Assembly: GCA_036924285.1 (NCBI GenBank)
Contig: JAYKYS010000008.1
Span: forward strand, 12,261,001-12,325,000
Direction: 5' to 3'
Source: Asterella californica
Taxonomy: Eukaryota; Streptophyta; Marchantiopsida; Marchantiales; Aytoniaceae
Length of the DNA stretch: 64,000 nt
The position numbers and the translations under genes are program-made. Of this stretch, positions 1-64,000 are shown one piece after another. Position 1 is the stretch's first letter; every line of letters starts with the position of its first letter. The notes beneath the pieces were generated by a model, which was given only the letters and a program-made list of their open reading frames with translations, was not told where the DNA came from and did no database searches.

Positions 1-1
1 T

Positions 2-1243
2 GAGATATACAGATATTTGTATACGTTGCAGTGTCCTGAAGGAATGGATGTGGAACAGCGTACGGTGTTCATACACAAGGTTGGACCGTACGAGCTGAAG
101 AGCGGCATTCTGTTCAAAAGAGGGACCGATGATGAACTACGAAGATGTCTGGAAGAGGAAGAAGTAGGAAGAGTGGTGGATGCCATGCATTCGGAACCAG
201 CAGGAGGACACTATGCTCTTCGCAACACAGTGAAGAAGACCTTGGATGCAGGATACTGGTGGCCCACCATGTACAAAGATGTGCATGCGATCATTAAGAG
301 ATGTGACAGTTGCCAGCGAGTGGGTAAGCCTACTCGAACTACTCAATGGCCACTTCATCTTATCTTACCCCTTGCACCATTCGAGAAGTGGGGAATTGAC
401 TTTGTGGGGCCTATTCAGCCAGCGACGAAGAAGACACGTAGAAGATACATCTTGGTAGCTACAGATTATGCAACCAAGTGGGTGGAAGCTGAAGCGACAA
501 AGAAAGATGATGCAATAACCGTGGCGGCGTTTCTACACAAGAATATCATCACCAGGTTTGGATGTCCGTTGGAACTGGTGAGTGATAGAGACACACACTT
601 TTTGAATAATACCATAGAGTCACTGACAGATTACTTTCAGATCAAGCATCGGAAGACTACCCCATATAATCCTAAGGCGAATGGACTTACCGAGAAAAGT
701 AATGGATTACTGTGCAAGATTCTGAACAAAGTTACTGTCAATCATGCTTATGATTGGGACACCAAGTTGGATGCAGCGCTTTGGGCATTCAGAAATACAG
801 AGAAGATAACAACACGACAAACACCGTTCTTCTTGGCGTATGGAATGCATCCCATTATGCCTATTGAGTTTGAAACCCCTACTTACAGGATTCTATCGCA
901 GGATAGACTGTCTGCAGAAGATAGTCAGCTCATCAGATTGCAAAGTTTGATGGCATTAGAAGAAAATTGTGAAGCATCTCTGGAGCTAACTAAGGACATA
1001 CAAGAGAAGCGGAAAGAAGTATATGATAAGAGGTTAAGAAAAGTTGAGGTGAACGATGGCGACTTGGTCTTGCTATATGATAGCAGACATATTAAGTTTC
1101 CAGGGAAGTTACAACTGCGATGGATGGGACCATACATAGTCGAACAATGTTATGGTAACGGTTCAGTCCAACTTAAAGACCTAGAGGGAAATCTCTTTGC
1201 TACTCGGGTAAATGGAGGAAGGATCAAACGATACTACAGCTGA
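2..1243 (+). CDS. gypsy pol polyprotein, integrase part (5' truncated by window edge)
   Basis: The frame is open from base 2, so this is the C-terminal end of a longer pol. Numbered from the TTG at 17 (408 residues), it has the zinc-binding HHCC module (H58, H65, C96, C99), then the integrase core with D128, D190 and E226, an exact D,D-35-E spacing. A GPY/F-type C-terminal module (MGPYIVEQ) follows. There is no chromodomain; the protein ends in RVNGGRIKRYYS. Integrase inserts the cDNA into host DNA. RT and RNase H lie outside the window. The frame shows no stop, so this part could be functional. It ends 30 bases before the purine-rich tract at 1271. Confidence 0.9.
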   Translation, partial: EIYRYLYTLQCPEGMDVEQRTVFIHKVGPYELKSGILFKRGTDDELRRCLEEEEVGRVVDAMHSEPAGGHYALRNTVKKTLDAGYWWPTMYKDVHAIIKRCDSCQRVGKPTRTTQWPLHLILPLAPFEKWGIDFVGPIQPATKKTRRRYILVATDYATKWVEAEATKKDDAITVAAFLHKNIITRFGCPLELVSDRDTHFLNNTIESLTDYFQIKHRKTTPYNPKANGLTEKSNGLLCKILNKVTVNHAYDWDTKLDAALWAFRNTEKITTRQTPFFLAYGMHPIMPIEFETPTYRILSQDRLSAEDSQLIRLQSLMALEENCEASLELTKDIQEKRKEVYDKRLRKVEVNDGDLVLLYDSRHIKFPGKLQLRWMGPYIVEQCYGNGSVQLKDLEGNLFATRVNGGRIKRYYS

Positions 1244-1773
1244 ATGTGTTCGCGAGGTCGCTTCACAATTGAGAGGGGGAGTATGTGAAGCCTTGGATTT
1301 TCACTTTCCTAAGAATTTTTCGATTTTTGATAAGTAACACAATAGAATGGTTAGTATAGAGGATAGATAAGATAGATTCAGTATAGAATAGGATTTCTAC
1401 GCCGAAGAATGATGCTGAGTAGAAATACAGAAGTTATGACAGATATATCTTTGAGGAGATAACTTGGTTGTATTCTACGGACGAAGAGCTTTTCAGGGAT
1501 ACCTCATTTGCTAAGAATGGATATCGGACGACGAAGTTATGGCCTTGGAAAGAAGAATTAAAATGAGATAGGAGTTAGCGCGACTTCGCACTCGAGAATC
1601 GAGAAGGACTTCGCACGTGAGGAGAAGAAGAGGAAAAGCTATAAGTAAGATCAAAAAGCAATTTTCACTTTACTATTTCCAATCGCGAGTTTACTGTAGT
1701 GCTCCGCTGTTATCATTCGGAAGAAAGTGGACGAAGACAGACTTCGGCGAAGGACCTCTGTTAGGTTTTATCG

Positions 1774-3675
1774 GTGCGGTCTGTGGCGGTTACGACGGCG
1801 ACGTCCGAAGTCGACGTTTCCACGGTTAGGTATCAACTTCGACGAAGAAGTGTCGTAAGCATAGAATACCGAAGGGACTTCGGACCTTCAGCGAAGATGA
1901 GAGGAATGCAGACGGCGAAGCGACCGAAGTTGAAGACTATTGCGACAAAGTGGTCGGACTTCAGTCCGTATCGAGAACGACTCGAGGAGATGGGATTGGC
2001 GTTCTTGCTGGAGAACTGGGGTGTGATATCTTCGGAGCTGTTACAGGAGATACTCATTTGCAGAGGACATCCATCTGAGGATCTTTGGTCGAGACCGAAC
2101 AACTGGACACTGAACCACTGGAACTTTGCCCTAGGAATCGATGACGCATGAAAGCCAGGCGACTTGATGTACGATAGCACATGTAAACCGACTTCGGACG
2201 AAGTAACGAAGTACGGTGAACTCTTCTCGAAGTCGCCTGTGGGATCGAACGGGTTCAAAGTACACACCTACATCGATCCATTCAAGAGGGATGTCGCGAT
2301 CGCCCTCAATACCATCTTCAAACCACAACGTACTTCTTATCTGGCCAATTGGCAGATTAACTTTATCGAACAGATCTTCGGAGGCAAGAAGGCGTATTGG
2401 GCGAAGATCTTCCACGACCATGTGCAGAAGCTCTTCAACACTTTCGACGAAGGAGGATCGACATATTTTGCAGCCTTCGCAGTTTTCTTCTACAGGGGAA
2501 TGAAGTTGCTGTCCCCAGAAGAAGAAGAGAGGTTCGACAGAAGGACGATTTCAGAAGATGAACGGGTCATGGAAGCTACTCCTCAGAGAGAAGAAGAAGT
2601 GACGACACCAGTGACAACTTCGGCGGGACCTAGTACTCGGGCGAAGAGGAAGATTGACGAACTTACGCCAGGAGGCGCAACTTCAAGAAGGAAGAAGAAA
2701 GCAAGAAGAACGACGATTACGACTTCGGACGAAGGTGTCGATGGCGTTCAATCACCAGCGAAGTCGTCTTCAGTCGAGATACTAGGAACCGTGAGACCCA
2801 GGAGAGACCAAGCAGAGTCAAGTGTGCGCAGGGTACTTTCGAGGGAGCATATAATTGAGAGCGAAGTGCCAGAACTTCAGACTTCGCCTAAACCAGGAGA
2901 AGCGACAACTTCGGCGGGACCAAGTGACTCCAACGTCGGGAAGGAATTGAAGATGTTCGAGCAGACTCTTGAATTCTTGAGCGGTACAGCGTTGCCACTC
3001 ATAGCGCAGTTGGATCTTCAACGACATATCTATGAGAAGGAGACGAAGGAACAAGTTTCATTGAGTGACCTTCTCGACGCCGTACACTTCGGACGATATG
3101 GATGGTTGAAGGAAAAGGATGCTCTTACGGCGAAGTTAGAAGAGACTTCGGCTGATGTCAAGAAGTATATGTCACAACGGGAGGCGTTACTCGTACAGCA
3201 GGCGCACGAACAAACGCGATACTTGGATGAGATTCAAGAGGTAGAGACGAAGTTGAATCTTATGACTTCACGATTTCACGATTTGAAGTCAGAGAGGGAT
3301 GTCATGTTGGAACAGCTTGCGACGAAGGACGAACAGTTGGTTGCAAAGGATGAGGAGCTGGCGAAGTCAGAGAAAGCGAAGGAGATAGCTGAGGCGAAGG
3401 CCGAAGAACTTCGAACGAAGGTGGATGAGATTACGACAACATACTTCGCCACCGAACTTGACGCGACAGAGTTGGAGTTACTCCAGCGACTTCGGGCAGA
3501 GTTAACGATAGCACCAGATCCTTCGGCGAAGAGCAGGATAGTTAGACTAGCGGAGAGAATCATTAGAGATTTGAAGGAGCTTAGGGAGACAGTTAAGTTT
3601 ACATTATGCAGTTTAAGACAGAAGTTACAGTTAGGTAGAGTAGATACTGCGGTTCCGCCAACTGGGGGGTCGTGA
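1774..3675 (+). pseudogene. Accessory ORF downstream of gypsy pol, one in-frame TGA
   Basis: Two open stretches, 1774-2151 and 2164-3675, share one frame and are separated only by a TGA at 2149-2151, so they were probably one protein of about 630 residues. The N-terminal half is compact and Trp/aromatic-rich (RLEEMGLAFLLENWG, INFIEQIFGG, YWAKIFHDHVQ). The middle is basic and low complexity (RRKKKARR). The last ~220 residues form a long charged coiled coil. I recognise no catalytic domain and no clear membrane segment, so it is not an obvious envelope. The coding DNA is saturated with CTTCGG/CGAAG. A diverged relative with the same domain order lies on the other strand at 4560-6100, which supports it being a real TE-encoded protein. 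Function unknown. Confidence 0.6.
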
Positions 3676-3738
3676 TCATGCGGTCTAGGTGTGACCATCT
3701 TTTGTAGGAAACGAGATCCGCCATCTTAGGGCGAAGGG

Positions 3739-3748
3739 CTATATAAGC
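3739..3748 (+). promoter_or_regulatory. TATA box of the gypsy A 3' LTR
   Basis: The sequence CTATATAAGC lies 64 bases after the accessory ORF stop, in a non-coding stretch following a G-rich tract (3661-3670). This is the position expected for the promoter of a 3' LTR. Transcription would begin about 25-30 bases downstream. It is supported by sequence and position only. Confidence 0.45.
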
Positions 3749-4071
3749 AATGCGACTCTCAGTCATTTTACCTTTTCCATGTTTTCAGTTTTTGTTTCTT
3801 AATTTTCGATTGCGCAAGATTGCGGAGAGAGAGTGTGAATAAAGTGGGCGAAGGCAAATTTACCTACGAAAGACGTAGTTTGCTGTCGCAGGTGTAATTC
3901 TGATTGACGAAGGCCTTTGTCATTTACTTTTAACGAAGTAACTTCAGTATCAAATTTGACCGAAGGTGACTTCGGCCGAAGTTGACTTCGGACGAAGTTG
4001 AAACTGTATACTTCGAAGGTGTTTGAACGAAGATCTGAGAACATACTAGTTACTGTGAAGTGGAAGAGCAT

Positions 4072-4559
4072 AAGTTAAATTGTAAGAATAGTTCGGATGA
4101 TGGTGGCTTCGTCTTAAGTCTACCTTCTTCAAATAAGTGGGATTCTTAAGAGTGAGGATTTAGTTGGAAGAACATTTCTTAGGAAGAGTAGGGACTTATT
4201 CCTTGGAACCTTTATGTGAAATTTGTATTCTTCTGTCTTTTCAGAAGAACTCTAGTAACATTTCAACAGTATTTTGCTACCTCATTTACTCATACATCTG
4301 TCTTCTCGAATCTTTTATTTGTGTTGTTGGAAAGGTCCCTGATCAAAGAACTATTTCATTGTTGTTTGTATTCGATTCATCAGGTTTGTACTTGGGTTTG
4401 GTTTCTTATCAGACTTAAACTCTCATCCGGATATTATTCCATTCCGTGAGAATAACAGAAAACCATCTGAATTATCATTGTGACGTTGTAATACTGTGTT
4501 TTGTGTAATTGTTAACTGTATCTTCGTGAGAACGATCCTTTATTTACTATTTCCGATAC
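4072..4559. other. T-rich stretch without a gene
   Basis: This stretch lies between gypsy A and its reverse-strand relative. It is T-rich on the plus strand with short random ORFs only. It probably contains the R/U5 end of the gypsy A LTR. On the minus strand, TGTAACAACCC near 4583-4573 could be the LTR start of the reverse element. I see no gene in it. Confidence 0.4.
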
Positions 4560-6100
4560 TTTGTGTTTCTCTGGGTTGTTACACTCTGACTCGCAGAACC
4601 TCTTGGTCATGTTGCTGTAGACGTGCCTGCAACTCCTGGTTGCTCTTCCTTAACTGCGCTGACTCCTTGGCAAAAGCGGTTGCTTCTGTCTGTACTTCGC
4701 TGTAAGCTTCTCCGTGGTGCGGAGGTTGGCTTCCAGCGTGTCCACCTTCTTCTAGACCTCTTCCTGCTGCATCAGTATGCGCAGACCGAATTCATGTCGC
4801 AGTGGCTTCTCTTGAGCCATCGTACGCTTCTCCACCAACTCCATGGCTGGGTGGATCTCCGACTGGAAGAAGGTGCTGAATTCCTCCAACCTTCTTCTCA
4901 CAGAGGACAGATTCATCCCCACGAATCGATCGATATGTCATTCTTGTCTTCCAGAGACAATGATGCCTCTTCCACCACTGTGGTCTTCTGCTTCTACGCG
5001 CGGGAAGACACTACTCTTCTCATCTTCCGGGGTGGAATATCTCTTCTCACTGCAGGAGCGGTTCTCTTCGCTGCATTTCCTCGAGTCGCAGTCAGAATGT
5101 CAATCCATACTTCAGCTTCTAGAGTCTTCGCAAGACTCCTTGTAGTTGCAGAAGCTGTCTTCTGTGCGATTTGGGTGCTCAGCAGCTCCTCCTGGAAATC
5201 CGACTCCGATCCAGAATGAATGATCAGGAAAGAGGCGCTCTTCCTAGACACACTCCTAGGCCCATCTTCCTAGACGGTGATGCGTCTTCCGTATCGCTGG
5301 AGTCGTCTTCTCACACCAGAAGCGTTTTCTGATGAGTGCTTGGTCTCGTCTGAGGCACTAAAGTGAGAAGAGGAGTCACGGCCGCTGCTCGATCTTCCTA
5401 TCTCGAGGTCTCTTCCTTCACCTCGCACTGTCTTGTTGGTCCATATCTCACCAACTGGTCTTTTGTCAGATCCCTCTTTAGACACGTACTGATAGTAGAA
5501 GAACGGGGTGAGGTGCCCTTCTGCTAGGGTGCCCAAGTACACCAACTCTGCTTGGATGTAAGCGTGGAAGAAGGCGCTCCAATTGACGGACAGTCCCTCC
5601 CAGATGACTTCCAGGAACTCCCGTCCTGATCTCCAAGGTATCTCGTCTTCTGCGCTTTCCTTTTGGAGAAGAGGTGAAGAAACAGCTTCGTCAGAAGACG
5701 CTTCCGCGGCTCTCGGTAAGCTTCGACCTTCCATCCATTCCTCTCCTGTCTATATTCCAAGAAGAGGCAAGTCGTGCTTCTAGACACATGCCACTTCCTT
5801 GAGATCATCGGTAAGATCTTCTTTTTGAGCTCGTACCCTCGGTTCTCGGATTCTGACTTGTGAAAAATCCGGCGTCACCACTCCACCGTCCAGGAAGACG
5901 GTCTTCCACGAGCGACCCCTGCCTTCACAGATACAAGGTTGCGCGGAGGTAATGCTGCTCAAATCTCCTCCAGAAGACCCTGGTCCACGAGGTTTCAGTC
6001 CCACAAAAAGAAGTCAAGACCCAACTCCTTGAAGAAGGGTTTGGCCTCTGCCAATTCTACGACGGGTAACACCAACCCTCGAGGATGCATGGACATGCTT
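4560..6100 (-). pseudogene. Decayed reverse-strand relative of the accessory ORF
   Basis: Read on the minus strand, this region repeats the domain order of the ORF at 1774-3675. First, near 6060-5950, comes KPFFKELGLDFFL followed by LLEEI, against YRERLEEMGLAFLL and LLQEI. Then, near 5640-5560, REFLEVIWEG and NWSAFFHAYIQ stand against INFIEQIFGG and YWAKIFHDHVQ. A basic stretch follows near 5000 (RDIPPRKMRR), and a coiled coil ends near 4590 (TLEANLRTTEKL, then after a frameshift QLRKSNQELQARLQQHDQ). Stops and frameshifts break it throughout. The longest clean piece is 5734-5270. Its overused motif is GAAGAC/GTCTTC rather than CTTCGG, so the two copies differ in composition as well as sequence. 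Confidence 0.55.
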
Positions 6101-8030
6101 CGAGTCTCTGTTACACTAAGCCACACGTACTTGCTGTGAGTCGAAGGCTCAGTCCTTCCCCAAGTCCTCACAGTCTAGCTTCCATTCTCATAAGACGAAT
6201 CTAGTCTTCAAGAAGATAGCTATTTCATCTTCCGGGATTCTAACAGTGCTTCCTAAGTACCTCTCGTCTTCCGAGCTATATCTAAACAATCCTAACTAAG
6301 CAAGGTATCGCATGGACTCCCAAGAAGACAACCCACCTTGCATTTCATCCTACTTCCTAACAGAAGATACAAGATACGTGAGAAGCAGAGTATACAAAAT
6401 AGTTCAGAAGATGGTTGTGGACTCCGGCGGTGACAATGACCTCCAAGAAGACTCCCGGGGCAGCTTCTGATTAACTGACGTACTCGGAAGAATTCCCGTT
6501 AACTGACGTACTCAGAAAACTTTCTGTAGCCAGACATCCCATCACTAGTCTCACATGTCTTCAGCTTCCTACACGCAATCTAGTCTCACAACAGATACAG
6601 AACGTTCGTATGCTGTTCTTCCGACTCCTTATCTCTCATACACGCTCAGAAGAAGCTTACTGCATGACGAGAAGACATGACCCTCGATCATTCTCTCCAG
6701 ATTCTGCCAACAAGGCTTCTCACAACTCTCTTCTAAGTTCGGAAAGAAGAAGGAATATGTTGCTATGGGTCGAACAGAAGAGATCCGTAAAGGACCATCA
6801 CGTCTTCTCGCGCATTCTGCCAGTCGTTCCAACCTTCTAGTCTCTCTAGGAAGATGTGGATTTGAGAAGGCGGGAAGATTGGGAGGCACAGGCCTAGTTC
6901 CCAGTTTCCAGCTTCTCGAAACAACAATCTCACCAGGTCACTCAGGATTCCTCTCAAGCTTCTCTCAACACAAAATCCTATCCAATCCAATCTTGATACG
7001 AATTTGCAAACAGTCATCTTCCGAAGATGTTCAGACATTCAGAAGCGTCTTCCGAAGATGTTCAGATCTTCAAAAGGGTCTTCTATCCATAGATTTAGAG
7101 ACAGAGACATGATAGGATAAGGAAATTGATAGTCAAGTGGTCGAATTTGAGAATGAGAGACAGAGAAGCTCAATTCCAACTCGAGAAGAAGTGAGAAGAT
7201 AGTTGTTAAAAATTGGACAGCGCTTCTATGCCCAATTTTCGTAGAAGGAATTTCAGGGTAAGGAAATTGATCGATGAGCTTCTTGCAAACGAGCGGGGAA
7301 GCGCATGGGACATCAAATCAAAGACGGGAAGCGATGAGAAAGGAGAAAGAACACAAGAAGAACCTCAGTACTGCTTCTGGCTGCTTCTGTTGCACCGTCA
7401 GTCTTCCACGCGCTTCCAATCTTCACTTCCTCTTTCGATGTGGTACCACAATCCTGCTTCTGTCGTCAATCTTGCGCTGCGCCCCTCTGCTGCTGAAATC
7501 GATTCTCGCTTCTGTCCCGAAGCTTCTCTCTGATTCTTAATCGACCCTCGATATCTACTTCTTGAAATCCTCAGGGATTCCTTCAGCTCGAATGTGCTCC
7601 TAGCTGGTAAGATCGGCCTCGCTCTCTCTCTTACCTCAATTCAATCATGGGTGTTCTCAATTTCACTCTCCTTGCTTCCACGACCTACTTGATACTCCGG
7701 TTGCAATCGATGTCCAAGGCGCAGTCGTCCTTCAATGCGGGAAGCAGGCGACCATTTCTGTGCTAATGTGCCTCGTCTCGTATCTTCCATGAGATTTAGG
7801 TTAATGCCTTCGGTTATCTCGAATTATCTTCTACTCTATAGTACACCTACTCTTTGATGATGTGGTGTGCGGTTGGTACCCTCGAAGACACAGTCACCGT
7901 CTTCCGTCTTCTGTCTTTTGTCTTCTGGAAGACATAATCAAGAAGACGTCTTCTCAGAAGATGCCCGTCTTCTAGCTTCGGAAGAAGTCGACTTCTCTTT
8001 ACAAAAAGTCCTTAAGATCATCTTCCCTCT
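6101..8030. other. GTCTTC/GAAGAC-rich stretch without a recognisable gene
   Basis: This is probably the remaining body or LTR of the reverse-strand element. The GTCTTC/GAAGAC bias continues to about 7990 and then stops sharply. It contains small direct repeats: a 19-bp unit TCTTCCGAAGATGTTCAGA at 7017-7035 and 7048-7066, and a TTAACTGACGTACTC unit near 6473 and 6502. Short ORFs here (for example 7213-7533) show no family resemblance. Confidence 0.45.
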
Positions 8031-11000
8031 AAGCAAAGTGTAATCTTAAGTAATAAGGTTATTTCAATTACATAGATACGTTATTAACTTTAAAATTTTC
8101 AAAAAAATCTCTAATCCTGCAAATTGTGGACACCACATGTACACAGAATTTACAACTAGGCTTTAGATGTTTGGAAATTTTGCACACAAGTGCTCTGAAG
8201 AAAATATGTCAACACACTGCATAGCCCTCGAAAATATTTGCCTTTCTAACGATACCCAAAGTGTCTAAAATGAACCTTCGTACCAACAATTATGCTTCCT
8301 CAAAGATCTAAGTCTACCTTCTCCTTCCTTGTTGAAATGTTAACCATTTTTCTGTACTTTAGTTTCTCATCTTACTCTCCTTGAAAAGTTGATTTTGGTG
8401 ATATTCAATACACCCCAAATAGACCTTCTTATGTGAAAGCTACGGTCTCTTGAGTTGATTTCTCTCTCTTTTCTCAATCTAACTTCAGGACGCGTCTCGA
8501 AGTTGCTTGATAGAAAGTTACTCTTGACAGAAAACGATCAATTTTCCCAGTTTAACTTCGGGATGTGTCCTAAAGTTCATCTATGATCAACTGATTTTCC
8601 AGACCCATCTGATCCAGTCCAACCCTCCCCAAAATCATAGTGAAAATTCAGTAGCCTCTCGGCGTTCTAACCCAAAATCTCTTTTAGATGACCTCAGTGG
8701 TGCAGCTTTTATACTTTCTGACAAGCAGCTCACATAAGTCTACGTGTCACCTCCAAGTTTCACCACATGCGCACATGCATGGAGTGACATGACATCCATG
8801 CAAGATGTCACATGTCGTGCTCATGCTCTATCACATCAACAACTCGACCTCATTTTACACCTATCCAATCAGCAATCGTCATGTCATCTTATCCACAAGG
8901 TGTCACATCAGCATCATACCACCACTTGTCAACACCATGTCAGCATGCATGGTCATGTCAATCATATATGTCTAGTCAGAATTGCCATCTCAACAAAAAA
9001 TACCACGTCAGTAAAAAATATACACGTGTCACATTTCAGCAGCGACACTTTTTATTTTCTGACGGGTCAGATAAAGTGCCATGTCAGCTCTCTATCTGTC
9101 ACATCAACGTCACAATACGTCAAAACTCTAACAATATAACTGTTCGTAACTCCCTCCTCTTTGCTCCGTTCATGACGATAAAAACACCAATGTTGACCTC
9201 CTTGCGAAAGTCTACCCAATTCTGCTATCAGAACCATGTTTGTAGTAAGTTGATAAAATAGTATTCTCAAGATCTCGATTTCACATCCTAGTCGATCCAC
9301 TACAACGTTGGTAAACCACTACCGAATGTCAATGGAACTTATCTAGTGATTCGAGAATCATTTTTCTAATCAGGAAGATTGGATTCTTGATCTTTTTGTG
9401 AGAAGTGGCACAAGGATTGCTACTTCTGTGCTTCATGGTCATCATGGTGTAATTGTGGAGATAAGCAAGAAGCGGTGCAATATAGTATTACACTCATTGA
9501 CACTTTATCTCTAAATTTTGACGTCACTTCAGAACAGACAAGTTCACGTATTGGTGAGTATTGTGCTAAGGTCTACCAACCTCATGAACCTAGCTCTGCA
9601 CCATCAGTAGTTCACCTGACTTCTTTTGTGAGGAAGAAGTTCAAGATGAAGAAGGTACCGTTGTTGCTTATGCAGGTTTCAACGGTGTACTTGTAGATGA
9701 CATGGCTGATCCTTCTGCTGGGCTAGAGACACCAGCAGGATTGGAGATCTAGATTTACATTTTCATGTACATATTATTTATTGTATAAAGTTTTCATTTT
9801 TGTGACATTGGTATCTGTGTCATATTTTTTTTTGAAGTTCTTTCTCTGGACTTTATCACACACATGCACGCATCTGTACGGATATTTGTCCCTACTGTAC
9901 TTTGATGACAACTATGACAATATGCAACTCTGGTTACTGACGTATGTCTCCTCAAGTTATTTACTCCCTTTATAATTATATTTTCTTCATTGCGCACCAC
10001 CGTAGTATGGTTAAGGATAGACTATAGTAAAAGTTCTATGTTAACTCTAGTCTCGATAAACAGTGTGGTCCTTGAAGTTACTCTTGGTCTAATGTAGTGT
10101 GTCGCCGTGCAAAACCAAAGTGAATTAACCGTTATCTTTCTGAAACATGTTGGTATATGAAACGCAATGCCACTACAAGTTAGAGCGACTACCGCATGTT
10201 CCGAGGACAAAAGTTTTAGCGAGAAAGTGATAAATGTATCACTTCTCTGTTCATGCTTCCGGCGGGTCATTCTCGACTTCATAATATTGATGATTTTGTG
10301 CTTTTGGTTGTAGTAGTTCAAACTTGTAAACTGTTTGCAGGATTTCACGCTTTTGCTATAATATTGTCTATGGGTATCATTTCTCTTTTCTATGAAAATT
10401 TGGGAACATGGTCACTGTTCCAGTCTAGTCGGTCATTGTGTTAAATTATGATTTTTATTTGTTAATTTGATAAACTGTGATTTTTATGCGGTATTTCTAA
10501 GCTTCATAAAAGTTTTATGTGATTTAACTGTTAGATCTCTTCCGTAATTTAAACATAAATTTTATTTTTCTTTAATTTTTTATGCTATGAAAGTCAAGAT
10601 CATAATCTTTTTTTCTTATTCCTAAACCATTTCTCCGGTATCACCTGTATATTCACCTCATACTTCTATTATTTATCCTCTTTTTTTTACGAGAAGAGTT
10701 AAATCATAAATTAATGTGCAAATGAAATACGCTGATTTCTTAATCGGGTGCTGGTATTATACTCTTCCGAATTGGTTGGCAACTCCAGAGCTACTTGACA
10801 GTCATAGAACAATTTCATATTTTAAATCAACCTAATATAACATTCTTACATAATATTTATGTATTTACCGATAACATGAAAAGCAATTCGATGTACAAAG
10901 CGATTCGCCCGGTTCCACCTCGGAGAGTGGTTTAGGACTGAGAAACCATTCTCTCCAGTGGTTTCCGCTGTACGTAACGTTATACCAAATGCATGAATTC

Positions 11001-12340
11001 AAATTTCCCCGGATGTATCTCCTTTTCAGGGTGGAATCTTCTGTTTTGAATGAGGTACGCATCAAAGCTGCATGGAACATATTGAACAAGTTGACTCCAC
11101 AACCTTCCTCCGACGCGTGTACATTGTAGACAATTCAGTCTGAGCACCACCACAAGAACTCTGCTCGCATCACGTTGCATGTAAGCGGACCAACATAGAG
11201 GTTGTAATGTCTGCAGTGCTTGCCTGTATGTGACTGGACCTCAGGTCATCATCATTCAAGAATAGAGTCTCCAGTCAAAAGCAAACAATGCTTGCCTTAG
11301 TTTCCTGATCATGGAATATATCCAAGTCCCGCAAAAGAGATAGAACTTCCAAAGCGTAATCCCGAAAGAGAGACAAAGAAACCAGTAAAGGAAGATTCAA
11401 CCAGTAAAGGAAACACTAAGATAGCCTCGTTCTATCAGTCAGGCTAAGAGAGTGGACAGAGATCGTCATGGAGAGCGTGACCGACCAATTATGGTTAAAA
11501 TGCATATGTAATGACAACCACACAAGAAGACTGCGATCAGGAGGAGTACTGACTGACTCGAGCATGGCTGGAAGAGATGAACTTGCAATGACGTACCTCA
11601 ATGAAGCGGCCACAAGCCAGTTAGTGCTTCACTCGAACAGCAGCCAAAGGATATGTATGAACAACAAGGACCTGACAGCCCTCGTCTAGATAACTAGGAT
11701 ATTTGGTCACCACGTAACAGATCGAGTGTACTGTCATCTATAGCTGATCGCACGATGTTTTGTCCTGTTTTAGTCATTTCGAACTTATTGTCTTTGTAGA
11801 TCAGGTTGCACTGAGTCAATACTTTTGATTGGCGGACATTTGTATTCTATGTAGACCAAGAAAAGAGGAGGATGTGTTTGATGCAAGTACATGCATTCTA
11901 TCTGTTCTCCTCTACAAGTTTGCACATAAAACAGCTTTCGTCATGACATCGTTCGATCGACACAACTACTGTAAATGGTTTCTCTCACTGTGACGAGAAA
12001 ATATACCTCTTTCTGGAGGAAGACCCAAATAATGTATCGCGATAGTTGCATTTTAAAATTTGACATGTCAATGACAAGTCCTAAGTAAAAAAGGAGAACA
12101 TTTCTGTTTTCAGTGACAAATGGATATGTACAATATTGTACGTATTTATGACTCTTCGTTCTCAAATACTCTTCTTCGCATGGAAATAAAAAAACAAAGT
12201 TGCTAGACTTGACTTGACTTACAAACTTGACTTGACTACGGAGGAAAAAGAATATCTGATATGATAAAAACTAGCGCACTTGTATGTCATTGAGTAATTG
12301 AGTATATATATTATCATATCTCAAGTATCTTTGTCACGTC
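8031..12340. other. AT-rich intergenic stretch without a recognisable gene
   Basis: No long ORF is present. Between about 8737 and 9130 the plus strand is dense in short CATGTCA/CACGTCA/TGTCAC motifs. Around 9610-9732 a short frame after a possible CAG acceptor reads as an acidic peptide ending in GLETPAGLEI and a stop; it could be a decayed last exon, but I do not recognise it. The rest, 9740-12340, is AT-rich with nothing I can name. Confidence 0.4.
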
Positions 12341-12523
12341 AGTTTGGTACCTCGGCTAGGTTGACCGAGTGCGAAGTGGCGCATCCTGGTAACGCCGTTA
12401 GTGCCGTTAGGGCGAGTTGGTGGGAGAGCCCACTAAAGGTATACTTCGCAGGTAGGGCTTGGAGGCCTTAGTTCTTCGAGTTAAGCCTTCAAGCTCCAGG
12501 CTATGGTGGATAGTCTAGTTGAG

Positions 12524-12624
12524 TGTAACCCGGATTCTCTTCGCGTTTAGAGTAGGTTTGGCTTGACCGTTTGTGAGTAATCTTTGTTGTAGTGTTGGAG
12601 ATGGTAATTTCTCAATGCAGATTA
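12524..12624 (+). repeat. 5' LTR of the methyltransferase element (short)
   Basis: It begins TGTAACCCGG, which aligns with TGTAGCACCCGG at the 3' copy. It then lacks about 35 bases present there and from 12,537 to 12,624 matches the 3' copy at 86 of 88 positions. The exact right end is uncertain: a TG...CA boundary would put it at 12,619. An 11-bp inverted repeat (AGTTCTTCGAG at 12,470-12,480, CTCGAAGAACT at 12,625-12,635) flanks it. An alternative is that a longer LTR starts near 12,340 and the 3' copy lost part of it. Confidence 0.6.
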
Positions 12625-14340
12625 CTCGAAGAACTGAGTGCAGGTCGAGGCGGAGTTCAGTAAGAGCTCGCTGATCTGAAATCTGAAATCGTCCACTGGT
12701 ATCTTCGGACGTTGTCGTTCGTGCTTGATTGTGTGAAGCTGTGATCGAGGTGTGTGAGCGCATGCTACATTGCTGGTCGCAGATCGATCTGCTGTTGTTG
12801 GGGTCGAGTGGAGATTTCTATCATGCGGAAGCGCTGCAGAAATTTTGCAGAATATTCTTGAAATGTGTTGGAGCCGGATTGCGCGTTTGGGCGTGGTAGA
12901 CGGAGTACTTGTCAATGTCAGACCGGAGTGGGCTCTTTGGAAGCGCATTTGAGAGACTATTCTAGGGCACTAAGTTTCGTGGAGTTTGGCCAAGGATTGA
13001 AGAAGTTATGGCATGTCGAAGATCGCTGCCGTGACACTCGCAAGTGCAAAAAGACTAGTTACGTCAGATTTTGGTGCAATTTCGTGTGGAAACTCGAGTT
13101 TAGGAGTTTTGTTGTGTGTGTGTGCATTCGCGAAGTGTGTCTTGTGCATTCGCAAATCTGTTGTGGTGGTGTTCGGGTTGGATTTGGGTGTTCTTGCTGT
13201 TTTATGTCATATTTTGGTCACCTGTGTGCACCCGCAAGCTGTTTTTGCTGTTTTGGAGCCTCTTTTGGTGCAATCTTCTGCAATTCGAGGTGGAGCCGAC
13301 TCTCTTTTGGTGTGTTGTGTCCGTTGTACTCTACTTCAAGCGGAGCGGAGCGGAGAGTGAGCGGGAGTGTCGAGGCTTCGAGGAGCAGAGGTGCGTGAGT
13401 GCGGAGGCGTGAGAGCGGAGTGCGAGAGTGCGGAGACGGAGCGGAGCTGAGCCTGAGCCCGAGCCCGCCGCAAGCCAGCTTGCTGGCGTGCGTAAGAGAG
13501 GTATCCAAGCTTCAGTTGTGTGGGAAGGGTAAAACCAGCTGGTCACCCATCCCAACACTATTTCTGGACCTGGACTCCTAACTCTGTAGTCTTAGCTTTG
13601 GCTTTACCACTAGACCAATAGCTCTTGGTGTCCTAGAGGGATGCGTGCAAGTACTTATGGACTTGTATAAGGTAGTAGGAGACCTTCTCGCACGTCCCTA
13701 GAGGAGTGGTAGGACGATCCCACAGTATTAGGAGTAAGCTATAGTTGTGGTAGTGTTTGCCTATACCGTAGAGACGCGTATGGAGGCAGTTGGTGGCAGT
13801 TGTCTTGGGTGAGCTAGTAGAGCTACCACGTGGGTGTTTTTGGAGCTACTAGAGGTGTAGACATCTAGTTAGTGATCTCAAGTGTCAGTTACGACAGTTG
13901 GTGATCATATATTGTGCATGTGGTCACCGACGAGGAGACGTCAGTCCGGGTGGAGCTGTGTTTCTCTTTATGTGAATGTTTGAGTGTGGAGGGTTATCGT
14001 TTAGACTTCTTGTGGTTGGAACCCTCCATATTCTGCTTCATGTTTGTGCGTCACGTTTGCTTGTGTTGGCGCTTGATTTCCGGAGTGAGTTCACTCCAGT
14101 GTGCTGTCGGTAGTGAGGCTGGAGTTGCGGACCAGTCAGACTACCTTTGTCTCTCTCACGATGCGGTTGGAGTGACGACCAACAGACCGTGAGAGGCTGC
14201 CTGTGGTGATGGCAGGTACAAGTTATCCTCACCTTGACCGTCCTAGTAGGGGATAGGTGAGCTCAGTAGGAGCGGGGTTAGGCAAGTGGTGGTGACGGTG
14301 GTGACGGAGATTGCGACATTCCGGTTGGGGAGTGTGTTAA
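12625..14340 (+). other. Leader of the methyltransferase element
   Basis: About 1.7 kb lies between the 5' LTR and the open gag frame. No recognisable primer-binding site directly follows the LTR. It contains a GAGCGGAG-type low-complexity stretch (13,338-13,460) and a tRNA/5S-like segment (13,499-13,640). Apparent ORFs in it (for example 12,865-13,398) look like by-products of composition. Confidence 0.45.
13499..13640 (-). repeat. Possible pol III (tRNA/5S-like) SINE segment
   Basis: On the minus strand, 13,617-13,607 reads TGGTCTAGTGG, a match to the tRNA A-box consensus TRGYNNAGYGG. About 50 bases on, 13,559-13,535 reads AGTGTTGGGATGGGTGACC plus AGCTGG, matching the plant 5S rRNA internal control region (AGTACTAGGATGGGTGACC) in about 20 of 25 positions. 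A 5' A-box with a 5S-type box suggests a composite pol III-derived SINE head. No poly-A tail or target duplication was identified. Confidence 0.35.
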
Positions 14341-14415
14341 CGGGATTCTCTCATCACGAAGTTCTCGGGAGGTTCTGGTGGGGACTTCTCGGACAGTGGG
14401 TATACACGGAGTGGG

Positions 14416-16869
14416 GTGAGGTACCGACTACCTACACCATTATCGTCGGTTGTTCCAGAGGACGAGTCAGACGCAGACAGCGCATTTTCTGATGAGGAGT
14501 CTAGTGTCGTCACACCGTTGTTGTGGGACATGGACGAGATCTATGGGGCCACGAAGGGGCCTCGACGTTACTCGGGTACAGTTGGTACCATTGAGCTGGA
14601 TGACTTCATCCAGGAGTTCGACAGTTGGTTCGATCTGCAGCAGATGCGGAACCCACAGCTGTTTACACCCTTCATGGCGTGGAAGGGTTTGTTCCAACAC
14701 TTGGAGGGACCGCCGATGGACGATTATCATGAGTTCAGGCGAGACTACAGTGTTGAGATCGAGTTGTGGAGACAACATTGGTCTCCCAACTACGTTTCTA
14801 TCACTACTGGCGCAGTTTCAGGAGGCGTAGCACCTGCGAGTTCGGGTGCCAGTAGCAGTGATACATCCACAAGTGGCGGAGTACCTACTACCAGCGGTGC
14901 GTCCACAAGTAGTGGAGCAGGTGGTAGTGTGAGCGAGATACCACCAGGATTTAACCCTGTGGTTCAGTTCTTCCAATGTTTGAGAAATAACTATCAGGGT
15001 GTGCGGACCGACAAGTTGAGGAGTCTGCAGGAGTTCCAGCGGAAGACTGGAAAGAGCTTACGCGAGGCATTTACTCGCATGAGACGGTTGATCAGCGTTA
15101 CCCAAGGGGTGACGGAAGCACAGGCAGTCCAGTTCTGGTATGGGATACTAGACCGGGAGCTGCGTAGGAGAGTTAGAGATGCTACTCTCCTTAGAGATAC
15201 CGCTCCGACGTTGGCGGTTGTCTTTAGTCTGGCTGAGCGGATTGAGCTCAACATGGTGGAGGAGAGGGTGGTGGTTGCTAGGTTCAGCAAGGAGACACCA
15301 CATGGAGCGACCACCTCTTCTCGAGGATCACAGGCCACGCAACAACGTGGTGGTAGTGGTGGTGGTGGTGGTAAGGATCGTGCGGAGCAGTCACGATCTC
15401 AGGGAGGTGTTGGAGGATCTGGTGGGCAGAAGCCCATGCCGTCCTTCTCTAGCCAGCATCAAGCGGGTCCTTGTTGGACGTGTGATGGTCCTCATCAGCA
15501 AAAAGACTGTCCACAAAGGAGAGGTGGTTATGAGACGTCAGGAACGTCTCAAGCAGCACCTAGGCAATGTGAGCATTGCGGACGACCTGGTCACAGTAGT
15601 GACCGTTGTTTTGATCTCCATCCCGAGTTGCGGCAAGGGAAGGCTGATCGTGGACGAGGCGGAGGAGCTCAGGGAGGCCGTGGTGGTCGAGCTGGAGGTA
15701 GAGGTCCAGCACCTGGGAGAGGACCGGTCGGTCCACTGTCTGCTACGACGTCAGAAGCAGGTATAGCTGCTCGGATTGAGCAGTTGGAGCAGAGGATAGC
15801 TAGTATGGCTATGGCTCAGCGGAGATCAGGTGGAACAGAGGCTTCCACGTCTTATGGAGGAGAAGGAGGTGACTTCGACTTCATGGCTGGTGTGGAGCAG
15901 ATTGAGGCATCTGCGGTAGTGACTAGAGATGCAGTACATGCCTCTGAACCACGAGGTGCGTCAGTGGAGTTGGATCCACAACGCGGGGAGGTTGGTAGAC
16001 AGGCCAGGCTTCCTCAGTCGTTCACGTTATCGGAGGCGTTGAGGACCACATCTATGGTTCCTAAACGGCCTACTGATGGTGCAGTAGAGTTGGAGGCATC
16101 GACATCCAGGAGTGAGTGTGATGTGAGTCCACCTTCGACGTCTGTGGATGCGACGTCGAATCCGATATTGGAGGCGGCTACAGCAGTTTTGCGAGCCCCA
16201 CTATTCTCAACCATGGATATGAGAGCATTGGGAGTCAACCTGGCTCCAGTGTTCCAGTTGGCGGCCACGCTTAGTGAGAGAGAGGATGTAGTTACCTCTA
16301 GTGCTGAAGTAGTTCAGCGAGAGACGGTAGACGTGTCCATGGAGTCGAAGATCAGGACAGCTACCAGTGGTACTTGGCAAGCGGCGGCTGCTAGGTTAGA
16401 TGAGTTACCAGCTAGGCTGACGATTGACCGTGCTGGTTTAGCACCAGGTGTGGTGTTGTTGGACAACAGAAGTGGTATCTTCTGTTTGGTGGCACCTTCT
16501 GGGAAAGTGTATCGACCCCAGAAGGTCTTGTTAGACTCAGGAGCCCAACCGTTGATGTTGAGAAAGGCGGCGTGTATTGGTTTGGGTCTGAAGAAGTCCG
16601 AGATAGAGAGATGTCCATTCCAGTTGCAAACATCTCTAGGGGGATCAGGAGGTACGACTCTACACATGACATGTGAGATGTTGACGGTGAGAGTTCGGTC
16701 AGATCATCCCACGGATGGCTCTATGATGAGGGCCAAGGCCATCGTTACAGCCGCAGAGTCTTATGATGTATTGGTGGGAGGTGCTGTGTTGTACCTTATG
16801 GGGTTCGTGATCGACTATTGGGCGGAGACAGCATCTTACAGACCAGATTGGCAGTCCGGTGAGGGATGA
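14416..16869 (+). CDS. gag-protease polyprotein of the methyltransferase element
   Basis: An open frame of 817 codons; it is open from 14,341, and the first in-frame ATG is at 14,530, so the true start is not settled. Residues 55-290 (from 14,416) hold a gag-like capsid region interrupted by a Ser/Gly/Thr-rich linker (135-175). Two zinc knuckles follow: CWTCDGPHQQKDC (353-365, with the rarer CX2CX3HX4C spacing) and CEHCGRPGHSSDRC (385-398, canonical CX2CX4HX4C), then an Arg/Gly-rich RNA-binding stretch. The retroviral-type aspartic protease has its DSG at residue 707 (VLLDSGAQ) and the later hydrophobic motif YDVLVGG near 783. It ends at TGA 16,867-16,869, and the same frame continues directly into the methyltransferase. 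Confidence 0.8.
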   Translation: MRYRLPTPLSSVVPEDESDADSAFSDEESSVVTPLLWDMDEIYGATKGPRRYSGTVGTIELDDFIQEFDSWFDLQQMRNPQLFTPFMAWKGLFQHLEGPPMDDYHEFRRDYSVEIELWRQHWSPNYVSITTGAVSGGVAPASSGASSSDTSTSGGVPTTSGASTSSGAGGSVSEIPPGFNPVVQFFQCLRNNYQGVRTDKLRSLQEFQRKTGKSLREAFTRMRRLISVTQGVTEAQAVQFWYGILDRELRRRVRDATLLRDTAPTLAVVFSLAERIELNMVEERVVVARFSKETPHGATTSSRGSQATQQRGGSGGGGGKDRAEQSRSQGGVGGSGGQKPMPSFSSQHQAGPCWTCDGPHQQKDCPQRRGGYETSGTSQAAPRQCEHCGRPGHSSDRCFDLHPELRQGKADRGRGGGAQGGRGGRAGGRGPAPGRGPVGPLSATTSEAGIAARIEQLEQRIASMAMAQRRSGGTEASTSYGGEGGDFDFMAGVEQIEASAVVTRDAVHASEPRGASVELDPQRGEVGRQARLPQSFTLSEALRTTSMVPKRPTDGAVELEASTSRSECDVSPPSTSVDATSNPILEAATAVLRAPLFSTMDMRALGVNLAPVFQLAATLSEREDVVTSSAEVVQRETVDVSMESKIRTATSGTWQAAAARLDELPARLTIDRAGLAPGVVLLDNRSGIFCLVAPSGKVYRPQKVLLDSGAQPLMLRKAACIGLGLKKSEIERCPFQLQTSLGGSGGTTLHMTCEMLTVRVRSDHPTDGSMMRAKAIVTAAESYDVLVGGAVLYLMGFVIDYWAETASYRPDWQSGEG

Positions 16870-18409
16870 GTGAGCCGCTTACCAGTGCGGTTCAGTGCTA
16901 GAGTTGGGACGACGGAGCCTACACCAGGGACGATGGCATCCGTTGCAAGGTTCAGTTCGGTCATCACTTGGCCGGGCGAGTTGTTGGAGGGCAATGCCCA
17001 TGCGGAAGATACTCCAATCTTTGAGGAGGTGGAGGACATGCCTAGCATGTCTACGTTAGTACCATCTGTCTTGGATGTTCCACTCTGGAGTTCGAGTGGA
17101 GAGTTGCAGCAGTATGCTGATCAGTTGGTGCAGCAGGCTTGGAGTGAAGCCTTTGTACCACCAGTAGATGAACAAAGGATTGTTCTTGCTACTGGCCTTG
17201 TGATCTTATCACCGTTGGATACGACTCCCATTGTGTGGCAGTATCCAGAGGAGAGTGTATGTGTGCTGGAGCTGTTTGGAGGGATCAGCACAGGTTTGGC
17301 GGCGGTATTGCAAGCAGGCATACAAGTACAGCGATACTTGTATGTGGAGAGAGATGAGGTTACGAGACGCATCTCATTGCGACATGTGGCACGTTTGGTG
17401 CAGAGATATCCTGAGTTGTTGCCCATATCAGCTGTTAGAGGATAACAGCAAGCATTACCGTCGGATATTTTGCTGCTGGGGGCGCAGGATCTTACGTTTG
17501 TTGGCATCATTCACTTGGTGATAGCCGGATGGCCATGTCGAGGTCACACGCGTGCTGGGAGAGGTCAGGGTTTACATGACCCACGATCTAGGATGTTCTA
17601 GGAGATGTTACGGATCTTACGACATCTCCAGATGCAACCGGAGGATTCTCCAACGTACATATTGGAGAATGTTCCTTTGTTGGGTGATGCTCGTACACAG
17701 ATGATGGCGAGTGTGCACCAAGTGCGGTCTTGGGTTGGACCAGCAGTGTTGTTGGATGCAACGAGAGTAGGATCTCGTGCACATCATCTACGGTTGTGGT
17801 GGACGAACTTGTTACCGAGAGAGGTGCTTAAGCGCGCACGATGGAGTGAGACGACCAGCGCATCTCACGGTTGATAGCATCTTGGATGCAGGACGACGAT
17901 CTCAAGTAGTGAGAGTCGTCGATAGGTCACCCATGGCAGTGGTGAACCTAGTGGGACGGCCCATGGTAGCGTTATCCACTTTGGTAAGCTTTCCAGCGTC
18001 ACATGCTTACAGAGATGGAGGACATGGGCTTGTGTGGGATGCTCAATTACGGCAGTTGGTGGAGCCCAATGCCGATGAGAAAGAGCGAGCGATGGGTTTC
18101 GTTACGGATATGACGGCAGTAGCTTCGGTGTCAGAGGCTCCACGTCGTCAAGTATTGGGTCAAGCAATGGACTTGAATTGCTTGACATGGATTGTTAGCC
18201 TTGGATTGGCTGAGCAGCGTCGGACGGGTGTTATTGCTCGGACACTCTTGAGCTCTTTGCCTACCGGGTCGGTGGAGACAAAGGCTGGGGGCGAGGCACG
18301 TGGAGTTCGTCATCCTTGGACATCATGGGATGTCATAGAAGAGAGTGTGGAGCTTGCAGCTAGAACTGCAGAAGTTTTACGCACAGTAGCGGTGGAGGTT
18401 GTTGGTTGA
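16870..18409 (+). pseudogene. C5 cytosine DNA methyltransferase domain in the retrotransposon (broken)
   Basis: It follows protease in the same frame after a TGA. The first ~130 residues are a linker. Methyltransferase motifs then appear in canonical, unpermuted order. Motif I is LELFGGISTGL (AdoMet binding, 17,263 on). An acidic residue follows in YLYVERD. Motif IV is GWPCRGHTRAG, with the catalytic Cys codon at 17,536-17,538 and then DPRSRMF. Motif VI is ENV at 17,665-17,673. A motif VIII-like VGSRAHHLRLWW follows, then ERAMGF and a motif X-like RRQVLGQAMDLN near 18,155. Known families of this kind transfer a methyl group from AdoMet to C5 of cytosine. Motif order resembles DNMT3-type enzymes rather than the permuted plant DRMs. 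Breaks are TAA 17,443, TAG 17,599 and a frameshift near 17,840. The catalytic residues survive. Confidence 0.88.
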
Positions 18410-18473
18410 GCAGAAGGAAACTGCTCCAGAGGCGGCAAGATAGCAGTCAACGACTTCGTCTTCTACCTCTAGC

Positions 18474-19295
18474 ATGGTGACAGAAGATACTTGGGAGCCG
18501 GAGATTGGACCCAAGCTTATAGGAGAGGAGAGACGAAGAGTCCAAAGATTCCTGAAGAGCTACAGGAGTTGTTTTGCCTTCAGTATGAAGGATTTGGGTA
18601 CCTTGAAGGGACCTGGTATACGGATCGACTTGGCTAATGACATGCCAATCTTTCGATGTCCTTACAGATACAGTGACATGGAGAGAGCCTTGATCCAGAG
18701 TCGGACTCAAGACTTGTTGGAGGCTGGATTGGTGGAGATGTCGCATGGAGAGTATGCATCTGCCACAGTTATGCCAGCCAAGAAGGATATGTATGACAAC
18801 TACACAGATAGACGGATGTGTGGAGACTATCGTCCTATTAATCGGCAGACGAAGTCCGATAAGTATCCCATGCCGACACCTGAGGAGATCTTTGATGCAG
18901 TGGGGCATGTGAAGGTCTTCAGTACTTTGGATCTTCGAGCAGGGTATCATCAGTTGCCAGTGAGAGAAGAAGATAAGTCCAAGACAGCATTCTGAGGAAT
19001 TGACTCTCACGGCAAGGATTGTTTGTATCAGTGGCGGTTCTTATCATTTGGGTTGAAGAACGCCCCTGCTGAGTTCCAAAGGGTGATGGACAGAATCTTA
19101 GCAGGATTGGATTTTATCAGATGTTATATTGACGACATCTTAGTCTATAGTGCTACAGTGGAGGAGCACGAGAGACACTTACGGGATGTGTTTGAGCGGT
19201 TGAGAGCTCATGGGTTGAAGTTACACCCTGGGAAGTGTAAATTCTTCCAGGAGTTGATAGAGTATCTGGGCACACCATCTATCCAGGTGGATTGA
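18474..19295 (+). pseudogene. Reverse transcriptase of the methyltransferase element
   Basis: A gypsy-type RT in one frame with a single internal TGA at 18,993. Recognisable parts are RRMCGDYRPINRQT, FSTLDLRAGYHQL, then after the stop WRFLSFGLKNAPAEFQRVMD and the catalytic YIDDILV near 19,123, followed by GLKLHPGKCKFF. The TGA sits where relatives have Trp (KTAFWGID type), so it is probably a G-to-A change. It ends at TGA 19,293, where a frameshift moves on to RNase H. This domain copies the element RNA into cDNA. Confidence 0.88.
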
Positions 19296-20230
19296 GTGTT
19301 CAACAGACGAAGGTTGACGCTATTGCACGTATCCCACGCCCCACAGATGTGAGTCGAGTTCGAACATTTGTTGGTTTGGTGAACTTCTATCGGCGATACG
19401 TGAAAGGGTTTAGTGCAATTGCGAAGCCGTTGACCAAGCTGATGAAGATGGACCAGGAGTGGCAGTGGGGAGATGAGCAGGAGCGAGCTTTCAAAGAGCT
19501 CAAGGATAAGTTGACATCTGCTCCCATCTTGAGGAGACCCGTTAGGGTGCGTCCTTTCCAACTGCACACAGATTGGAGTATGTTGGGACTTGGAGCAGTG
19601 CTCACTCAGCATGATGATGAGAAAAAGGAGTTCGTGGTGGCGTATGTCAGTCGCTCCAACAATTCAGCAGAGGCGAGGTATAGTTCGTATGAGGGAGAGT
19701 GTTTGGCGGCAGTGTGGACTGTTGCACACTTTCGATGTTATCTGTTTGGGAACCCCTTTACTCTCATCACTGATCACCAGCCGCTCAAGTGGTTGATGGA
19801 GTCCGATAAGCTTACAGGGAAGCTTGCACGATGGGCTCTGATCTTACAGGAGTATGACTTCCAGGTAGTACATAGACCTGGAGTTGCAAACCTAGATGCC
19901 GATGGGTTGAGTCGCAACCCATGCACGAGTCAGCAGGATCAGACTGGGGCTCGCTGGCATGACAAGGTTGATGAGGAGATAGTGCCAGGGTGGCATGCAT
20001 CTGCCTTTCTTTGTGTCATGAACTCTAGTATGGAGGACCAAGTCGTATCTTTCTCTGGTCAGAGAGTAGATGATGAATCTCCAGATCCTGAGGGTGGAGA
20101 TGGTGTTCCAGATCAACGAGATATCCATGATGATGTGATCGTGATGGAGTATCTACGTACTGGTGTGATAGTAGGCACAGTAAGTGCCAAGGAGCGAGAT
20201 CGTGTTCTTCAACGAGCGAAGAGATTTTGA
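19292..20230 (+). pseudogene. RT thumb/connection and RNase H of the methyltransferase element
   Basis: It starts with the usual post-RT motif VRTFVGLVNFYRRY, then RNase H with its acidic residues in TDWSMLGLGAVL, SSYEGECLAAVW, LITDHQPLKWL and NLDADGLSR. RNase H removes the RNA strand during reverse transcription. After it come about 90 acidic residues and a TGA at 20,228; the frame then continues into the integrase zinc module. The frame differs from that of RT, so a frameshift separates the two in this copy. Confidence 0.87.
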
Positions 20231-21562
20231 CGAGAAGGACGACATGTACTTCGAGTGTGGGGTGATGGGAGGGTACGGATAGTGCCACATCCATCCTAGA
20301 GGGCACAGTTAGTACGACATGCCCATGAGGAGTTGAGACATTTTGGAGTGAAGCGTACGCATAGCTTACTCCAAGGACAGTATTGGTGGCGTGGTATGCA
20401 CGTCGATGTGCAATAGTTTGTCGCACGATGTGTGGTTTGTGATCGAGTACGAGCATCGTTTAATGCTCGTACTCCACAGTTACACTCTTTACCGATTATG
20501 GGGTTGGGTTACCGTTGGAGTTTGGATTTTGCGGGACCCTTACCGTTGACTGTACGTCACCATCGGTATGTGTTGGTGATGGTGGAGCACTTTTCCAAGT
20601 GGATTGAGTTGGTGACATTATCAGACAAGGCGAGTGAAGGGACAGCACACGCGTTCTTAGATCGAGTGCTGAGTCGTTTTGGAGCACCAGCTGAAGTGCT
20701 GACAGACCAAGATACAGAGTTCCTTGGTGAGTTTCAGGCCTTGTGTGATCAGGCGCTGATTGATCATCGGACTACATCTCGAGATCATCCTGAGGCAGAT
20801 GGTTTGACGGAGAGGGTAGTTCAGACGGTGAAGAGAGGATTGCGCAAGTATGGCTTGCAGAAGGGCCACTTGGGAGACTGGGATGTGCAGTTACCATGGT
20901 TGGCTATGGGTTACCGTTTCAACCGACAAGCGTCTTTGGCTTCCTTCTCACCGTATTTTCTATTGTATGACCGAGATCCAGATCTACCTTCGGTCATTCG
21001 TCGTGATTCTGCTGAGGTGCTGGACCTTGATGACCCGGATATGTGGGTGAGAGCATGTTCTCAACAAGCAGAGACATTTCGGATAGTTATGCCTATGGCT
21101 TTTGAGAACCTAGCGATTGCCCAGCATAGAGACACGTTGCGATATGCGACTATCCGAGAAGAGGGTTATCGGCCGTCGATTCGCAGGTTTCATTCTGGCG
21201 ATTATATCTATCTACAGCAGACTGCACCGACGACGTTGGACGTGACCGCAGGGCGCACTATTTTACGAGTGCGTGAGGTGTTACCTTCTGGAGTACTCAT
21301 GTTAGAGGGCCGTGATGGTGTTGTGTGGAAGGACCATGTGCGTAATTGCGCGCCATGTCATCTTCCCAACATTGATGGTACCGTTGACCCAAGCTTAGCA
21401 GTTGTACGCGCGGGCTTGAGGTGTATGTTGTGTGGGTCTGCTGGTGGAGCAGCCCGTATGTTGGTGTGTGATGGTTGTTCGAGAGGTTGGCACATGTCAT
21501 GTTTGACTCCATCTCTCAGTGTCGTTCCTACTAGACGATGGGTTTGTCCTCGATGTATATAG
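20231..21562 (+). pseudogene. Integrase with C-terminal PHD finger
   Basis: The HHCC zinc module lies at about 20,310-20,450 with stops near 20,297 and 20,416. From 20,432 the frame is open for 376 codons: core residues D32 (WSLDFAGP), D92 (LTDQDTEF) and E127 (GLTERVV), with 34 rather than 35 residues between the last two. The usual C-terminal chromodomain or GPY/F end is replaced by a C4HC3 PHD finger at residues 331-375: C331, C334, C346, C349, H354, C357, C372, C375, with the typical Trp (RRWVCPRC). PHD fingers commonly read the histone H3 tail, so this module may steer integration to marked chromatin. That role is inference. Confidence 0.85.
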
Positions 21563-21626
21563 CAGGGATAGCCGATTAGATCTTTGCGTGGTATGGATTG
21601 CAGACAGGCGACTAACGATGGGACGA

Positions 21627-21762
21627 TGTAGCACCCGGCCTCCTGATCCTTGCACCCATGAAGGTGTGTATGGCCTCTTCGCGTTTAGAGTGGGTTTGGC
21701 TTGACCGTTTGTGAGTAATCTTTGTTGTAGTGTTGGAGATGATAATTTCTCAATGCAGATTA
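21627..21762 (+). repeat. 3' LTR of the methyltransferase element (short)
   Basis: It starts TGTAGCACCCGG directly after a purine-leaning tract (AACGATGGGACGA), 65 bases after the integrase-PHD stop. It shares 21,675-21,762 with the 5' copy at 86/88. At ~136 bp this is very short for a 9-kb gypsy element. It is immediately followed by a different repeat (21,764-21,868). Confidence 0.6.
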
Positions 21763-21763
21763 T

Positions 21764-21868
21764 TGTGGTACACTTGTGTATGTGTATGACATCGTCCATG
21801 TGTTATGTGTATGTGTGGTGTACCTCTGACAGCGATGTATGTTGTGTAGCGATGTATATGCGCACGAC
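21764..21868 (+). repeat. Left arm of a ~105-bp inverted repeat bracketing the host genes
   Basis: A TGTGTATG-rich sequence running from GTGGTACACTTGTG to GTATATGCGCACGA. Its reverse complement lies at 31,889-31,997, about 93% identical (about 7 mismatches by eye). It begins directly at the 3' end of the methyltransferase element. Probably a terminal or LTR fragment of one TE family present in two orientations. Confidence 0.7.
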
Positions 21869-24458
21869 ATCTCGCTGATTTGACGATGAAAAACTTTGTC
21901 TAGATCTGGAACGTGAAAAATCTCTCTGTGGAAGTGAACAAATGCAGCTTGAATATAAGATATGCTTTACTCGCACTCCGAACAAAGTGCTCTGTTTGTC
22001 GTTACGAACAATAATATAAAGACTCTGATCGTGACAAGTAATGATATCATTATGTCATTTTACATTGTCCTTACTTCATGTGCACTTTCTTCTAGGGTGT
22101 TTATTTTTTTCCAAATTATAATGTAAGCATCGGCCGATAAGCAATATAAACAAATACCCAAGCTTCAAGTAATGAGCTAAGCCTAAGCTATTGTACATTG
22201 CATCACTTAAATGCTACGAAGCTTTACTATTAGCTTATTGTAAAATTCTTATATGAATTTATATATTTTTCACAACAGAAAGAGAACAAACGTTTTCCAC
22301 AATTTAATGCATGCTTTATAGAGAATCGATTAAGGGGATATCAATTTTAGCAAACATAGAAAGCATGCATATCGTCTTGCGAAGAAACAATCAACTTTTC
22401 TGGAAGGGATATGGAACACAGACATACTAAGAAAAGGAACATAGCAAACCGTCTCTCAGAATTTTCACCATATTCCGACGCATGTCTTCTTCGACACGTT
22501 TTCCTGTAGTGCGCTTGGAATGCATATTCTGAATGCTCTACTTCACCGTCACTTGCATGCATATATATTCGCCCTGCTCTACTTCTTTGCATATTGGGTG
22601 TCACTATTCAGAGCACCTGCATATTCACCCTCTTCCGAGTTCGGAAGAGGGGAAATGCATAATCATTTAATTTAATATCATAGAAAATATATCGACCAAA
22701 AATATATATTAACTTATAACCTAACCTTTCTGGCAAAACCTAATGGAAAGGTAAGGTGATAAATTAAACTTGATTTTCTCTTGAAATAGAGAGAAAGCAA
22801 GACAAGGTCATTAACCATTATCTAACCATAGAGAATATGCATGCTCGGTAATCTTCTGGGAATTTTTGTTCGTTTATTGTTATAAAAAAATTAAATAAAT
22901 GTAGACAAAAATAATAAAACTTTTTTATAAATTTTAATGATTAGTCCATGCTTGAAAACAAGGGGAGAACAAGAAATAAACCATAAGTCTTGACTCGAAG
23001 TTCGTGATTCAGAAGTTGTAATCATTAATACATTAATTTACTCAGAGTTTAATTAATACCTTAATCTTCATGCTGGAAGAGTTAAGTATTAAATTAAACA
23101 CTTGGATACTGGCATCCGATACAAAAAATAGAGGAAGTGAATATGCATGCCCGATGAACTCTGGGAACTTTTGCTCGTTTATTGTTATCCAAAAAATATA
23201 TAAGTGTTAAGTGGAAAATATATACTAAATAAATTAAAAAATTAAAATTTTTTATAAATATTATTTATTAGCGCATGCTTGGAAACATGGGGAGAGCAGG
23301 AGAAAACCCATAAGTGATGACTCTGCTCTCGTGCTTCAGAAGATACAAGATCGGGAAGCTGTACTCACAATTATTTTATCCTCGGAAGAGTGTTAGCGTA
23401 ACACTCTGCAATTCACTTATGGGTTCTCTGGGACATTTTCACAGTTCTTGGTAAAGTTAACATTTAATAGTTATACATTAATTTTGATTTTCAATAAAAC
23501 TTACTATAGAATTTTCGTATACCAGTTATATGTTTTTCGATATTATAAAGGGAGCAAAGTTCGCGAAGTCAATAGAGCATGCTTATTCTCTTCAGGACAG
23601 TAAGGATTCACGAAATTTCTAAATGACCTACAAGAAATGAGATATGTTTTCTATACTTGTACGTACACCGTAAAACGGGTAAACTGGTTCTCCCCATGGT
23701 TCTGTGAAGTTCGTATGAATAAGCAAGTAGGGGTGTCAAAACGGTAGGTTGCGGGTGATATTTGTTTCCTGAAACTTGAGTGTCGGGGTTCATTCGTCGA
23801 ACTTCACGGGTATCTAAAGAGGTACCCGTTTTGATGTGACGGGTTCTCAGCTAAACCTGTCAGTCTCTCGTGCGCAGGCGGTCATAAAATGTTTTTTCTT
23901 ATTGGATACACAGTCGCTCTTATGTCTCTTGGAGCATGATCTGAAGTACATTACTTATACTAAACTTGTCATAAAATGTATTGTTTTCTACTGGACAAGC
24001 AGTCTCTCTTGTAGTTTTTTTAACATTAATAGTATATGTGTAATATTTATTATTTTATACGTAGAATATATTGTTCTTGTAAAGTTAGTCCATATTTATA
24101 ATTTAATAGTTATAGAATGATCAGTAACAACTCATGAAAATAAATAATTTTAACATCGATCAATTAGATCATTATCATTTAGAACAATCCACTATCCTCG
24201 CCGGGCCAGTTACACCTCTAGATTCATCTCCGTTTTTCACGCTTGTCCTTTTCTCCTTTCCCAGTATAAAGATTATACTTTGGAACATATTATTTAATTA
24301 TTCTCAACACGAAGGTGAGTTGGAGTGTTTATTTCAGGAAAGTTGTCTGGATAGTGAATGGAGTACCTCTTGATGTACTCAACTCGCTTTCCACGGAAAT
24401 GGGGGTAATGCCATGATGCTTGTACCATTCTCTCTTGGCTGTGATTAAATATTTCTAG
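21869..24458. other. AT-rich intergenic stretch with a direct duplication and hairpins
   Basis: No gene is seen. A roughly 180-200 bp segment occurs twice, at about 22,832-23,011 and 23,139-23,341 (shared landmarks GAATATGCATGC, TGCTCGTTTATTGTTAT, CATGCTTG, GGGGAGA). Perfect hairpins lie at 22,628-22,651 (11-bp arms CCCTCTTCCGA, 2-nt loop) and 23,387-23,407 (9-bp arms AGAGTGTTA, 3-nt loop). Confidence 0.5.
22832..23341 (+). repeat. Diverged direct duplication (two ~190-bp copies)
   Basis: Copies lie at about 22,832-23,011 and 23,139-23,341. Both run through the same landmarks in order: the ATGCATGC start, TTTATTGTTAT, an AT-rich middle, CATGCTTG(A/G)AAACA, GGGGAGA, CATAAGT and TTCAGAAG. The divergence suggests an old tandem duplication or two members of one short repeat family. 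Confidence 0.5.
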
Positions 24459-24855
24459 TGTCGGAGTATTATTTGCAGTATTTAGGGAAGCTCAATATCA
24501 TATTTATTTATTCACTTATTGAGTGAATAAATAATTAATATCTACTAGTCTCATGGAATCATATTTAATCAATTAGGACTAAAAGTAACTCTTTAGTCAA
24601 AAATAATAAAAATATCTTACATAGATATAGATAAGATCGGATAAAGTCCATGTAAACTATTCATGTATAATTCAAAGATATGGAGTTGAGTGTGTGATAT
24701 GGATGTACTAAGTCATCAAAATGTGTCAAGATTAGTGACTGATGCAACGGTTATATAACCTCCTCTTGTTTTTTATCTCTAATATATAGTAGAGTATAAT
24801 ATTTTATTAAACATGATTATACTTTGAGACTTTTTGTGAATACGCAAGTATTACA
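24459..24855 (+). repeat. Orphan copia-type 5' LTR
   Basis: 397 bases from TGTCGGAGTA to TATTACA, with TG...CA ends. It carries a TATA-like ATATAA near 24,753 and is followed one base later by a perfect initiator-Met primer-binding site. A 13-bp hairpin (24,504-24,516 / 24,522-24,534) lies inside. No pol-like coding sequence follows, and the next unit is the RNP gene at 25,847, so this is a truncated element. Confidence 0.7.
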
Positions 24856-24856
24856 A

Positions 24857-24868
24857 TGGTATCAGAGC
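24857..24868 (+). promoter_or_regulatory. Primer-binding site (tRNA-iMet) of the orphan copia LTR
   Basis: TGGTATCAGAGC is the complement of the 3' end of plant initiator-Met tRNA, the usual Ty1/copia primer. It sits one base after the LTR end. Confidence 0.8.
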
Positions 24869-25846
24869 TAAGATTCTCTCATTAAGAGTGCAAATCATCT
24901 TTTTTGGAATAGTGGATTGGGATCATCATATTGTAAACAGTGGTTGAGCGATGTATAACAATTGACATCTATCATTGACTTGCATGTAGTAGAGAGTGGA
25001 GAAACTCTATATCTGTTGGATATGGATGGGAGAATTTTTAGAATATTATGATTTATATTTCTCATCTTTTGTTTGTTGATGAGAATTTGAGAGGGTACAC
25101 AAAACTTTTTGGTGGTAAATTTTGGAGAAAGTTTTATGACTTGAATTACACATATGTCAATTCTCATCTTACTTTTCATCGCACTTATTATACAGACCTG
25201 GGGTTTAAATTGCACTTATAGATAATAATGACGTGTAAGAAAACAAAACTCTAAAGTAAAATATCCAAAACTAATATATATATATATATATATATATATT
25301 TATTGTGGATATATGCTAAATTTGTCAAGTTTACATATATCCATCATACACTGCAAAAACGTTACCCCCGAAGTTTGCACTTGACAGGGTAGACAATAAT
25401 GGAAGTGCAAAATAAGCACTCTAGTGCATTTATTTATTATTGTTTTATTTATTGACGCTCTAGTGTATAGAATGAAGGAAATTGGGCTGCTAAACTGCAA
25501 AGCCAAGGCCAAGGTAAAGTTAAAAACGGGTTTTCAAATCATTCCCCCCCTAAAAGCTTAGGGATTGGATGGTTGGTCGTGAGGTGCTCCAACAAGATCA
25601 GGTTTTGAAGCGAACGGGCGTAATTTGAAGCAGGGAACTGAAATTGCTCTCTCTTTCTCGTGCCATCCAAGTCTTCGTAGTTTCTCCCCGTCACCACTGT
25701 CGTTGGAGCATGAAGCAGCAGAGACAAGTTTCCGGAGGGTGTCCAGTGCATTCCTTGTGAAAGCTCAGGAATCCTGAAAGCTTGTTTCTTTGAGAAGAGA
25801 ACGAGCTACTTCTGTACTCCGGAGGCATAAGCCCTGTGATAGAAAC
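24869..25846. other. Truncated copia leader and 5' flank of the RNP gene
   Basis: About 400 bases after the primer-binding site could be retroelement leader. A (TA) microsatellite of about 13 units lies at 25,274-25,299. The last few hundred bases before 25,847 probably hold the promoter and 5' UTR of the RNP gene; I cannot point to a convincing TATA box. Confidence 0.4.
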
Positions 25847-26737
25847 ATGGCTGCCTCTTGCATCACTGCTGCTTCCCCTCTGGTCGCTGGGATATTGGGG
25901 GAGTCCATCGCCTATAGCCAGACTGCCCGCCATGTCTTAGCTACCCCTTCGATCAGCAGCAGTTCATGTCGCGCTAGCTTAGCAAGGAGCACCTTCTCTT
26001 CTGGGCTCTCTTTCCTCTCGTTTGCGCCCAGGGTTGCGAAGTATTCATCCGGGGATGGTGTTCTTGCTAGGGCTGTGGAATTAGACGAAACCAAGGATGA
26101 GAGTTTGTTCTCCGTAGAAGATTCACCCGACGACGAGCTTGCAGCGGTTGTCTCGAGCCCCGGCCCTGCTCCCGCGACCAAAGTCTACGTCGGTAACTTG
26201 CCGTGGAGCGTCGACAGCGAGCAGCTTGCGGCTATGTGCCAGGAATATGGAAGTGTGGAACTTGTCGAGGTCATATACGATAGAGACACTCAGAGGAGCA
26301 GAGGATTTGCCTTCGTGACCATGCGCACAGTCGAGGACGCGGAGAGAGCCATCGAGGCTTTGGACGGGTACGAGGTCGAAGGCAGAGTGCTCAAGGTGAA
26401 TTTCCCTCAGACTCGGACGTCTGACGGTGGCGTTCGGCGAACTGACAGACCTCCGCGCAGAGATGGTGGCAGCGTTGGTTCTCGCAGCACGATATACGTT
26501 GGAAATCTGTCGTGGGGAGTTGATGATGTCGCCTTGGCTGAGCTGTTTGCCGAGTATGGACAGGTTGCCGAGGCCAAGGTCGTTCATGACAGAGAAACCG
26601 GACGCTCCAGAGGTTTCGCATTCGTTACCATGTCCAGTGCGTCTGAGATGGACGTGGCCATCCAAGCGCTGGATGGTGCAGAGTTCGGTGGAAGGGTCTT
26701 GAGGGTGAACCATGCTGATGACAAGCCAGCGCGTTGA
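25847..26737 (+). CDS. Chloroplast ribonucleoprotein with two RRMs (cp29/cp31-like)
   Basis: 296 residues from the ATG at 25,847 (context GAAACATGG). The frame is open upstream to 25,790, but that part has no ATG. Residues 1-75 are Ser/Ala/Arg-rich, as in a chloroplast transit peptide. Residues 76-105 are acidic. RRM1 spans about 112-186 (RNP2 KVYVGNLPW, RNP1 RGFAFVTM at 152-159), then a basic Gly-containing linker, and RRM2 spans about 215-288 (IYVGNLSW, RGFAFVTM at 255-262). This is the architecture of plant chloroplast RNPs, which bind plastid transcripts and affect their stability, processing and editing. Length fits the family. No intron interrupts the frame, unlike many angiosperm members; a retrocopy is possible, but there is no decay. 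It converges with the fibrillin gene. Confidence 0.92.
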   Translation: MAASCITAASPLVAGILGESIAYSQTARHVLATPSISSSSCRASLARSTFSSGLSFLSFAPRVAKYSSGDGVLARAVELDETKDESLFSVEDSPDDELAAVVSSPGPAPATKVYVGNLPWSVDSEQLAAMCQEYGSVELVEVIYDRDTQRSRGFAFVTMRTVEDAERAIEALDGYEVEGRVLKVNFPQTRTSDGGVRRTDRPPRRDGGSVGSRSTIYVGNLSWGVDDVALAELFAEYGQVAEAKVVHDRETGRSRGFAFVTMSSASEMDVAIQALDGAEFGGRVLRVNHADDKPAR

Positions 26738-28715
26738 GACGCCCCACGCCGTGAGTACTAAATCTGAAAATTTGTCGATCAATCATTCACGTGAATGAAT
26801 GAAGTCCGAGAAGAGTTTTGCAGGAGATTTTCGTCGGGCATACGATAGGTAGCTTGAAATTGCAGCTTAGCCCCCTAAAATTATTGTTCAGTTCCGTTTG
26901 TACAATACCAGCATTGCTATATTACAGATAAGAAAAATGGGTAAACCTGAGAATCGTGATGTGTTATACATCACCAGGAAACCGATCTAGAAGCTCGAGT
27001 AAAAATAAATTTAGCGCATGTACTAAATAATCTGTACTACACGAAAACCAATATTGCACCCGACGACGTGAATCTACCAAACTGGATATCTTTGCTTCTC
27101 ACTAGCGCATTGCGTGATTTCTCTTACCCATCCAGACGTCAACATTTCGAAACGAGATCTAGGCAGACGGGACGTCAGTGTCAAGTGCACATGTATAAAA
27201 ACATGCATCATACACCCAGCTTCCACCCCAACTTCCTTTTTTGGTTTGGATGCTGTTATTCCAATTCATGCATTCCGTTCTGTTGGACCCTAGATGGTTG
27301 TCCCCAGTAGGTTAGTCTGCCCCAAATCTAGTTAGATGATTTGGCGCAGACGAGCACCCTGTGAGTGCGTCCAGGATATCCAGGCAGAATCTTGGCTCTC
27401 AGAGCTTGAAACTTTTAGTTACTTTATATCAATTCTGGAAAGTTGTGAGCACCCCTGCAGTGCAAAGTGGGAGGAGAGTTCACGTAAGAGTTATGGAGTT
27501 CCGTTCTTCGAGTCAGTGTTGGTTTCGGACGGGTGTCGAGAGCTTGGACCGCGTGCCCGGTTTCTCTGATTTCATCGTACCCCTGAATTATCGTACAGCC
27601 CGGCCAGAGAACATTGGTTCATATGAGAAATCTGACATCTTGTAAGCGACATCCTCGTGGAGTTACGACCGTTTGCTAATATGGGCGATACGTTCTGATT
27701 AACGGGCACTGACCGTGAATTGTCCACATGTTTGCGTGCACGTCTTGGGCCAATCAGGGTGTGACACAAGCGTACACGATTATTCTTATTATTGGAACAC
27801 TCTGTTAGTTGTGATGGGCTTCCCCTGCTAAGTAAACAAGTTTTTCTTCAAAAGTCCACCGACCATTTTTCATTGTTCTCTCACTGAGAAGGAACTTATT
27901 CTTCTCTCTGAGAAGGATCTATAGCGATATCTTGACTGTCCCTTCCTTCACAAGTCTGAACAACAAACTCAAATCGTTGGCTATTCATTGCGTCGCGTGT
28001 TCACTCACAAGACTGAACAACAAACTCAGATCTAGGTGGGAGGCACAATTTCCATTCTCCACAAAATCATCACATATCTACCTAGAAGCAAATTCTTAAG
28101 GTATGCCACCATAAATGGTAGTTATTTAACATCCTACAATGTTGTAGGAGACAAACATCCTGATCTCGATTTTCTCCAACAGCCAGTTGTTTCTCCACAA
28201 TACACAAGACGCGGAAATCACAAACCGTTTTCATTATATTCTGTCCCCACGTATTTGCAGCATCTCTACTTCCCTCTATCTCAACGAACCTCACATTTAT
28301 CCGCAGTCAAGAAGGCAGCACTTCGGTATGCACACTATAAGTTACAAGTACACATTCAGCATACGGAAGCCTACTCACGTCCGATAAGACCAGTCATTCA
28401 CATTAACCCCTACAGTGCTTCCCCAACAGTGATTGCTCGAAAGCGGATCGACAGCGTATGCGACGCTGGAGATCTTACAATGTTCACATCTATCGTACAT
28501 TCACGGTACATGAAAGCTACACTTTTCTCTATGATACACTTCGATCCGCTATCCATATTAGATCACAAGCTTCTCGATGGATGGAAGCCGCAGCCTTCCA
28601 AACCCCTCAACAAGTCGACATAATATTGACAAGGACGAGGAGCCGGGAGCCGCTACACAACATTTTAACTTTACATGGCCAGCACTGGGCATCTCAACGT
28701 TGGGACCCGTGAGTC
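26738..28715. other. Interval between the two convergent host genes
   Basis: This should hold the 3' UTRs of both genes. A near-duplicate phrase CTGAACAACAAACTCA lies near 27,957 and 28,013. The ORF at 28,036-28,623 starts with GTG, has no early ATG and shows no family resemblance, so I do not call it. Confidence 0.5.
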
Positions 28716-30556
28716 TTAGGCCCTCACAAAAAGTCGAAGCTCTCCTCTGTCACCACGACTGATGCGGAAATCATCGTCCAGATACGTCGTTTCGAACTCC
28801 CCACTTCCAGTCCCGCTGGCGTCATTTCTTGGTCTTATGAACTCTGGCAACTTTGGTAAATCGAACTCAGGCAGCTGAGACGCAGCACCTAGAAGCTTCA
28901 CACTGGTTTTCTCGAATATTATCCTGATTTTCGACCCCCCTGCATCAATACATCTCAGCAGTCAGCACAAGCAGACCGTAATAATATGCATTACTTTCGA
29001 GAGATAATGTGCAATGCGAATCGCGGTTACAGCAGTGAGTGGTAAAAGAACTCTGCCGGAAGTGAATGAAGCACTACGGTAGCTATCACTGAAAGCACCT
29101 GATAGCTCAAAGCTGTGAGCTAAGGTGGCAGTAATCTCCAAGATCGGTAAAGGCCACGGTGCAGGAAATCTTAGATCAACAATATTGTCGAGCTCCCTGT
29201 TCACAACATCTATCCTTTGATAGACCTGAACAAACATGTTAGCAGAAGATTAGAAACTATCAATAACCGACCAATTAGGTTCAAAGGGAACCTACGGCGG
29301 CAGAAACCACACTTGGGAGTATTCATTTCTACATCTAAATATGGACAAATATTCTGATACCACAAAGAGCACGCACAACAACTGCACTCGGTCCACTTTC
29401 AGAGACTAGAATAGAATAGGTTAGTTTCAGAGACTATAATAGAATCGGGGGCAATCAAGGGCATGGAGGCGTACCACGCCAAAAAAGAACGGCGACCGGG
29501 CGATGCTGGGTCCCGGCCGCTGCCCACCATAGCTTCCGCTGTCGAAACCACTACTGAAGACAAGACGCCATCTCCCATCGAGCTTATCTAAACTTTCAGG
29601 CAACTGAACATCACCTGCAGCATCTTCTAGCTTTTGGGCTGCTGCATTTGCAGCAAATTCATCGGCTTCTTCAGCAACAAGCCCTCTATCAAGTCCTGCG
29701 ACGGCCATCTGCAAGAAGCCGGTTTATATTAAAGTTGTGTCTGCTAGATCCCATATATATACAGCAATGACTTTAGCCCTGTAAAATAAGGACACGGAGA
29801 TTCTCATAGTAATATCCAAGACAGTGAAATAAACTAATTACTACAACCAGAAACAACTTTAAGTTACATTCCTGAAACCCATATACTGCTAGCACTCCGT
29901 AATAATAACGACGTTCTCGTACTAAGCCAACATCCTAGTGCCCAATCGAGAGACATTATGCCAGACATTGTCAACCTAGACTAGAGAACACTGAGCTTAC
30001 AGTTTAGTCGGCTGAATACCTAGTGGATTCACTTTCAACGATTAGGAGCTTTGTTCACGTTTTAAATACAGACCAAAAACTGTGTTACCAACTCACAAAC
30101 ATGTGGTTCCCAGCTCGATTCTACATACTTTCGTTTCGTTTCGTCTCGGGGGGAACTTCATGCACATGATCGAGCATCCTCGGGAAAATTTGAAGGTCCG
30201 GGCGCATGGAAACTAACTACGGGGTTCACCGCAGAGAGACAATGAGGATAGGAACTCACTAGCAGATCCGCCTTCAATTTGGACAAATCGACTTTCGCCG
30301 GAGCTTCTTCCGCCGCGGTAATTGCCATCACGATGGGCCCGGCGGAAAGTCTACCCCTAGCAAACTGTCGAGAATAACACGCCGATCGCTTCAAGGATTC
30401 ACGCTGCGCACCTTTGACAAATTCATTTGATAGCAGTTTCGAAACACAAAGATTTACAGGGGGGTCGCAGCGCCCTGTTGCAGGGATTGCTGATGAGAGC
30501 TGCAAACTTTGACTCAAAGAAGCGCACGAGCACGCGAAAGTCACCGCCATGGCCAT
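28716..30556 (-). CDS. Plastid lipid-associated protein / fibrillin (PAP), four exons
   Basis: Exons on the minus strand: 30,556-30,260, 29,708-29,475, 29,225-29,099 and 28,939-28,716, with stop TAA at 28,718-28,716. All introns are GT-AG. Lengths of 297, 234, 127 and 224 join in frame to 882 bases, 293 residues. Exon 1 gives a Ser/Ala-rich chloroplast transit peptide, then the start of the PAP domain (KVDLSKLKADLL). Later exons carry the family hallmarks LDKLDGRWRLVFSS, QRPGPSIARSPFF, VYQRIDVVNRELDNIVDL, APWPLPILEITATLAHSFEL, then KIRIIFEKTSVK, SGEFETTYLDDDFRISRG and GELRLFVRA. Fibrillins act in plastoglobules and thylakoids in lipid binding and stress protection. The ending is closest to FBN1/FBN2-type proteins, but I do not assign a subgroup. 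The initiator could also be the ATG six bases downstream. Confidence 0.9.
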
Positions 30557-31888
30557 GGCTCCAACTTCAACCACCAGGCAATGTTACCGCTCCAAATCCA
30601 ACCAAAACTCTTATTTCAGAATTACCTAGAGACTAAAGGAAACAGATCGAATATCCAACTCCCTTGGGTCAATAATTATCGTCTGTATTGCACCGAATCC
30701 TAAACCCGATCGTTCTGAAACCCTGTAGTTCTTCGTCTCCGAGATTTCTCGAAAGTTTAAGCTCCTGAACGCGTCCTGCAGCGAATGGTGGCAGTTCCTT
30801 TGAGAACTCCTCTAGCGGCATCTCGAGAGCGTCTTGCAGACTACTACGTGCACGTCCATGGAGCCACGTTCATTTGGCGGTCTACGCTTGCCGCAATTAG
30901 ATTTGCGGTCTTAATCTAGGCACCTACCGGTAGGCCAGTATCCTATAACGGAACGGCAGACAAGGCCAGACTTGGGAGTGACTTCACGTTGTTTGCAAGG
31001 TATGTTCTCTACCACGTAACACGAAACCAGCTGTATATTCTGCAACCGGTAGATAGATTCTACCGGATGTCGATGAGTGGCGGTCTACTGGATTCTCCGC
31101 ATCGAAAAGATCGTCAATCATCGATTCCATGGTTAATGGGCAAGCAAAAGCGAACCAAAACCAGAAAATGGGCAAGCACCACATACTGTATGCTCATAAC
31201 TTAGTTGGTTCTAGTTCATTTTCTTAGCAGAATGCTTTTCTTTTCATCTACGAAAATAACAACTTTCTGATACATGAGGTGATAATGCAAAAGAAGTACA
31301 CTCTAAATATAATACACAAACAAAATGACATTTTTTTAACTTCTATCCAGCTAGATATAAATGGTATATGTATGCTAGAAGTGGTAGAGAAAATCCATAA
31401 ATAATGTGGAAGGGACATGTGATTCTCCTATCTACCATCCGTGAATATGCATCCAAGGTGCACTTCTAGGAGAAGGGAGGAAAAAGTTAAATGTTTAAAC
31501 AGATCATAAAATAATCATGCGCAATTGACTGATAACAGACTTCAAAATAATTTAGTGAAAAATACAGTTTACTAAAGCACAGAGTTACAAGGAAGGGTGG
31601 TGCTCAACTGAGTTTGCAAATTGTGACTTGTGATAAAGATTACATTTACTTTTAATAGATTTAAATATTAACTTTAAATTATTAAAATAGAACCCATTGG
31701 AAGACTTGATTACACATGGTCACTTGAGCTACACAAAATGCATAAGCAACTCGCGCAGACAGAACCTTTTTCTAGTACAAAGACTTTGGATTCCACGAGT
31801 AAAAATATCTTTAATTTCTAAGCTTTAATTTATAGCCGAACCCTTCCAAGAGGAAGGGTTACGACATAAATTAAAAGACTTTGCATAT
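30557..31888. other. 5' flank of the fibrillin gene, no gene seen
   Basis: This should contain the fibrillin 5' UTR and promoter. A 9-bp hairpin (AACCCTTCC / GGAAGGGTT) lies near 31,837-31,858. Nothing else is recognisable before the inverted repeat at 31,889. Confidence 0.45.
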
Positions 31889-31997
31889 TTCTCGATCATG
31901 CGCATACACAGCTCTACACAACATACATCGCTGTCAGAAGTACATCACACATACACATAACACATGGACGATGTCATACACATACACAAGAGTACCA
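31889..31997 (-). repeat. Right arm of the ~105-bp inverted repeat
   Basis: Reverse complement of 21,764-21,868, ending 28 bases before the copia LTR at 32,025. The arms lie about 10 kb apart and enclose the chloroplast RNP and fibrillin genes. Confidence 0.7.
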
Positions 31998-32024
31998 CTA
32001 TAATAAAAGATATGTACTCACTCC

Positions 32025-32251
32025 TGTAGAAATATCGATACTTCGAGGACACTCTAAGAAGAGAGAGCAAGTAGACAAGGGAGTAAAATAGGAATGAGAT
32101 ATGAGAGGCTTTGCCTCTCCATGTATATATAGTGAAGATGAGTACAAGAGAAACCTTAATGGTGAGTTAATCCTCTAACTAACTGTAACTATCTTAACCA
32201 CTCCGGCTAATGTTAGCCGGTGATCTACTAGAGCTTGGGACTATATCAACA
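32025..32251 (-). repeat. copia 227-bp LTR (3' LTR of fragment A)
   Basis: Plus-strand ends TGTAGAAATATCG and TATATCAACA; same length as the two LTRs of the full element at 53,582 and 58,685. Its TATATATA promoter motif lies near 32,124. Confidence 0.85.
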
Positions 32252-32252
32252 C

Positions 32253-33843
32253 TCCTTTTCAAGCTCGGCTCTACATCTTGTACTCCTAGACAATGTCTGA
32301 AAGCATCAAACTTATCTCTAGGCAATGTCTTAGTGAAGATACCAGCAACCTGATCTCATGTGCTTACATAACTGAGCTCAATCTCTCCTGCAAAGACATT
32401 CTCTCTAATGAAATGATAGTGCATCTCAATGTGCTTCGTCATAGCATGAAAAACAAGATTACTAGCTAACTTCATGCTGCTAATGTTATCTGTATATACA
32501 ACGACAAGATCTGTACACTCCACACCAATATCAAATAGCAAACATCAAAGCCAAATTGATTCGCATGTTGCGTTCGTTGCTCCTCGGTACTCTGCTTCTA
32601 TGGATGACAAAGCAACCGTAGGTTGCTTCTTAGAAGCCCAGCTTATAGCATCGCTTCCAAGTCCAAAAGGGTAACTTGACTTGGATCTCTTGTCGGCACT
32701 TCCTGTCCAATCATCATCTGTGTAGTCATGTAACAACAATGATCCATCGTATCGATAGTGAAGTCCGTATTGCATCGAGAACTTCACGTAGCGGAGGATC
32801 CGCTTGACAACTTTCAAATGTGGTCTCCATGGTGACTGTATGAACTGACTGATCAGACCAACGGCATAGCTCAAGTCTGGTCTGGTGATCGTCAGATAGA
32901 TAAGACTCCCAACCATCTGTCTGTACATGCATGGATTATCAAGTAACTCACAATCCTCTGCTCCTAGCTTTACCCTTTGCTCCAATGACGTAGCAATGGG
33001 TTTGCAGTTAAGCATACGAAATCTCTCAAGCATATTGAGAGCATACTATCGCTGTACAAGTCAAAAATCCTTCCCATCTCTAATGAACTCCACAGCAAGG
33101 AAGTGCTTGAGTTCTCCTAAGTCCATCATCTCAAACTTGGATTTCAAGTGATCCTTGATCTGAGAAATAAGCTCCTCATAGTTTATCAGTAATGATCAAG
33201 TCGTCAACATAGATGGTGATCACAACAATCCGGTCTCGTATTCTTAATGAATACAAGGTGGAGTCTGAACTACAAAGGTGGAAACCAAGAGATTACAAGT
33301 AGGAATTGATCTTTGCATACCATGCTTTTGGTGCCTATCTCAGACCATAGAGGGTCTTCTGTAACTTACACACACGAGAAGGGAACCTAGGATCCTCATA
33401 ACCTGGAGGTTGCTGCATGTAGACCTCCTCCTCAAGATCACCGTTGAGAAAGACGTTCTTGAAGTCCATCTGGTGCATCTTCTAACCTTTCTGACATCTT
33501 CGCAATTGGAGCAAAGGTCTCCTCAAAATCCACTCCATTTTGTTGTGCATAGCCCTTGGCTACTAATCTGCTCTTGTACCGACACAAAGTACCATCCGAG
33601 TTATGCTTGACCTTGAAGATCAACTTGCAACCAATCGCTTTCTTACCCTTAGGTAAGTCCACCAACTCCCAAGTCTATTGGTGATGAAGCGCAACAAGTT
33701 CAGCTTCCATAGCACTTATCCATTGGACTTTGTGCATCGCCTCCTCAAGTAACTCGGTTCTTGTTCCTGAAGATTGGCCATATATGCATGGTGTGTAGCA
33801 AGAAAACCTTCATGTATACCTACTCACTGGATGTTTTGTCCGT
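32253..33843 (-). pseudogene. copia pol remnant (RT and RNase H)
   Basis: Read on the minus strand it shows QWISAMEAEL-type sequence upstream of RT, then [17 protein letters not shown], then after frameshifts the RT end (SMLERFRMLNCKPIA, MYRQMVGSLIYLTITRPDL) and RNase H (DYTDDDWTGSAD, AISWASKKQPTVALSSIEAEY). The longest open piece is 33,033-32,545. Several stops and a small deletion in the RT core make it non-functional. Confidence 0.8.
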
Positions 33844-35228
33844 TGTCGCAGTGCGTGACATTCCACATGATAAAACGAGACTTTAGAAGACATTGAATTG
33901 GCATTTGTTCAAGAAGCTGTCCCTTAGCTTGGGTTGAAATATCACTCTAAAGGGGATGAAAAGTTCCATAATGCAGAGCTTGTCGAGAAGAGAGACTTCA
34001 TACTTTCAGTTTCGAGAAAAGACGTTCTAGGTAATAGTTAGTACAAGTCTTAAGTGATGAAAAGTGTGAAAGAGTGAAATCTGTCGATTCTGGCTCGTGA
34101 CTCGAACTCATGATATTACAACGTGAGTGCGTAGGTGTTCGTGAGTACTATAGTTTTGACTCCTTATTCACTAAAAATGGTGTTGTACAGAGAAGTTAGT
34201 GTAAGAAAAGCTAGTAAAGGCTTTACAGAAAAATTTCCTTAAAAGATATGTACCAACTGTATTTCTTTTTTGAACGAAAATAGAGGCCATCCCAGTGATA
34301 TGACACCCACCTAAGAGGAAAGTGATCTCAGGATGGATCAATTCCCCCTGGCTTGTGTTTTCTGTTCCGACATGTTGACCTCCTGGAAAGGAGTCTATGT
34401 TGGATATGCAGCCACGTCGTACATATCTAGGGGCGGGAGACTAATATCTCCCTTAATCCTAGGCTTCTTGACCTAAGCCTCCGCATGCCACCTTGAATAT
34501 ACCATGGGAGATACCTGGTGCGCATATGAGGAGGCTGTAAGTCATGTGGGGTGATCTCATAATTGTTGGAGCTTCGGCCTACATTGGAGGCTTGTGAGTA
34601 TATTCAATGTGGCATCAAGATGGCTCGAGAGCTGCGAAACTTTCTTTTTAACAAGGAGCTAGCTTAGAAAGGGTCTGCTTGATTGTTACGTAAATAATAT
34701 AAGGACCCTAGCTTAGCAGGGGTGTTAGGGATTTGAAGAGAACAATCGAAGTTGCATGAAACGTTGCGGAAAGGGGGTATTCTAGCTTTTGCTCAAGAGG
34801 AAGCCGTCGGGACGTGCAGGAGGAGCCAGAGATTGAGAGGATCAATTTTCTGAAGAATTTTCAGTTGGAAGGTGGTCGCGGAGAGAAGATTAAGAGTTAG
34901 GGAGCTTGACTTTATCTATTAGACTGTTTGGAGGTGAATATGGTGAACAAGGAGCAGAATTGAGAGCAGAGGAGATATGCACAAGAGTGAGAGGAGAGAT
35001 TTTTGATAATTGAAGACCTTGATGGTGGAATCGATACTGAAATAAAGTTTATTGAGTCTTGAGAGGCCTATATGTGTGTATCTGAGTGTTTGATTTGTAT
35101 TTAGTGGACGCAAGAGACAAAATTTTGAGTTCTCATCGCCTACAGCAATCTGTTTTCTTTTTGATCGTTCTCCTGATCAATCACAATCAGGAGATCCGCC
35201 CTCCCCAAGAAAGACTCTCGCCACGACA
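33844..35228 (+). repeat. 5' LTR of gypsy B
   Basis: TGTCGCAGTG to CCACGACA. Its first ~945 bases align with 39,084-40,077, and its last ~440 align inverted with 40,346-40,770. A ~45-bp piece around 34,141-34,200 recurs at 53,063-53,107. Confidence 0.75.
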
Positions 35229-35282
35229 TCTGGTGCTGAGAGCTATTGGGGTGATTGATTTGGAGAATTGAAGAGTGAGAAG

Positions 35283-36600
35283 ATGGATCACGGTGCTGCC
35301 GTACATGGTGTGGCTGCTGCTCAAGGTGCTCTTGTTCAAGGGACTCTTGGTCAAGATGGGATTGGCTCTCAAGAAGGACATACGGTAGTACCAGTAACCG
35401 CATAGTCTGCTATAGACATATCTCAGATTCTTCAGGCGTTGGCTGCCCTAATTCAGCAACAACCTGCAATTGGAGGAGCTAGCAGAAATCCACAAAGGCA
35501 TTACAAGCAATTGTTGGTCGATGTCGACGATTTGATGAGAGAGATGTTATTAGGTACCAGCGGGAGTATGTGGGTGAGATGGAGTTGGTCAGGGCACCTG
35601 AAGTTGAGATAATTTTGAGCTTTGAGTTGACTGTTGTTCCTGAACTGAGAGAAAATGTGAGAATTCTACAAAGGAGACATCTAGGTGGATGGACTCTGTT
35701 TGAACGTGAACGACCAATCGCGACAGGTGCTCGACCTGTAAGGGAAATCTTTACTAGGAGATGTATTGGTGTGATAGTCCATATCATCTTAAAGGAGATT
35801 ATCAAGACTTAGCGGTTGTCTTGCGAGAGAGCGTGGTCAATTAGCAGAACAACAGATTGCATCTAACTGCCACTAGGCAACCTCTAAACACGTATTTTGG
35901 AAGAGGAGGAATGAGGAGTATGCTTCCAGCACTTACTAATGCGAATATTACAGCGATGATTGCGGGCTCTGCAGAAGCTGATGTATAAACTAGAAGAGTT
36001 GAAGTGCGATCTAATCCAATGATAATTGAGCAAGCTGCTTAAGTTTCAATTGAAGTGATGAAGAGAGGTGCAGAAAGTATTAGGAGAGCTACTGGATGGA
36101 GAGATCCAGTAGATGCAACTTCTGTTTCGAGCGTTTTTTGAAGCAAGCAGTGACCAAGATGACATGATGGAAGACAAGAGACGGCGAGATGCTTCTGATT
36201 TAGATGCAGGAGTACCTGATGACAATGATCATCAGAGAGTTATGAGAAGAAGAGTAGCGGAGTCATCGTCACCTGGATTGGTACCAATTGGTAGGTTTCT
36301 TGCTGCAGAGAATATACCCTCTACCTCTACAGCTCCACCATCTACAGTAGATCATATGAAAGGTGTGCAAGATTGCCGCAGGAGGCTACTGCTACTAAGA
36401 AAGTACGGGGGAAGAAGTTTACAGCACAAGAGAAGGAGAAGGCTCTGGCTTACAAGTTGACAGCAGACATCGAAATAACAACAAACCTGCGTGTTGTTCT
36501 GGAGCAACGCATTTTGGATGCTCGAGTTGAGTTTACTCTTTGTGAGGTACTTGGTATCGCAAAGAGAGAGTTTCATGAGTGATAATTGACATCATGAAGA
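35283..36600 (+). pseudogene. gag remnant of gypsy B
   Basis: It starts at ATG 35,283 and is broken by many stops. Conserved gag-like pieces are VREMELVRAPEVE-type sequence with FELTVVPELRENVRIL (35,570-35,700), a charged linker (36,113-36,460) and VEFTLCEVLGIAKREFHE (36,373-36,582). The same gag family appears on the minus strand at 51,717-53,054. Confidence 0.65.
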
Positions 36601-37630
36601 GAAAGAGACAAGTGTTGGCTGAACAAGTAAGTAGTCCGAGGGTTGGAGCAGTAGATGCTATTGGTATTGACGGGCTTAGAGATGATAAGTATGAAGCATG
36701 AGTTGCTGATCCAACTGTTGTTGAGAATGAAGATGAAGACTTTGAGGAGGATAAGTCAAGCACAGACAATGATTTCAAACAGAATCATTGAGCACGTGCG
36801 ACGACTGAGACGCAAGTTTGACTTGAAGGACTTTCTGAACTGGTACCTGCACTTGTGGATCACGGGTCAGAGATCAACATTATATCGAGGAGGTGTATTA
36901 GAAGGGGCAATGGTAAATCGAAAGGAATCATGGTTGGGTACTTTGTGCTGCAAATAATCAAAAGGGTGAGTTATATAGAGCCTGTCCCAATATGCATGTA
37001 AGGATTGGAGATGTAGAGGTTGATCAACATTTCTTTGTACAGTCGTCTGTCTCTTATTCTGTCATATTGGACCAGTCTTACATCACCGCTGTTCGAATGG
37101 AGACAAAGGTGATGAATGATGGATCTCGTTATGCTAGAGTTTGAAGTCCTGATGACAAGTACTCAGTACAGTTTTTGACTGTTCGTCAAGACACGAGCAA
37201 AATCGACAAACCCTTAGAGGTTCTCAGACAGAGAGATGTAAGGATTTTCGCAATCCACTCATATAGAGCGAGATGACAAGGGTGTAGAACCTACTATTGA
37301 GATCCCGTCGGAGTTGATACACAAAGTGGAGAGTCAGATGAGAAACATGTACAGGAGTTTGAAGACGTGTGTAGTGTACATAGTTGGCCGTCTGGGTTGT
37401 TAATATTCGAGAATGATGGGTGGAGTCAGTTTACAAGAGTTGAGGATATGGAAGAAAATACAAAAATATGGATGGCAAAACATGTATCAGAGCTGTGGCG
37501 TGCAAGGGTTCTACCTGAAGATAATGTGGTTTCTAGCTTGTTTGAAGAGTTTGTGTGTGTAGAATCAGTTGCTAGTTGCTTGGATAGTGTAAGCAGATTG
37601 ATGGAAGAGAAAGTGATATGGTGGTGATCC
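36600..37630 (+). pseudogene. Protease-region remnant of gypsy B
   Basis: LVDHGSEINIISRR near 36,855-36,895 corresponds to the active-site strand of this lineage (D-H-G-S in place of D-S-G). Downstream pieces such as SVSYSVILDQS-type sequence are broken by stops. 37,367-37,627 is an open stretch without a clear domain. No YxDD motif occurs here. Confidence 0.5.
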
Positions 37631-37721
37631 CTATCCACTCTCGACATATATATGAGGAGATTGCTACATATGTGCAGTTCTTTCTTCATCCTATGCATAA
37701 CAATGCGAGAAAAGAAGCGAT

Positions 37722-39034
37722 TTGTTGATGTGCACTCCTTCAAGAAGCAGACGTCCATGCGAAGTACAAATCTGTACTAAAAAGATGAAGCCGGTAGCAA
37801 CTCAACTACATGTTAACTCCCAGCAACAAGTACAGTTAGTGAGAACTGAGCCTATATTGCGTGATCACAGACAAGTAGGGCATCAGTTTACCTACACAAA
37901 ATTAAAGGAACGATATTGGTGGAAAGGTCTTTATCAAGATGTGGTGAACTTGTGAGTTCATGCTTGCATTGTCAATTTTACTCAAAGGTGCGTTACAAGG
38001 ATGGTCTGGTACCAACTTATCCACCTAGTATCCATTTTCAATGGGTTCTTGATTTGGTAGTACTGCCTCCCGGGTTATGAGACATGAGGTACTTGGTGTT
38101 GCCTCGAGAAGATCTCTCCAACTTTGTGGAAGGACGAGCTCTGAGGACGAAGACTACAGAGGAGATATGTAGGTTTATTCTTGTGGATATTGTCTGTAGA
38201 TATGGGTCTATAAGGAGATTGCATGCAGACAAAGGAGAGTTGCGTGGTACGGAAGTGAAAGAGTTCTTTGCTCAACACGGAGTAAAACTCAAACTCACTA
38301 CTGTCATGAATCCGGAGGGCATTGGTAAGAGCGAGAGAGGGCATCCATCGATTGTTCAAGCCCTGGTAAAGGTATGCGATGGTAGGCATAGACATTGGCC
38401 TAGGTTGCCTCTTTTGCTCTGTGGGCTGAAAAGATGACTCATTGTACTACTACTGGATACATGCTCATTGAACTGATGCTGGGTCAAAAGCCGATTATGC
38501 TGGCAGAAGAGAACTTTCCTACATGGGTTACTCTATCATGAGAAGACGGAATGGATTGTGTACAACTTCTTGCACTTCGAATAAGGCAGCTAGAACGTAG
38601 AAAGGAGGATCTTATAGAGGTGCAACAGAAGCTGAAAGAGGCTCGTTTCAAGAATAAAGACAGGTTTGACATGATCCATAAGCTCCGACCGAAACCCATA
38701 CATGCTAGAAATAGGGTATTGGTGTATGAATAGTACGCTAGAGAACCAACACTCTACGATTCATAAATTTTCTAGGAGGTGGTTTGGTCAGTACGTTGTC
38801 TTAGAAGTGCATCAAAATGCTACTTATTCTCTGCAGGAGCTTGACGATACATCTCTAAGGCTTCTTGTCGACGGTAAGCGTATCAAGTTGTTCAAAAGAA
38901 GAGGAGAATTTGTTGAGCTAACCGAATTTTTGGAGTCAGATCAGATAACAGATGCTGATGCAGATCTGCTACCTGACGAAGACGTTGAAGACGTTGAAGA
39001 GGACGATGATAATTTAGAAAACTTTAGAGACTAG
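37722..39034 (+). pseudogene. Integrase remnant of gypsy B
   Basis: The zinc-module half (HRQVGHQFTYTKLKERYWWKG, 37,860-37,930) is followed by the core: D in WVLDLVV, D in HADKGEL, E in GKSERGHPSI, with stops between. The C-terminal part (38,551-39,034) includes the SRRWFGQYVVLEVHQN module, GKRIKLFKRRGEF, and a run of Asp/Glu at the very end. Confidence 0.7.
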
Positions 39035-39083
39035 TGGAAAGGTTGGCACATATTAGAGGATGTGTAGGTTTGGAGGGGGTGAA

Positions 39084-40077
39084 TGTCCTAGTGCGTGGCA
39101 TTCTACATGATGAAACATGACTTTAGAAGACGTTGAAATGACATTTGTTCAAGAAGCTGCAACCTAGCTTTTCAAGCTGGGCCAGAGCTAAGCTGGGCCT
39201 ATGCTTGACAAGCTGCTCCTTAGCTTGGGTTGAAATATCACCCTGAAGAGGCGAAAAGTTCTAGAATGCGGAGCTTGTTGAGAAGAGAGACTTCATACTT
39301 TCAATTTCGAGAAAAGACGTTCTAGGTAATAGTTAGTACAAGTCTTAAGTGATGAAAAGTGCAAAAGAGAGAAATCTGTCGATTCTAGCTCGTGACTCGA
39401 ACTCATGATCTGACAGCGTGAGGTGTAGGTGTTCGTGAGTACTATAGTTTTGACTCCTTATTCACTAAAAATGAAGTTGTACAGAGAAGTTAGTGTAGGA
39501 AAAGCTAGTAAAGACTTTACAGAAAATTTTCCTTAAAGGATATGTACCAACTGTATTTTCTTTTTGAATGGAAACAGAGGCCATCCTAGTGATAAGGCGC
39601 CCATCTAGGAGGAAAGTGGTCTCAAGATGGATCAATTCCTCCTGGCTTGTGTTTCCTGTTCCGGCATGTTGACCTCTTGGAAAGGAGTCTATGTTGAGTA
39701 TGCAGCCACGTCCTGCATATCTAGGGATGGGAGATCAGTATCTCCCTTAATCGTAGGCTTCCTGACCTAAGCCTCCGCATGCCACCTTGAATATACCATG
39801 AGAGATACCTGGTGCGCATATGAGGAGGTTGTAAGCTCTGTGGGGTGGCCTCATAAGTGTTGGAGCTTCGGCCTACATTGGAGGCTTGAGTATATTCAAG
39901 GTGACATCAAGATGACATCGAGAGTTGGAAAACTTTCTTTTTAACAAGGGGTTAGCTTAGAAAGGGGCTTGCTTGATTGTTACGTAAATAATATAAGAAC
40001 TCTAGCTTAGCAAGGGTGTTAGTGGTTTGAGAACAATCGAAGTTGCATGAAACGTTGCGGGAAGGGGTATTCTAGCG
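39084..40077 (+). repeat. 3' LTR of gypsy B, truncated
   Basis: It starts TGTCCTAGTG right after the polypurine tract GGAGGGGGTGAA (39,071-39,083) and matches 33,844-34,785. It ends abruptly at 40,077, where plus-strand copia sequence begins. Confidence 0.75.
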
Positions 40078-40345
40078 AAGATCTGAAGAAGTCACTGATT
40101 CCATATCAAAATCCGTTGCACATAGAGCTGTTGTTAACGTTGGAGTCCACGTGATACAACCTAGTGGAACTAGTGTAATTTCTACACAGGATGAGCGAGT
40201 GCTATTGCAGCGTATGTTTGACTCATCCAGATATGTGGATCTTCTACATCCGTTGAATACTTTATCCCAGACCTTGGCGTCTATGTCAGATCAGTTGCAA
40301 GGGGACGTGACTAGTAAACAGATTATCTCTCGTAGATCTAAACCG
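40078..40345 (+). mobile_element. copia element fragment B (268 bases, inverted relative to fragment A)
   Basis: Corresponds to about 55,690-55,418 (minus strand) of the full copia copy. It encodes part of the region between integrase and RT, in VIQPSGTSVISTQDERVLLQRM, with DSSRYVDLLHPL after it. It begins where fragment C ends (15-bp overlap GAAGATCTGAAGAAG / GAGGATATGGAGAAG) and ends where fragment A begins. Confidence 0.75.
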
Positions 40346-40770
40346 TGTCGTGACGAGAGTCTTTCTTGAGGAGGGCGGACCTCTTGATTATGATTGATCA
40401 GGGGAACGATAAAAAAGAAAGCAGATTGCTGCAAGCGATGAGAACTCAAAATTTTGTCTCTTGCGTCCATCAAATGTAAATCAAACACTCAGATACACAC
40501 ATATAAGCCTCTCAAGACTCAATAAACTTTATTTCAGAATCGATCTTATCATCAAGGTCTTCAATTGTCAAAAATCTCTCCTCTCACTCTTACGCGCCTC
40601 TCCTCTACTCTCAATTCCCTCCTTGTTCAAACAGTCTAATAGATAAATTCAAGCTCCCTAACTCTTAATCTTCTCTCCGCGGCCACCTTCCAACTGAAAA
40701 TTCTTCAAAAAATCGATCCTCTCAATCTCTGGGCCCTCCTGCACGTCTTGACGACTTCCTCTTGAGCTTG
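40346..40770 (-). repeat. Inverted end of the gypsy B LTR
   Basis: Reverse complement of about 34,785-35,228. Together with 39,084-40,077 it completes the second LTR of gypsy B, which shows that an inversion breakpoint fell inside that LTR. Confidence 0.75.
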
Positions 40771-40946
40771 AACAAGATAGATAACATACTATCAACCTAC
40801 TATGACTCAGAATATATAAGATAATAGTGTTAACACCGTATGCAAAGGTGTCAAACATATGCATAAAGAACTAGAAGTAATATGAGCTAACTTTTAAAAC
40901 TACTAAACTCAAGCGTAGGAGTAGAAGTGTAACATGTAGCCGCCAA

Positions 40947-42939
40947 GTAGCTGATGAGCAAGATGGAGTTTGTGCATGGAGAAATACATGAGAAAGCAGC
41001 TGGAGTTGTGCCTGATGTCGAGCACTATCCTGCTGATGCGTTTGGATGAGGTGAAACCGTTTCTTTCGTCACCAGAAACTTTAAACGTAATTTCGAAAGC
41101 CTAGATGATTTTTTCTCGCTGATAACTGTCGACTAGCCTTGTCTTGTTAAGAAGGTGTGAATTGTGTACTCTGCCAAGTTTCAGCCGATTTGGAGGTTTC
41201 CAGCGGCAGATTTTCAATTGGATCTTTTTTGACCAAAATGAAACTTTTAGGACTTGAGTCAAAAAGAAATACAGGTCCGATTAGGATTTAGGGTTTAAAA
41301 TTAGGGTTTAAAATTTGCAAAATTTCAAGGTCTCTCGAGCTCATTTCTGACCTCATTTGGTCCAATTTCGACCTTTCTTGGTGTGTTCTTTTGACGTTTC
41401 TGTCATGTTTAGTACACCTACAGTTTGCGTACAAGTTCTTTCTTCATTCTCGCCGCAAGAGGAGTTCGCGGAGTTGCCTTGTTGTGACATGTGACAACTC
41501 TTGATCGCGCGGTGTGAGCAGACAAGTTTCGTGGAGGTTCTGTGAGGTTTTCCGCATACAGAGCAATTTCTACATTGCAGCTATGGCGGAGTTCGTGTCT
41601 TTGATCACTGGAGAGAAGCTCGACAAGAACAACTACCAAGTGTGGAAGTTCCGGATGATGACCTTCCTGCAGGGACAAGATCTATGGGATCTTATCACTA
41701 AGGAGGAAAAAGCGCATGGTCTATCCGTTTCCGACCCAAAATTCAAAGAGTGGAAGAACCGATCGTATCATGCGATCCACTACATCGCGCTGACAGTCTC
41801 AGCATCGATGATCGATCACATTCAGGTCTGTGATATGCCCAAGAAAGCTTGGGATGCACTCGTGCGTCTATTTCAATCCAGAATAGAGACGCGGAAGCTG
41901 AATTGCTGCAGCAGTTCAATACTGTGAAGAAGGGATCGATGTGCATCAACGACTACGTGAACCATGTCAAGCAGCTCGCAGAGCAATTATCTTCTATCAA
42001 AGTCGAGATCAATCTCATTGTCTTGATCGAGGTTACATTGCAGGGACTGCTTACAGAGTACAAACATTTCATTACATCAATTTCGACCAGAGAATCCCTT
42101 CCGCAGTTTGATGAACTTGTTCCTATGATGTTAGGAGAGGAGGTGCGTCTATTGAGGAGCTCTACTCCAGCGGATAAGCAAGAATCTGTCTATTTTGCAG
42201 GTTCTGGAGGATTTCGAGGTAGAGGTCGTGGTAAAGGTGTTGGACGTGGACGAGGTCACGGACAGCAACAACAATCGTAGCAGCAGAATCAGCAGAATCA
42301 GCACAGTCTGGTTCTTCCAACAACCAAAGACGTGCGTCTGGTTCTTGCAACTACTGCAAGAAGCAAGACCACAATGCGAATCAATGCTACAAGCGACAAA
42401 ACAATCAAAGACAACAATATGACAACAACTCCCAACAAGGTAACAACAACCAGCAAGGCTATGCAGTCACTGAGCAAGTCTATTCAGAGCAGTTGCTGAT
42501 TACAACGCATCAGAGTTATACGACTTTCGAGTCACAGACAGACTAGGTGATCGACTCCGACGCCACCAGTCACATGACATCTCATCAGGAGTGGTTTAGT
42601 TCACTCGAGTCAGTGGAGACTCCACAGTTTATGGAGACAAGAGATAACACCAAGCACAAGATCCAGCACAAGGGTAACATTTCATTTGAAATTCCTGCTT
42701 CAACGTCTACTATACGGACTGTCTTACATGTACCCATGTTGACTATAAACTTGCTATTTGTAGGACAGTTGATAGAGCAGGATTTGCAAGTGCGCTTCAA
42801 TAAAGATGGATGCTTTATTGAAGATTCGAATAGCACTGTCATAGCTTGAGGTAGCAAGAGTGATAGGCTGTTTAAACTAGATGCATCTACGCCTAAGTTA
42901 CAAGCTGTCATGTATGAACAAAGTGGTCCAGTAGTGTCC
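40947..42939 (+). mobile_element. copia element fragment C, 5' part (leader, gag, protease)
   Basis: The leader (40,947-41,582) matches the leader of the full copia copy at 58,620-58,020, but no LTR or primer-binding site precedes it. It continues through gag and protease and is interrupted at 42,939/42,940 by the intact gypsy C element; it resumes at 50,571. Confidence 0.8.
41583..42939 (+). pseudogene. copia gag-protease remnant
   Basis: From ATG 41,583: EKLDKNNYQVWKFRMMTFLQ, with the gag continuing to LLQQFNTVKKGSMCINDYV (frameshift near 41,885), and TSISTRESLPQFDELVPMM. The zinc knuckle (CNYCKKQDHNANQC near 42,342) comes after a further frameshift. A stop replaces Trp before VIDSDATSHMTSH (protease active site, 42,547), and another stop lies at 42,849. 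The active-site triplet is D-S-D instead of D-S-G, as in the other copia copy. Confidence 0.75.
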
Positions 42940-43739
42940 TGTAAGCCGGCCTGTCTCTCACCCAGGGGTACCTCAGATGACTAGGATTACTAGTGCACCC
43001 TAATTACAAAGATTTAAGTACACCCATGCTCACTTCACTCAACTCTCTGACCCGTATGGTCACATCGGTACCTCTAATAGCGTTCCTGCACACAAGTTCT
43101 AATCCCGCTCTCAACATTACATCGCAAAATACTCAAGGACTCCCAAGGTCTCCAATGCTCACTTTACTTACAGTCAGGAAAAATGAGAGTGTCTTCCACC
43201 TTCTCAACTCCTCCTTATATACTCTACAACTTCTTACCGTGGTAACTTTCACTAAGTTACGTTACCTCATGGTAAGTGCGCAATCCAAAATAGTAAAACT
43301 TCTAAAGGCTACTAAGACTCAAGAATAGCACACACATTACTTGTTCTACTTTACTAAAGTAAGAGATTCTCCTACTTTAGCTTTTGTAAAGTGTTAACTT
43401 TCCACGCTATCCAGTCGAAAGACGACAACACACTAATACGTCTTTTGAGGAGCATCTTTAGATCTTTGTGCATGACTTTTCATCATGCATCCAATCAGCG
43501 ATGGTCAACAAAGTTACATACTTTTGGAAAGCATATTTAGAGCTCCGCACTTGTCCTATAGTGCCATAGTGGAACCTCTAATAGTTTCCTCAACTTAGTT
43601 ATAACTATCTCAGCTAGTTATGACTACTTTTGATCACTCTAAATTTAGATCTTCAAACTAGAGTAACCTTTAAGATAGTCATACTTAATGAAATGTATAT
43701 AAGCATACACACAAATAATGGGATACTTGTGGTGTGACA
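42940..43739 (-). repeat. 3' LTR of gypsy C
   Basis: Plus-strand ends TGTAAGCCGG and GTGTGACA. The LTR-internal ORF (42,993-43,328 on the plus strand) also occurs unchanged in the other LTR; I regard it as fortuitous. Confidence 0.93.
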
Positions 43740-43750
43740 TTTACCCCCAG
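43740..43750 (-). promoter_or_regulatory. Polypurine tract of gypsy C
   Basis: On the minus strand CTGGGGGTAAA lies directly before the 3' LTR, just past the gag-pol stop, the expected site for plus-strand priming. Confidence 0.75.
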
Positions 43751-43752
43751 AC

Positions 43753-46700
43753 TTAATTTTCACTCCGTCCTCGGAGTGAAGTATCACGTTGATGGAACTT
43801 CTTTAGCTTGTCGTGGTTCACTCGGTCGAAGAACGTACCACTCCTTTCTTGAAGATCGTAGGTGCCATTACTCCATACTTTGGAGATGATGAAAGGTCCA
43901 AAATATCGACGTAAGAATTTCTTTTGGACTCGCTTGTGCCTAATAGCATCCCATAACATCACCCACTCACCCTCTTGAAATGGCTGTAACTTCGTTTTGT
44001 TCTTCGCCAAGCGTTTGTCATAGCTCTTCTTCTGTTGTAGCTGAGCCATCTCAATTCGTTGAGCTGCGTCGTCTCTATTCTCCTCCAGCTCCAACAAGGT
44101 TTCTCCCCTCTCTTTCTCAGCTATTGGACCACCCTTTCTCTTCAGTCCAGCTTGCAAGGTTTGAAAGGTGGTTAGGTCGAACTGGATTGGTAATCTTGAT
44201 TCCAACCCATACACCATCTTGAAAGGTGAATATCCCGTAGACGTCTTCACTGTTGTACGATACTCCCATAGAACCGCATGAAGACGCTTGTCCCAGTTGT
44301 GTTTGGCCCCTTCCATGTCAGCATCCTTTGCTAACATTTGACACAAGGTAAAGTTTGTCCTCTCTACCAAACCGTTTGAACTAGGTTTATATGAAGTAGT
44401 AACCCTCTGAGAAATGGAGAAGTGGGTGCACATAGCAGTAGTCATACCACTCACAAATTCTCGACCCCTATCAGAAACTAACTCCAGAGGACATCCAAAC
44501 CTAGTAATGATCCGTTCGTACAGAAATCTACCCACCTCAACTTCTCCAATAGTTACAAGAGGTCTAGCTTCTACCCACTTCGTAAGATAATCTGTGGCTA
44601 CAACAATATATTTATTGTTGCGAGGGGTGCGATTCAAAGGCCCAACAAAATCTATTCCCCATTTCTCGAAAGGTCCAAGAACCGGAATAGATCTAAGAGG
44701 AGTGGAAACACTAGATTTGATAGCGAAAGCTTGACAAACATCACAGGTTTTACAATACGTCAAGCAATCTCTAAACATCCCCCTCCAGTGATATCCCGCA
44801 TCGAGTATCTTATGAGCCGTCAACTTGCCTGCGAAATGTCCTCCACATACTGGACCGTCATGGAATTCTTCCATGAGTCGTAGAGACTCCTCCTTGCTCG
44901 CAGCTCTTCTCAGGACCCCATCAACTCCTTCACGGAATAACACACCTTCCACCACCGAGTAAGGTTGACTTCGTTTCATCAGTGCCTTCTTCTCTCTGGT
45001 CCGCATCCCATCTGGATAGACACCTTCCGTAACAAAATCCCAAATTTCTTGATATTCTATTGGGATAATAGAGTTGCTCAAGACCATCAAATCTTCGTCA
45101 GGAAAGGTGTCATCCACCGGCTCCTCTCCATCCCCATCGTAAGCTCTAGATAACAAATCTGCATTCGCGTGTTTCTTCCCCGGTCGATCACAGATCTCAT
45201 AGTCGTACTCTGACAATAAGAGCTTCCACCTTGCTAATCGTCCTTCGACCATAGGTTTATTGAAGATGTACTTCAATGCCTTATGATCTGTAACGATAGT
45301 GAACTTGCCTCCTATGAGATAATGTCGAAATTTTCTCAAAGCATAGATCATTGCTAATCCTTCTCTCTCTGTCACAGAATAATTTCTCTCTGCCTTGACC
45401 ATTTGCCGACTAGCATATGCGATAGGATGATCTCTACCTTCAACATCATACTGACTTAAAGTACATCCTACTGCTATATTTGAAGCATCCGTATATAGAA
45501 TAAACTGTTTATTCCAATCGGGCTTAACCAAGATCGGAGCTGAAGTAAGAGCTTTCTTCAGTTCCTCAAAGGCGGCTAGAGCTTCTTCATCTCCTAAAAT
45601 CAACACGTAATCTACTCCCTTCTTCAGATATACAGTCAAAGCATACGCTTTATGTGAGAACGAGAGTATAAACTTTCGATAATACCCCACCATACCTAAA
45701 AACTGTCGTAGCTTAGTGAGAGTACTAGGAAAAGGGAGCTCTAAGATCTTCTGCACCTTCTCTGGATCAACGGCAATGCCGTCCTTGGATATGATATGAC
45801 CCAAGAGTAACCCTTCCTCACACCCAAAAATACATTTCTCCGGATTGAGAGATGCATTTGCTACATCTAAACATTCTAAGACCTTCACAAGGTGCTCAAA
45901 ATGCTTCTCCTTACTCCCATAAACACAAAAGTCATCTATAAAATCTCTCACAAACTTTCCTAAGAAAGGTTCGAACACTTTGTTCATAAACCTTTGAAAC
46001 GTCGCAGGAGCATTACACAGACCAAATGGCATGACTCGAAATGCAAACGTACCCCACGGAGTAGTGAAAGTGGTCAGGTGTTGATGTTCTGGTGCAATTT
46101 TGATCTGGTTATATCCGCTATAACCATCTCCAAAGCTGTACCATTCGTTTCCCGCCACTTCTTCCAAGATCTCGTCGATGAAAGGTAGAGGATAATAATC
46201 CTTCTTTGTGACCGCATTGAGCTTCTTGTAATCAACACACACCCGCAATTTGCCATTTTTCTTCTTTACGATCACAATGGGTGATACCCATTCAGAATTC
46301 TCCACCTCGTAAATGAACCCAGCAGTGTGTAGCTTCTCGATCTCTTCTTTCACCAGATCCGCAATTGGAGGACTCACTCTTCGTTGCTTCTGTCGCACCG
46401 GTTTGACTTCCTTCTCTAACTCGATGCGATGCTGCTCCAGTGTGACCTCCCTCAGATCCTTGTAACTAAATGCAAATACATGAATGTATTTGCGAAAGAT
46501 CTCTTCGAAACAACTCTTCTCCTCTTTAGTAACCTTCGATCCATAACGTAAGGTGGCAATTCTTCTCTCCACCTCCTCGGGAGTCAACGGTTCTTTGTCT
46601 CGATCTCTTTGCACTTCCGGAGACGGAAAAAGATCCACTACATTCACACCCACATTTCGTTCTTCTCTCTCCTCTTCTGACGATGTATTTTCAGATTCTG

Positions 46701-48579
46701 AATCTGAAGAATTGGTACCTACATCAGAAGTAGTATCAACAACTTCTGACTCCCAGTAGTCTGATGTGGGTCGATCCGATTCTGACGTCCCAACTTGATC
46801 TCCGAGCAATGGAACTTTGATCCGGTGGTGATTCGGTCCGATGCGTAAATAACCTTTGTGCCAGTTATCCGTTGCATGTACTGCTCGAAGCCAAGGTCTT
46901 CCGAGTAACATTTCATAACTTGACTCTTTCAAGATTTGAAATGTCATGTTTACTTGCACTCCCATTACTGACACACAAACTCTCTCCAGCACTCCCAATG
47001 GTCTAACTCGCTGTCTGTTAGCCATGCCCACCGTGATACTAGAAGGACGAGTTGGTACTAGATCCAACTTCCTCATGAGTCGTTCTGAGATGGCATTTAC
47101 TGCCGATCCTCCATCGACAAGAACATCTGAGACATCTCTCCCATTGATACGAGCCTCTACTTTTGATGCCTTGTTGCACACCTCTCCTTCACTAGCATCT
47201 AAAGCACTCACACCGACAGTAGAAGGATTTACCTTCTTCTTCCGACCTCGTCGGGAGCTTAGACCGCTACGAAGTTCTTTCCTCACCGAAGGATTCAGAG
47301 CAATCAACTGTCCCACAGTAATGTTTGCTCGTTGCTTACCCACGTCTTCCACCACATTGTATTTTGATTGCTCCATCGAAATTGTGAAATCAGTATTTTC
47401 CAATTTCTTCCGCCGTTCTTTGGTTTTTGAAGAAGATTTGCTACTCCGAGTATTTTGACTTGGAGAATCTTCCATCACGACTGGTTCTCCTTCGTCGAGA
47501 TGCGTCCTCATCCTCTTCCTCTCTTGAGCCAACAGCTCTACAGATTGAAAACCTTCTCGTACATCTCGTGGTTCCAAGATGTCAATGCACGCTACACCCT
47601 TGTCCTTGCTTTGTGAAGTTGAAGCTCCATCCGCCGTTCCACCATTACGACTTGGACAATTACGTTGGAAATGTGATCCTCCACACGTAAAACATCCTTG
47701 GTTCGTGTAGTTACTTGGTGATCCTTGCGGTGGTCCACCTCTAGACTGATAGTTCCCATAACCTCGTGAGCCTCCTCCAACATTTGGACTACGGTGTTGC
47801 AACAAATTCACCATATTGATCTTCAAATCTGCCAGAGACTCTGTCAAACTTTTCAACTCATCACGAAAGTCGGGAGTAACAGATCTAGATGGTACAGTGA
47901 CTGTAACCGCACTCGTAGGAGCTACCGGAGTCAGATTCTGAAATCGAACAGTCGGAACACTCGCAGGCTTTAGAGTTGGCATGATCGGCCCTTGCATATC
48001 TCCACATGCTGCCCCAACAGTCATTGGTTGCAAGTCGTCTCCATCCAGACTCTCTTCCATCCTGGTTGCGATCTTCACTGCATCAGCCTTCGAAGTTGGT
48101 CTCTCATACCGCACTTGCGTTCGAATCTCCGGCCTCAATCCCCCAATAAAATTCTTTGTGAGCATTGCTCCAATGCCCACCATCGTTGGTTCTACTACAT
48201 CTCCACTCTTTCGTAAAACCACCCGAAACTTTTGTTCTAATTTCTCCACCCTCTCGGCGTAAGTCCTTACTTTCTCTTTCTCTCCTTGTTTGAGGTAAGT
48301 TACCTCTACCATTAACTTCTCGTAACTTTCATCAGGAAGAAAAGTTTCAATTAAAGCCTCCGTCAATACTTCCCAAGTATCAACTGGAGTCCCCACTACG
48401 CTTCTCTTCTTCCTATCCTCATACCATGTCAATGCAGAATTCTCAAGAAATTCAGGTATCAACCCTACCCACTCGCTCTTCTTTCGATCTCCATTGCCGA
48501 TGCATGCTCGTTTGAAGTCCCTCACAAATCCTTCCACGTCTTCTCCATCCTTTCCGTAAAACACCGGAAGTTTCCCCAT
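43753..48579 (-). CDS. gag-pol polyprotein of gypsy C (intact, 1,608 aa)
   Basis: A single open frame with all domains in order: gag capsid (about 1-175), zinc knuckle CFTCGGSHFQRNC (296-308), aspartic protease with D489 in VLVDGGSAVN, RT with FGDGYSGYNQI and catalytic FIDD (880-883), and RNase H with D1031, E1073, D1098 and D1141. Integrase has an HHCC module (H1240, H1248, C1279, C1282) and core D1310, D1370, E1406 (exact D,D-35-E), followed by a GPF module (YFGPFIISKVW). There is no chromodomain. The GDGYSGYNQ form of RT and the D-G-G protease resemble plant Athila/Tat-side lineages; that placement is inference. It is related to the integrase at 2-1243. Confidence 0.95.
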   Translation of the reverse strand: MGKLPVFYGKDGEDVEGFVRDFKRACIGNGDRKKSEWVGLIPEFLENSALTWYEDRKKRSVVGTPVDTWEVLTEALIETFLPDESYEKLMVEVTYLKQGEKEKVRTYAERVEKLEQKFRVVLRKSGDVVEPTMVGIGAMLTKNFIGGLRPEIRTQVRYERPTSKADAVKIATRMEESLDGDDLQPMTVGAACGDMQGPIMPTLKPASVPTVRFQNLTPVAPTSAVTVTVPSRSVTPDFRDELKSLTESLADLKINMVNLLQHRSPNVGGGSRGYGNYQSRGGPPQGSPSNYTNQGCFTCGGSHFQRNCPSRNGGTADGASTSQSKDKGVACIDILEPRDVREGFQSVELLAQERKRMRTHLDEGEPVVMEDSPSQNTRSSKSSSKTKERRKKLENTDFTISMEQSKYNVVEDVGKQRANITVGQLIALNPSVRKELRSGLSSRRGRKKKVNPSTVGVSALDASEGEVCNKASKVEARINGRDVSDVLVDGGSAVNAISERLMRKLDLVPTRPSSITVGMANRQRVRPLGVLERVCVSVMGVQVNMTFQILKESSYEMLLGRPWLRAVHATDNWHKGYLRIGPNHHRIKVPLLGDQVGTSESDRPTSDYWESEVVDTTSDVGTNSSDSESENTSSEEEREERNVGVNVVDLFPSPEVQRDRDKEPLTPEEVERRIATLRYGSKVTKEEKSCFEEIFRKYIHVFAFSYKDLREVTLEQHRIELEKEVKPVRQKQRRVSPPIADLVKEEIEKLHTAGFIYEVENSEWVSPIVIVKKKNGKLRVCVDYKKLNAVTKKDYYPLPFIDEILEEVAGNEWYSFGDGYSGYNQIKIAPEHQHLTTFTTPWGTFAFRVMPFGLCNAPATFQRFMNKVFEPFLGKFVRDFIDDFCVYGSKEKHFEHLVKVLECLDVANASLNPEKCIFGCEEGLLLGHIISKDGIAVDPEKVQKILELPFPSTLTKLRQFLGMVGYYRKFILSFSHKAYALTVYLKKGVDYVLILGDEEALAAFEELKKALTSAPILVKPDWNKQFILYTDASNIAVGCTLSQYDVEGRDHPIAYASRQMVKAERNYSVTEREGLAMIYALRKFRHYLIGGKFTIVTDHKALKYIFNKPMVEGRLARWKLLLSEYDYEICDRPGKKHANADLLSRAYDGDGEEPVDDTFPDEDLMVLSNSIIPIEYQEIWDFVTEGVYPDGMRTREKKALMKRSQPYSVVEGVLFREGVDGVLRRAASKEESLRLMEEFHDGPVCGGHFAGKLTAHKILDAGYHWRGMFRDCLTYCKTCDVCQAFAIKSSVSTPLRSIPVLGPFEKWGIDFVGPLNRTPRNNKYIVVATDYLTKWVEARPLVTIGEVEVGRFLYERIITRFGCPLELVSDRGREFVSGMTTAMCTHFSISQRVTTSYKPSSNGLVERTNFTLCQMLAKDADMEGAKHNWDKRLHAVLWEYRTTVKTSTGYSPFKMVYGLESRLPIQFDLTTFQTLQAGLKRKGGPIAEKERGETLLELEENRDDAAQRIEMAQLQQKKSYDKRLAKNKTKLQPFQEGEWVMLWDAIRHKRVQKKFLRRYFGPFIISKVWSNGTYDLQERSGTFFDRVNHDKLKKFHQRDTSLRGRSEN

Positions 48580-48714
48580 TCTTCTCTTCTTTTCTTCTTC
48601 TTACTCAAGGTACTGCTTGCAGATGTGAAGATCGCACTTCACCGCAATCCACAATTTCCCCGTTGAGCTCTCTCCTCTCCAAAGGTTGGAATAAGTTTGA
48701 CCCTCATGGTCATC

Positions 48715-49179
48715 TTATCTCTCGTGTGATAGACTATCTCCATCCTCGCTAGAGGTCTTCACTCGTTCCGTTTCTACACTCAACCTTCTCTCCAGACCTT
48801 CGGCTACAGTTTCAAGCAGAGCAACCACTGCGCTACACTCGTGCTCAACTGGAATCCCATCCACTCCACATCTAGGACAAAAGGTTGTAGGGTCAATGAC
48901 GGCTTGTCTAGGGGAAGAAGGACCTATGTGTAAGCTTAAGTCGACCAACCCTCTTCGCTCACGCAAAAGTCTATTCTTTGTAGGACACTTGCTCACTTTA
49001 TGTCCTTCTTCTCCACACAAAAAGCACCTCGAGTTCTTCTCCTGGTTCTTACGACTACTCTCTGCTTCTTCCTCAAATTCTAGTCGAAATTCTCCTTTCG
49101 CCAGATCAGCGGTAACTATCACCGCATAGCCTTGAGGGATCTTGCTCAACCTCAATTTCCACTCTTGCTGTCCTTCCAT
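48715..49179 (-). CDS. ORF0 of gypsy C: small zinc-knuckle protein
   Basis: 154 residues from ATG at 49,179, in the element leader between primer-binding site and gag-pol, ending 135 bases before the gag-pol ATG. It has a canonical retroviral zinc knuckle CFLCGEEGHKVSKC (C52, C55, H60, C65) and a second Cys/His cluster (C101, C104, H113, C115) after CPRCGVDG. The N-terminal 35 residues could form a small beta-rich domain; the C-terminus is acidic and Ser-rich. Gypsy elements do not usually carry a separate zinc-knuckle ORF upstream of gag. A role in RNA binding is plausible but inferred. The frame is free of stops in an otherwise intact young element, which supports it as real. Confidence 0.7.
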   Translation of the reverse strand: MEGQQEWKLRLSKIPQGYAVIVTADLAKGEFRLEFEEEAESSRKNQEKNSRCFLCGEEGHKVSKCPTKNRLLRERRGLVDLSLHIGPSSPRQAVIDPTTFCPRCGVDGIPVEHECSAVVALLETVAEGLERRLSVETERVKTSSEDGDSLSHER

Positions 49180-49750
49180 GACGATGATCTGTCATACATC
49201 TCTCTCGCTCTATAGTTTGTTTGACACTTTTTTATCACTCGACTATCTTCTCGCTTAACAATCTCTCACATTACTAAGTAGAAGCTTAACTTGTCAACCC
49301 TGAGCCTCAGAGATCGAACATAACCCTCTCAAGAATTCTGTAATTCTTTCACTCTTTTACTTCAGCAAGCGATATAACAGATTTGACCCCCCTTCGCTTC
49401 GAATGCCATAACTCCAATTCTACTCGATCAATTCACGCATGATTTGGGTGCCTAGATAGCTTATCTTGCAAGCTATCAGCATGGAAGATTTCAAGGTCTA
49501 ACTCTAAAAACTGAAAATATGAAAATGACTGTAAACTCCTTCCCGAGAGCTCACTATTTGATACCGAAAAACCCCCTTAACTTCCGAAAGACATAATTCT
49601 CTCCTCACAATTGATCTCTCGGAGATATCAAGCTTATTGGAAAGCTTATCTTGCCCTCTATAACATGGTGTATGTACAAAGGTTCTGAACTCATGCTCGA
49701 AAACAGACATGAACTGTACTAACGACTACATACGAATCTTTGTATCGAGG

Positions 49751-49767
49751 TCCCGGCAACGGAACCA
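49751..49767 (-). promoter_or_regulatory. Primer-binding site of gypsy C
   Basis: On the minus strand it reads TGGTTCCGTTGCCGGGA, three bases after the 5' LTR. This resembles plant gypsy sites complementary to the 3' end of tRNA-Asp (CCGTTGCCGGG shared); the tRNA identity is tentative. Confidence 0.7.
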
Positions 49768-49770
49768 AAA

Positions 49771-50570
49771 TGTAAGCCGGCCTGTCTCTCACCCAGGGGT
49801 ACCTCAGATGACTAGGATTACTAGTGCACCCTAATTACAAAGATTTAAGTACACCCATGCTCACTTCACTCAACTCTCTGACCCGTATGGTCACATCGGT
49901 ACCTCTAATAGCGTTCCTGCACACAAGTTCTAATCCCGCTCTCAACATTACATCGCAAAATACTCAAGGACTCCCAAGGTCTCCAATGCTCACTTTACTT
50001 ACAGTCAGGAAAAATGAGAGTGTCTTCCACCTTCTCAACTCCTCCTTATATACTCTACAACTTCTTACCGTGGTAACTTTCACTAAGTTACGTTACCTCA
50101 TGGTAAGTGCGCAATCCAAAATAGTAAAACTTCTAAAGGCTACTAAGACTCAAGAATAGCACACACATTACTTGTTCTACTTTACTAAAGTAAGAGATTC
50201 TCCTACTTTAGCTTTTGTAAAGTGTTAACTTTCCACGCTATCCAGTCGAAAGACGACAACACACTAATACGTCTTTTGAGGAGCATCTTTAGATCTTTGT
50301 GCATGACTTTTCATCATGCATCCAATCAGCGATGGTCAACAAAGTTACATACTTTTGGAAAGCATATTTAGAGCTCCGCACTTGTCCTATAGTGCCATAG
50401 TGGAACCTCTAATAGTTTCCTCAACTTAGTTATAACTATCTCAGCTAGTTATGACTACTTTTGATCACTCTAAATTTAGATCTTCAAACTAGAGTAACCT
50501 TTAAGATAGTCATACTTAATGAAATGTATATAAGCATACACACAAATAATGGGATACTTGTGGTGTGACA
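49771..50570 (-). repeat. 5' LTR of gypsy C
   Basis: Same 800 bases as 42,940-43,739. Transcription of the element would start here, leftwards. Confidence 0.93.
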
Positions 50571-51556
50571 GTCCGATATTGTCATCTGGGACAAGCGAAT
50601 TAGACACATGAACTTTCAGAGGTCGAAAAGTCTTCCGAGTTCTGGCTTGGTTACAGGTCTGCCCAAATTCGAATCCAATGAGCCCACTAGAGTCCGTGCA
50701 GCATGTCAGTTCAGCAAGCAAGCTAGACAGGCTTTTAAGGGATCAGGTAACAGAGCGAACAAGCTTCTGGAGCTTGTTCACACTGATGTATGGACTGCTT
50801 CTCAGCCAAGTATGACCAGTTTTCAGTACTTTGTGTCGTTAATTAATGATCATTCGCGTTATACTTTGTGGAGAAACAAGTCCTCTGCCGAAGTACTGTC
50901 AGCATTCTAGACTTTCCGCAAGTTGGTGGAGAAACAGTTTGGAGCTTCTATCATTTGTCTGAAATGTGATGGAAGAGGCGAGTTTTTTTTGGAGAGTTCG
51001 GTGCATATCTGCGTGAGCATGGCATTCGGCGTCAGAAGACATGCAGTTACAATCTACAGCAGAACGATGTTGCGGAGCGCAAGAATCGACACATAGCAGA
51101 AGCTGCTCGTGCGATGTTGAATGAGAAGACCATGCCTAGACCTTACTGGGTAGAAGTTGTTTCATGTGCGGTGTATCTGATGAACAGGACGTCTACCGCA
51201 ACAGTCCACAGTCAGACACCGAAGGAGGTCTTCACAGACAGTAAGCTTGATTACTCTTTTCTTAAAGTTTTTGGATGTATCTGTTATGTACACATACCTG
51301 ATGAGAGACGTAAGAAACTTGATCCAAAAGCAGATAGATGTATTTTCCTTGGATATGCTTCTGATACGAAAGGATATAGATGTTACAATCCTTCGTCCAA
51401 GCAATTCTATATTAGTAGAGACGTTGTTTTTGATGAGCTACAGTCCTGGTTTGCACCTGCACTTGTCGTAACCATCCTTGTACCTACTGTAGAACCAAGG
51501 AGTCAATCCATTGTAGTACCTCAGAATAGTACGATGAGTGGAGGATATGGAGAAGG
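50571..51556 (+). pseudogene. copia fragment C, continued: integrase remnant
   Basis: Resumes after gypsy C with the GAG-pre-integrase region (NFQRSKSLPSSGLVTGLPKF, AACQFSKQAR), the first integrase Asp (LVHTDVWTASQPS), then SFQYFVSLINDHSRY. After frameshifts come the NDVAERKNRHIAEAARAM region with the catalytic Glu, and the conserved KVFGCICYVHIPDERRKKLD and GYRCYNPSSKQFYISRDVVF. It ends at GGAGGATATGGAGAAG, where an unrelated gag fragment begins. Confidence 0.8.
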
Positions 51557-51716
51557 TTGGCATCATGGAATTCTCTTGAAATTGCATCCAAAACCTCTCG
51601 TGATAGGAACCCAATCTTCGCATCTCAAATGCGTTCCTCTCAACCTCTCTTCACATCCATCGTCATCATCCCAATATCTGATTGTTGTTTGCATGCAACC
51701 AGATCACTCATATCCA

Positions 51717-53054
51717 TTATCTGCACCTCAACCATCTCCTCCGGTTGTGAAGGATCGTCCCCATTGTCAATTCAGAAAGAATAGTTTCTTGTTGAACCTT
51801 ATCCTCCCGAGCTTGCTTCTCTAAAGAAGTCTCTTGTTGTCTCTTCTTCTCGCACTTTATCGTGGATGCAATATCCAACTTGAGCTCGTCTGGATCCACG
51901 TGCTCATCCAAATCATCCTTATGGAGATCATGCTCAATCTCTTCCATCCTAGCACCATAGCTTGTAGCTTCGATAGCTACAACTGCATGTGCTGCAAAGT
52001 AATCATCCACAAACTTCTTCATCCCTCCTTTACCAACGTTGGCTTGAAAGAGCGTACCCATACTTCTGAACCCAACATTTTCATCCTCCCAAGAAATAAC
52101 CTCTTGTTGCAAAGACTCTGCAAAGTCGATGTAATCTTCTCGTCGATGATCAGTATCATCACACCACAAGCACTGATGTACCCAAGCTGGTTTGGATACA
52201 AGCACCGTCTTGATCGACAATCCTTTATCCTCCAACCTAGTAACCTTAGTTTGTAGATCTTGCATCTTTTGCCGTAGGTCCTCGATGGTTGGATCTTTCT
52301 TCTCTACAACCACAACTGGAGGTAGAACCTCAGATACTATCCGAACTAGTGTGGTAGTCAGCGATACAGGTGTTGAGCTTGTTACCTTTTCCCTTGTATG
52401 TCTTCGGACAAGAAGCTCAACCGCTTCATGCACAACCTCTCAATTTCTTGTCAACTCTTCTTTTTCCTCCCCATCCTCCAGAAGTAGCTTCAACCGGTCT
52501 TGCCATGGTTCATCAGCAGCTTGAAGAAACAACTCTGTCTTGTTGGTCTCCAAGGTTAGCTTGTCCACATGAGATAGTTGAGAGAATTGTCTCTCGAACA
52601 CCTTTAACAGCTCTATAGGCTGTAAACTCTTGTTGGAGCGATTGACCCATCCCAAAAATGATTTCTTTGTTACTCTATCTGAGTTTCTCAAGAAATACTC
52701 CTCCATCAACACATGTGAAAATGTATCCCAATTTCTCCCAAAATGCTTTGTTAGATTTTTCACATGCTCCCTTATCTCAGGTACCGCAGCGAGTTCGAAT
52801 GTCTCTATCATCTTTTTCTCCGATACATGATCCAAGTCCATCTCTGTCTTGTAACATCTCAAGTATTTTGAGAAGTCTCCCTCATCAAATAGATCGAGCT
52901 TGTCGATCATCTTTCGAAGCGCCTTCGTCCCCAAAGCCTCCTTTTGTTGGTTCCCTTGCTCTTGTCGCAAAAACAAATTGAAAGCTTGAAACAAACGTGC
53001 AGTTGCTGCATCCAGCTGCACCCCTAGTAATGCAGTTGCTGCATCCAGCTGCAC
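51717..53054 (-). pseudogene. gypsy gag fragment (two open pieces)
   Basis: 53,054-52,440 (204 aa) and 52,433-51,717 (238 aa) on the minus strand are adjacent parts of one gag-like protein. The first contains FDEGDFSKYLRCYKTEMDL, ELAAVPEIREHVKNL and FLRNSDRVTKKSFLGW. The second has a coiled coil and a degenerate zinc knuckle CLWCDDTDHRREDY (last Cys lost). It matches the gag family of gypsy B (FELTVVPELRENVRIL). It begins with an 11-residue duplication (QLDAATA repeated). No protease or pol follows; it is cut by copia sequence at 51,556. Confidence 0.65.
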
Positions 53055-53061
53055 CCCTAGT
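52999..53061 (-). repeat. 33-bp in-frame tandem duplication at the gag start
   Basis: A 30-base unit (plus strand GCAGTTGCTGCATCCAGCTG then CACCCCTAGT) occurs at 52,999-53,028 and 53,032-53,061 with a 3-base spacer. It adds 11 residues to the gag N-terminus without shifting the frame. Confidence 0.85.
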
Positions 53062-53581
53062 GTTGACGAGTACTATAGTTTTGACTCCTTATTCACTAGA
53101 AACGGAGCTGTACAGAGAACAAACTCAAAATATCATAAAATTGCTCCTGTGAAGTACCAGCACGTTCACCTAGAAGCTTCCCGTTATCTATTCAAAAAGA
53201 AAAACATACAAGTTGCAAGTCTCCTCTCTACTCGTTTCTGTCCTCTCCTCTCAATCCCTCGATGTCAAAACTTTGATCAATCAGAAATTTTGTCTAGTCG
53301 TAAGTGTAAAACTCTCCTAGCTCTTCGATTCTCTACGTGATGATCGATCTCCTCTCTATGAGAATTCTCCACACTCCATAATGATCTTAGAATTCTCTCA
53401 CCTCTGGAGTACACCCCCTCTGGGTTTTCCTCCACCCTATGTAACCTTTATTGTCACCTGGCAGGAGTAAAAGATGCCCTAAACAAATGGCAGCAGAAAA
53501 ATAATACACTGATAATAAATCAACACGTAAGAAGACTAGTTCACAAGTCTTCGCAGGTTCATCTGTACAGATGGTCACTGA
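53062..53581. other. LTR scrap and flank of the full copia element
   Basis: 53,063-53,107 matches a piece of the gypsy B LTR (34,141-34,200) in plus orientation (AGTACTATAGTTTTGACTCC). The remainder to 53,581 contains no recognisable gene. Confidence 0.5.
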
Positions 53582-53808
53582 TGTAGAAAGATCGATACTT
53601 CGAGGACACTCCAAGAAGAGAGAGCGAGTAGACAAGGAAGTAAAATAGGAATGAGATGAGAGAGGCTTTACCTCTCTCTGTATATATAGTGGAGGTGAGT
53701 ACAAGAGAAATCCTAATGGTGGGTTAGCCCTCTAACTAACTCTAACAACCCTAACCACTCTGGCTAATGATAGCCGTCGATCTACTAGAGCTTGGGACTA
53801 TATCAACA
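53582..53808 (-). repeat. 3' LTR of copia D
   Basis: Plus-strand ends TGTAGAAAGATCG and TATATCAACA. To its right, minus-strand GAAGGAGAG serves as the polypurine tract. Confidence 0.93.
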
Positions 53809-56424
53809 CTCTCCTTCAAGCTCGTCTCTACATCTTGTACTCCTAGACAATGTCTGAAAGCATCAAACTTATCTCTAGACAATGCCTTAGTGAAGATATC
53901 GGCAACCTGATCTCCTGTGCTCACATAACTGAGCTCAATCTCTCCTGCAAGGACCTTCTCTCTAATGAAATGATAGTGCACCTCAATGTGCTTCGTCCTA
54001 GCATGGAAAACATGATTACTAGCTAACTTCTGTATACACAACAACAGGATCTGTACACTCCACACCAATATCAGATAGCAGACATCGAAGCCAAATCGAT
54101 TCGCATGTTGCGTTCGTTGCTCCTCGGTACTATGCTTTCGTGGACGACAAAGCAACTGTGGGTTGCTTCTTAGAAGCCCACTTATAGCAGCGCTTCCAAG
54201 TCCAAAAGCGTAACCTGACGTGGATCTCCTGTCGGCACTTCCTGCCCAATCAGCATATGTGTAGCCATGTAACAACAATGGTCCACCGTATCGGTAGTGA
54301 AGTCCGTACTGCACTGAGAACTTCACGTAGCGGAGGATCCGCTTGACAGCCTCCAAATGTGGTCTCCGTGGTGACAGTATGAACTGACTGATCAGACCGA
54401 CGGCATAGCTCAAGTCTAGTCTGGTGATGGTCAAGTAGATAAGACTCCCAACCATCTGTCTGTACATGCGTGGATCATCCAGCAACTCACCATCCTCTGC
54501 TCTTAGCTTTACCCCTTGCTCTAATGGTGTAGCAATGGGTTTGCAATCAAGCATACCAAATCTCTCAAGCATACTGAGAGCATACTGTCGCTGTACAAGC
54601 CAAACATCCTTCCCATCTCTAATGAACTCCACAGCAAGGAAGTACTTGAGTTCTCCTAAGTCCATCATCTCGAACTCGGATTTCAAGTGATCCTTGATCT
54701 GAGAAATAAGCTCCTCAAAGTTACCGGTAATGATCAAGTCATCAACATAGATGATGATCACAACAATCCGGTCTCGTATTCTCAATGAATACAAGGTAGA
54801 GTCTGAACTACAAAGATGAAAACCAAGAGATTGCAAGTAAGAATTGATCTTTGCATACCATGCTCTTGGTGCTTGTTTCAGACCATAGAGAGCCTTCCGT
54901 AACTTACATACACGGGAAAGGAACTTAGAATCCTCATAACCAGGAGGTTGCTGCATGTAGACCTCCTCCTCAAGATCGTCGTTGAGGAAGGCGTTCTTGA
55001 AGTCCATCTGGTGCATCTTCCAACCTTTCTGAGTTGTAACTGCAACTGCTGTTGGAATAGTCACCATCTTCGCAACAGGAGCAAAGGTCTCCTCAAAATC
55101 AACTCCATGTTGCTGTGCGTAGCCCTTAGCTACCAATCTGACCTTGTACCGACACACGGTACCATCCGAGTTGCGCTTGACCTTGAAGACCCACCTGCAA
55201 CCAATCGCTTTCTTAACCTGAGGTAAGTCTACCAACTCCCAAGTCTGTTGGTGATGAAGCGTAGCAAGTTCAGCTTCCATAGCACTTATCCATTGGACCT
55301 TGTGCATCGCCTCCTCAAGCGAACTCGGTTCCTGTTCCTGAAGAACATTGGCCATATATGCATGGTGCGCAGCAAGAAAACCTTCATGCATATACCTACT
55401 CACTGGATGTTTTGCCCGTTCAGATCTGCGAGAGGTTATCGGTGCACTAGTCACCTCTCCTTGCAACTGATCTGACGTAGACGCCAAGGTCTTAGACAAA
55501 ATATCCAGTGGATGTGGAAGATCCACATATCTGGATGAGTCAAACATACGCTGCAATAGCACACGCTCATCCTGTGTAGAAACTACACTAGTTCCACTAG
55601 GCTGTGTTACGTGGACTCCAGCGTTAACAACAGCTCTATGTGCAACAGACTCTGATCTGGAATCAGTGACTTCTCCAGATCCTCCACTAAACGTACTACT
55701 CTGAGGTACTACAGTGGACTGACTCCTTGGTTCTACAGTAGGTACATGGATGGCTACGACAGGTGCAGGTGCAAACCAAGACTGTAGCTCATCAAAAACG
55801 ACATCTCTACTGATATAGAACTGCTTGGACGAAGGATTGTAGCACCTATATCCTTTCGTATCAAAAGCATAACCAAGGAAGATACATCTATCTGCTTTCG
55901 GATCTAGTTTCTTACGTCTTTCATCAAGTATGTGCACATAATAGATACATCCGAAAACTTTAAGGAAAGAGTAATCAGGCTTACTGCCTGTGAAGACCTC
56001 CATCGGTGTCTTGCTGTGGACTGCCGTTGTAGACGTCCGGTTCATCAGATACACCACACATGAAACAGCTTCTGCCCAGTAAGGTCTAAGCATGATCTTC
56101 TCATTCAACATCGCACGAGCAGCTTCTCCTATGTGTAGATTCTTGCGCTCCGCAACCCTATTCTGCTGCGGACTGTAACTGCAGGTCTTCTGACGTCGAA
56201 TACCATGCTCACGCAGATATGCATCGAACTCTCCAGAAAAGGAACTCGCCTCCTCCATCAGATCTCAAACAGAGGATAGATGCTCCAGACTGTTTCTCCA
56301 CCAACTTGCAGAAAGTCTGAAATGCTGACAGTACTTCGACAGAGGACTTGTTTCTCAACAAATAGATCCAAGTATAACGCGAATGATCATCAATTAACGA
56401 CACGAAGTACTGGAAACCGGTCAT
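53751..56424 (-). pseudogene. copia D integrase core, RT and RNase H
   Basis: 56,424-56,209 gives the start of the integrase core, including LCLRSDGGGEF (second Asp). After a frameshift a long frame (56,258-53,751, 835 codons) carries QQNRVAERKNLHIGEAARAM (Glu), KVFGCIYYVHILDERRKKLD, the RT domain ([52 protein letters not shown], catalytic YVDDLIITG) and the start of RNase H (GYTYADWAGSADRRSTSGYA). A frameshift then scrambles SWASKKQPTVALSS of the RNase H before the normal C-terminus returns (ARTKHIEVHYHFIREKVL, VADIFTKAL). Confidence 0.87.
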
Positions 56425-56505
56425 ACTTGGCTGAGAAGCAGTCCATACATCAGTGTGAACAAGCTCCAGAAGCTTGTTCGCTCTACTACCTGATCCCTTG
56501 AAGGG

Positions 56506-57456
56506 CTATCTAGCTTGCTTGCCGAATTGACATGCTGCACAGACTCCAGTGGGCTCACTAGATTCGAATTTGGGCAGGCCTGTAACCAGCTCAGAACTCA
56601 GAAGACTTTTCAGCCTCTGAAAGTTTGTGTGCCCAATTCGCTTGTGCCAGATGTCAATGTCAGACACTACTGGACCACTCTGTCCATACATGGCAGCCTG
56701 TAACTTAGGCGCAGATGCATCTAGTTTAAACAGCCTACCACTCTTGATACCTCGAGCTATGACAGTACCATTCGAATCTTCAATAAAGCATCCATCTTTA
56801 TTGAAGCGCACTTGCATACCCTGCTCTATCAACTGTCCTACAGATAGCAGGTTTCTAGTCAACGTGGGTACATGTAAGACATTCCGTATACCCGTAAACG
56901 TTGAAGCAAGAATGTTATCTTTGTGTTGGATCTTGTGCTTGGTGTCATCTTCTGTCATCATAAACTGTGGAGTCTCCACAGGCTCGAGTGAACTAAACCA
57001 CTCCCGATGGGGAGTCATGTGACTGGTGACGTCGGAGTCGATCACCCAATCAGTCTGTGGCTCTAAAGCCGCATAACTCTGATGCGTAGTAATCAGCAAC
57101 TGCTCCGAATAGACATGCTCAGTGACTGCATAGCCTTGCTGGTTGCTGTTACCTTGTTGGGGATTGTTGTCGTGTTGCTGTCTTTGATCGTTCTGCTTCT
57201 TGTAGCACTGATTCGCATTGTGGCCTTGCTTCTTGCAGTAGTTGCAGGAACCAGACGCTCTTATCTTATTGTTGTTGGAACCAGACTGTTGCTGGTTCTG
57301 CTGCGATTGCTGTTGCTGTCCGCGACCCCGTCCACGTCCAACACCTTTGCCACGACCCCTATCTCGAGATCCTCCAGAATCTGCCAAATAGACAGATTCT
57401 TGCTTACCCGTCGAAGTAGAACGCCCCAGTAGCTGCACCTCCTCTCTTAACATCAT
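56506..57456 (-). pseudogene. copia D zinc knuckle, protease and GAG-pre-integrase region
   Basis: An open piece of 316 residues: Arg/Gly-rich tract, zinc knuckle CNYCKKQGHNANQC, a Gln/Asn-rich linker, the protease strand WVIDSDVTSHMTPH (D-S-D where D-S-G is expected), VRFNKDGCFIED, and the HHCC module of integrase (IWHKRIGHTNFQRLKSL, CAACQFGKQAR). It stops at the TAG at 56,506, where relatives continue directly into the integrase core. Confidence 0.8.
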
Positions 57457-58017
57457 AGGAACAAGCTCATCAAACCGAGGAAGGGTTCTCTGGTCGAAAT
57501 CGATGTTATGAACTGTTTGTACTCTGCAGGCAGTCCCTGCAATGTGGCTCCGATCAAGACAGTGGGATCAATTTCGACTTTGACAGAAGATAGTTGATCC
57601 GCGAGCTGCTTGACATGGTTCACATAATCGTTGATGCACATCGACCCCTTCTTCATAGTGTTGAACTGTTGCAGCAATTGCAGCTTCCGCGCCTCTGTTC
57701 CGGATTGAAACAGACGCGCGAGTGCATCCCAAGCTTTCTTGGGCGTATCGCAATCTTGAATGTGACTGATCATCGATGCTGAGACTGTCAGCGCGATGTA
57801 GTGAATAGCTTGGTATGAACGCTTCTTCCACCCCTTGAATTTTGGGTCAGAAATTGACACTTCAGGGCAAGATCTATGGGATCTTATCACTTCTCCTCCT
57901 CAGTGATAAGATCTCATAGATCTTGCCCTGTAAGAAAATCTTCATCCGGAACTTCCACACTTGGTAGTTGTTCTTGTCGAGCTTCTCTCCAATGATCAAA
58001 GACACGGACTCCGTCAT
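57457..58017 (-). pseudogene. gag of copia D, broken by an inverted insertion
   Basis: ATG at 58,017, then GEKLDKNNYQVWKFRMKIFL. After IFLQGK the frame runs into a 29-bp inverted duplication (57,863-57,930) that introduces stops. The normal gag resumes at VSISDPKFKGWKKRSYQAIH and continues through LLQQFNTMKKGSMCINDYV to TSISTREP, where a frameshift near 57,460 moves to the next frame. Confidence 0.8.
57863..57930. repeat. 29-bp-arm hairpin inside copia D gag
   Basis: Arms 57,863-57,891 and 57,902-57,930 are reverse complements with one mismatch, around a 10-base pyrimidine-rich loop. The arm sequence is itself gag coding sequence (LQGQDLWDLIT equivalent), so this is a local inverted duplication of gag, not a structural signal shared by the family; the copy at 41,583 lacks it. 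Confidence 0.85.
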
Positions 58018-58672
58018 AGCTGCAATGTCAAAATTGCTCTGTTCTGTACGCAGAAAACCTCACAAATCCTTCAAGAAACTCGTTCGCCCACACCGCACGA
58101 TCAAGAGTTGTCACAAGTCACAATGAGACGACTCCGCGAACTCCTCCTGCAGCGACAATGAAGAAAGAACCTGTCCGTGAACTGTAGGTGTACAAAACAC
58201 GACGGAAACGTCGAAAGAACACACCAAGAAAGGTCGAAACTAGATCAAATGAGATCGAAAATGGGCGTGCGACCCCTTGAAATTTTCAGAAATTTTCAAA
58301 TAGCTAGGGGTATCCCATATTCGAAACAGTATTTGTTTTAGACTCAAGTCCTAAAACTTTCATTTTGGTCGAAAAAGATCCAATTGAAAATCTGTCGCTG
58401 GAAACCTCCAAATCAATTGAAACTTGGTCCAGTACATAATTCGCACCTTCTGAACAAAACCGATCCCAAAAGGGCTCGTCGACAGATTTCAGCGAGAAAA
58501 AATCGTCTAGGTCTCCGAAATCGCGTTCAAAGTTTCTGGTGGCGAAAAAACGGTTTCGTCTCACCCGAACGCATCAGCAGGATAGTGCTCGACATCAGGC
58601 ACAACTCCGGCTGCTCTCTCATGTACTTCAAACTCCATCTAGCTCATCAGCAAGGGACACACACTCTCACCA

Positions 58673-58684
58673 GCTCTGATACCA
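58673..58684 (-). promoter_or_regulatory. Primer-binding site of copia D (tRNA-iMet)
   Basis: Minus strand TGGTATCAGAGC, immediately next to the 5' LTR with no gap, complementary to the 3' end of initiator-Met tRNA. Confidence 0.92.
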
Positions 58685-58911
58685 TGTAGAAAGATCGATA
58701 CTTCGAGGACATTCCAAGAAGAGAGAGCGAGTAGACAAGGAAGTAAAATAAGAATGAGATGAGAGAGGTTTTGCCTCTCTCTGTATATATAGTGGAGGTG
58801 AGTACAAGGGAAACCCTAATGGTGGGTTAGCCCTCTAACTAACTCTAACAACCCTAACCACTCCGGCTAATGATAGCCGTCGATCTACTAAAGCTTGAGA
58901 CTATATCAACA
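58685..58911 (-). repeat. 5' LTR of copia D
   Basis: Same length and ends as 53,582-53,808, about 96% identical. Contains the TATATATA promoter motif near 58,784 (plus-strand coordinate). Confidence 0.93.
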
Positions 58912-59062
58912 ACTGAGTCGGCCGTACATTCAGCTTTTGAAACCTCCATCCGAAGTAACTCCACCACGGCTACCTCTGACCACCGGAATCACCTAGTTCT
59001 GACACGTGGAGCTCGAGTTACAGCCATTGTTGTTCTCCGGCCCCCTTGAACTTTGAAACGCC

Positions 59063-59427
59063 GTAAGTATCACATCAAGTATGAGTTTCACTTGATTTTT
59101 TGACCCAAGTAAATCACATGACGAGATCTATAATTTGCTACAAAAGATTTGGTACCGACTTGGAGTATCTTTGATGTCATCTCGTCGTAAGTATCACCTC
59201 AGAGTTTCACTTGATTTTTTGACCCAAGTAAATCACATGACGAGATTTATAATTTTCTACAAAAGATTTGGTACCGACTTGGAGTATTTTGATGTCATCT
59301 CGCCGAAAGTATCACCTCAGGTATTAGTTTCACTTGATTTTTTGACCCAAGTAAATCACATGACGAGATCTATAATTTTCTACTAAAGATTTGATACCGA
59401 CTTGAAGTATCTTTGATGCCATCTCGC
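59063..59427 (+). repeat. Three tandem copies of a ~122-bp unit
   Basis: Units lie at 59,063-59,186, 59,187-59,304 and 59,305-59,427. Each runs from (G)TAAGTATCAC through TTTTTTGACCCAAGTAAATC and GGTACCGACTTGGAGTAT to GATGTCATCTCG. Copies differ by scattered substitutions and small indels. Confidence 0.88.
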
Positions 59428-59481
59428 TACCCCAGGACTTAGAAGACCTCGCCGGATTCGTACTAATGACCATGACAACTC

Positions 59482-59985
59482 GAAGGCGAGTTAGTCCTCT
59501 AGCATAAGGTCCATTTCAGAAATCCGGTGGTAAACTCCCTCTAGCATTCACACCAGGTGATTGCACTAGTGCACGAGTAGACGGAGGCGTCCTGCATTCA
59601 CAGTATGTTTAAGAGACATCTAGTGTCCCGCCTGTAGGCAACTTGGTGCCTCACATATTCTCCCGAAGGAGCCAGCCTACTCCAAGCCGGTTGTGAGTTT
59701 GAGGGGATCAAACCTGAAGGCGAGTTAGTCCTCTAGCATAGGGTCCATTTTAGAAATCCGGTGGTAAACTCTCTCTAGCATCCACACCAAGTGACTGCAC
59801 TAGTGCAAGGATAGATGGAGATGTCCCGTATTCACGGTACATCCAGTGTCTCGTCCCTAATCAACTTGGTGCCCCACATATTCCTCCGAAGGGGCCAACC
59901 TACTCCAAGCCGATTGTGAGTCTGAGGGGATTTGATCCGGAGACCTCCTCCCTACAGGTTTGCTCAGCTACCCACGGAAGCCAAT
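59482..59985 (-). repeat. tRNA-derived SINE-like repeat with a doubled body
   Basis: Two ~230-bp copies lie at 59,482-59,715 and 59,716-59,943 (shared GAAGGCGAGTTAGTCCTCTA, ATCCGGTGGTAAACTC). On the minus strand the right end holds pol III boxes: A-box-like TAGCTGAGCAA (59,970-59,960) and, about 23 bases on, GATCAAATC (59,937-59,929), a full match to the B-box core GWTCRANNC. This suggests a SINE transcribed leftwards whose body was duplicated. No target duplication identified. Confidence 0.5.
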
Positions 59986-60427
59986 CTCACAACTGGTTCT
60001 AGAGACCAATTTCTAAGCTAATATGCTAGTAAAGCACGGTATTTCGTCTTTCTTTCACTAACACAAACTTCCATAACTTTCTCTAGATATGGTCTTTTTG
60101 TACATTTAAAAATGCAAATAAATACTACATACTACAATCTACATGAAAATAATCTAAAAAATATTTTTCGAACTCACTCAAATTTATGGTAAATTTCCTA
60201 GTATCAGAAATCTTGTAGAAAACCTCCAAGTAACGTTTCGTCTGCAACTCTGTTTGTAACTTTTGAACATGCCACGGTGATCAGCGCGATAAGACCTACG
60301 CCGTGGTATTTTCAGATATTTGAATGCTCACTTCCTCTAGAATCGACTTCTCTGAGGTCTTAACTTCACTCAGAGAGACTAACTCCTAGCAGAGAGGTGC
60401 ATTATTTACTATGTGAAATGATTCACA
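59986..60427. other. Intergenic stretch, no gene seen
   Basis: AT-rich sequence between the SINE-like repeat and the gypsy scraps, without ORFs or repeats I can name. Confidence 0.5.
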
Positions 60428-60650
60428 TCACGGCAGCGAGAACCATCTGCCTACTGGCATAAGCTATAGGATGATCATGCCCATCTCCATCTAACTAACT
60501 TAATGTTCGTCCAACTGCTACATTGGAGGAATCCATATATAGAATAAATGCTTTACTCCACTCAAGTTTAACAAATATAGGAGTTGTTATCAATGTCTTT
60601 TTCAGCTCCTCAAATGCCTCCTTTGCCTTATCATCCTGATCATTATTATC
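60428..60650 (-). pseudogene. gypsy RNase H fragment
   Basis: On the minus strand this parallels the RNase H region of gypsy C (45,400-45,600). It has the counterparts of ALTTSAPI, FILYMDSSNVAVG and GHDHPIAYASRQ, broken by stops. It is a short scrap of a related element. Confidence 0.6.
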
Positions 60651-60659
60651 ATTGGAGGC

Positions 60660-60895
60660 ATCATTATTGTGATCGAGGAGAGCTGAACATTGATGGAGCT
60701 AAAATGTTCTTCAACAGATGTGGTCTGAATTTAGCTCTTACCACAGCCTACAATCCAAAAGAAAATACGAAGAGTGAAAGTGGTCATCCTCCTATTGCGA
60801 AAGCTTGCAAGGAGAGGGCAAGAAAAGGGCCAAGGATTCTTTCTTTTGCATTATGGGCTTATCGTTCAACTCATATCCAACTTCCAATAGTCTAG
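60660..60895 (+). pseudogene. gypsy integrase fragment
   Basis: On the plus strand: DRGELNIDGAKMFFNRCGLN, then TTAYNPKENTKSESGHPPI (the Glu of the D,D-35-E triad) and SFALWAYRSTHIQ. It resembles the integrase of gypsy B (38,230-38,420). It abuts the opposite-strand RNase H fragment, so two scraps are joined head-on. Confidence 0.65.
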
Positions 60896-62902
60896 CAATA
60901 AATTGCATTAAAATATTTTAGAGCTGTAATCGTTTATTTGAAAGAGGATCTGGAAAGTGTGATTGGACTGATGATGGAGTTCTGAGTGCTTAACTAAACG
61001 TGAGCGTAAGAAGTTTTGTCAAAACTTATATAATGTTGGTTTCAAAAGTTTTCTTTTCCTTTGTAACGATGATGCACCATCAGCAAACTATTGTTGGAGC
61101 AACGTCTTCTCGATCCTTATTCTCACTTCTGTCATTCTTCCTCGATTCTTCTTGCATGTTCTTCCTCATGTAAAGTTCTCGTTAAAGGTTGGGTATGGAG
61201 ATCAAGGAACAATCATGTCACTTATTCACCTTCCTTTGCTACCGATATCTTCTTAGAACATATTATTGGCATGTATTCTTGAACTATCTCTTAAAGTTTT
61301 CATGTGTCTGTCAATCAATGTTATGAATTCCTCCAACATTCCCATCGCGCCTAGGATTTATCATAGAAAACTATGGATCACAAAGTTGAGCTGCTAGAAG
61401 AGGTTAGCTTGCCAATAGTTCTACTCAGCTAAGTACTAAAACTCGACATATTGACTGTTTCGACCTCTTCTGGATGAATCCAGCTTGCTTGTTGTCCACA
61501 AGACCAGGAATGGCTAGTTTCCACGGAAGTGGTGGGAATCAAACACATACAACTTATTAGAAACTGAAGTCTTAGATCAATAAACTGATGAAGGTTACTG
61601 TAACATATAACATCATCCACAAGATATTTGACAAAGTGTAATGTCGTTATTCTTATCATAAACACTTCAAGCATCTCTAGGATTTGAATTATTTAAGAAT
61701 GATCAAAGTCACTCCTCTCTATCACAGAAGTGAAGTAAACAACTCGATACTGAAGTAGTCGACCGTGCATATCAAAATTCACTCTGATGTATGTCACAAT
61801 TGTTCAGTTCCAGTGAATGCATGATTCTGTGTTACTCATTGCAATGAGTAACACAATTTGATACAATTTAATATTTTGAGGAGTTTTGGAATTTTATCCA
61901 ATCCACTGTTTCATTTGAATCAAGTCTTATTGAAACATTAACTTGAAGGCTTGACAGGTTTTATAACGACTTGTAGAAAGTAATTCTTGGTTTATGGCGC
62001 ATATCATAGTGACAAAAGTGTACCTAAAGTTGCATACATGTATGTGGTACTCACTTAGTTTCATTCCATAATAGAAATTATTTCGAAGATAAAACATTTT
62101 CTCGTTTCTAGATCTGTTCTGGTTTTTGTGTAGCTCAGACTTCTTGTGTCTCAATCATATTAGAAGGTTAACCGGGAAATACTTCCTGATATTATATTAC
62201 TAGTAATGGATGAAAGCTTAGGGAAAAGATTAACCTTTGTATATATTTAATTTCGTAGGATATGGACATAGTTATAATAGACAGTGCATGCGGATCAGTC
62301 TGAAGCTTTACCAGACACATTTACCACAATTGCACCACTCTTGGACAAGTCCGCAGCTGTGACACATTTCCGTTAATTAAGTCAGGCAATATACGTGTGA
62401 TGAATTCAAGATTCATAGTCGATCATCTCATCTGTAACCGGATTTCGAGCTCATTGCCACAGTCACCGAGCTCTCCATGAACCTGGTTCTGAGCTCATTA
62501 CCACGATCACGACCGCAGTCACCGAGCTCTCCACACAGTCAAGGCCGTTCTCCGTCATTTTGACTGAAGGTCGTCTCCATTCATTCTGAATTAGGCACAG
62601 TGGTCTCAGGTGTCATCTGGAAGTAAAGAACAATGTCAGTGGTCTCAGATGTCGTCAGGAAGTAAAGAACTACGTGGTCCATAGTAGCACAATGCGCAAT
62701 GTGAGACTTCACTTGTGGCAAAACACCGTGCGCTAACATCGATCTTTCGATCTAATCTTCGCTAATACAACTTGATTGCGTTGTGCAGCCGTGATGTTTT
62801 GTTCTTCTGCTACAGTTCGCAACTACGCGAGACACAACTTGCAGTACTTGGTTGACTGCTTGGAAACTAATATGTGTTGCTCTTATCAGTTACTAAAAGT
62901 TT
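60896..62902. other. Intergenic stretch with a palindrome and short tandem repeats
   Basis: No gene seen. A perfect 28-bp palindrome lies at 61,828-61,855 (half-site TGTGTTACTCATTG). Around 62,447-62,540 the phrase AGTCACCGAGCTCTCCA occurs twice. Around 62,598-62,680 a ~44-bp unit CAGTGGTCTCAG...GGAAGTAAAGAAC occurs twice. Confidence 0.55.
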
Positions 62903-62909
62903 TTGTTAG

Positions 62910-63271
62910 CGTATGCGAAAACTGGATTCAGGACATATGACGGATGCGACACATGCAGCAAGAAATTGTCTGGGTTGTTTTGTTTGAAATGTAGAAATGA
63001 GCACGTGTCTTTGAAAAAATGTTTCAGATTGCAGCTTCTGGTAGCGGACGAGAGTGCCAATGCGTGGATCATAGCATGGGAAGCTGGGAGGGATTTTCTA
63101 GGCGTAAGCGCCTCAGCTTATAGTCTACTGGAACTACGCGGAGAAGATAATGTTCAGATGGATCATATCATTGGTCAGGAGTGGTACTGTCACTTTACAG
63201 TTGTGAAGAGTAAAGTCATTGGCAAAAAATACATTCGGATCGATCAGACACAACCATGTGGAAAACGATAG
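62910..63271 (+). CDS. Exon-like ORF resembling the RPA70 C-terminal zinc/OB-fold domain
   Basis: An open stretch of about 120 residues after a plausible acceptor (TTTTTGTTAG, AG at 62,908-62,909), ending at TAG 63,269. It has a four-Cys zinc site (CDTCSKKL then FCLKC, C-x2-C-x8-C-x2-C) followed by the OB-fold-like FRLQLLVADESANAWIIAWE and SAYSLLELR. In RPA1 and relatives (MEIOB, DDIAS types) a zinc ribbon is embedded in an OB fold with a similar order (V-A-D then W-x(5)E). It could be the last exon of an RPA-like gene, a Helitron-associated RPA gene, or a fragment. Upstream exons were not found. Confidence 0.45.
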
Positions 63272-63341
63272 TTATTTAGTGTCTCTTCGGCTCTTCCAGT
63301 GTTAGAACGAGACGTGTCTACTACTCAATTTCTCACCTCTA

Positions 63342-63371
63342 CCCAGTGTCTGTTATCCAACAGACACTGGG
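63342..63371. repeat. Perfect 13-bp hairpin
   Basis: CCCAGTGTCTGTT and AACAGACACTGGG around a 4-base loop, 71 bases after the stop of the RPA-like ORF. It may be a TE end or fold in a 3' UTR; function unknown. Confidence 0.7.
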
Positions 63372-64000
63372 ACAAACATCACACGAAGCTAGACATCGAC
63401 TCTCGTGCAGACGAGAGACATCAAGTAGCTCATTCTCATGCCACTGATGATTATAAGAGTGATTTTTTCGTTGGATTCTCAATGAGATCTTTGACCGTGT
63501 TGTTATCAATGGTTATGTTCGCATTTGCTATGTTGAAATGGTGGCGCTGATCAATTCTTTGATCACTATGAATATGGATTGTCTTTATGTAGTTCTCATG
63601 TATGGAACGGAGTATTTCTGTGGACCATCATGATGGACTGTCATATGCGTTTGACAGTCCAAATGTACTGCTTACATTTTTAAGTGAATGAATAGAGGTC
63701 GTTCTTTTGATGATAGTCTTCACTAGTGTATATATTCTTTGAAAGAATCGATGCTTTCTGTGCAAAGATCGCAGTACGCAGTACCTTGCCATCATAAACG
63801 ATCGACTCCTGACTTTGGTAGATGACTTTTGGTTGGAAACACCACCATCATGCCTGCAATTATGAGTAGAAAGCTATGCTTGAAGCCAAACTGCGCCTCC
63901 ACATAGTCAGAAATTGTCTGAGTCTGATTGTTGGCTAGCGATACGACCAGGTTAATATTTTCTTCCATCAAATCTTCATATTGAGAGACAACGAGCCCAG
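63372..64000. other. Right end of the window, no gene called
   Basis: A short frame ending at 63,550 has a hydrophobic tail (LLSMVMFAFAMLKWW) but no further support. A second small hairpin (GGACTGTCA / TGACAGTCC) lies near 63,633-63,660. Confidence 0.4.

What the first reader, a model, noticed from the sequence alone, without database searches (positions are those of the whole stretch)
16870..18409. A DNA cytosine methyltransferase inside a Ty3/gypsy retrotransposon
Between protease and RT of a gypsy element lies a full-length C5 methyltransferase domain with motifs I (LELFGGISTGL), IV (catalytic Cys in WPCRGH), VI (ENV), a VIII-like and a X-like motif in canonical order. This is a host chromatin-writing enzyme captured by a retroelement. 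Methyltransferase-bearing retrotransposons are known from charophytes and dinoflagellates (2018 report), so this may be a member of that system or an independent capture. The element might methylate its own cDNA or new copies, perhaps to hide from or set up host silencing. The last sentence is inference.
Basis: partly seen in the sequence, partly recalled or inferred. Interest (0 to 1): 0.95.

Follow-up and report, generated by a model that had tools for sequence, protein, structure and literature searches.

The report
Retrotransposon carrying its own DNA methyltransferase
This is a decayed copy of a retrotransposon, from a family that also occurs in liverworts and mosses, that carries a DNMT3-like DNA methyltransferase beside its protease and a PHD finger on its integrase; working relatives likely put methylation marks on their own new copies, which would make plant mobile DNA a user as well as a target of DNA methylation.

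The parts
12523..12624 (+). remnant of the 5' long terminal repeat, borders uncertain; 12537-12624 is repeated at 21675-21762
   Evidence: 88-nt direct repeat, 86 of 88 identical; TGTA..ACCCGG shared at 12523 and 21627
14395..16866 (+). Gag and aspartic protease, one open frame (start codon not identified)
   Evidence: open frame; zinc knuckles and LLDSGAQ seen by eye; Pfam below cut-off; aligns with Marchantia P0002 at 59% through the DNMT
16867..16869 (+). in-frame TGA stop between protease and methyltransferase in this copy
   Evidence: relatives have a residue here
17257..18223 (+). DNMT3-type C5 cytosine methyltransferase domain, broken by stops at 17443 and 17599 and a frame change near 17836-17840
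   Evidence: fold of a 75%-identical relative
18441..18449 (+). TAG CAG TCA between methyltransferase and RT, matches the leaky-stop motif UAG CAR YYA; readthrough is inferred
   Evidence: motif definition
18444..19290 (+). reverse transcriptase, broken by a stop at 18993-18995 and a frame change near 19280
   Evidence: RVT_1 E 1.6e-23 for 18996-19292; the piece before is below cut-off
19550..19855 (+). RNase H
   Evidence: RT_RNaseH E 3.7e-36
20417..21562 (+). integrase with C-terminal PHD finger; rve core 20510-20791 (frame upstream, 20228-20416, holds stops)
   Evidence: rve E 9e-13
21422..21556 (+). PHD finger (C4HC3)
   Evidence: PF00628 E 2.5e-10; pattern in 112 of 124 integrase rows
21627..21762 (+). 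start of the 3' long terminal repeat, far end uncertain

Best explanation
This is a dead copy of a Ty3/gypsy retrotransposon whose family carries a DNMT3-type cytosine methyltransferase as the last domain of a Gag-protease-methyltransferase reading frame, and whose working copies likely package that enzyme and methylate their own cDNA before a PHD-tipped integrase inserts it. Shown: the domain order Gag-PRO-DNMT-RT-RH-IN-PHD, the DNMT3 fold (model of a relative), conserved catalytic residues across the family, an undamaged relative, and TAG-CAR-YYA between DNMT and RT in both the window and L007. Inferred: most ribosomes would stop at the TAG, so the methyltransferase is made in Gag-like amounts and enters the particle, while a minority read through and make Pol. 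Inferred: the enzyme meets double-stranded cDNA in the particle or pre-integration complex and methylates it de novo. Inferred: the PHD finger guides the integrase to a histone state. A new copy would thus arrive already carrying the host's mark, which could protect it or calm it on arrival. None of the inferred steps was tested.
Against: This copy is dead. CpG is not depleted in the element: 0.73 against 0.74 in the rest of the window. The Klebsormidium gypsy domain gave no methylation in yeast, which its authors call inconclusive. One family row has lost the catalytic Cys by E (Volvox P0103), one reads Y (P0155), and 10 of 26 rows outside the window's group have Glu for the Pro before it. 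Only two DNAs were available for the junction; nine-base matches are expected about 4.4 times by chance in the window on both strands, 2 found. No activity, packaging or methylome data.
Confidence: 0.5

Rival explanations
1. The methyltransferase acts on RNA or merely binds nucleic acid in the particle; methylation of cDNA is not its task.
For: It sits with Gag, which handles RNA; some relatives change the residue before the catalytic Cys or lose the Cys; no CpG depletion; authors of 2018 raise an RNA role for the LINE type.
Against: Nearest to DNMT3, a DNA enzyme, in sequence and fold; DNMT2, the RNA enzyme, ranks far lower. Cys, Glu and Arg of the active site are kept in the window's group.
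Confidence: 0.15
2. The enzyme acts in trans on the host genome, tuning silencing of the element or its neighbours, and cDNA is not the main target.
For: A PHD partner that could bring the complex to chromatin; accidental action on the host methylome is discussed in PMC5890265.
Against: In the Gag-PRO frame it would be made for the particle; no methylome was available.
Confidence: 0.15
3. The domain is a relic kept by descent, with little present function.
For: Many broken gene models; Volvox row has lost the active site.
Against: Active-site residues conserved over distant rows and higher identity than flanking stretches.
Confidence: 0.12
4. Origin: the bryophyte-type elements took up DNMT3 independently of KnitGypsy-Dnmt3, as the 2018 paper argues for charophytes and dinoflagellates.
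For: The three named Klebsormidium integrases lie outside the 16-row set that holds window and L007; KnitGypsy DNMT is described in the Pol ORF, here it is with Gag-PRO; two positions of DNMT exist among relatives.
Against: It is not known whether those Klebsormidium rows carry DNMT; PHD-tipped integrases are shared with Klebsormidium and Volvox; DNMT and integrase distances agree. The KnitGypsy sequences were not held.
Confidence: 0.4
5. A host DNMT gene fragment fell into this one copy by chance.
For: This copy is damaged throughout.
Against: The same plan occurs in many gene models and in L007; the window aligns to Marchantia P0002 from gag through DNMT at 59% in one piece.
Confidence: 0.01

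Closest known systems
KnitGypsy-Dnmt3 of Klebsormidium nitens (de Mendoza et al. 2018, PMC5890265; parts 1-4 of 7 read)
   Same: Dnmt3-type methyltransferase, not rearranged, inside an LTR gypsy element of a streptophyte.
   Different: There the DNMT is described in the Pol ORF and repeats are DIRS-like; here it ends a Gag-PRO frame before a TAG, the integrase has a PHD finger (not mentioned there), and hosts are bryophytes. Sequences could not be compared.
SymbioDIRS-Dnmt3 and SymbioLINE-Dnmt of Symbiodinium (same paper)
   Same: Retrotransposons with a cytosine DNMT; the DIRS type is Dnmt3 and active on CG in yeast.
   Different: Other element classes (tyrosine recombinase, LINE); described as unrelated to the gypsy case.
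DNMT3A/3B catalytic domain
   Different: About 26% identity; no ADD or PWWP domain in the element; the histone-reader type domain sits on the integrase.
Chromodomain integrases of chromoviruses (recalled; title seen in a reference list)
   Same: A histone-reader domain at the C-terminus of a gypsy integrase.
   Different: PHD finger in place of a chromodomain, plus a DNMT.
Type I stop-codon readthrough; readthrough candidate in rice gypsy-type elements (PMC2754532, PMC11166343; passages read)
   Same: UAG followed by CAR YYA where only part of the product should extend.
   Different: Here the stop follows a methyltransferase domain; readthrough not measured.

Membership tests
DNMT3 | C5 motifs in unrearranged order (unlike DRM) | tested here: met
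   motifs I, IV, VI, VIII, IX, X in order
DNMT3 | nearest to DNMT3 among solved C5 methyltransferases in sequence and fold | tested here: met
DNMT3 | catalytic residues present | tested here: met
   window keeps Cys, Glu, Arg; family counts
DNMT3 | clusters inside the eukaryotic DNMT3 clade with host genes | not tested
   only DNMT3A pieces were at hand as outgroup
DNMT3 | methylates DNA | not testable with these tools
   needs an assay
Ty3/gypsy (Metaviridae) | order PRO-RT-RH-IN | tested here: met
Ty3/gypsy (Metaviridae) | long terminal repeats | tested here: inconclusive
   88-nt direct repeat, borders and target-site duplication unresolved
KnitGypsy-Dnmt3 | Dnmt3 inside a gypsy element | tested here: met
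KnitGypsy-Dnmt3 | DNMT in the Pol ORF | tested here: not met
   DNMT ends the Gag-PRO ORF before TAG in L007 and, by homology, in the window
KnitGypsy-Dnmt3 | DIRS-like repeat arrangement | tested here: inconclusive
KnitGypsy-Dnmt3 | DNMT sequences form one clade | not testable with these tools
   KnitGypsy sequences not returned
Type I readthrough stops | UAG followed by CAR YYA | tested here: met
   2 of 2 DNAs
Type I readthrough stops | measured readthrough product | not testable with these tools
   needs a reporter assay

The most novel reading that the evidence does not exclude
A reader-writer retrotransposon lineage of the green plants: one old capture of DNMT3 and a PHD-tipped integrase make an element that writes DNA methylation on its own cDNA in the particle and reads unmodified histone H3 to choose where it lands, with a leaky stop setting the ratio of writer to reader. 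New copies would be born already marked, so the silencing mark is brought by the element itself and not placed by the host.
Probability: 0.22. Interest if true: 0.88.

Novelty: new variant of a known kind. Interest (0 to 1): 0.64.

Why it matters
DNA methylation is a main tool with which plants silence transposons. A transposon family in liverworts and mosses that keeps a DNMT3-type methyltransferase, with a PHD finger on its integrase, reverses the usual roles. Marchantia is a genetic model with many sequenced copies, so the question of why retroelements carry DNMTs, left open in 2018, can be tested there: in the particle, at new insertions, and with catalytic mutants. The Gag-frame position and the leaky stop give a concrete prediction about dose and packaging.

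Tried and rejected
Chance fragment in one copy: rejected. DRM-type or bacterial-type enzyme: rejected by motif order and nearest solved structures. CpG depletion as a trace of self-methylation: looked for, not found. dN/dS: synonymous sites saturated between the two DNAs held, so only identity contrasts are given. LTR borders and target-site duplication: not resolved; a DIRS-like repeat plan was neither shown nor excluded. Viral contigs: 6 loci; only L001's ORFs were listed, by eye an ordinary C5 methylase gene; L002-L006 were not followed, nor L008. Host of the window: the trees put the element among bryophyte rows; the species was not found. Integrase-PHD model: mean pLDDT 69.7, not searched further. 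PHD specificity: sequence neighbours are fingers of KMT2C, DPF2, KDM5B, CHD4, PHF21A and others; that several of these read unmodified H3K4 is recalled. Rows dropped: 13 of 67 partial or degraded DNMT rows before the tree; 53 of 124 integrase rows were given to the tree, and 35 of those 53 have unknown DNMT status. The 41-row group was picked by hand from the tree and architecture.

Papers: PMC5890265 parts 1-4 of 7 plus find passages; PMC12344493, PMC6453930, PMC11244446, PMC2754532, PMC11166343 find passages only; all others search listings only. Claims of 'not found in print' rest on the nine searches in one open-access library (one search was on readthrough); most subscription papers, preprints and supplements were not searched.

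Full report
1. What is there. Window 14395-21562 (+ strand) is a gypsy-type retrotransposon: Gag with two zinc knuckles, aspartic protease, a C5 methyltransferase domain, reverse transcriptase, RNase H, integrase and a C-terminal PHD finger. RT, RNase H, integrase core and PHD pass Pfam cut-offs; Gag and knuckles stay below them and the protease has no Pfam hit in the window, so these are named from motifs seen by eye and from alignment to relatives. The methyltransferase runs from 17257 to 18223 with motifs I, IV, VI, VIII, IX and X in canonical order. Pfam DNA_methylase is reached at E 7.2e-7 when the damaged stretch is read with X at its stops; cut at the stops, only one piece gives E 0.085. 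This copy cannot make the protein: an in-frame stop lies before the domain, two stops and a frame change lie inside it, and RT and integrase are damaged as well.

2. It belongs to a family. A search with the methyltransferase part returned 24 proteins: 15 named Marchantia polymorpha (some may be the same locus in two assemblies), one Calypogeia fissa, one Sphagnum fallax and seven without an organism name. A profile search returned 90 rows, some of them repeats, among them Sphagnum troendelagicum. The window aligns to Marchantia P0002 in one piece from gag through DNMT at 59% identity. One whole element was recovered as DNA: L007, a 9285-nt contig filed under a Synechococcales bin, whose ends overlap by 127 nt, as an assembly of an element with identical terminal repeats could. 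It encodes ORF1 (1346 aa, Gag-PRO-DNMT), a TAG, and ORF2 (1047 aa, RT-RH-IN-PHD) in the same frame. DNMT, RT, RNase H, integrase and PHD of L007 pass Pfam cut-offs; its protease is below.

3. The junction. In L007 the stop is TAG CAA TCA; in the window, at the same place and in the RT frame, it is TAG CAG TCA. Both fit UAG CAR YYA, the type I readthrough motif (definition read). In the 64-kb window this nine-base pattern occurs once on the + strand, at this junction, and once on the other strand; about 4.4 on both strands would be expected from base composition, so its position and recurrence carry the weight, not its rarity. Several related ORF1 proteins (P0148, P0151, P0154, P0005) end at the corresponding place, though their stop triplets were not seen. 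If the stop is leaky, the methyltransferase is made in Gag amounts and Pol in smaller amounts. This is inferred.

5. The PHD finger. PF00628 at E 2.5e-10. A C4HC3 pattern is found in 112 of 124 related integrase rows, including two of three Klebsormidium rows and two Volvox rows. The nearest solved fingers include KMT2C, DPF2, KDM5B, CHD4 and PHF21A. The residue two before the zinc His is Gly, not the Trp of H3K4me3 readers (this comparison is recalled), so unmodified H3 is the better guess.

6. Trees. With 55 rows the window sits in a 9-row set (100/98) with Calypogeia, Marchantia, both Sphagnum species and two unnamed rows. In the integrase tree of 53 rows it joins P0025 and Calypogeia (97/92); window and L007 share a 16-row set (100/99) that excludes the 16 rows labelled as having DNMT between RNase H and integrase, and also the three named Klebsormidium rows; DNMT status of 35 rows is unknown. 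DNMT and integrase distances correlate over 16 proteins (Mantel r 0.58; 0 of 9999 permutations as high). The domain has therefore long travelled with its element. Whether one capture or several lie at the base cannot be said without host DNMT3 genes and the 2018 Klebsormidium sequences.

7. Against the reading. CpG is not depleted in the element (0.73 against 0.74 in the rest). No activity or methylome data were available; the only hint of expression is one relative's ORF2 whose name looks like a transcript assembly (P0028). The Klebsormidium domain gave no methylation in yeast, a result its authors call inconclusive.

8. Known or new. Gypsy elements with Dnmt3 are known from Klebsormidium nitens. 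That paper's main text has no occurrence of Marchantia, PHD or protease and one of bryophyte, about host genes. [quoted passage not shown] Nine searches of one open-access library found no report of bryophyte or chlorophyte members, of the Gag-frame position, or of the PHD partner. I file it as a new variant of a known kind.

Noticed in passing
L007 (CADCWO010000201.1) and P0150: Eukaryote-type retrotransposon sequence filed in bacterial bins (Synechococcales, Obscuribacterales): likely contamination that could mislead surveys of bacterial methyltransferases.
   Followed up: partly
P0080, P0095, P0106, P0126, P0103: Relatives with DNMT between RNase H and integrase often read Glu-Cys in place of Pro-Cys at the active site; the Volvox reticuliferus row has lost the Cys.
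   Followed up: partly
P0021 and P0022, after the PHD finger: A further C-terminal stretch with no Pfam hit that by eye resembles a methyltransferase-like fold; not examined.
   Followed up: no
window 42940-50570: Another gypsy element with one open 1615-aa Gag-PRO-RT-RH-IN frame (43753-48600, - strand) between two 800-nt repeats that are 100% identical: a young insertion, no DNMT or PHD hit.
   Followed up: partly
window 50970-57567: Copia-type pieces (RVT_2, SH3_retrovirus, gag_pre-integrs) on both strands.
   Followed up: no
window 25778-26734: Open frame with two RRM domains, probably a host gene; by eye like chloroplast ribonucleoproteins.
   Followed up: no
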